From the IMG/VR virus record IMGVR_UViG_3300033143_000672, positions 1 through 33,527 of that record: 33,527 bases of DNA; one strand, 5' to 3'. A program made the position numbers and the translations under genes. Origin of the DNA: a virus. The notes under the pieces are model-generated. The model was not told where the DNA came from and did not search any database. It saw nothing but the letters and a program-made list of their open reading frames with translations. This document shows, piece by piece, positions 1-33,527 of this stretch (its first letter is position 1; the number at the start of each line of letters is the position of its first letter).

Positions 1-1
1 T

Positions 2-790
2 ACATGGTATGGTGATGATTGGTATATAACTTCTATAAAAGGCGCATTAAACATACACGATGCGGATGTGCATAATCGAGCGGTTAATAAATATCTACAC
101 CAACATACGGATACAGAGACCCAACTAAATATAGCAAGTTTAGCTAATGCTACTCAGCTTACCGTAGATGATACTGCTGGATTTCTGCAAGGGGATTCTC
201 TACATATTAATACAACTAGTATAGAGACTACACACCCTACAATTACAAATGTACCTACGGGCGCCCCAGGAGTACTTATACTAGATAGACCTTTAGATAG
301 AGCACATAGTATAGGTGACGAGGTTACAAAAGTTGAAATAAATTTAGCTTCACAAGCAGGCACATTAAACGCACCTCAGGAATATTATGCAGGTCCAGCA
401 CCTGGAGAAATATGGCATGTAACGAACCTTACTATTGCTATGGGACATACTACAGCAGGGGATCTTGGATTATTTGGTAACTTAGACGCCCTAACTAATG
501 GGGTAGTTCTTAGAGTTAGAGTAAATGGGAACTATGGTACACTTACTAATTGGAAGACAAATAGTGATATTAACATAGATACCGGTGAAGTAACCTTCCC
601 AACAAGATCAGGTGGTGGTGGGAGTTATGGAACTATTGCTAATGGAGCTTTTAAAATCAGAACTGGAGCAGTAATGAGATTAGATGGTAATACCGGCGAT
701 AAATTTGAAGTATATGTACAAGATGACGTAACAGTAGACTCGGATTTAATATTTTGGAATATGAAAATACAAGGTCACTTTGAAGAATAA
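2..790 (+). CDS. Phage virion-type protein, 5' end cut by the window
   Basis: The reading frame is open from base 2 through the stop at 790, so the gene begins left of the window. A GTG at 68 is in frame but has no ribosome site and sits inside open coding sequence, so it is not the start. The visible 263 residues are rich in Thr, Asn, Gly and Asp and look beta-structured. A Gly-rich patch (SGGGGSYG) lies near the middle of the C-terminal half, followed by an MRLDGNTGDKFEVYVQDD-like segment and a hydrophobic/aromatic end. Such proteins lie near head genes in many tailed phages and are usually listed as virion structural proteins; a head fibre or accessory head protein is possible. I do not recognise a named family. 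It is followed by a 75-base gap and the next head gene. Confidence 0.6.
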   Translation, partial: TWYGDDWYITSIKGALNIHDADVHNRAVNKYLHQHTDTETQLNIASLANATQLTVDDTAGFLQGDSLHINTTSIETTHPTITNVPTGAPGVLILDRPLDRAHSIGDEVTKVEINLASQAGTLNAPQEYYAGPAPGEIWHVTNLTIAMGHTTAGDLGLFGNLDALTNGVVLRVRVNGNYGTLTNWKTNSDINIDTGEVTFPTRSGGGGSYGTIANGAFKIRTGAVMRLDGNTGDKFEVYVQDDVTVDSDLIFWNMKIQGHFEE

Positions 791-865
791 CCCACAATTT
801 TGTGGAAACAATAATCTATAAAAATAATAATTAGAACGTAGATGATAGATAGAGGAAAATAAACA

Positions 866-1660
866 ATGACACAAGCAACAAGAAATATGCAAAGAAATAA
901 GTCTCGTAGTAGACTTTATGATGCAATACAGGGCACAAAACAATTAACAGGTGATGCAGGTATTTCTGCTAACTGGACAGTACTATTTAATGCAGCAGCA
1001 GCTGTTGGGGATACATATACTGTTGGTGATTATTACTTTGAATTCGTAGCAAATGGATCAGAAGATTATACTACAGAAGGTACTTCCGCAGACCCAGTTT
1101 TAATTACAATAGGTACTGCCACAACTGATGCTACTAAAGCTGCCTCAGGATTAGTATTAGGAATACATGGATTTGCAGCTACTGCAGCTTGGGGTTTTTT
1201 ACACCCTGACGATTCTGTAGGTTGTTCAAGTTCCACGGGGACAGTTACATTTAATTTCTGGCCGGGACTACAGGCCAATGCAGCTACTTATATTACAGAA
1301 GTTAGTTCTGTAGGTACAGATGCTACGGTTACTAATGTATCAGATGGTACAGTGATGCCTGATATTTCACTAATGCATGCAACTACAGCTATTGATACTA
1401 CTGGCTTTGACGCTACTAATGAACAATTCTATAATTTAGAAGATGGAGACTTTATTGGTCAAAGAGTACAAATTATTGTTGATACAATTGAGTCAAGTGA
1501 TACACCAACAATATTAGGTAACCTAACCAGTAGTACTACTGCTTATGTAATGGCACAGTTTCAAGCAGCAGAAGAAATTCTTGAACTAATTTGGACAGGA
1601 ACAAGCTGGAAAGAAATTGGTGTAACTGATACAGAAGTAACATTCACAGCATCAGCGTAA
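866..1660 (+). CDS. Probable accessory head (decoration-like) protein
   Basis: This gene encodes 264 residues starting at an ATG preceded by an AGAGGA ribosome site at 851-856. After a short basic N-terminus (many Arg/Lys in the first 20 residues) the protein is low in charge and rich in Ala, Thr, Gly and Val. It contains a GDYYFEF segment near residue 53 and an ITIGTATTDATKAA-like segment near residue 80, as in beta-sandwich virion proteins. It stands alone before the portal gene, with its own ribosome site and a strong hairpin right after the stop, as expected for a gene expressed more strongly than its neighbours. Decoration or head-stabilising protein is an inference from position and composition; an unknown structural protein is the safe reading. 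Confidence 0.55.
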   Translation: MTQATRNMQRNKSRSRLYDAIQGTKQLTGDAGISANWTVLFNAAAAVGDTYTVGDYYFEFVANGSEDYTTEGTSADPVLITIGTATTDATKAASGLVLGIHGFAATAAWGFLHPDDSVGCSSSTGTVTFNFWPGLQANAATYITEVSSVGTDATVTNVSDGTVMPDISLMHATTAIDTTGFDATNEQFYNLEDGDFIGQRVQIIVDTIESSDTPTILGNLTSSTTAYVMAQFQAAEEILELIWTGTSWKEIGVTDTEVTFTASA

Positions 1661-1670
1661 TAACTAATAT

Positions 1671-1704
1671 ATTCAACCTACCACTGCGAAGTAGTAGGTT
1701 GAAT
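1671..1704 (+). other. Strong RNA hairpin with GCGA loop between head genes
   Basis: The arms 1671-1685 and 1690-1704 pair over 15 positions with one mismatch (C1682/A1693) around a GCGA loop, which fits the stable GNRA class. There is no run of T after it (the next bases are TATACTTAAG), so it is a poor intrinsic terminator. It may instead be a processing or 3'-end stabilising element for the upstream mRNA. The portal gene's ribosome site lies just beyond it and is not paired. Confidence 0.6.
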
Positions 1705-1722
1705 TATACTTAAGGAATATAT

Positions 1723-2925
1723 ATGAAACTAGGCTTACTAGGAAAGATGTTTGAAAAATTGAATCCAGCCCAAGAAGCCATTATAGGTGATGAGGGAAAT
1801 ACAGATTCTCCTTCAAGTAATATACTTACTAATCAAAAAGCGTATAACCAAATAGATATTGTAAACCGCGGTGTAAATTTAATAGTAGACTCGGCGGCAG
1901 AAGTAAGAATGGATATTGGTGATTCCATGGATTATTTTGATAGCCCAACAAGAATTAGACAAAAGAAGTTAGCAGAATTACTAAACTTTAGACCTAATGC
2001 TTACCAAAATGCTGACGTATTTAAACGTAACATATTTATGGATTTATTAATTGAAGGTGATGCATTTATTTACTTTGATGGCGTGCATATGTTTAATTTA
2101 CCGGCGTGTAATGTAACTATTACTAAGGATAAGAAAACATTTGTAAAGAAATATAGCTATGCAGATAAAGATTTTCAACCAAATGAAATTATACATATTA
2201 GAGAAAACTCTAGTGATACAATTTATGCAGGCACAGCTAGATTAGATGCAGCTAAAAAGAATATCGAATTATTAAATAGTTTAATTGATTTTCAAAAGAA
2301 CTTCTTTGATAATTCAGCAATACCAGGAATTATACTTACTACACCAAATCCTCTTTCAGAAAGAGTAAAAAATAGAATGGTAATGAGTTGGATGTCTAAG
2401 TATAACCCTAAACGCGGCGGTAAAAGACCTCTTATTTTAGATGGAGAATTTAAAGTAGAATCACTATCTAAATATAACTTTAAAGAATTAGAATTTGCAG
2501 AAAGTATAGTTACTCAAGAAACAGCAATATTAAAAGCATTAGGAGTTCCACCTATTCTTATGGATTCCGGGAATAATGCGAATATAAATCCAAACTTAAG
2601 AATGTTTTATATAACAAATGTAATGCCACTATTTAATAAATTAGTACAAGCATTAGAATTATATTTTGGATATGATATTAAAGCAGTAACACAAGATGTA
2701 TTAGCTTTAAGACCCGAATTAAAAGAATTACAAAGTTATCTTACTGGATTAACGAATGCAGGGATAATAACAGTAAATGAAGCAAGAACTGAAATAAGAT
2801 ATGAAAAAAGTAAAGAAGCACACGCAGACAAACTAATAATACCTGCAAATATAGCTGGTAGTGCTGTAGACCCTACACAGGGTGGCGCACCAAAGAAAGA
2901 ACCAAAAGATGGGGATAAAGAGTAA
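1723..2925 (+). CDS. Portal protein (HK97 family)
   Basis: The 400-residue product matches the HK97-type phage portal in length and pattern. It would form the dodecameric ring at one head vertex that serves as DNA entry and exit channel and docks terminase and the connector. Visible signs are an N-terminal segment NRGVNLIVDSAAEV, the core LLIEGDAFIYFD, an FQPNEIIHIRENSSDTIYAGTA-like stretch with an (A)KKNIELLN helix after it, and the characteristic ETAILKALGVPPILMD segment followed by NPNLRMFYITNVMPLF. The C-terminus is a charged, flexible tail (PKKEPKDGDKE). AAGGA at 1711-1715 supports the ATG at 1723. Its TAA stop shares one base with the ATG of the protease/capsid gene, so the two are translationally coupled. 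Terminase is not in the window and would lie further left. Confidence 0.92.
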   Translation: MKLGLLGKMFEKLNPAQEAIIGDEGNTDSPSSNILTNQKAYNQIDIVNRGVNLIVDSAAEVRMDIGDSMDYFDSPTRIRQKKLAELLNFRPNAYQNADVFKRNIFMDLLIEGDAFIYFDGVHMFNLPACNVTITKDKKTFVKKYSYADKDFQPNEIIHIRENSSDTIYAGTARLDAAKKNIELLNSLIDFQKNFFDNSAIPGIILTTPNPLSERVKNRMVMSWMSKYNPKRGGKRPLILDGEFKVESLSKYNFKELEFAESIVTQETAILKALGVPPILMDSGNNANINPNLRMFYITNVMPLFNKLVQALELYFGYDIKAVTQDVLALRPELKELQSYLTGLTNAGIITVNEARTEIRYEKSKEAHADKLIIPANIAGSAVDPTQGGAPKKEPKDGDKE

Positions 2926-4907
2926 TGACAAATAAACATTTTGAAGTAATTTCTAACTTTAAAGTAAAAGCGTCAGATGATGGCAAAGATACTATAAAGA
3001 TAGAAGGTTATGCCAATACTACTACTACTGATCGATCTGGTGATATTATTATTGAGGAAGCATGGTCTAAGGGAGGAATGGATAATTATCTAAAGAATCC
3101 TATAGTTTTAGCTTACCACAAACATGATCAACCTATTGGAGAAGTAACAGGGTATGGTGTAAGTAATAAAGGGCTACATGTTGTAGCTGAAATAAGTAAA
3201 GCGGCTGGTGATGTTTACGATCTTGTAAAAGATGGAATATTAAAAGCGTTTTCCGTAGGTTTCCGCGTTAAAGACGCCGAATACGATGTGGACACCGATC
3301 TCTTTGTTATAAAAGACTTAGAGTTATATGAAATTTCCGTAGTTAGTATACCGGCAAATGCCGAATCTTTGTTTTCAGTAGCAAAGTCATTTACTACTGA
3401 AGAAGATTGTTTAGAATACAAAAAATCATTTAATATAAGTCAGAATGAAGCTGACAATAGTCAGGCAGAAACTGACAATATAGGAGACACGAAAGTGACT
3501 GAAAAGAAGAAAGAAGAAGTTTCTTTAACACCAGAACAATTAGCAAAGATTACTGCAGATGCGGCAACTAAGGCTGTAGCAGAAGCACTAGCTAATAAGG
3601 CTGCTGAAGAAGCAAAAGAAAAGGCAGCATTAGAAGCTGCAGAAAAAGTAAAACTAGCTGCAATTTCAGCTGGCGAAAGTGGAGCTGAAAGACTTATTAA
3701 AGAAGTTGAAGAACGTTTTGCTGCAACAACTAAGACTCAAGAAGATGCGCTAGAAGGTTTACGCACAGAACTTGCAGAAAAGAACGCTGAAATTTTAGCG
3801 GTTCAATCTGGTAAGATGAGTTTCGAAGATAAGGGTGCAGCTAAAGCAAATGTTACAAATAAGCAAGTAGATAACGCTGTATTACTTGCAAAAATTATGG
3901 GTAAATCAGTTGATCAAACTAAGTTTGGTGCTAATCTTATAGAGAAAGCCAGCGTAGGTGCTCATTTAGCTAGCATGACTTCCGATTGGGAAGCAGACTT
4001 CAGTACTCGTATGATGGAAGGTATTAAGGACAAATTAGTTCTAGAACCTCTATTTACTAATCGTATTGATATGACTGCTCGTACAATGAACTTTCCATAT
4101 AATCCAGAAGCAGGCTATGCAGGATGGATCGCAACAGCTAATCTAAGAAGTAATAACTTAGGTTCTAGTGCATCTTCAAGTACTGGCGAAAATGTAGATC
4201 ATTTACTTACTGAAATTTCAATAACTGCTGATAAATTAGCAGCTAAAGAATATCTTGGTTATGAAGAAGAAGAAGATTCAATCTTACCTATTCTTTCTAT
4301 TATACAAGGGGCTGCAGAACGTAGAATGGCTCGTACAATAGATACTGAAATTTTACGCGCTAATGCGGGTGCTGAAACTGTTTCTGGAACAGGTACCGCA
4401 CCAACTACTTTTAATGGTATATGCGTAATAGCAGATGACGTTGCAGGTGCAGCTATGGAAATAGCACAAGCTACAACGGGTGTAACTTCAGTAGCAGATC
4501 TACAAACAATGCGTAGAAATATGGGTGTTTGGGGTCTTCAACCTTCAGAATTAGTTTACATTGTAAACCAGAAGACATATTTCGACCTATTAGAAGATCC
4601 TGATTTCCGTACTATGGACTTAGTAGGTGCTAATGCAACTATTCTATCTGGACAAATTGGTAGCTGTAACGGTTCCCCCGTAATTGTTTCAGATAGTTTT
4701 GATACAGTAGCATCTAGTGCTTATGGTGCAGTATGTGTTAATGTAAGAAACTTCTTATATGGTACACTACGTGGACTAACTGTAGAACGTGATAGAAATA
4801 TCGAAGATCAAAAGAATATTATAGTAGTAACAAAACGTATTGGGTTTACTCCTATTACAGCAGCTACAGCAACACAGTCAGCTACTTCTGTACTAAAATA
4901 TTCTTAA
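2925..4907 (+). CDS. Fused prohead protease, scaffold and HK97-fold major capsid protein
   Basis: One 660-residue frame carries two functions that are usually separate. Residues 1-155 match the HK97-type prohead protease: an NTTTTDRSGD start, an AYHKHDQPIGEV segment with the likely catalytic His (65 or 67), AFSVGF with the likely nucleophile Ser110, and LELYEISVVSIPANAES. Residues about 155-190 are a polar linker. Residues about 198-290 are Ala/Glu/Lys-rich coiled coil, like the delta (scaffold) domain. Residues about 300-660 look like the HK97 capsid fold (GYAGWIA, ENVDHLLTEISITADKLAA, AERRMARTIDTEIL, GTLRGLTVERDRN). The protease would cut away the scaffold during maturation; I cannot place that cut. 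The start overlaps the portal stop (TAATG). An in-frame GTG with its own ribosome site at 3495 probably makes the capsid part separately. Confidence 0.92.
   Translation: MTNKHFEVISNFKVKASDDGKDTIKIEGYANTTTTDRSGDIIIEEAWSKGGMDNYLKNPIVLAYHKHDQPIGEVTGYGVSNKGLHVVAEISKAAGDVYDLVKDGILKAFSVGFRVKDAEYDVDTDLFVIKDLELYEISVVSIPANAESLFSVAKSFTTEEDCLEYKKSFNISQNEADNSQAETDNIGDTKVTEKKKEEVSLTPEQLAKITADAATKAVAEALANKAAEEAKEKAALEAAEKVKLAAISAGESGAERLIKEVEERFAATTKTQEDALEGLRTELAEKNAEILAVQSGKMSFEDKGAAKANVTNKQVDNAVLLAKIMGKSVDQTKFGANLIEKASVGAHLASMTSDWEADFSTRMMEGIKDKLVLEPLFTNRIDMTARTMNFPYNPEAGYAGWIATANLRSNNLGSSASSSTGENVDHLLTEISITADKLAAKEYLGYEEEEDSILPILSIIQGAAERRMARTIDTEILRANAGAETVSGTGTAPTTFNGICVIADDVAGAAMEIAQATTGVTSVADLQTMRRNMGVWGLQPSELVYIVNQKTYFDLLEDPDFRTMDLVGANATILSGQIGSCNGSPVIVSDSFDTVASSAYGAVCVNVRNFLYGTLRGLTVERDRNIEDQKNIIVVTKRIGFTPITAATATQSATSVLKYS
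3482..3497 (+). promoter_or_regulatory. Internal ribosome site and GTG start for the capsid precursor
   Basis: AGGAG at 3482-3486 stands eight bases before GTG at 3495-3497. The GTG is in frame with the 660-residue fusion (codon 191), exactly between the protease part with its linker and the coiled-coil scaffold. Other genes here use the same AGGAG-type sites, and GTG starts occur at 9715 and 17478. Confidence 0.65.
3495..4907 (+). CDS. Nested frame: scaffold-major capsid precursor alone
   Basis: Starting at the internal GTG gives a 470-residue product with an N-terminal charged coiled coil (about 100 residues) and then the HK97-fold capsid domain. This is close to the layout and size of ordinary HK97-type capsid precursors with a delta domain. 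A capsid needs hundreds of shell subunits but few protease copies, so a separate strong start inside the fused gene would set the ratio. This is comparable in principle to the nested C/Nu3 genes of lambda. The site and frame are seen directly; that it is used is inference. The alternative is that only the full fusion is made and the protease cleaves itself away. Two hairpins follow the stop. Confidence 0.6.
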   Translation: MTEKKKEEVSLTPEQLAKITADAATKAVAEALANKAAEEAKEKAALEAAEKVKLAAISAGESGAERLIKEVEERFAATTKTQEDALEGLRTELAEKNAEILAVQSGKMSFEDKGAAKANVTNKQVDNAVLLAKIMGKSVDQTKFGANLIEKASVGAHLASMTSDWEADFSTRMMEGIKDKLVLEPLFTNRIDMTARTMNFPYNPEAGYAGWIATANLRSNNLGSSASSSTGENVDHLLTEISITADKLAAKEYLGYEEEEDSILPILSIIQGAAERRMARTIDTEILRANAGAETVSGTGTAPTTFNGICVIADDVAGAAMEIAQATTGVTSVADLQTMRRNMGVWGLQPSELVYIVNQKTYFDLLEDPDFRTMDLVGANATILSGQIGSCNGSPVIVSDSFDTVASSAYGAVCVNVRNFLYGTLRGLTVERDRNIEDQKNIIVVTKRIGFTPITAATATQSATSVLKYS

Positions 4908-4919
4908 AATAAAATAATA

Positions 4920-4943
4920 GTGATCCTATCTTGGATTACTTTT
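4920..4943 (+). terminator. Weak hairpin terminator after the capsid gene
   Basis: Arms 4920-4926 and 4933-4939 pair over seven positions with one G-T wobble around a six-base loop, followed by TTTT at 4940-4943. It is the first of two hairpins in the gap after the capsid stop and weaker than the second. Confidence 0.4.
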
Positions 4944-4964
4944 GGGCTACTTAACTTTGGCTTA

Positions 4965-4993
4965 GGGTGGGGACTTCGGTCCCCCCCATTTTT
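4965..4993 (+). terminator. Intrinsic terminator with cUUCGg loop after the capsid gene
   Basis: A GC-rich stem (left arm about 4966-4974, right arm 4979-4987, one mismatch or bulge at T4968) closes on a TTCG loop flanked by C4974 and G4979, the very stable UUCG tetraloop form. TTTTT at 4989-4993 follows. This is a textbook rho-independent terminator, placed to end the portal-capsid transcript or reduce read-through into the connector gene. Confidence 0.85.
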
Positions 4994-5011
4994 AAATAAA
5001 AAAGGAAAACC

Positions 5012-5605
5012 ATGTCAATATTATCATTACAAACATATAAAACATACAAAGGTATCAACAGTGATACTGAAGATGCAAAGACTATAGGAATTGTTAATTC
5101 TGTAAATAGTTTTATAGAATCTTACTGCAATAGGAAGTTTACGGATTATTATTCTACTAATAAAGTAGAATACTTTGACGGGGTAAATAGCCCTGACATT
5201 TACCCTAAAGTATTCCCTCTTGTAGAAGTAGTGTCTATAAAAGTATCTACCGATGGTGGGGAGACTTACCCTACAACTTTAGAAAAATACACTGATTATA
5301 CAATAGATACAAATAACGATAGAATAGTATCTTCATACCCAGCTTATATTACAGGATACTTTGTAAACTCATCATACCCTATTAACAGCTTGCAGCTGAC
5401 ATATAAGGGTGGATATCAAGATGTACCTGAAGACTTAGTTCTTGCAGGCGTGAATTTAGTAGAATACTTTTTAGGTGAAGATTATAACCCTAAGAAATCT
5501 ACTGGAAGTTCCAGTATGGAAACACAGGTTCCGGACTTCACAGCTAGACTACCTGCTCACATACGTAGAGTATTAGAGCACTACAGAGATTTTAATTATG
5601 GGTAG
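5012..5605 (+). CDS. Head-tail connector (gp6-like adaptor)
   Basis: The 197-residue protein follows the capsid gene, where HK97-type phages place the connector that binds under the portal. The N-terminal part is helical and includes VNSFIESYCNRKF, close to a pattern common in gp6-like connectors. A beta-rich middle and a Y-K-G-G-Y motif (LQLTYKGGYQDVPEDL, about residues 128-143) lead into a C-terminal helix that ends HIRRVLEHYRDF. AAGGA at 5001-5005 supports the ATG. Its stop lies inside the next gene (8-base overlap), so the two are probably coupled. Assignment rests on motif pattern and position. Confidence 0.72.
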   Translation: MSILSLQTYKTYKGINSDTEDAKTIGIVNSVNSFIESYCNRKFTDYYSTNKVEYFDGVNSPDIYPKVFPLVEVVSIKVSTDGGETYPTTLEKYTDYTIDTNNDRIVSSYPAYITGYFVNSSYPINSLQLTYKGGYQDVPEDLVLAGVNLVEYFLGEDYNPKKSTGSSSMETQVPDFTARLPAHIRRVLEHYRDFNYG

Positions 5606-6983
5606 TAAATTGCCAAAGGCAATTCATATGGAAATGGAACTCCTACTAAAAGAGAATACAAGAAACTTATTAAATAGAGCTGATTCTCATGTATTATATT
5701 TAACACCAGATTCTATAAGAAAAAATAACCCGGAACTTAATAAATTAAACCAGAAAGATTTTGCTTTTGTATATAGTAAGTTTTTAGGTGCTGTAGGGAC
5801 TGCACCCGGAGTTACACCATTACCTAACTCAAAGGATAAGCTTTTAGATAAAGTCTATTATGTTAAAAATGGTGATAATATGATGCTAGTATCTATAGGG
5901 GATAGAAATAATTATAAACCTATAGCTGAAAAATTAAGTGCAGCGGTAAAGTCTTTCACCAGAGTGGATAAAAAGACGGGAAACACTGATATAGAACAAA
6001 TACTTGCAAAATATAATACTTCAGTAGAATCGGCATTTTACAAACCAAGCGAAAGCAAGCAAGAAAAAGGCTTCTCTGATTTATCTACGTCAGGGGTAGA
6101 CGTAGGGCATATTGGGGCCGCGCACGCAAGATCAGGAAATAGGGGTAGAGGTACACAAGGAGCTTCTTCATCCTCCGGATACACTTTTGGATTACTACAC
6201 GAAGTAGCAGATGCCAACAAATTGAAAGAAGCCAAAATTCTAATTAATAGAGCATATGAAAGATTAGGAACAATACATACCCCATTTACAACTGATCTAA
6301 ATAAAGAGTTTAAAACTAATTTAGCTAATTTAGGTATTAGCTATGTGTTAACCATACCACAACATTGGACGCTAAATCAAAAAAGGCTTGGAACTCTAGA
6401 AGGGAAAATAGTAAGAAACCTAGCATGGAGTTTAAAAAGATTAGCAGATAAACCGGGTTCACGTTCTTTTAACCAACATATAGACTATGTTATAAAAGAA
6501 GCTGCATATGGTAGAAAAGCTAGAAATTCTACTTTAAGAAAGAAATCTAAAGGTAGTATTACTAATAAAATAAAAATACCTAAAACAGGGAAAATACCTA
6601 AGATACCAATTAAAAAGGGAAAGAGGAAATCAAGAGTTGTCAGAGATTTTGATGTTATAGGTATACAATCTTTAATCAATGCATCTTTAGCTATTAAGGT
6701 TAAAGATGAGCTGGGTGATGCAGGTGATCCACCTATACGTTTAAGAAATCAAACTGGTAGATTTGCGGAGTCTGCAAAACTACTAACGTTAACACGAGCA
6801 CACGCAGGGATATTACTAGGTACATATACCTACCAAAGAAATCCTTATGATACATTTTTACCAGGTGGAAGACTTGGTACAAAACAACGCGATCCGCGAT
6901 TATATATTGAAGGAGCAATACGCGAAATAGCAATACAATTACTGCGAAATAAGTTTCCAGGTATTGCATTAGAGTTAAAATAG
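5598..6983 (+). CDS. Neck-region structural protein, function unknown
   Basis: This 461-residue protein starts inside the connector gene. It sits where head-closure or tail-completion proteins are encoded but is much longer than those usually are (about 100-200 residues). A basic, Lys/Arg-rich low-complexity region runs about residues 300-350 (repeated KIPK/KGK blocks). The C-terminal segment (YQRNPYDTFLPGGRL, then RDPRLYIEGAIREIAI) looks like a conserved module, possibly the part that contacts the connector. Residues about 155-200 contain VDVGHIGAAHARSGNRGRG, a His/Gly/Arg-rich loop. I do not recognise an enzyme fold. Virion neck protein is inferred from position between connector and tail terminator. 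Confidence 0.6.
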   Translation: MGSKLPKAIHMEMELLLKENTRNLLNRADSHVLYLTPDSIRKNNPELNKLNQKDFAFVYSKFLGAVGTAPGVTPLPNSKDKLLDKVYYVKNGDNMMLVSIGDRNNYKPIAEKLSAAVKSFTRVDKKTGNTDIEQILAKYNTSVESAFYKPSESKQEKGFSDLSTSGVDVGHIGAAHARSGNRGRGTQGASSSSGYTFGLLHEVADANKLKEAKILINRAYERLGTIHTPFTTDLNKEFKTNLANLGISYVLTIPQHWTLNQKRLGTLEGKIVRNLAWSLKRLADKPGSRSFNQHIDYVIKEAAYGRKARNSTLRKKSKGSITNKIKIPKTGKIPKIPIKKGKRKSRVVRDFDVIGIQSLINASLAIKVKDELGDAGDPPIRLRNQTGRFAESAKLLTLTRAHAGILLGTYTYQRNPYDTFLPGGRLGTKQRDPRLYIEGAIREIAIQLLRNKFPGIALELK

Positions 6984-7005
6984 GCGAAAAGGTTTAGCGA
7001 CCCTG

Positions 7006-7046
7006 CCAGTACCTTGTATACTGGATAGCCATTATATCTTACAAGG
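7006..7046 (+). promoter_or_regulatory. Possible RNA pseudoknot over the HNH gene's ribosome site
   Basis: Stem 1 pairs CCAGTA (7006-7011) with TACTGG (7019-7024), six perfect pairs. Its seven-base loop CCTTGTA (7012-7018) is in turn fully complementary to TACAAGG (7040-7046). The second stem covers AAGG of the AAGGAG ribosome site (7043-7048), which is six bases before the ATG at 7055. Loop 3 would be 15 bases; loop 1 is zero unless one end pair opens. The two stems could form an H-type pseudoknot or be alternatives. Either could hold down translation of the endonuclease. Confidence 0.45.
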
Positions 7047-7054
7047 AGATAGAA

Positions 7055-7735
7055 ATGAATAACCAAGAAATAATAACACAGATAATTGAAGAATTAGAAA
7101 ATACTGTTGGACTTAATTGGCCAAAAAGTAAACGGGGTAAGATTACTAGAGTTAAACTTATAGAGTGCTGGTCTGAATATAGAAATATACAGGATTATGA
7201 ATTTTATGGGTATAAATCTAGAAGAACTGCTAACGGTAGTTACAGATTAATATTTAGTAACTTAAATAAAAATAACCAAAGAATATGGAAAAGTCACATA
7301 TTATACTTATATAATTATAAGTATTGTCATAAGTGCAAAAGTTTGAAACAAATTAATGATTTTAGTGATAATATAACTAGAGAAGATAATAAATGTCAAA
7401 AATGTAAAGTTTGTTCCTCTAATTATGGAAAACAACATTACAGTAATACTATAGAAAAGCAGCATGAGAGAAGCGCTTTATATTACCAATCTAATCAAAA
7501 ATCGGCGTTTGCTAGATCGGCTAAAAGAAGAGCAGCAAAACTAAATAGAACACCTATTTGGTCGGATATTAATAAAATAAAACAAATATATAATGATTGT
7601 CCAAAAGGCTATCATGTTGATCATAAAATACCTTTACAAGGTAAATTAGTTTCTGGATTACACGTACCGGAAAACTTACAATATTTAACTGCAAAGGAAA
7701 ATTTAAGTAAGTCTAATAAGTACGAGGTAATATAA
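7055..7735 (+). CDS. HNH endonuclease, probably a free-standing homing-type mobile gene
   Basis: The 226-residue protein carries a zinc-binding region with Cys91-x2-Cys94 and Cys114/117/120, then a C-terminal HNH nuclease motif: [10 protein letters not shown] (His187, Asp189, His190), Asn207 in PENLQYL and Asn216 in KENLSKSNK. The first 85 residues (Trp, Tyr and Lys-rich) may bind DNA. Such single HNH genes in phages usually nick or cut DNA to spread into related genomes. It interrupts an otherwise collinear head-tail series between the neck and tail terminator genes. It is preceded by a 71-base non-coding leader with RNA pairing and ends one base before the next gene. AAGGAG at 7043-7048 supports the start. 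A DNA-packaging role, as for some head-linked HNH proteins, is less likely given its position away from terminase. Confidence 0.85.
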
Positions 7736-7736
7736 T

Positions 7737-8171
7737 ATGTCAAAAAGAAGTAAAGTAGTAAACGCATTAGTTACAAAGTTAAAATTAATAAATGGTACTG
7801 CCCCATATTCATCTAAATTATTTAATAATGTATTTAATAAATTAAAGTTTTGGGATGAGATAAGTGATTACCCTAGTGTATTCTTAAACGCAGGTGCAGA
7901 AGCTCGCGATTATTTACCCGGGGGTTTTAAATGGGCATACTTAACAGTGACTATAAGAGTATATGTTAAAGATGAGAACCCAGAAGCGATGTTAGAAACA
8001 ATCTTTGAAGATATTGAGTACGTAATAGATAACAACGGAAATTTAGAATACGAAACAAGTAGTTTTATAGAGGATATGAAAATATTATCAATAAACACAG
8101 ATGAAGGTTTGCTTGCCCCTAGAGGAGTAGGTGAAATAACCTTACAAATAATGTATGATTTACAGACATAG
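7737..8171 (+). CDS. Tail terminator / tail completion protein
   Basis: The 144-residue protein has the size, position and pattern of tail terminators (lambda gpU-like), which cap the tube and join it to the head. It shows an N-terminal helix, PSVFLNAGAEARDYLPG, beta strands (AYLTVTIRVYVKD), a helix (LETIFEDIEYVID), and the C-terminal segment with TDEGLLAPRGVGEITLQIMYDL, which recurs in siphovirus tail terminators. It lies immediately before the tail tube gene. The start is the ATG one base after the HNH stop, with GAGG at 7724-7727. That ribosome site falls within the HNH coding end, consistent with the HNH gene having been placed just upstream. Confidence 0.72.
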   Translation: MSKRSKVVNALVTKLKLINGTAPYSSKLFNNVFNKLKFWDEISDYPSVFLNAGAEARDYLPGGFKWAYLTVTIRVYVKDENPEAMLETIFEDIEYVIDNNGNLEYETSSFIEDMKILSINTDEGLLAPRGVGEITLQIMYDLQT

Positions 8172-8186
8172 ATAAAAATCTATAAT
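8159..8186 (+). promoter_or_regulatory. Possible sigma70-type promoter for the major tail protein
   Basis: TTTACA (8159-8164) and a perfect TATAAT (8181-8186) are separated by 16 bases. They straddle the end of the tail terminator gene and lie 26 bases before the tail tube ATG. Together with the terminator at 9661 this would make the tube gene its own transcription unit. The genome is AT-rich, so chance matches are common; the sequence alone does not prove activity. Confidence 0.4.
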
Positions 8187-8212
8187 TAAACATACAATAG
8201 GAGAACAAAAAA

Positions 8213-9649
8213 ATGGCTAGAAGTTTAGCGAGAAATACGAAAGTATACGCATCTACCCTAACTAAAGCACAGTTAATAGCTGATTCTTTACCAGATAATA
8301 CAAATACTTTTGAAATTAAAGTATTAGATGGATATTCTTTCTCACAAGATACTACCACACAAGAAATTGGTATTAATGAAGCTGGTGATACACCAGTTCG
8401 TGGTACTCGTGGGTTTAATACTGCACTTAATCCAGTGGACGTTTCTATAAGTACTTATGTTAGAGCTTATATTGATAGCGTTCATGATACTGATTACGGT
8501 GAGTGTACAGAAAAAGTTTTATGGGCTAGTGCTATGGGTACTTTAACTGGATTTACCAATAGTGCAACTGCTGGTTCTGAGACTGGGGTACATACATATG
8601 ATAGAACAAATGGTGCTGGCACCGAAGATATTATATTTAATCTTACAAGTTCTAATGCTAATGCATTATTACCACTAACTCTAGTATTTAAGTTAGATGA
8701 TACTTGTTATATTGTTGAAGATTTTAATGTATCTACTGCTGAAGTAGATTTTAGTATTGATGGTATTGCTACTATTAACTGGAGTGGCTTTGGTTCTACC
8801 TTATCAGAAAGTGAAGCTTTATGGGCCGTAGTCGATGCTTGGGTAACAGATGGTACAGACTATATGGCAGTACCATCAACTACAGCTAATACTTTTATTA
8901 GAAATAAATTAAGTACTTTAGTATTAACAGATAACCAAGTAGTAGCGTCCCCAGCAATAGCTGCAGATACTTTAGCTTCTACTACAGCTACTACACTAAC
9001 TTTAACAACGGGTGGTTTAGGCACTGCAGATTTATATGTTGGTGGTAGAATTAGAAACACAGGATTAACTCCAGATGAGTGGGTAACTATTGTTTCACAT
9101 ACTGCAACTGTAGTTACAGTTGCCGGTGGGGATGTAGATACATTAGCAGGTTGGGGTACTGAAGCGTGTCAAGCATATTTACCAAGTGAAAATGCTGCTG
9201 TTATTTATAATATTCCTATTACTGGTGCTACTCTTACTATGGAGAATAATACTACATATCTAACACCTGAAGAGTTAGCTGTTGTTAATACTCCTTTAGC
9301 AGGGTTTGCTGGAAACCGAATAACTTCTGGATCCTTTACTGCTTATCTTAACACAGGAGCAGCAGGTTCAGCAGGGTTATTACAAGACTTATTAGAAAAA
9401 ACTAATGATGTATCTAATGACTTTACATTAACCTTTCAAATGGGTGGGCCAAGTACAGTAACTACACTACCTCAAGTATACTTCTTAGTGCCCCATGCAC
9501 AAATAGGTATTCCAACATCCGCAGTAGAAGATGTACTTTCTACCGAAATTACATTTACTGCACAACCTTGGACAGGTAACTCAATTACTGGTAACGCAAC
9601 ATTTGAAGATACAAATGAAATAACAATTCAGTACTTACCTGCAACATAA
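8213..9649 (+). CDS. Major tail tube protein, large T5-like form
   Basis: At 478 residues this is about twice the usual tail tube subunit and close in size to T5 pb6, in which two tube domains are fused and rings are trimers. Residues about 30-75 (EIKVLDGYSFSQDTTTQEIGINEAG, then GFNTALNPVDVSISTYVRA) match the start of tube proteins. Residues about 360-460 (NRITSGSFTAYLNTG, FTLTFQMGG, LPQVYFLVPHAQIGIPTSAVEDVLSTEITF) look like a second tube half. Between them, about residues 240-330 are a Thr/Ala-rich stretch that may be a separate surface domain. TAGGAG at 8199-8203 precedes the ATG. A strong terminator follows, and a possible promoter precedes, as suits a highly expressed virion gene. The two-domain reading is inference from length and pattern. 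Confidence 0.82.
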   Translation: MARSLARNTKVYASTLTKAQLIADSLPDNTNTFEIKVLDGYSFSQDTTTQEIGINEAGDTPVRGTRGFNTALNPVDVSISTYVRAYIDSVHDTDYGECTEKVLWASAMGTLTGFTNSATAGSETGVHTYDRTNGAGTEDIIFNLTSSNANALLPLTLVFKLDDTCYIVEDFNVSTAEVDFSIDGIATINWSGFGSTLSESEALWAVVDAWVTDGTDYMAVPSTTANTFIRNKLSTLVLTDNQVVASPAIAADTLASTTATTLTLTTGGLGTADLYVGGRIRNTGLTPDEWVTIVSHTATVVTVAGGDVDTLAGWGTEACQAYLPSENAAVIYNIPITGATLTMENNTTYLTPEELAVVNTPLAGFAGNRITSGSFTAYLNTGAAGSAGLLQDLLEKTNDVSNDFTLTFQMGGPSTVTTLPQVYFLVPHAQIGIPTSAVEDVLSTEITFTAQPWTGNSITGNATFEDTNEITIQYLPAT

Positions 9650-9660
9650 GAAGCAACAAT

Positions 9661-9689
9661 AGAGGGGGAACGAATCCCCCTCTTTTTTT
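9661..9689 (+). terminator. Intrinsic terminator after the major tail protein
   Basis: AGAGGGGGA (9661-9669) pairs perfectly with TCCCCCTCT (9675-9683) around a five-base loop. A run of seven T (9683-9689) follows. It is the strongest classical terminator on the plus strand and would set the tube gene apart from the chaperones and tape measure. Confidence 0.93.
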
Positions 9690-9714
9690 AATAATATATA
9701 AGGAGAAATACGAA

Positions 9715-10119
9715 GTGGATTTAGCAAAGTTAATAGTACCAAGTAAGACAATTACGGATGAATTTCCAGGATGTGAAGGATTTAACGTGCAGATTGCATA
9801 CCTTACACGCGACGAATTAATGAAATTAAGAAAGAAAGCAATAACTAGTAAAGTTAGTAGAAAAACTAGGGGTGTAGAAGAAGAAGTAGACAGTGATCTA
9901 TTCCAAAAACTATATATTCAAGCTGTAATCAAGGGCTGGAGTGGGTTAAAGTATGAGTATTTAGCAAAAATGGTTCCTGTAGACTTATCAGAAGCTGAAG
10001 GCGACGAATTAGAATATTCTGTAGATAATGCAGACCTTCTAATGAAGAATTGCTCAGACTTTGATAATTGGATTTCTGCTACCCTAGAGGATGTTGAAAA
10101 TTTTACTCAGAGCAGTTAA
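9715..10119 (+). CDS. Tail assembly chaperone, short form (lambda gpG-like role)
   Basis: This 134-residue acidic protein lies between the tail tube and tape measure genes, where long-tailed phages encode chaperones that hold the tape measure during tube polymerisation. The start is GTG at 9715 with AGGAG at 9701-9705; no better ATG exists. A basic patch RKKAITSKVSRKTRG (about residues 39-53) precedes an acidic C-terminal half. Three codons before its last four residues the mRNA carries the slippery heptamer AAATTTT, allowing a fraction of ribosomes to move into the next frame and make a 260-residue fusion. Function is assigned from position and the frameshift, which is a conserved hallmark of this gene pair. 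Confidence 0.82.
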   Translation: MDLAKLIVPSKTITDEFPGCEGFNVQIAYLTRDELMKLRKKAITSKVSRKTRGVEEEVDSDLFQKLYIQAVIKGWSGLKYEYLAKMVPVDLSEAEGDELEYSVDNADLLMKNCSDFDNWISATLEDVENFTQSS

Positions 10120-10161
10120 ATTTAGTAGAGGCTAAACTGCAAAATTTTTACGAAAACTCTA
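10086..10161 (+). other. Programmed -1 frameshift signal in the tail chaperone genes
   Basis: The heptamer A-AAT-TTT (10098-10104) fits X-XXY-YYZ in the reading frame of the upstream gene. After slipping, the frame is open to 10496. A hairpin starts seven bases downstream: GCAGTT 10112-10117 with AACTGC 10135-10140; an alternative form adds TTTAG 10121-10125 with CTAAA 10132-10136. Its loop TAGAG (10126-10130) could also pair with CTCTA (10157-10161), making a pseudoknot. AGAGGA (10086-10091) just upstream could act as the ribosome-pausing SD element known for dnaX-type sites. Heptamer, frame relation and spacing are seen directly; the extra pairings are weaker. Confidence 0.8.
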
Positions 10162-10496
10162 CAGTTAAAATGACCAAGGCTCAGTATCTATTAATGTGTG
10201 AACAAATGGGTACTGAGCCTTTGGCCGAAGAAATTCCCGCAGATTATGAGGATTTTCCTTATGCGGTGCAATTAGCAATGAATATTTATTCTATACTACC
10301 AGACCGCTGGGAAGGTATGTCTGGTACGTATATGGGTAAAGACTTAAATATTTTTCCTTATCTATGCAAAGTATATGCTGTAGATTGGGAAACTCAAATT
10401 TTACAATTTGTACTTTTGATTGATAGGATTATATCAGAGATACGAAGTAAAGCGCAGAAGCAGAAGGCAGCTAAAGCAAAAAGGCAAAAAACTTAA
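10098..10496 (+). CDS. Tail assembly chaperone, frameshifted C-terminal part (gpGT-like)
   Basis: This frame is open from just after a stop at 10095-10097. With a -1 slip at 10098-10104 it continues the upstream chaperone as ...DVEN-FYSEQLNLVEAKLQ..., giving a fusion of 260 residues from 9715 to 10496. A later ATG at 10170 could start a 108-residue protein, but it has no ribosome site and would leave an unexplained open frame before it. The C-terminal part contains MTKAQYLLMCEQMGTEP, a helix, and a basic, Lys/Ala-rich end. In lambda the equivalent T domain binds the tail tube subunit while the G domain binds the tape measure. The stop overlaps the ATG of the tape measure (TAATG). Confidence 0.8.
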   Translation, partial: KFYSEQLNLVEAKLQNFYENSTVKMTKAQYLLMCEQMGTEPLAEEIPADYEDFPYAVQLAMNIYSILPDRWEGMSGTYMGKDLNIFPYLCKVYAVDWETQILQFVLLIDRIISEIRSKAQKQKAAKAKRQKT

Positions 10497-10996
10497 TGGC
10501 AAAAGGTGACATAAAAAGAACGTATGAGTTAAAGGTAGTAGCTAAAGGGCTAGAGCAAGTAGTTGCTCAATTAAAAACTTTAAATAAATCTGTAGGTGCA
10601 GATACAAAAGCTAAAACCGAAAATGTAAAAGCCACAGAAAAAGTAAATAAATCTAGAGATAAATGGCTTAGAAAAGAAAAGGGTGTTAGCGGCGCTACTA
10701 GTAATAGCAGCAAAGCATTCTCTAAAATGTCACAAGGAATGACAGGCACTCTTGTGCCTGCATATGCGACTGTAGCCGCAAACGTCTTCGCCTTAACAGC
10801 TGCGTTTGGCGCGCTTAAGCGTGCTGCCGATTTCGAAATTCTTGTTAGCTCTGCTGAAGCTTTCGGGGTTCAAACTGGTAGATCCCTTATAGGTGTTGCT
10901 GAAAATATGAAGAAAATTACTGGTGGGGCTATAAGTATGAAGGAAGCTTTAACCCAAGCTTCTATTGTTTTGATAATAAAACTATTGAGGATTTAG
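10496..10996 (+). CDS. Tape measure protein, N-terminal part before a frame break
   Basis: This 166-residue frame starts at an ATG overlapping the chaperone stop. It shows the typical tape measure start: a basic region, a Lys-rich coiled stretch, and then a hydrophobic segment with ALKRAADFEILVSSAEAFGVQTGRS and ISMKEALTQASI (about residues 142-157). From about residue 159 the translated sequence (VLIIKLLRI) no longer fits the family. The continuing sequence FDNKTIEDLATVAKN is found in the -1 frame from about 10967 and runs into the long downstream frame. No slippery heptamer is present at the join. A lost base in the TTTT run near 10968, or a short deletion of about ten bases, would explain it; a sequencing or assembly error is also possible. 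Confidence 0.8.
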   Translation: MAKGDIKRTYELKVVAKGLEQVVAQLKTLNKSVGADTKAKTENVKATEKVNKSRDKWLRKEKGVSGATSNSSKAFSKMSQGMTGTLVPAYATVAANVFALTAAFGALKRAADFEILVSSAEAFGVQTGRSLIGVAENMKKITGGAISMKEALTQASIVLIIKLLRI

Positions 10997-11049
10997 CTAC
11001 TGTAGCAAAAAATGCGTCACTAGCATTAGGGGTTAACCTAACAGATGCT

Positions 11050-14000
11050 ATGAATAGAGTATTTAAGGGTGCTATTAAAGCAGAGCCTGAACTACTTGAT
11101 GAATTAGGTATTATACTTCGCTTAGACCCTGCCGCACGTAAGTATGCTGCTACACTTGGTAAAACAGCCAAGGAATTAACTACGTTTGAAAAACAACAAG
11201 CCATTGTTAATGAAGTATTAGCACAAGGTAACGAAAAGTTCGCAGAATTTGGAGATATTGATACTAACCCATTTGATAGACTTGCATCCTCTTTTGCAGA
11301 TATTACAGTACATTTAACTACTATGCTTAGTTTACCTATTATTGGTATATTAGAATTTTTTACAGCTAATACAAAAGCGCTTACTGCAGCGATATTACTA
11401 TTTGCAGCATCTATAACTAAAAAAGCGTTTCCTGCACTTTCAAATTTAGGCGGTGCAATGTCTGATTTTCTAGAAAGAAAAACAGCGGGAATAAATAGTG
11501 CATTAGGAAAAATAAGTACTAAGTTAATAGCACTAGGCAAGACTAATAGTAAAGTTACACAAACCTTCGCACAAAATAATGCTAAACTAGGTAAAAGTAT
11601 TCAAGAGTTTGCACAGAAAAGAGTTGAAGCATTACAGAAAGCAGGAAAAACAGTACCAAAGGGAATGCAAGCATTATCCGTGTTACCACCAGGTACTTTA
11701 GAACAATTTAAAAAGGCTTTACAAGTATTAAGAATACCTATTGCAAGACTTAATAATGGGTTAGAATCTATAGGCCTATCTGGTCAAGCATCTGCTGCGC
11801 AGATGGAAGGTTTTGCCGCAGGTGCGCAGAAAGCACTATCTAAAACAGCTGTGCAAGCTAATCTAACAGGTAATATATTTGCTAATATGTTTAATATTAT
11901 TAAGATTGGGGCTTTTCAGGCTACGTCTTCTTTACTAACTTTTTCTAACGCGGTATTAAACTCTACATTTAGTGCTGGAATTAAAACTTGGGAAAATGGA
12001 TTAATGGGCTTTGTTGCCTCCATGAAGAATGCTAGTGCAAAAACTGGATTATTTACTAAATCCTTTTCTTTATTAGGTGCAGGTATAGGTGGTGCTGCAG
12101 CTGGTCTATTACGTATGGTACCTACTATTGCTGGTATTACTATAGCATTCTCTATACTTAGTACTGCGTTTAATTTCTTACGGGATTCTTTTTCTGATAA
12201 TAAAGGTGCAAGGGAAGAATTTACATCCTCATTGGAGTCACAAAGAAAAGTATTAGATAAGACTGCAAAAAGTACTATTTATTATGAAAAAAGTCTAAAA
12301 GGATTACCAAAAACATTAGATAATATAAATAAGCAACTAGAAAACCAAAAAAATAATTTAAGTGAAATACGCGCAGGATTAGATGAACAAATTAGAAGTT
12401 TAGATGCTCTTAAAGGGGTAGGCTTTATATCGAATTTAGCAGATATATTTGGTTTAGGGGATTTTGATGAATTCAAAGACCAATTAGAAGATACAAGTGA
12501 AGCTTTAAAGAAGTTAGGCCTTGACAGAGAGGTCTTAGCAATACAAAGTAAATTTGGTAACGTACTAAGATTAAATGAGGAAGAGGCTCGAGCTTATGCA
12601 ACAGCGTTAGAGGAAGTGTCTAAAAAACATACAAATCTTAAGTCTGCTGCACAAGATGCAAATAAGGCTTTACAAGAAAGTTTTAAGGAATTAAATAAAA
12701 ATCTTGTAGATATGCATGGCTCATTACCTAAATTATCGGCCGTTGAAAAAGGTGTATTAAATTTACGCTCAGGACTTGCAGGACTTGCAGGTGCAGACAC
12801 GGATAAAATAATTTCTGCTTTTGATGAAATAAATACTTTTGGAACAAAAAAATTAGGTATTGAAGATACACTTACTGCGCTATCCAAAGTTACTGTTAAA
12901 TTAAGACCGCTACAAAAAGAACTAGATAAGATATTAGAAAGACGTAAAGAGTTACAAGGTGCTACTACATATGGTGGTATACTGCGAGCTAAAAAAGAAT
13001 TAGGAGAGCTAGACGCACAGCAGCAAGTATTAAATACTAATATAAATATATATGCAAAAGAAAGAGCAGCATTAACAGATATAATAATACAAAAAAGTAA
13101 CGAACAATTAGCTATTTTAGATAGAGAGATTAATGCGGAAAAAGTATTAAATGAAGTTAGACGAGAATTAGCCTTTGCACAAGGTGTTCCTACTAATGAT
13201 TTGGAAAGAAGATTGAAGTTATTACGTGCAGTTACTGAAGCTGAAACTACGTATTTAAAAGATAAAATAAAAGCTACTAGTCTTAGTAATACTCAAGCGG
13301 AAGAATCTATAGCTATACTTGAAAAAACCTTAAAAAGCTTGAACTCTCTATCCAAAAAAGACATAGCTAGTATGTCCCTAGAGGGTCAACAAAGTTTAGA
13401 AACAACTAAACTACAAAAAAATGAAGAACTTAGAAAGACACAATTAGCCCAGTTACAATTAGAAAATAAAATATTAGAAGATAAAAATAGAATAACAGAT
13501 CAGTATATAAGCCAAGCTCAATCTATATATAAAGAATTAGAATCTAATAATGAAGCTTCCAGATTAGGATTAGACTATGCTAAGGAACAAACTAATACTA
13601 TACAAACTAAGTTACTGTTAGCTTTAAATAACGTAGCTAAATCTCAAGGCAAGAATACAGAGAAAGCTAAAGTATGGGCTATGGAACAACTAAAATTATA
13701 CGAGGCAACCTTAAGGTATAAAAATTTAGTTAAGGATATAGGTATATCAGCTAACCTTATTAAAGAGGTTGCTTCTATGCGCAATAAGAACAAGGAACTT
13801 GCTTTTGAAACTCAATTTTTAAAGAATAATAATGCAGAGTTTGTCCAAAGAATAGATTTTGAAGAGCAGCTAGCAGAAGCTGTAGCACAAAGAAAATTAT
13901 TAGAATTAGACGATAAAATATTAGATGCTGCAGACACTGGAGATACAACTTCGGAGTTACAACTATTAAAAGATAGAGAAGCACTAGAAGAAAAAATAGT

Positions 14001-17000
14001 AGCGACTAAAGTTGCAGGTCAAAATAAAATTGCTAACTCATATACAAAAGCTCTAAATACATTAAAAGCCCAAACAACTGTAGCATTAGAACAATTAAAT
14101 CAAGAAAGAAACTTAACTACTGCCGGAAAGGCTAGGTTAGAAGTTGAAAAGAAAATTTTAGCATTTAAATTAGCGTATAAAGACCTTACTAAAGATGAGA
14201 TTAATGACTATATTAAGGCAATTTCAAAATTATCTAATATAAGTTTAGCTGAAGGATTTAAGAAAGAAATAGAGTCTATAACTGATAGTTTTTCAGGGTT
14301 ATCTAATATTATAGGTGAAATGTGGGAAAACTTTAATAACCCAGAAATTGATAATGCTACAGCCGCATTCAAAGCATTATATGATATAGGCCAAAAAGCA
14401 GGGGATAACGTAACTAAAGGTTTTGGGCAAGTAGGTATAGCTGTAGGTAACTTCCAGGAAAAGTTAACACTTGCTAAAGGGGATATGGAAGCAGTATCCG
14501 AAAAAGATAAGTTCGCGTTATTACAAGGCGCTATAGGTGGTATAGCTACTGCAATGGGTGAGGGGTCTAAGGCTGCACAAACTTTAACTTCTATAATGAG
14601 TACTTTAGCAACTATTCAAGCAGCTAGTGCTATAATGCAGCAGGCTACGGGTGGGGATGTTTATTCTGCCTTCGCCAGAATGGCAGCGATGGCTAGTGTA
14701 GTAGCTAGTGTATTAAGTTCTGTTAAGATTGCATTTGGTGGTAGTGTTAGTGGTACAGGTACTTCGGATGCGGAAGCATATGAAAAATCAATTGGACGAC
14801 AAGGGTTAGTAGGTGTGGATATGCAAACTAACTCTTTAGTTGATTCTATTGATTCTTTAGTAGATATTGATACATTATTATTCTCTGCTAGCCATGATTT
14901 ACAAATAGCAATAGTTAGACTAGGTAAATCTTTCGCATCTCTTGGTGGACAAACATATAGAGGATTCGGTGAGTTTGATGAACTTTCTGCAATTAGTGCT
15001 GGAAGATCATTTGGTACTGAAATAAGTGGTGTTGGTAGTTTATTTGGTTGGAACTCAGATTCTTGGACTACAGAGTTCAAGGGTTCTGGTGTGCGCTTCG
15101 CAGCTACCGTAGATTTTGTAGGTGATGAAATAAGAACTAGTTTAGATAGGGCAGAATCATATATTTCTACTTTAGTAACTCATGTAGATAAAGCATGGTA
15201 TAGAGGCGATAGGATTACTACTTACTTTAGAACTTCATTTGCTCAATTACCTGGAGATATTAAAACTTCCCTAACCAAATCTTTAGCATATACTGGTCAA
15301 GTTATTACTGGTTTAGTTGAGACCTTAGGTGGTGGCTTAGAAGTTAATATTAGAGAATTATATCAAAACCTAGATGCTATAAATCTACCTGCATTACAAA
15401 TTAGTCTAGCGGGTAAAACTGCAGAAGAGCAGGGTGACGCAATGGCTGCATTCTTTACTAATTTAACTAATAAAACTATTGGTGAAATTATACCTTGGAT
15501 AACTAAGTTCGCGGTAGCTGGTGAAGAGTTAGCAGATACATTAATAAGGTTAGCGGAAAGAACTATTCAAATAGACAGTATATTTAGTACATTAGATTTA
15601 AGTACTGGTGACTTATTAAAGAGTATAACAAGTGGCAGATCACAATCAGCCCAATTAGAGTTAGTAACTGCATGGCAAGAATCCTTACTTTCTAATTTTA
15701 AAGATACCGATGAGTTTACTACAGTATTCGCAGAATTTGGAGAAACAGTATTTACCGAAGCAGAGCGTACAGAAATAGCTTTAAATCAAGCTAAAAATGT
15801 TGTGGCTTCCGGATTATCTGTATTAACTCAACAGCTAGAAGAAATAGGCAGAACTGACATACTTGAAGGTATTGGCGCTGAACTAACTGTTGATAGTTTA
15901 AGAACTTTATTTGATAGAGCACAATCTGAAGGAATATTTTCACCTACAGATGATGGAAAATGGTGGACTGGTACTACAGGTACTACTACTGACCAAACTG
16001 CAGGACTACTTGCTACAATGTTACAACTAGGTAGTGCAATGAAGAGTGTAACGGACGCTACAATAGCATTATCAGACGAAGTATATAATTTAGAGTTGCG
16101 TTACCTAAGGCAAATAGAAACCTTCGGTTTAATTGGTAAATCTTTAGAATTATTAGAGTTATCATTCAGCTTTGAAGATGCAATAAAAGAGGCCGAAGAG
16201 GCAGGGGCAAGTATTGCCTTAGTAGAACAGTATTATGGGTTAGAAAGATTAGATATAATTAGAAAGTATAATCAAGATATTACTGATAGTATCGAATTAT
16301 CACAAAAGAATGTTAGTGATTCTATTTTTAGTATAGTATCTAACTTCGAAGCTTTTGATAATATAACCTATCAAGGTATTAAGTTAGAAAAAATGGCAAA
16401 TAGATTAGCTAGTAGTTTAGCTAACGCCAGTGGTTTAGATGCCTTTCAAGATATCGTATCTATTGGTGATGAATTAGACTTTGAGGACTTATTTGGAAGT
16501 TTAATACAATTTTCTGATTCTGTGCCTGAATCAATAAGCGAACAGATAGACCTAGTAGGTAATCTGAAAGATGCAGTAATGGATAGATATAATATTGAGA
16601 TAAATGCTATAGAGTCAATAAAGTCTCTAGCCTTAGATATATCTGGGTATTTAAAGGAACTACAAGTTTCAGACTTATCACCACTAACAAATGCTGAGAA
16701 ATTAGCAGAGGCACAATCTCAATTCACCTCTAATATGGCGGATATATTTTCTGATAATGTACAGGATTCTGAGCGTGCTAAGTCTGATTTATTAACTAGT
16801 GCTAATACTTTATTAGAACAAGCTAATTCATTCTGGGCGATAGGTCCTCAATATCAAGAAATATTTAACTATGTAGTTAGCAGTCTACAAGACCTAGATT
16901 CTAGTATACTTGAAGAAATCAATAGATCAGAAGAAGCTATTGCTTTAGAAGGACAAACTGATGTACTAAATAGTATACAGGCACAAACTATATCTCAACT

Positions 17001-17478
17001 ACAGACATTAGATAATATATTGTATAGTTTAGAAGATCAAAATACATTAACTCTTGAAACTGAAATACAAAATCTAGGATTAGAAGTAACAACACATTTA
17101 GACTTTATAACTAATAAGCTACAAAGCTTAAATGATAGTACTTGGGCACCAATACTTAGTGCACTACAGGGTATGAATTCATATAATGTAGGTACACCGT
17201 ATGTACAAAACGATCAAATCGCACAAATACATAAAGGGGAAATGATAATACCTACTGATGTGGCATCTAATATTAGAGATGGGTCTATAGTGAATAATAA
17301 CTCCAATATTACAAATAGCACTTCAAATAATAAAGATGTAGTACAAGCTATACAAACATTAACTGAAGTATTAGCTATAAGTCAAGATGATTTATTAGAG
17401 TCTAGTGAGCAAATTGTTGATTTAACTAAAATCTCCGAAGCTACGCAAAGAAAAATTAATACTGGAGGTATAGTGTAG
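11050..17478 (+). CDS. Tape measure protein, main part
   Basis: The 2142-residue frame continues the interrupted tape measure. The in-frame sequence upstream of its first ATG (about 10967-11049: TIEDLATVAKNASLALGVNLTDA) is clearly coding, so the ATG at 11050 is not the natural start. Joined to the upstream part the protein would be about 2330 residues. It begins with the family signature MNRVFKGAIKAEPELLDELGI, then has hydrophobic segments (about residues 90-120 and 345-380), long heptad-rich coiled coil (about residues 400-1100), a hydrophobic Ala/Gly/Ser stretch (about 1150-1240), and ends with YVQNDQIAQIHKGEMIIP, common near tape measure C-termini. The protein sets tail length and is ejected with DNA. 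By the usual rule of about 0.15 nm per residue, the tail would be near 350 nm. Confidence 0.93.
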   Translation: MNRVFKGAIKAEPELLDELGIILRLDPAARKYAATLGKTAKELTTFEKQQAIVNEVLAQGNEKFAEFGDIDTNPFDRLASSFADITVHLTTMLSLPIIGILEFFTANTKALTAAILLFAASITKKAFPALSNLGGAMSDFLERKTAGINSALGKISTKLIALGKTNSKVTQTFAQNNAKLGKSIQEFAQKRVEALQKAGKTVPKGMQALSVLPPGTLEQFKKALQVLRIPIARLNNGLESIGLSGQASAAQMEGFAAGAQKALSKTAVQANLTGNIFANMFNIIKIGAFQATSSLLTFSNAVLNSTFSAGIKTWENGLMGFVASMKNASAKTGLFTKSFSLLGAGIGGAAAGLLRMVPTIAGITIAFSILSTAFNFLRDSFSDNKGAREEFTSSLESQRKVLDKTAKSTIYYEKSLKGLPKTLDNINKQLENQKNNLSEIRAGLDEQIRSLDALKGVGFISNLADIFGLGDFDEFKDQLEDTSEALKKLGLDREVLAIQSKFGNVLRLNEEEARAYATALEEVSKKHTNLKSAAQDANKALQESFKELNKNLVDMHGSLPKLSAVEKGVLNLRSGLAGLAGADTDKIISAFDEINTFGTKKLGIEDTLTALSKVTVKLRPLQKELDKILERRKELQGATTYGGILRAKKELGELDAQQQVLNTNINIYAKERAALTDIIIQKSNEQLAILDREINAEKVLNEVRRELAFAQGVPTNDLERRLKLLRAVTEAETTYLKDKIKATSLSNTQAEESIAILEKTLKSLNSLSKKDIASMSLEGQQSLETTKLQKNEELRKTQLAQLQLENKILEDKNRITDQYISQAQSIYKELESNNEASRLGLDYAKEQTNTIQTKLLLALNNVAKSQGKNTEKAKVWAMEQLKLYEATLRYKNLVKDIGISANLIKEVASMRNKNKELAFETQFLKNNNAEFVQRIDFEEQLAEAVAQRKLLELDDKILDAADTGDTTSELQLLKDREALEEKIVATKVAGQNKIANSYTKALNTLKAQTTVALEQLNQERNLTTAGKARLEVEKKILAFKLAYKDLTKDEINDYIKAISKLSNISLAEGFKKEIESITDSFSGLSNIIGEMWENFNNPEIDNATAAFKALYDIGQKAGDNVTKGFGQVGIAVGNFQEKLTLAKGDMEAVSEKDKFALLQGAIGGIATAMGEGSKAAQTLTSIMSTLATIQAASAIMQQATGGDVYSAFARMAAMASVVASVLSSVKIAFGGSVSGTGTSDAEAYEKSIGRQGLVGVDMQTNSLVDSIDSLVDIDTLLFSASHDLQIAIVRLGKSFASLGGQTYRGFGEFDELSAISAGRSFGTEISGVGSLFGWNSDSWTTEFKGSGVRFAATVDFVGDEIRTSLDRAESYISTLVTHVDKAWYRGDRITTYFRTSFAQLPGDIKTSLTKSLAYTGQVITGLVETLGGGLEVNIRELYQNLDAINLPALQISLAGKTAEEQGDAMAAFFTNLTNKTIGEIIPWITKFAVAGEELADTLIRLAERTIQIDSIFSTLDLSTGDLLKSITSGRSQSAQLELVTAWQESLLSNFKDTDEFTTVFAEFGETVFTEAERTEIALNQAKNVVASGLSVLTQQLEEIGRTDILEGIGAELTVDSLRTLFDRAQSEGIFSPTDDGKWWTGTTGTTTDQTAGLLATMLQLGSAMKSVTDATIALSDEVYNLELRYLRQIETFGLIGKSLELLELSFSFEDAIKEAEEAGASIALVEQYYGLERLDIIRKYNQDITDSIELSQKNVSDSIFSIVSNFEAFDNITYQGIKLEKMANRLASSLANASGLDAFQDIVSIGDELDFEDLFGSLIQFSDSVPESISEQIDLVGNLKDAVMDRYNIEINAIESIKSLALDISGYLKELQVSDLSPLTNAEKLAEAQSQFTSNMADIFSDNVQDSERAKSDLLTSANTLLEQANSFWAIGPQYQEIFNYVVSSLQDLDSSILEEINRSEEAIALEGQTDVLNSIQAQTISQLQTLDNILYSLEDQNTLTLETEIQNLGLEVTTHLDFITNKLQSLNDSTWAPILSALQGMNSYNVGTPYVQNDQIAQIHKGEMIIPTDVASNIRDGSIVNNNSNITNSTSNNKDVVQAIQTLTEVLAISQDDLLESSEQIVDLTKISEATQRKINTGGIV

Positions 17479-19124
17479 TGACAACAACCCAAGAGTTTCT
17501 AGCCTCTGATGACAATAAAATAGTACTTGTAGAATTGGAGTACCATAATGGTACGTCGATGCAAGTACTATATATTTCTAATTCTCAGTATGTACTACCA
17601 GTGGGTGAAAGTTATACTAATTCTTTAGGTAATACAGTAGATAATATCTATTATGAAGATATTTTAGCTAGTATACCAGTTATATCCTCTGCCATAGATC
17701 AATCTGCTGGAATAGGTAATATTGAAATATTAAATGCAGAGGGTGATTTTGATAGTTACCTAGACTATGCGTGGGAAGGACATACTGTATCAGTATTTAT
17801 TGGTGCACCTAACTGGGCGAGAAGTGCTTTTATAGAAATATTTAGTGGTAAGGCAACAGCCCTTACAGCACCAACGCTATCAACCCTATCTTTAAATATG
17901 GTTGATAAACAAGAAGAATTAAATGTAAAAACACAGGAAGCACTATTAGATCAAAGTTATGTTGATACTAAACTTTTAGCTGCAAATACTGCGGGCGATT
18001 TTACAGCTAATGTGACGGGGTCTCCATCGAGTTACCCACACGCATGGAATCACCTAACGGGGGTAATTCCTGAAGGGAGTATAAATAAACATATACCTAT
18101 TTGTCTGGGTAAGTGTTTTAACATAGAACCAGTATTAATTGATTACTATAACCACGTATACCAAATACATGAAGATGATATTGCATCAGTATCTGAAGTA
18201 CGAGCAAATGGTGTAGTTTTAGATGTGAGCCAGTATGAGGTTTCTGTATCTACAGGACTATTACGATTGTTAGATCATGATGCGGGTGCACAAATCACCT
18301 GTGATGTAATAGGTACTACTACTAGAGGTGGTGGTTACGATTCTGGTTTAATTGTTACTTCATATAGTGCAGCACAACTGATAGAGTGGTTTGTATTGGA
18401 AAAAACTACACTTACGGCTTCCGATATAGACAATGATTATTTTAATAATAGTACTGGGTTTACTAATACTTCAGAATTAGGTATTTATATAAATGAAGAA
18501 GATAACGTACTTAATACTATAAATTCAATAATATCATCTGTAGGTGGATATGCTAGGTTTAATAGGTCTAATAATAAACTGCAAATTATAGTATTTTTAG
18601 ACCCCTCAGGTGAAACATCAGTTTTATCTATAGGTGAAGATGAAATAATTGAACGTGGGATATCCCTGCAGGAGATAGAACTACCATTTAAAGCTATTAA
18701 TATAGGATATAAGAGAAATTGGACTGTCCAAGATAGTGGTGCTATTGCCGGTTCAGTATTCTCATCTAATATAGATAATATAAATTTTATTGATCAAATT
18801 ACTACTGAATATAGTAATCTATATACTGTAACAGCAGTAACGACAGCTAAATACCCATTAGCTAAAGAAAAAGAACAAATACCCACATTAATATACGCTA
18901 AAGTGGATGCACAGACTGAATTAGATAGAAGATCAACATTACGTAGTGTAAAGAGATTTATATATCAAATTAGTACTATTGCAACCCCCTTTAGCATTAG
19001 TATTGGTGATGTAGTAACAATAACGCATTCTAGATATGGATTAGATTCTGGAGTTAAGTGTTTAGTAGTAGGTATGCGAGAGCACCCATTAAACAATAGA
19101 ATAATATTAGAGGTTTGGAAATAA
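17478..19124 (+). CDS. Distal tail / baseplate hub-type protein
   Basis: The 548-residue protein follows the tape measure, the usual place of distal tail and hub proteins that close the tube end. The start is GTG at 17478, sharing one base with the tape measure stop, with GGAGG at 17464-17468. N-terminal residues 1-150 look like a tube-like ring domain (LVELEYHNGTSMQVLYISN, IYYEDILASIPVISSAID, then FSGKA). The middle has a conserved HIPICLGKCFNIEPVLID-type segment (about residues 209-226) followed by YQIHEDDIASVSEVRANG. The C-terminal part (QTELDRRSTLRSVKR, FSISIGDVVTITHSRYG, VVGMREHPLNNRIILEVW) resembles hub or tail-lysin family proteins with an OB-like end. No lytic active site was recognised. 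Confidence 0.65.
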   Translation: MTTTQEFLASDDNKIVLVELEYHNGTSMQVLYISNSQYVLPVGESYTNSLGNTVDNIYYEDILASIPVISSAIDQSAGIGNIEILNAEGDFDSYLDYAWEGHTVSVFIGAPNWARSAFIEIFSGKATALTAPTLSTLSLNMVDKQEELNVKTQEALLDQSYVDTKLLAANTAGDFTANVTGSPSSYPHAWNHLTGVIPEGSINKHIPICLGKCFNIEPVLIDYYNHVYQIHEDDIASVSEVRANGVVLDVSQYEVSVSTGLLRLLDHDAGAQITCDVIGTTTRGGGYDSGLIVTSYSAAQLIEWFVLEKTTLTASDIDNDYFNNSTGFTNTSELGIYINEEDNVLNTINSIISSVGGYARFNRSNNKLQIIVFLDPSGETSVLSIGEDEIIERGISLQEIELPFKAINIGYKRNWTVQDSGAIAGSVFSSNIDNINFIDQITTEYSNLYTVTAVTTAKYPLAKEKEQIPTLIYAKVDAQTELDRRSTLRSVKRFIYQISTIATPFSISIGDVVTITHSRYGLDSGVKCLVVGMREHPLNNRIILEVWK

Positions 19125-20719
19125 TGGCAAATATTAGATTTGTACTAGAGAACTATTTTGATGATTCAACAGTTTCAACATCTATTGCAGATGATATAGT
19201 AATTGTTAATAATTCTTTTGGTGATGTAACCGACACAGGCGCTGGAACTTCAGGATTTGCTGTAGTTACAGACACACAAGGTGATGTAACTACAGCAGAG
19301 CAAAGTACAGTAACCACAATAGCTAATGTAGATTGTAATTTAGATGGTCTATATTTTGAATTTGATGATGGTAACCCTTATTATATATGGTATGATTGTG
19401 CCTCTTATGACGCTGTTATGGTTATAGAGCATAATTCTGTTGGCGTAATTACAGATGCAGTAGATGTAGATACTGGATTTACAATTTCTGTTCTTATACA
19501 GGGAGATGCAAGCACGCAAGAAGTAACATCTATTGCATGCGCTGCTGATGTGAGTGGTAGCTTGAATAATACATCATTTAACTTCTCTAATACTACTATA
19601 GACTTTTATTGTTGGTATAATGTTAACAGTGCAGGTTCTGATCCTGGGGGCATAGGCACAGGTTTGGAAATAACCATTAGTACAGATGCCACAGCAAATC
19701 AAGTACAATTAGCTACATTAGTAAAAATGGCTACTTGGATACCCGGCCTTGCCTTTAAGGGTATTAGTACTGTAGATCCCAATCCTGGAGGTACTGGCAT
19801 CAGAGTATTACTAGATATAGACAATACAGCTAATGAAGTTGCTACGCGTACTAGAGATGCAATAGCTCTTAGTAGTGCAGGGGTATCTTTTGTTGAGAAT
19901 GGCTTCGAAACTAACCTACCTATTGCTAAAGCTAAAGAAGTTACTAAATCTTCAATAGCTAGGTCTACCGGTACTGATGATATAGAAATAAAGGGAGTAC
20001 TTAGTAGTAAAAAAAGTGTATCTGCATTAATTATTGGGAGACATAATTTTTCAATAAATACTAGATATAGATTGAGGTTGTATGATGGGGCAGATTTTGC
20101 TACTGAGTTATTCGATTCAGGGGAGCAAACAGTATCTATAGATGAAATAGGTTCTGCTGTTGTACCTTGGGGGGATTTTGAATGGGGGACTGATCCTTGG
20201 GGTGGAGATACTGCTATAACGGATGAATTTGCACCAGCTAAGAATCTGGTGTATTGGTTATCTAGTGAAATAAATAGTGTATCAGCTTATAAACTAGATA
20301 TTTATAAGGGATATGATGCACCCTTAGCCACTTACTCCAACTTAGAGTTTAGTAGACTTATTTTAGGTGCATATATTGAGCCTACATATAACTTAAGTTT
20401 AAACCACGCGCTATCCTGGGAAGAAAATACAAAACAGTATAGGACAGAAGCAGGTAGCTTAAGATCAGATAGTTCTGTACCCTTTAGAAGATTTCAGTTC
20501 AATATTACTACTATACCGGAAAGTGAAAGAACTATACTACAGAATGGATTCAGATACGTAGGGCTAAGAAAAGATTTCTTCTTTTCTACTTTCCCTACAG
20601 ATACAGATATAGATAAGCAAACGGATTATAGTGCTATATCTAAAATAACTAAAATACCAAAATTTACGGAATTTGTAAATAATTATTACAAATCTTCGTA
20701 TATAATAGAGGAAGTATAA
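19124..20719 (+). CDS. Tail tip structural protein with internal repeats
   Basis: The best start is the ATG at 19124, which shares one base with the previous stop (TAATG) and has AGAGG at 19109-19113. A TTG nine bases earlier is in frame but lies in the ribosome site region. The 531 residues are acidic and beta-rich. Residues about 60-235 seem to hold two copies of a module: a GLYFEF...YYIWYD copy, and an NTSFNFS...FYCWYN copy leading to EITISTDATANQVQLATLV, with a later DIDNTANEVATRTRDAIA echo. The second half has paired WGDFEWGTDPWGGD and a C-terminal region (YRTEAGSLRSDSSVPFRRFQF, ending KSSYIIEEV) typical of tail tip proteins. Exact role is unknown; host contact or tip assembly is inferred from gene order. 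Confidence 0.6.
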   Translation: MANIRFVLENYFDDSTVSTSIADDIVIVNNSFGDVTDTGAGTSGFAVVTDTQGDVTTAEQSTVTTIANVDCNLDGLYFEFDDGNPYYIWYDCASYDAVMVIEHNSVGVITDAVDVDTGFTISVLIQGDASTQEVTSIACAADVSGSLNNTSFNFSNTTIDFYCWYNVNSAGSDPGGIGTGLEITISTDATANQVQLATLVKMATWIPGLAFKGISTVDPNPGGTGIRVLLDIDNTANEVATRTRDAIALSSAGVSFVENGFETNLPIAKAKEVTKSSIARSTGTDDIEIKGVLSSKKSVSALIIGRHNFSINTRYRLRLYDGADFATELFDSGEQTVSIDEIGSAVVPWGDFEWGTDPWGGDTAITDEFAPAKNLVYWLSSEINSVSAYKLDIYKGYDAPLATYSNLEFSRLILGAYIEPTYNLSLNHALSWEENTKQYRTEAGSLRSDSSVPFRRFQFNITTIPESERTILQNGFRYVGLRKDFFFSTFPTDTDIDKQTDYSAISKITKIPKFTEFVNNYYKSSYIIEEV

Positions 20720-21048
20720 TGGCAGCATTTACATATACAGATTATATCCCAACAACGGGACAAACAGACTACCCTACAAATATTTCTGATTGTTTCACAC
20801 AATTAACAACAGACATAGCAGTATTAGATGGTATGACTTCTAGTACTGCGCAACTTAATTATTTAAGTGGAGTTAGTGCAGGTACCGCACTAGCGAGTAA
20901 GGCTTTAGTTTTAAATAGTTCTAGTCAAATTACAAGTGGTTTACAAGTATTGATTGCAGATACATCTATTATTGCACCTCTAGTATCAGCTACTAGTCAG
21001 CTTTGGTTAGGTGGTGTACAACAGTTACTCAAAGCTCCGCAGGAATAG
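20719..21048 (+). CDS. Tail fibre-type protein, N-terminal part before a frame break
   Basis: The ATG overlaps the previous stop. The 109 residues start MAAFTYTDYIPTTGQTDYP and include TSSTAQLNYLSGVSAGTALASKALVLN, a short module common in phage fibre and tip proteins. The frame stops at 21046-21048. The overlapping frame (-1 relative to this one) carries a second copy of the same module (TSSAAELNYLDITTLGTGVNSKAVV) and continues to 21653, so this is probably the front of one 311-residue protein. The join must lie between 20997 and 21045, most naturally near 21015-21025 (...GGVQ/TVTQSSAG...). There is no slippery heptamer, so a real indel or a read error is more likely than programmed shifting. 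Confidence 0.65.
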   Translation: MAAFTYTDYIPTTGQTDYPTNISDCFTQLTTDIAVLDGMTSSTAQLNYLSGVSAGTALASKALVLNSSSQITSGLQVLIADTSIIAPLVSATSQLWLGGVQQLLKAPQE

Positions 21049-21653
21049 TAGACATAGCAGCACATAACTTAGTAGATGAGGGATTAAGTTTAAACGGAAC
21101 ACTAGTTACATCTAGTGCAGCAGAACTAAATTATTTAGATATAACTACGCTAGGTACTGGGGTAAACTCTAAAGCGGTGGTACCTAATGGTAGTGGTAAT
21201 TATACTTGGCCTTCTGGTGGTGTTTTTACATATGATACTCTTAATGATGGTACAACAGCATTAACTGCATCAATATTAAAACTTAATCAACTTAATACTA
21301 ATACGTTTACTTCCGCGGCCTCCTTTGAATCTCAAGTTACTTTTGATTCTGAAACAGATAATGGTTCTTCTGGTGCAACTAAAACTATAAATTGGACTAC
21401 TAAAAATAAACAGAAGATACTTATGTCTGCTGATTGTGTGTTTACCTTTACTGCACCAAGTGGCCCAACAAATATAATACTTAAAGTAACACAAGATTCA
21501 GGAACTGCTAGAACTATTACTTGGCCAGGTACTATAATGTGGTCTGGGGGGTCTGAACCACCTCAGTCAACTACGCTTAGTTCTAATAATTTGTATTCTT
21601 TTTATTATGATGGTACTAACTATATAGGTTCATTAATAAGGGATTATTCATAA
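21003..21653 (+). CDS. Tail fibre-type protein, C-terminal part
   Basis: This frame is open from 20997; the only early start codon is a TTG at 21003 with no ribosome site, so it is probably not translated alone. It holds the second SSAAELNYLD module, then a DSETDNGSSGATKTINWTTKNKQK segment leading to a C-terminal beta domain (FTFTAPSGPTNIILKVTQDSGT, ITWPGTIMWSGG, YSFYYDGTNYIGS). This domain is a recurring C-terminal end of phage fibre and tip proteins, so the whole protein is probably a surface-exposed tip or fibre subunit. It ends by overlapping the ATG of the next gene (TAATG), which keeps the late operon coupled. Confidence 0.62.
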   Translation: MVRWCTTVTQSSAGIVDIAAHNLVDEGLSLNGTLVTSSAAELNYLDITTLGTGVNSKAVVPNGSGNYTWPSGGVFTYDTLNDGTTALTASILKLNQLNTNTFTSAASFESQVTFDSETDNGSSGATKTINWTTKNKQKILMSADCVFTFTAPSGPTNIILKVTQDSGTARTITWPGTIMWSGGSEPPQSTTLSSNNLYSFYYDGTNYIGSLIRDYS

Positions 21654-22975
21654 TGGCAACTAAAGATTTATATATACCTATGGGTAGTGTTAGAAATGCC
21701 TATGCTACAAAATTTAGACTTTTATATTCAGAAGTACAGGATAATGTTACTGTATATACTATTGATGCAGAGGCTTCTGGTGTAATGGGTCAGCATACTG
21801 AACTTAATTCAGGAGCCTGGTGGAGTAGAGGTAAATTTCCAATTTGGGATACTGATTTAAATAGTCTTCCAGATATTTTTTTATGGAATAATGCTACTAA
21901 TATACAATTCACTTTAGTTATTGATAGTATAGGTGCAGATGTTAGTACAGAAGATTTTACTATATATGATTATGTATGGCCAGATGCACATGGTACACCG
22001 ACCTCTGATTGGCTTACAGGTACAGAGTTATCAGGTATTACAGAAATAGCAAGTATATCAGGTACCTCTGTAACTACAGAAGATAATTTACTTACAAATA
22101 GTCTAACTTTAGATCAAATTAAAAATCTCCCATCAGCTAATAGATTATCTATAACAGGTAGTTCTAGTGAGTATGCAGCAGAAACATCAATGCCTAGCAC
22201 ATTATATGATACAAGTATATCGAATAGATCAATAGGACAATATGGGGGAGTAGGGCCTACTAGAGAATTTAGAGGCCCGTATATAACATTATCTGTAGAA
22301 CCAGGTAATTATGATTGGGTTTATTCCGATTCTGCGTATACCGTATCTAAAGTAGATGCTTCTTGGGGTAATGTATTAGCTGCTACTACAGGTTCTACAT
22401 TAGACAATATATATTTTGATGTACGAGTTAGTTATATTGGTCCTTATGTCTGTACTCAAGCAGTTTTTTCAATTCCGTTTTCAGATTTTAGAGGTGGTAC
22501 AATTAAATCAGCAAAATTAATAGTTCCTGTATTTAGCCAATATGGCTCAGAAATTATATATACTAATTTATCTAGTAACACAGAAAGTCTAGTATTAATT
22601 CAAGAAGATTCGTATACTAGACTTTCAACGGATTTTTTGTCTAGAACTGAGTGCGCAGCTTTGCCTATTTTGGCAGAGGTTAATTGTAGTACTATAGGTA
22701 GTTTACCTATAGGTACTGAAGATTTTTCTTCTACATATATGGTATTAGAATTTAACAGTGAAGGATTGGATTGGTTATCTAGTAAAAATTGGACAGGCAC
22801 TGCAGACTTTAGAATAATAAGTTCGAGATTTATTGATGGAAGTGCCCCTACTGACGACAATAATATTGATAGTGAACATATAAAAATGGTAACACCAAAC
22901 CATGGTGCGGATCCACATTGTCCTTATTTATTTATCGAGTATGAAGAATCTGTAGGGTTAGGGGCAGTATTTTAA
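21653..22975 (+). CDS. Putative tail tip / receptor-contact protein
   Basis: The 440-residue protein starts at an ATG overlapping the previous stop. It is rich in Ser, Thr, Tyr and Asp with no Lys-rich coil, as in surface-exposed beta proteins. The N-terminal third (VYTIDAEASGVM, WWSRGKFPIWDTDLNSLPDIFLW) appears to be one domain. Residues about 245-440 (IYFDVRVSY, FSIPFSDFRGGTIKSAKLIVPV, YMVLEFNSEGLDWL, ADFRIISSRFIDGS, CPYLFIEYEE) resemble jelly-roll modules of the DNRLRE/CBM96 kind that occur at phage tail tips. Carbohydrate or receptor binding is inferred from fold resemblance and from being the last tail gene before lysis. Confidence 0.5.
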   Translation: MATKDLYIPMGSVRNAYATKFRLLYSEVQDNVTVYTIDAEASGVMGQHTELNSGAWWSRGKFPIWDTDLNSLPDIFLWNNATNIQFTLVIDSIGADVSTEDFTIYDYVWPDAHGTPTSDWLTGTELSGITEIASISGTSVTTEDNLLTNSLTLDQIKNLPSANRLSITGSSSEYAAETSMPSTLYDTSISNRSIGQYGGVGPTREFRGPYITLSVEPGNYDWVYSDSAYTVSKVDASWGNVLAATTGSTLDNIYFDVRVSYIGPYVCTQAVFSIPFSDFRGGTIKSAKLIVPVFSQYGSEIIYTNLSSNTESLVLIQEDSYTRLSTDFLSRTECAALPILAEVNCSTIGSLPIGTEDFSSTYMVLEFNSEGLDWLSSKNWTGTADFRIISSRFIDGSAPTDDNNIDSEHIKMVTPNHGADPHCPYLFIEYEESVGLGAVF

Positions 22976-23385
22976 TGCCGAAATATGGAACTTCGTCCAC
23001 GACTAGACTTAGTCAGTGTGATATACGAATACAAAATATAATGAATGAAGTAATAAAGTATTATGATTGTACTATTATTACAGGCCATAGAGATGAACCT
23101 ACTCAGAATATATTCTTTAATACTGGTAAGTCTAAGGTTGTATGGCCTGACAGTAAACATAACTCTTTACCTTCTACTGCTATAGATGCATCCCCTTGGC
23201 CAATTCCGGCAGAGTGGGGTGCTAAGTGGAAGGATAGGGCTAAATTTTATGAGTTAAAAGCGATTATATTTTATGAGGCTGCCAAACAAGGAGTTACAAT
23301 AAGGTTTGGTGGGGATTGGGATAGAGATGGAGACTATAAGGATAATAGTTTTGATGATCTAATACATTTCGAGATAGTAGAATGA
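22975..23385 (+). CDS. Endolysin: M15 L-alanyl-D-glutamate peptidase, T5 Lys-like
   Basis: At 136 residues it is nearly the same length as the T5 endolysin (137). It shows the M15 zinc motif: SKHNSLPSTAID with His62 and Asp71, and DDLIHFE with His131 as third ligand and Asp128 as likely catalytic acid. This matches T5's His66, Asp73, Asp130 and His133 in order and approximate spacing. Supporting segments are TIITGHRDEPTQN and FGGDWDRDGDYKDN. The enzyme cuts the peptide stem of Gram-negative-type peptidoglycan at the end of infection. There is no signal peptide, so it needs the holin encoded two genes later. The start overlaps the previous stop (TAATG), and the stop overlaps the next ATG. Confidence 0.93.
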   Translation: MPKYGTSSTTRLSQCDIRIQNIMNEVIKYYDCTIITGHRDEPTQNIFFNTGKSKVVWPDSKHNSLPSTAIDASPWPIPAEWGAKWKDRAKFYELKAIIFYEAAKQGVTIRFGGDWDRDGDYKDNSFDDLIHFEIVE

Positions 23386-23729
23386 TAAAAGAATATAATG
23401 TAATATATGATGGTTGGGCTGTACCTACCGAGTTTAAAAGCGACGGCTGTACTGTGCCAAAGATGTTTCAGAAAATAACTCAGTCCTGGAGATGGGATAA
23501 AACAGCATGTAGGTTGCACGACTTCCATCGCAGGCATAAAATACTTTCAGTAAATAAATCAGATATGATATTTATAAAACAAATATATGCACATAATCCA
23601 GGAGTTAAGTTTTTCACTATTTGTAGTATAATTTATTTATTTTTAAAAGTAACATATCCTTTATTTAGTGGTACACAAACAATGCCTAAACGTTGGGAAA
23701 AATATAGAATAAATAATTTCAAGGAGTAA
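23382..23729 (+). CDS. DUF1353-like protein in the lysis cassette
   Basis: The 115-residue protein starts four bases before the endolysin stop. It has the pattern of DUF1353 phage proteins: a strand-turn start (YDGWAVPTEFKSDGCTVP, residues 10-27) and a conserved ACRLHDFHRRHKI segment (about residues 42-54). A hydrophobic stretch near residues 76-93 (FFTICSIIYLFLKV) may span the membrane. DUF1353 proteins often lie beside holin and lysin genes in phages, but their function is not established. A helper role in lysis is therefore inference. I saw no lipobox or coiled coil that would mark it as a spanin. Confidence 0.62.
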   Translation: MIKEYNVIYDGWAVPTEFKSDGCTVPKMFQKITQSWRWDKTACRLHDFHRRHKILSVNKSDMIFIKQIYAHNPGVKFFTICSIIYLFLKVTYPLFSGTQTMPKRWEKYRINNFKE

Positions 23730-23732
23730 ATT

Positions 23733-24260
23733 ATGGGTTGGAGAGAAACACTCGCAGCAGTTGCACCAACAGTAGCTACCGCGCTAGGCGGTCCTCTTGC
23801 AGGCATGGCTGTGACTATGGCAGCTGATGCCCTTGGCATAGAAGCCGATGAAAAAGCGATAGAAAAATTAGTATTGGGTGGAAGTCCTGAAACTATGGTT
23901 AAGTTAAAAGAGCTAGATACTAACTTTAAGTTAAAAATGAAAGAGTTAGGTATTAAAGAGAAACAATTACACGCACAAGATAGAGATTCCGCCAGAAAGC
24001 GAGAAATGAAAATTGGTGGTAATTTTACATCTTGGTTAGCCTTTTTAATAATGTTTAGCTTTTTTGCTATAATAGCTTATGTTCTTGTTATAGGATTAAG
24101 CGTATCACCAGCAATAGCTTCTATGATAGGTATACTAATTGGTAACGTATCGTCTAAAGCAGAGCAGGTATGTAATTATTACTTTGGTTCATCAGCCGGC
24201 TCGAAGCAAAAGACCAATGCCATGTCAGATCAAATAAAAGAAATAAATAAAAAAGGCTAG
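23733..24260 (+). CDS. Holin, 3TM-type (PF11351-like)
   Basis: The 175-residue protein opens with an amphipathic/hydrophobic region (residues 1-35: ALGGPLAGMAVTMAADALGI), followed by a charged Lys/Glu helix (about 55-95) and two strong membrane segments at about 100-122 (WLAFLIMFSFFAIIAYVLVIGL) and 124-140 (VSPAIASMIGILIGNV). It ends YYFGSSAGSKQKTNAM, a C-terminus typical of the holin-of-3TMs family. Holins form the inner-membrane lesions that release endolysin. AAGGAG at 23720-23726 supports the ATG. It is the last plus-strand gene, and its stop codon lies inside the stem of the bidirectional terminator. Confidence 0.8.
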   Translation: MGWRETLAAVAPTVATALGGPLAGMAVTMAADALGIEADEKAIEKLVLGGSPETMVKLKELDTNFKLKMKELGIKEKQLHAQDRDSARKREMKIGGNFTSWLAFLIMFSFFAIIAYVLVIGLSVSPAIASMIGILIGNVSSKAEQVCNYYFGSSAGSKQKTNAMSDQIKEINKKG

Positions 24261-24287
24261 CGTAATGCTAGCCTTTTTTATTTATTT
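24241..24287. terminator. Bidirectional terminator between convergent operons
   Basis: Arms 24241-24261 and 24267-24287 are a perfect 21-base inverted repeat around a GTAAT loop. A GGCTAGC core is flanked by A-runs on one side and T-runs on the other, so each strand has a stem followed by T-runs. It overlaps the holin stop and the last bases of the reductase gene, ending both the late (plus) and early (minus) transcripts. Confidence 0.95.
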
Positions 24288-26324
24288 GACAGGACATACT
24301 CCACTAGCACAACCTTCATCATCCAGTTCGCTCTCAAAATCCGTGTTATCCCAGTCTACCTCTACTAATGAATTAAAGTAATCATAAAACTTTTCTTTAT
24401 TTACATACTCTTGTGGTAAATACTCAAACCCTAGGTCTTCTGCACTAACCGTAGGATCATTCTTAAATAAGAAACTAACACCCACATATATATGCCAATT
24501 ATCTAATAACCAATCTACTATCACATCCTTCTCATCCTTAGTATAATAAATTGTATTAGATACATTTTGATCACAATAGTACATCTGTATCTTTTTATAT
24601 CTCTCTAACTGTTGTAGTGCTGTCTCTGTATTAATTTCCAAAGTTTCCATACTACCATCTTTTCTATACACGTCTACTTTTTCAAAATCTCCACCTTCAT
24701 AGTTAACTGGTACACATACTAAAACTCCAGAGTTATCAGAAGGATTACTAATTACAGTATACCCAGCTATACGTAAAGATTCTACTTTAGGGTCATGCTT
24801 ACTAAAATTAATCCAGTTAAATAAATACTTCGCAGAGGGTTTATGCACTCCTTCATATGTATCCATTATCTTACCCAGTGTACCACTTGGTTTAACGGTA
24901 GTAACATTCTTAGGCCATTCAAGTTCTAATTCTTGTGACATTGTACGCGCAGCAGTAACAGCAGAGTATTTCATATTCTTCCAATCATACTCTGTCATAT
25001 CTTCCCGCTTAGCAATCCCTGTTGCTCCTACACCACATAAGCGCAAGAACTCATTATTCTTATGCCAAGATTCCTGTAGAATACCATCACGTAGGTCAAC
25101 TACTGTCTGCCTATAGTTAGCTCTAGCAATTAATGTAGTTGCTTTATGTAATCCTGCTGAATCACCAAAGAACTTTCCTACATCAATCTCTACAAGATTA
25201 CAGAAAGATTTATTTCCAAGTAGTATCTCAGCACAAGGATTTAATCCGGAGAACCAAGGTGCTCTCTTCTTGGCTGTCTGCCCATTAATAAAACCGGGTT
25301 CTGAACCTCCTGCATCTATCATCATCTGAAAGATTTTATCTAGTTCTTCTCTAGGCGGCTTATTGTAAAAAACAATCGAATTATTACTCTGTTGCTTATG
25401 TTTATACCCTTCCTCATAACAGTTACTTTTGAACTTAGCAAATTCTGCCCACTCATCACTATCATATTCCACCAATGCAATTTCTGCACTTCGGCGCGAG
25501 GATAACACTGTACCGAGTAAATTAAGAAGCTCTACTATATCTAACTTGGATAGTAAACCACCTGCGCGGCGATTCATTATCTCCGTGATTTTAACAGCTG
25601 CTTTAGAGTATGGTTCATAACCTGAGCTAATCCACCCATATCCACTTAATCGTCCACCTGCGCCTCGAATTTCACTGAAGTCGAGTACCAATGTGTGAGC
25701 TTTGTATTTTCCAGCCAATATCTTTCCAATAGACTTCGCCCATGACTCCGCGGAGTCCCCAATACTAATAGTCCATACTCCGTCCGTGAATGACTCATCA
25801 TTAGACTCTCTACCTTTTTCATCGTGTCTTCTGGTAGACGGTATAACTTGTATGTTTTGTATAACTTTTCTGAATCCATTTAATGTACCTACTTTAGGGG
25901 TAAACCCTACTCCACAACCCTGCAATAATAGCCAAAATGCATCTACTACGTCATACATTGTTTCTATTTCTGTATGTGAACAATTAAACATAGACGCTTC
26001 TCGTCTTTTAGCTATATCTGTACCACCTAGCCATAATGTTCTTCCAGAAGGTAAGGCCTTACGCTCTAGCATTAATTGTCTCAGTTCTTCTAATTCAAAC
26101 TCTTGTTTATCTGTTAACATTACCCATTCGGATATATCTTCAGTTACATCATGTAACGGCATATTTGGTAATATATTATGAGTTAATGCTCTTTCCCATA
26201 ACCATCTTTGGTGGGTAATTACTCTGTCTATTACCTCATCCCATTCTTCAAATATAGTACCTTCTTTATTTAAAGGTCTACAGTAAGTTCTTCTTGTTAC
26301 AATCTCTGCTCTTATACTAGGCAT
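24282..26324 (-). CDS. Class II (adenosylcobalamin-dependent) ribonucleoside-triphosphate reductase, monomeric
   Basis: The 680-residue enzyme reduces ribonucleotides to deoxyribonucleotides for phage DNA synthesis and needs vitamin B12 but no oxygen or second subunit. It matches the Lactobacillus leichmannii RTPR type. Cys115 in MFNCS and Cys375 form the active-site redox pair. NPCAEILL holds the radical Cys364 and Glu366, with the same 11-residue spacing to Cys375 as Cys408/Cys419 in that enzyme. The C-terminal GCASGVCPVK (Cys672/Cys677) is the thiol relay pair. Other matches are ALPSGRTLWLGGT and TVKPSGTLGK. It directly abuts the dUTPase gene (TAAATG) and is the last gene of the minus operon. 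No thioredoxin is encoded in the window, so host reductants are presumably used. Confidence 0.95.
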   Translation of the reverse strand: MPSIRAEIVTRRTYCRPLNKEGTIFEEWDEVIDRVITHQRWLWERALTHNILPNMPLHDVTEDISEWVMLTDKQEFELEELRQLMLERKALPSGRTLWLGGTDIAKRREASMFNCSHTEIETMYDVVDAFWLLLQGCGVGFTPKVGTLNGFRKVIQNIQVIPSTRRHDEKGRESNDESFTDGVWTISIGDSAESWAKSIGKILAGKYKAHTLVLDFSEIRGAGGRLSGYGWISSGYEPYSKAAVKITEIMNRRAGGLLSKLDIVELLNLLGTVLSSRRSAEIALVEYDSDEWAEFAKFKSNCYEEGYKHKQQSNNSIVFYNKPPREELDKIFQMMIDAGGSEPGFINGQTAKKRAPWFSGLNPCAEILLGNKSFCNLVEIDVGKFFGDSAGLHKATTLIARANYRQTVVDLRDGILQESWHKNNEFLRLCGVGATGIAKREDMTEYDWKNMKYSAVTAARTMSQELELEWPKNVTTVKPSGTLGKIMDTYEGVHKPSAKYLFNWINFSKHDPKVESLRIAGYTVISNPSDNSGVLVCVPVNYEGGDFEKVDVYRKDGSMETLEINTETALQQLERYKKIQMYYCDQNVSNTIYYTKDEKDVIVDWLLDNWHIYVGVSFLFKNDPTVSAEDLGFEYLPQEYVNKEKFYDYFNSLVEVDWDNTDFESELDDEGCASGVCPVK

Positions 26325-26774
26325 TTATTCTGTTCCTGTACTTCCGAAGCCACCTTCTCCACGTTCTGTTTCTGAAAGCTGTTCGTTAGGTATTACTCGT
26401 AATTTATTAAGAGCTACTGGTACTATAATAAGTTGTGCGAATCTATCGTACTGTTTAATCTCTACATCCATATGCCCATCATTAACTAGAAAAACCATAA
26501 GTTCACCTCGATAATCTGAGTCAATACACCCTGCTGTGTTTGCTAACCCTACTCTACTATTACACCCTAAACCACTTCGCGGCAGTATAAGTCCCATGTG
26601 GCGTCTAGGTACTTCTATCTTTACACCAGTATGAACTTTAACTTTTCCACCTTTTGCTAAAGTGAATGTTTCATTGTTAGAGCGCAAGTCCCAACCCGCA
26701 TCCCATGAGTTCTTCTTATATGGCATACATTCTTCGTTATCTAATATTATATTAATACTCGCTCTGCTACTCAA
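26325..26774 (-). CDS. dut: dUTPase (dUTP diphosphatase)
   Basis: The 149-residue protein has all five motifs of trimeric dUTPases: DAGWDL (25-30), PRSGLG (65-70), GCIDSDYRGEL (82-92, catalytic Asp85), RFAQLIIVP (111-119), and the C-terminal RGEGGFGSTG lid (138-147). It hydrolyses dUTP to dUMP, keeping uracil out of DNA and feeding dTMP synthesis. The start is TTG, overlapping the exonuclease stop (TTGA), with GGGAG seven bases upstream. The first in-frame ATG would remove the first beta strand, so TTG is preferred. Placement beside the reductase gives a nucleotide-supply pair. Confidence 0.96.
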   Translation of the reverse strand: MSSRASINIILDNEECMPYKKNSWDAGWDLRSNNETFTLAKGGKVKVHTGVKIEVPRRHMGLILPRSGLGCNSRVGLANTAGCIDSDYRGELMVFLVNDGHMDVEIKQYDRFAQLIIVPVALNKLRVIPNEQLSETERGEGGFGSTGTE

Positions 26775-27598
26775 TTTATTTCTCCCGCTATCTCTTGTAT
26801 ATTTTCTTTACCTATTGCTTCTCTACAATATGTTGGTAAGTCCATTAGTTCATAATTTGTTAATAGTGTTTCTTTAAAATCATTAAGATTCTGCATAAAT
26901 TTTCTATTGTCTGCTATAGGTAGAGCAGCGTAGATATCATATGCAGTACCATACTGCCTTACTAAGTCTTGAGCACGTTTAATGCCAACTCCAGGGACAC
27001 CAGGAACATTATCGCCCTTATCCCCCATAAGTACTTTAATACTTATATGATCTTCAACCTCATAGTCATAATGGCTAGACCAAGTATTTACACTAATCTC
27101 TTTTCTTGTTACAAAGGAGAATCTTGATACTTTATCATTTATCATTAAGTCCCAATCCTTATCAGAACTAATAAGCCAAACATGTTCATAGTTATCTACC
27201 ATCACATCTGCTAAGTAGGCTGCTATATCATCAGCTTCAACACCTTTAAATCTAAATGCGCTATACTGATCTTTCAGCATATCAAAGGCTCTATTAAATT
27301 CATCTAAGAATTCCTTAAAGTCTTGTTCTTCCTGCTCTGTTTGCTTGGCTCGCATCTCTTTTCTATTACCTTTATAGTCTGGATATATAGCTTCTCTATA
27401 TGTAGAGCCACCATCCCCTAAGACTATAACTTTTCCTGCTTTATACGAGCCTGCCAAAGATTGTACTGTCTTTACATATTCTGCTGCAAAGACTTTTCTA
27501 TTTGCATACTTATATCTAAAAGCTAAGTTAAGACCATCTACTACCATCAGATTTTTAAACTTACTTTTATCTGTATATTCTTTAAATTGTTTTCCCAT
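26771..27598 (-). CDS. 5'-3' flap exonuclease (FEN, T5 D15-like)
   Basis: The 275-residue protein matches phage flap endonuclease/exonucleases such as T5 D15 (291 residues). Metal ligands appear in order: Asp21 in VDGLNLAFRY, Asp62 in LGDGGSTYRE, Glu121/Asp123/Asp124 in VEADDIAAYL, Asp146/Asp148 in SSDKDWD, and Asp193/Asp196 in GDKGDNVPG. The helix-hairpin-helix region NVPGVPGVGIKRAQDLV follows, and a basic arch (YPDYKGNRKEMRAK) lies at 72-85. It removes RNA primers and 5' flaps during replication and recombination. The ATG abuts the stop of the upstream nuclease gene, and the stop overlaps the dUTPase start. Confidence 0.94.
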   Translation of the reverse strand: MGKQFKEYTDKSKFKNLMVVDGLNLAFRYKYANRKVFAAEYVKTVQSLAGSYKAGKVIVLGDGGSTYREAIYPDYKGNRKEMRAKQTEQEEQDFKEFLDEFNRAFDMLKDQYSAFRFKGVEADDIAAYLADVMVDNYEHVWLISSDKDWDLMINDKVSRFSFVTRKEISVNTWSSHYDYEVEDHISIKVLMGDKGDNVPGVPGVGIKRAQDLVRQYGTAYDIYAALPIADNRKFMQNLNDFKETLLTNYELMDLPTYCREAIGKENIQEIAGEIN

Positions 27599-28057
27599 TT
27601 ATTTTATAAACTCCACATCCTCATATTTTAGCCAGTCTTCCAACTTAGCTATATAAAATCTCATATCTGCATGTACATAATATGAATATCTGTACTTATA
27701 CATTTTACAAGGTTCTTCTTCAAAAGCTACAAATAGCTTACTTCTATCAAACTTAAATATAAGAAGTGGGTCTTTATCTGTTTGAATTCCTTGTCTAACT
27801 GCTTGTTTCCACCACTCTGTAAGTTGTGGGTCTTTACTCGTTAAAATCTTACTTGTAAAGTGATCGTCTTTGTAATGCTTTACTTCTACACAATAGAAGT
27901 TCTTTTCGTTAGGGATATATAAATCACCCTTTAATCCGTGGGTTGGCGCGAGGGCACCACTTCCTGGTGTACGTTGCCAATTTAGTCCAGTTTTATCTAT
28001 AAGTACTTTCTTAACGGCTGCTTCTGCACGGGCACCCTTTTGTCTACTATCTACCAT
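27599..28057 (-). CDS. PD-(D/E)XK nuclease, Holliday-junction-resolvase-like
   Basis: The 152-residue protein carries a restriction-endonuclease-type core: RQKGARAE with Glu12, a GLKGDLYIP segment with Asp45, and CVEVKHYK with Glu58-x-Lys60. The Arg-x-Lys-Gly-x-x-x-Glu start and TPGSGAL segment are like archaeal Hjc and phage resolvase-type proteins. It probably resolves branched DNA made during recombination and replication, consistent with neighbours SbcC/SbcD and FEN. A VRR-NUC type or general DNA repair nuclease is an alternative. The ATG follows directly on the upstream stop with GGAG just before it. Confidence 0.75.
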   Translation of the reverse strand: MVDSRQKGARAEAAVKKVLIDKTGLNWQRTPGSGALAPTHGLKGDLYIPNEKNFYCVEVKHYKDDHFTSKILTSKDPQLTEWWKQAVRQGIQTDKDPLLIFKFDRSKLFVAFEEEPCKMYKYRYSYYVHADMRFYIAKLEDWLKYEDVEFIK

Positions 28058-28255
28058 TTATCTCCATTCCTCTCTGCTACATATAGAACACTTGTATCCG
28101 GAATCATTATGTCCATGTCCTGTATACTCCCACTTATGTTCACATATTGCTTGCAACGCATCTATAGCATCATTATACTCTCTAGCTAATCTATTAACTT
28201 CAAATAACTTTTCCTGTAGCTCAGCTATTCCTTGTTTAATTAATTTCTTATCCAT
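28058..28255 (-). CDS. Small CxxC (zinc-ribbon-like) protein, function unknown
   Basis: This 65-residue protein has a charged helix (residues 1-37, heptad-like, LIKQGIAELQEKLFEVNRLA) followed by CEHKWEYTGHGHNDSGYKCSICSREEW. Cys38-x-His and Cys56-x2-Cys59 with nearby His residues could bind one zinc ion. The start has GAGG just upstream inside the previous gene, and the two genes overlap by eight bases. Similar small zinc proteins lie in early operons of T5-like phages, but I know no function for them. DNA or protein binding is a guess. Confidence 0.6.
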   Translation of the reverse strand: MDKKLIKQGIAELQEKLFEVNRLAREYNDAIDALQAICEHKWEYTGHGHNDSGYKCSICSREEWR

Positions 28256-28643
28256 CTGTTACCTCTTTAAACTTAGTTGCAGATACATCAGAAGGAGTCA
28301 TAGTTGCCCCCATACATATCAATTCAATATCTAAATATTTAAAAATATCCGTTTCTTCATTATAATCTGCTTTAATAACTTGAAAACCCGGCACTATATA
28401 ACAAGACTCTACCAATTCCTTTACTTCACATATTATATGTAACTCATCATTCTTAATGAAGCTATTTAACACAGTACCTACATGATTAGTAGTATCAAAA
28501 CCTTCAAATATATTAATATCAAACCTATCTATAGTCTCTTGCATTTGTTTTAGGTTTTCTAATGAGAACTTATCTCCGTGAGACATAGTATCTTGTGGCT
28601 TAGTTTCTAAAGTTGCTGTTATACACGTTACTATTTTATCCAT
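28248..28643 (-). CDS. Prohead-protease-like fold without catalytic residues, in the replication operon
   Basis: The 131-residue protein aligns by eye with the protease part of this phage's own capsid fusion. Residues 56-73 match protease 72-89 without gaps (shared Gly, Val, Asn, Leu-His, Glu). Residues 86-117 match protease 112-143 without gaps, with 12 identities in 32 (GF-V-A-Y, TD-F, D-EL, P). The ten residues missing between the blocks are the helix before catalytic Ser110; Phe49 and Thr51 stand at the catalytic His positions. It would therefore have the fold but no protease activity. It overlaps the genes on both sides, so it is made with the replication proteins. Function is unknown. 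A chance resemblance between beta-rich proteins is the alternative. Confidence 0.5.
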   Translation of the reverse strand: MDKIVTCITATLETKPQDTMSHGDKFSLENLKQMQETIDRFDINIFEGFDTTNHVGTVLNSFIKNDELHIICEVKELVESCYIVPGFQVIKADYNEETDIFKYLDIELICMGATMTPSDVSATKFKEVTDG

Positions 28644-30480
28644 GATCTACCCTGCTTATTCTATTTTCCTTTATTATATGTATCTGTGGTATTAACGGAT
28701 GGGAGTATTCATGAGATACTAAGAAAGTGTTTAATTCCTTTTCGTTGTGTAGTAACTCTATTAACTTCTCTTTTCCTGAGTCATCTAGTACACCCATTAC
28801 TTCATCCAAAAACAATATATTTAATTTAGTGGATGAAATAGCAGCCATTAGTTTTCTAATAGCTAATAATGTTGAGGTATTGATTCTTGCAAGCTCGCCT
28901 GCAGACAATTCTTCAATAGTTATTGTTTTACCATCATCTATTATGTCAACATTTAACTTCTCACCCTGTAATACGAATACTATTTGAAATTGTCCAGAAG
29001 ATAGCTCTTCTAAATATAAGTTTATTTGTAACTCTAAATCTTTAATTAGATAGTCTAGCTTATACCCTATTAACCCATTAGTACTAAAAGCTTTCTTAAG
29101 TACTTCTAAGTTAGCTTTTAATTTCATTAAATCCTTATTATCTTTATGCAACGTACCTAATTGAGCTTTATACTCAGTTAGTTGCTCTTTGATAACATCC
29201 ACTTTAGAGTTATGCTGGTCTATTAAACTATTCTCCTTACTAATTTTAGTAATTCTCGATTGTATATCAGTTATCTCTTTAGATAATTTAGTTATATTAC
29301 TACTTAAGTCTTTTTCAATTATAACGTCGTTTTGCAACTCATCATCAATCAAAATAGATAGTCTTGTTAGTTCATCTTCTACCTTATTTTTTTCTGCTAG
29401 TCTCTTCTCTGTTTTCGTTATTTCAGATAGCTTTTCTACTATAACTTTCTTTTCAAAATTTACTTTAGTTAAATCCTTTCGTATTTCCAATATAGATTCT
29501 GTATTAACATCTATTATACGTTGCTTTTCTTCCTGGTCTATTTTACTAGAGCACACGTGACATACATCACCTAATTTCTCTATCTTTGTTATTTCATTTT
29601 TTAGTAGTGTGCCTTTGGTAGTTAATTCTACTGATTGCTTATTTAAGGTCGTATTACTACTATTTAATTCGCGTTTATTTGCTGGTACAAGTATAGCTTC
29701 ACTAATAATGCTTATATCAAGACCATTCCTTAATTTTTTATATTGGTTATTAGCATTTATCTCTTTATTTGTTTTAGTTAAAGTAGATAACTCTGCTTTA
29801 TTATCTGATAATTCATCTATTTTTGCATTATCTAAAACAGGTAGGTTTTGTACTATCTTATGTGTTAAATCATCGTCTATATGTGAATCAATCCATGCTG
29901 TAATCGTACTAAGTTTACCACTTAACGTTGCTATGTCTGTAGTAATTGCAGAGCTAGCTTTTTTAAATATATCATGAGTTACTAAGTAGTTATTTAGATT
30001 AAATAGTGTTACAAGGAACTTCTTTCGTGTAGTATCAGTTGCCTTTAAGAACTCCAAGCTATTTGTAGAGCTTTGGTATATTAACTGTGTAAATGTCTTA
30101 AAATCTAAACCTAATATTTCTTGTATTGTTTTAAACGTATTTGTTGAGCTATGAGAAGAGATATCTTCTCCATTTTTTAATAATTGTAATTTAATTGTTG
30201 ACTTTCTTACTAATATAACTTTATATGTATCATTATCGCTAATAAAATCTAATTCAGCATATAAGGACGGTTTGTCAATATATCTGTTAGGTATGCTTTG
30301 CTTCTTTATACCCCTAGAGTTTTTTCCATATAATACTTCCTCAATAATTAATGGTATAGAAGATTTACCACTTCCATTACTTCCACTAATTTGGGCTATA
30401 TTATTACCTACAAAAGATATGTGGTTATCTTCACCGTAGGAAAAGAAGTTACTCCATTTCATCTCCTTTATAGTAATCAT
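28636..30480 (-). CDS. SbcC/Rad50-like recombination ATPase (T5 D13, T4 gp46 type)
   Basis: The 614-residue protein has the ABC-ATPase halves split by coiled coil. Walker A is GSNGSGKS (33-40). Long coiled-coil arms meet at a zinc hook Cys307-x2-Cys310. The signature LSAGE lies at 525-529, Walker B LFLDE at 556-560, and the switch His near 590 (LVSHEYS). With the SbcD-like nuclease encoded upstream it forms the complex that processes DNA ends and hairpins for recombination-dependent replication. The start has GAAGG six bases upstream, inside the SbcD gene, and the two genes overlap by 32 bases. The length fits phage versions, which have shorter arms than cellular SbcC. Confidence 0.95.
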   Translation of the reverse strand: MITIKEMKWSNFFSYGEDNHISFVGNNIAQISGSNGSGKSSIPLIIEEVLYGKNSRGIKKQSIPNRYIDKPSLYAELDFISDNDTYKVILVRKSTIKLQLLKNGEDISSHSSTNTFKTIQEILGLDFKTFTQLIYQSSTNSLEFLKATDTTRKKFLVTLFNLNNYLVTHDIFKKASSAITTDIATLSGKLSTITAWIDSHIDDDLTHKIVQNLPVLDNAKIDELSDNKAELSTLTKTNKEINANNQYKKLRNGLDISIISEAILVPANKRELNSSNTTLNKQSVELTTKGTLLKNEITKIEKLGDVCHVCSSKIDQEEKQRIIDVNTESILEIRKDLTKVNFEKKVIVEKLSEITKTEKRLAEKNKVEDELTRLSILIDDELQNDVIIEKDLSSNITKLSKEITDIQSRITKISKENSLIDQHNSKVDVIKEQLTEYKAQLGTLHKDNKDLMKLKANLEVLKKAFSTNGLIGYKLDYLIKDLELQINLYLEELSSGQFQIVFVLQGEKLNVDIIDDGKTITIEELSAGELARINTSTLLAIRKLMAAISSTKLNILFLDEVMGVLDDSGKEKLIELLHNEKELNTFLVSHEYSHPLIPQIHIIKENRISRVDHG

Positions 30481-31399
30481 TAAATACCTTCAATATATCC
30501 TCTACATCACTATCACCCAATTCTAATATAGTTCTTAAGTATAATTCTAACTCTTCAACTAAAGAAATATCTTTTAGGTTTAGTACTGTTTCTGATTTTT
30601 TACTTATTACTTTCTTATCTATTAATGTTGAGTTTGTATCTACATTAGATAATTCAAGTATATTTCCTGTTATTTCATATATCGTATGGTCATATGTAGT
30701 TGGTATAACTTCTGCCTCACTACTTACCGTAGCCCTTATAAGCTGTGGTAATTCTAAATCAATCCATTCATGCTCTAGTGTTTCTGTATCAAATATAATC
30801 ACTCCATTAGTTATTTTCGATCTATGGAATGTTATAGCTAATGGGCTACCTGGATATATTATATTTAATTGACTATTTGAATACGAGTGTAAATCACCAG
30901 CTAAGACAATATCCCATTGATTTAATAAATCTAAGTCTATTTCTGGAATTACATGAGGTGGGATACTACCACGCACATGAGTACATAGTATTCTGTTTGA
31001 AAAGTCTTTAGACTTAAACTTCTTTAGATGTGTATATGGAATTATGTCCATACCGTGGATTTCTGTTATACCACAAATAATATGTATATTACTGTTTATT
31101 TTATTACTTGCAGAATCTAAGTACTTAAGGAACGTTTGGCCTTTCTTAGTTGCTTCATGGTTTCCGTCATATATGAAAGTAGGTATTGATACATCACCAA
31201 TAAAATCAAAGAACATACCGATCTCTTCTGGGTTAGGTATGTTGTCAAATATATCCCCGCCTAGTATATGTATATCGCATTGACTTTCTAATTCATATAT
31301 TTTCTTATAAAGTAGCTTATATCTTTCTATCTGCCATTTCTTAGGTACATTCTTTTGGCCTAATTTAATATGCCAATCTGCGCTAAATAGAACCTTCAT
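30449..31399 (-). CDS. SbcD/Mre11-like nuclease (T5 D12, T4 gp47 type)
   Basis: The 316-residue protein has the calcineurin-like phosphoesterase motifs that bind two metal ions: FSADWH (Asp8, His10), GGDIFDN (Asp49), YDGNHE (Asn80, His81), CTHVRG (His141) and AGDLHS (His171). It is the nuclease partner of the SbcC-like ATPase. The C-terminal third lacks motifs and should contact the ATPase and DNA. The ATG shares one base with the stop of the small gene upstream. Order helicase, small gene, SbcD, SbcC and FEN parallels T5 D10-D15. Confidence 0.95.
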   Translation of the reverse strand: MKVLFSADWHIKLGQKNVPKKWQIERYKLLYKKIYELESQCDIHILGGDIFDNIPNPEEIGMFFDFIGDVSIPTFIYDGNHEATKKGQTFLKYLDSASNKINSNIHIICGITEIHGMDIIPYTHLKKFKSKDFSNRILCTHVRGSIPPHVIPEIDLDLLNQWDIVLAGDLHSYSNSQLNIIYPGSPLAITFHRSKITNGVIIFDTETLEHEWIDLELPQLIRATVSSEAEVIPTTYDHTIYEITGNILELSNVDTNSTLIDKKVISKKSETVLNLKDISLVEELELYLRTILELGDSDVEDILKVFNDYYKGDEME

Positions 31400-31611
31400 T
31401 AAATAATACCGTTCTTCTTTAGGTCTATAATATCATGTATATTAATATTAGGACATTCTGCTAACTTTTCTATAATAGCACTATCAATAGTTGAATTACT
31501 ACTATTATCTATTACTTCTTCATATTGCAAACTTAACCAGTTCCCTATAAACATGCCATTTTTATCTGATATTTGCCCTGTAGCGGGGTCGTACTCTAGT
31601 ATTACTTTCAT
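31399..31611 (-). CDS. Small protein of unknown function before SbcD
   Basis: The chosen ATG at 31611 gives 70 residues (MKVILEYDPATGQISDKNG...). GGAG at 31618-31621 lies six bases before it. A TTG four codons upstream would overlap this ribosome site and is rejected. The N-terminal half looks like a small beta sheet (VILEYDPATGQISDKNGMFIG), and the C-terminal half is a helix with acidic residues. It occupies the position of T5 D11, between the helicase region and the SbcD gene, and its stop overlaps the SbcD start. No known domain was recognised. Confidence 0.7.
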   Translation of the reverse strand: MKVILEYDPATGQISDKNGMFIGNWLSLQYEEVIDNSSNSTIDSAIIEKLAECPNINIHDIIDLKKNGII

Positions 31612-31628
31612 ATTTTTCTCCAAAAGAG

Positions 31629-31653
31629 AAGAGGCTACGCATTGTAGCCTCTT
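31629..31653 (-). terminator. Hairpin between the SSB and SbcD-side genes
   Basis: AAGAGGCTAC (31629-31638) and GTAGCCTCTT (31644-31653) form ten perfect pairs with a five-base loop. On the minus strand it is followed by CTCTTTTGG, a weak T-run that runs into the next ribosome site. A partial terminator would let SSB be made in excess over the nuclease genes; a processing site is equally possible. Confidence 0.6.
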
Positions 31654-31679
31654 AACTCTATTTTATATTATAACTAAGA

Positions 31680-32330
31680 TTAAAACGGAATATCGTCATC
31701 CAGTTCATCTACTGCTGCAGGGTCAACATTCTTTTCTTCTTCTGCACCACTTAACCATGCTTGATCAATAAAGGCTTTTTGAGCCTCTGCTGTTGGGCGA
31801 GGAATAATAGCATCAATGGATTTAATATCTTTAATTATTTCCATTTCATCATCGGATAAAGCACGTACTTCAATAAGTCTATCCTTTAACTTATACTCAA
31901 CGTTAAACGCATGATTACCAGTACTCTTCTTATCTACAATACAATCCCATCCGGTTACTGGGTCAGTAGGGTCGCCTATTTCAGCAGCTAATTCCTGTAT
32001 TTGGGCAAATAACTTTTTCTTAAGACCAAGTAACTTTAACTTATTGTCTTTAAGATCAATTGCCTGTACAGCGTATGACCATACACATTTTTCATCTGGA
32101 AATGATTCACGAAAGTAATCTCTTTCCATATTAGTAAAACGTTCTTGCTCTCTATCAAATGCTAAGCACTCTACAGGTATACTAGCTCCACCTTTTAATT
32201 TCTTCCAGTAGCAGTATCTAGGAAGTATATCCCCTACTAATCTGAATCTTGTTTCTCCAAGCTCTAACTTTATGTACTCTAACTCACTCTTCTTTGCAGA
32301 ACCATGAGCATTACTAAATGATAATCCCAT
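31680..32330 (-). CDS. Single-stranded DNA-binding protein with acidic C-terminal tail
   Basis: The 216-residue protein ends DELDDDIPF, the acidic tail plus hydrophobic tip that SSB proteins use to recruit partners. The core (residues 20-150) is rich in Tyr, Trp, Lys and Arg with strands such as RFRLVGDILPRYCYW and ECLAFDREQERF. The segment GDPTDPVTGWDCIVDKKSTG, then AFNVEYKLK, recalls gp32-type phage SSBs. It would coat exposed single strands during replication and help the helicase and recombination nucleases. AAGGAG lies just before the ATG, overlapping the preceding gene's end (TAAATG). A hairpin after the stop suggests it is expressed more than the genes beyond. Confidence 0.85.
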   Translation of the reverse strand: MGLSFSNAHGSAKKSELEYIKLELGETRFRLVGDILPRYCYWKKLKGGASIPVECLAFDREQERFTNMERDYFRESFPDEKCVWSYAVQAIDLKDNKLKLLGLKKKLFAQIQELAAEIGDPTDPVTGWDCIVDKKSTGNHAFNVEYKLKDRLIEVRALSDDEMEIIKDIKSIDAIIPRPTAEAQKAFIDQAWLSGAEEEKNVDPAAVDELDDDIPF

Positions 32331-32741
32331 TTAATCTCCTTCATAAACAAAATAAACATTATGTTCGTCAATAACTAATAATCTATTTGTTTTTAATTTA
32401 TCAATATCGTAATCAGCAACTACCCTCCAAATGGGTAGAAATGTTACTTTCTTCTTTGTGTTTAAGTATGTGAACATACTTCGTTTACTTAATAAATCAA
32501 GATATACGTATCTCTCATTATCGGTTGCACTTTCATAATTGAGTAAAAAACTATCTATATCAATTATAAAATTCTGTTTATCATTAGCATGTAAGTAATA
32601 TAGTGCATACATCCACTTATTTTTTACTAATGAATTTGGTAAGCTCTGATCTTGCAAAAACGCGTTAGATAAGTACTTACATATTAATTTCATATCACCT
32701 TTTGTTTCTTTTTTTAACTTTTCCCAATTGAGTCTAAGCAT
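32331..32741 (-). CDS. Unknown protein between helicase and SSB
   Basis: The 136-residue protein is rich in Lys, Leu, Tyr and Asn. It has a mainly helical first two thirds (KLKKETKGDMKLICKYLSNAF, NKWMYALYYLHANDKQNF) and a beta-type end (FLPIWRVVADYD, LLVIDEHNVYFVYEGD). It overlaps the helicase gene by eight bases and directly abuts the SSB start, so it is translated as part of the replication operon. No catalytic motif or zinc cluster is visible. Helicase loader or accessory factor is possible from position only. Confidence 0.65.
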   Translation of the reverse strand: MLRLNWEKLKKETKGDMKLICKYLSNAFLQDQSLPNSLVKNKWMYALYYLHANDKQNFIIDIDSFLLNYESATDNERYVYLDLLSKRSMFTYLNTKKKVTFLPIWRVVADYDIDKLKTNRLLVIDEHNVYFVYEGD

Positions 32742-33527
32742 CTATATACCGTAATTTATATCCCTTTCCCATATAATAATTAATCCTTTCGGCTGATTGA
32801 TTCTTTCCTGTATATCCCTTAAGGACAATATCAATTACTTCCGGCTGCATCTTGCCTTCATGTTGGCGTCTAATTCTACCTATCAGCTGTTCCAGCAATC
32901 CTCTGTTATTCATAGGTGTGCCTAATATTATACAACTTAATGGTGGTATATTTACACCTTCACTAAATATTTTAATAGACCCCAATATACCATCTTCTTT
33001 GTCTGGGTCAAAGCTTCTGTCTTTTGTTGCACCTGTTATTAGTTTAAAATTCTCTAGTATATCAGCTGCTGTTTGTAGAAATTCGACTCTATCAGATACT
33101 AATAATACCTTATGCCCCCGTTCTGCTTGTGCTTGTGCTAGATTTAGTACTAATTCTATATATTGAATATTATTAGTTAAATCATTAACTCTAGTAGCCC
33201 AAGGAATCATTGAATTTGAACTAAACTCTATTTGTGACTCAACGATAGTTACTGTAGGTTTCATACCTCTAATATCAACTGCCCTATGCACAATGCTTCC
33301 TAGGTAGTCTTTTAGCATTATATGCTTACCATCCTTGCGCCAATCTGTAGCTGTTAGACCAATTTTATATCTAGACTTAAAATTATCTATTACATCCTTA
33401 AATATGTTAGCGGGTAAATGATGCACTTCATCAATAATTATTAAGCCAAATTCAGCGAGAATATCTTTCTTCTTATTTCTCAATGTTTGAATCATAGCTA
33501 CAACTATAGGGGCGTCAATGTTATACT
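32734..33527 (-). CDS. Superfamily 2 DNA helicase (UvsW/T5 D10-like), N-terminus outside the window
   Basis: The frame is open to the right edge of the window (residues YNIDAPIVVAM precede the first visible ATG at 33495, which is not the start), so the first part including Walker A is missing. The visible 264 residues show motif II IIIDEVHH, motif III GLTATD, motif IV region KVLLVSDRVEF, motif V region SEGVNIP followed by CIILGTP, and motif VI QLIGRIRRQ. These fit UvsW/T5 D10 type branched-DNA helicases, which unwind recombination and origin structures. It heads the visible part of the minus operon with the SbcD/SbcC, FEN and resolvase genes downstream. Confidence 0.9.
   Translation of the reverse strand, partial: YNIDAPIVVAMIQTLRNKKKDILAEFGLIIIDEVHHLPANIFKDVIDNFKSRYKIGLTATDWRKDGKHIMLKDYLGSIVHRAVDIRGMKPTVTIVESQIEFSSNSMIPWATRVNDLTNNIQYIELVLNLAQAQAERGHKVLLVSDRVEFLQTAADILENFKLITGATKDRSFDPDKEDGILGSIKIFSEGVNIPPLSCIILGTPMNNRGLLEQLIGRIRRQHEGKMQPEVIDIVLKGYTGKNQSAERINYYMGKGYKLRYIDA

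Follow-up and report, generated by a model that had tools for sequence, protein, structure and literature searches.

A conserved start signal for a putative nested capsid-precursor gene within the protease-capsid fusions of T5-like viruses

We analyzed a 33,527-nucleotide stretch of viral DNA (IMG/VR record IMGVR_UViG_3300033143_000672), termed the window, in which a prohead protease and a major capsid protein are encoded by a single open reading frame. The message of this gene very probably carries two in-frame genes with a common stop codon, one for a 660-aa protease-capsid fusion and the other for a 470-aa capsid precursor, and the two products would co-assemble, placing the protease inside the procapsid. 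A tailed phage uses coat subunits by the hundred but far fewer proteases; if the fused gene had no internal start, each coat subunit of such a virus would carry a protease. Gene callers that forbid nested genes report the fusion alone, as though each subunit did bear the enzyme. The conserved nested start would explain how fusion phages can build a shell, would tell which precursor to express for structural work, and would correct the annotation of a whole family. It would also provide a naturally occurring example of an enzyme attached to shell subunits, with the ratio set by two ribosome sites. The fusion is found in a large family of uncultured T5-like viruses of bacteria, with hundreds of members in IMG/VR. 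Single protease-scaffold-capsid genes were known before, from Gifsy-2, MD8, thaumarchaeal proviruses and actinophage annotations. In the open-access literature that we searched, which does not include the Gifsy-2 paper, a conserved nested start for a coat precursor was not described for any protease-capsid fusion.

Layout of the fused gene and its internal start signal

The fused gene lies at positions 2925-4907 of the plus strand, with its ATG overlapping the stop codon of the portal gene (TAATG), and encodes an S78 prohead protease, a linker, a Delta/scaffold coiled coil and a capsid protein of the T5 pb8 type. The Peptidase S78 domain, residues 11-152 (2955-3380, plus strand), matches the PF04586 profile with 65.8 bits against a curated cut-off of 21 (E=6.6e-18). 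H65 is kept in all 78 representative homologues that cover the position, S110 in 81 of 81, and E136 in all that cover it; from knowledge of the family, we take H65 and S110 to be the catalytic residues. The AlphaFold model predicts a disordered polar linker (residues 173-202; 3441-3530, plus strand) followed by two long helices (residues 203-248 and 254-294; 3531-3806, plus strand) that would form the scaffold/Delta coiled coil. Cleavage is predicted after K341 (3945-3947, plus strand), which aligns with K159 of T5 pb8, leaving a predicted mature capsid protein of 319 aa (residues 342-660; 3948-4904, plus strand), for which profile and fold matches indicate the HK97 fold.

The two ends of the 660-aa frame were assigned to a protease family and a capsid family in PHROGs, and a profile built from 20 homologues matched T5-type capsid proteins in the PDB over profile positions 198-633 (8ho3, E=4.8e-73). 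The best PDB fold matches of the model were the capsid proteins of DT57C and T5, and T4 gp21 for the protease part; the full-length model is of low quality (pLDDT 63, pTM 0.30), and we relied on it solely for disorder, helices and approximate fold matches. A strong terminator-like hairpin, GGGGACTTCGGTCCCC, with a CTTCGG loop is located just 3' of the capsid gene (4969-4984, plus strand), and a GC-rich hairpin-like pattern, crudely defined, was found 3' of the fused gene in 64 of 76 representatives.

A preliminary description of the window had pointed to an AGGAG eight bases before an in-frame GTG at 3495, and these coordinates proved exact: the Shine-Dalgarno (SD) sequence occupies 3482-3486, the spacer 3487-3494 and the GTG, codon 191, 3495-3497, all on the plus strand. 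The two reading options proposed there, a 470-residue product beside the 660-residue form, are both present in the sequence. The nested gene would extend from 3495 to 4907 (plus strand), ending at the stop codon of the fusion, and its product is a putative Delta-capsid precursor, the counterpart of T5 pb8. The proposed position at the protease/scaffold boundary agrees with the AlphaFold model, in which the GTG falls within the predicted disordered linker (pLDDT ~30 at residues 181-200) and the helices begin at residue 203.

Among the 16 internal in-frame ATG, GTG and TTG codons, GTG 3495 ranks first in predicted anti-SD pairing (-7.0 kcal/mol; the next codon has -6.1). This value matches those of the well-formed gene starts in the window, including that of the major tail protein (also -7.0), and compares with -5.5 for the upstream start, ATG 2925. 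GTG is otherwise rare in the fused gene, accounting for one of the 47 other valine codons. In the messages, predicted RNA structure reaches its minimum right at the internal start, an effect partly due to low G+C. Synonymous recoding of the boundary in the window sequence gave an equally strong site in ~0.5% of trials; when recoding was applied by itself to single sequences, many were without significance (median p 0.07); the case rests on conservation. A scan for an internal promoter gave no support, with nine promoter-like matches in 2600-5100 against 8.2 expected.

Comparison with T5 and the proposed two-product mechanism

The close annotated relatives of the fusion are T5-like phages that encode the protease and the capsid protein in two genes. 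T5 pb11 (210 aa) and pb8 (458 aa) are colinear homologues of the fusion and share its protease class, a Delta of similar length and the lysine of the predicted cleavage site. In the alignment the start of pb8 falls only a few residues from the internal GTG, and the T5-like split genes have their own SD at this place. The difference is in gene structure: T5 has two genes with a stop codon between them, whereas in the window a single open frame encloses the start. In the T5 pb8 record cleavage is annotated after K159, and the first 160 residues of the T5 capsid protein are removed (PMC11313276). In the nested product the predicted Delta would span 151 residues and the mature part 319, compared to 159 and 299 in T5; a lysine aligned with K341 is present in 80 of the 81 representatives, and the Delta length is close to that of T5. 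The earlier proposal of a nested capsid-precursor start is thus strongly supported, both by this match to pb8 in overall length, place of the start, extent of Delta and predicted cleavage lysine and by the conservation described below. Six relatives 78-114 kb long have no S78 protease gene and no capsid gene of the T5 pb8-type family other than the fused gene, so both functions are most likely provided by the fused gene; the window's own phage, of which the window is probably a fragment, could in principle carry a second gene outside it.

In the mechanism that we propose, ribosomes starting at ATG 2925 would produce the 660-aa protease-Delta-capsid fusion, and ribosomes entering at the AGGAG/GTG site (3482-3497), in unfolded RNA coding for the disordered linker, would produce the 470-aa Delta-capsid precursor. 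The precursor, as the equivalent of T5 pb8, would form most of the shell. Fusion subunits would join it through the common Delta and capsid parts, bringing the protease into the procapsid, where it would cut after K341 in both forms and remove Delta. We infer from the sequence that both proteins are made in infected cells. The proposed delivery of the protease as a fused subunit agrees with the architecture and with the single gene copy. A shell-to-protease ratio derived from SD strength is not claimed: the internal SD was stronger in 30 and weaker in 38 of 76 representatives, and across the family the mean strength of the upstream SD, a value biased by being the best of several candidates, did not fall below that of the internal SD. 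SD strength thus does not mark the internal start as the dominant one.

It is also conceivable, although we consider it unlikely, that the nested start is used and the fusion is no shell subunit, cleaving itself early in the linker to give free protease and free coat, so that the fusion would merely couple their synthesis. T5 indeed makes the protease and the coat as separate proteins, and the linker is long and predicted to be disordered. However, the fusion has long been retained in one large clade, which suggests a use of being joined, no cleavage motif was identified in the linker, and we prefer co-assembly of the fused and nested products. The conservation presented in the next section speaks for the use of a start, not for the co-assembly of two products.

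Conservation of the boundary start among homologous fusions

The preliminary description had proposed a check of conservation in homologous fusions, which we performed on homologues taken from IMG/VR and GTDB genomes. In total, 165 loci with the fusion in one open frame (the window included, and some contigs fetched twice) were reduced to 81 representatives with <80% identity. A boundary site was defined as an SD core of 4-5 bases followed, at a spacing of 4-11 nt, by an in-frame ATG, GTG or TTG at aligned residues 160-215. Such a site was kept in 79 of the 81 representatives. Equally long segments (56 residues) elsewhere in the gene contained an SD-start in 0-8 of 81, and the remaining two frames of the boundary segment in 8 of 81 and 0 of 81, respectively. 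In an earlier set of 44 sequences, too, the boundary held the best internal SD-start of the whole gene 33 times, against an expectation of 3.7. L033 and L034, the two representatives lacking a boundary site, carry an SD-start near residue 245, ~50 residues further on.

The boundary signal varies by clade in its sequence, spacing, codon, position and encoded residues, being aaaggagaaaaaactGTG in the clade with residues KGEKT-V, gtgaggagactttaATG with SEETL-M, aaggaatggaatATG with KEWN-M, ttggagaaacacATG with LEKH-M and aggagtttatacatATG with QEFIH-M. That the residues, spacing, codon and position turn over while the signal stays argues for selection on the RNA signal. In addition, all eight representatives with a valine at the boundary encode it by GTG, a codon with a background share of only a few per cent; the product probability is 1.8e-11, for sequences that are related and not strictly independent. 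The turnover of everything but the signal is a stronger argument than probabilities from related sequences, and the comparison strongly supports an internal start under strong selection.

We give very little credence to the possibility that the site is an unused vestige, where a once separate capsid gene used to start before the stop codon was lost, with all coat made as fusions and the protease clipped later. The T5-like relatives, whose protease and capsid genes are split, have an SD and ATG at the matching place, and the tree, which has the split pairs on one branch and the fusions on the other side, fits such a history with a single gene-structure change that could have gone in either direction. 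An unused site would decay, yet the SD and start persist in nearly all homologues, diverged to 33-55% identity, and they stayed while the encoded residues and the exact position changed. Hardly any probability attaches to a conserved peptide, such as a cleavage site or a linker motif, that is spelled with an SD-like sequence by chance: residues are alike within single clades (KGEKTV, SEETLM), and flanking residues are conserved in the Gifsy-2 family as well, but between clades they are wholly different while the RNA signal is constant, always in frame and 4-11 nt from ATG or GTG, and the rare GTG codon is chosen for valine.

A second signal was observed in part of the family. Loci L013-L022 have an SD-ATG at aligned residues 172 and 244; in these loci and in L033 and L034, the later SD-ATG, which lies ~50 residues past the boundary and within or after the coiled coil, is added to the boundary start or replaces it.

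Lambda C/Nu3 and other protease-capsid fusions

A nested scaffold gene is known in lambda (Shaw and Murialdo, 1980, as cited in PMC8508860). The window resembles lambda C/Nu3 in having an in-frame nested gene with a common stop and a start at the protease/scaffold boundary, which would give protease-tagged and untagged forms. Lambda Nu3, however, is scaffold only, with the coat gene E separate, whereas the nested product of the window carries the coat domain; it is therefore a variant of the lambda C/Nu3 kind rather than a member. The lambda C protease, in turn, belongs to S49 and is unrelated to the S78 protease of the window. In a scan of lambda gene C (L288, lambda 4300-5800), the strongest nested SD-start was the ATG at codon 309 (aggagggcgaATG), giving a product of 131 residues; Nu3 is annotated at codon 239, without an SD. 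We take 131 residues to be the size of gpNu3 used in biochemical work, and with this match the scan serves as a positive control.

Protease, scaffold and capsid are encoded by a single gene in Gifsy-2 (Effantin, 2010, according to its title) and in MD8-like phages as gp5 (PMC8508860), and the latter paper does not mention an internal start. These fusions combine a ClpP-type protease with a lambda/Mu-type coat, in contrast to the S78 protease and T5-like coat of the window, in an architecture that is alike. A boundary SD-ATG221 was present in 17 of 17 representatives of the Gifsy-2 family, and a boundary SD-ATG was also found in the MD8-like BR200a. The flanking residues E-E/D-F are conserved as well in the Gifsy-2 family, so its case is weaker taken alone.

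The actinophage Barebow protein is annotated as a 'major capsid and protease fusion protein'. All five sequences of its family have a boundary SD-start, with a switch from gaGG..ATG173 to AAGGAG..GTG167, and RcKai, a single sequence, has one at ATG214; the database records of the Barebow and RcKai fusions contain no nested product. In these fusions and in the S78-capsid fusions of thaumarchaeal proviruses (PMC6563490), the protease is joined to the coat as in the window, and the coat parts are not close relatives. We lean towards a general rule, that where a prohead protease is fused to a scaffold-bearing coat, in several lineages (T5-like S78, Gifsy-2/MD8 ClpP, Barebow-type and RcKai), a boundary internal start would be kept by selection, providing a protease-free precursor together with protease-tagged subunits that bring the enzyme inside.

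We also inspected further long frames containing an S78 domain. L113 showed no strong boundary start, and L107 and L108 do not look like capsid fusions. At L111 (5809-7047), a Glu-rich coiled-coil scaffold follows an S78 protease in one frame, and a very strong internal SD-ATG, aaggaggtgacaaaATG, marks the boundary at codon 217; this distant S78 protease-scaffold fusion appears to contain a nested scaffold gene resembling Nu3.

The window probably represents a piece of a larger phage related to T5. Its minus strand carries T5-like replication genes at 24282-33495, encoding a ribonucleotide reductase, a 5'-3' exonuclease, an SbcC/SbcD-like nuclease and a helicase. Successive parts of the tape-measure profile phrog_3779 match two open reading frames (10496-10996 and 11050-17478), and the tape-measure gene may be split or frameshifted. 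Between the head and tail genes lies a gene for an endonuclease VII-like protein (7055-7735), which has a strong SD and is perhaps an insertion in the structural block.
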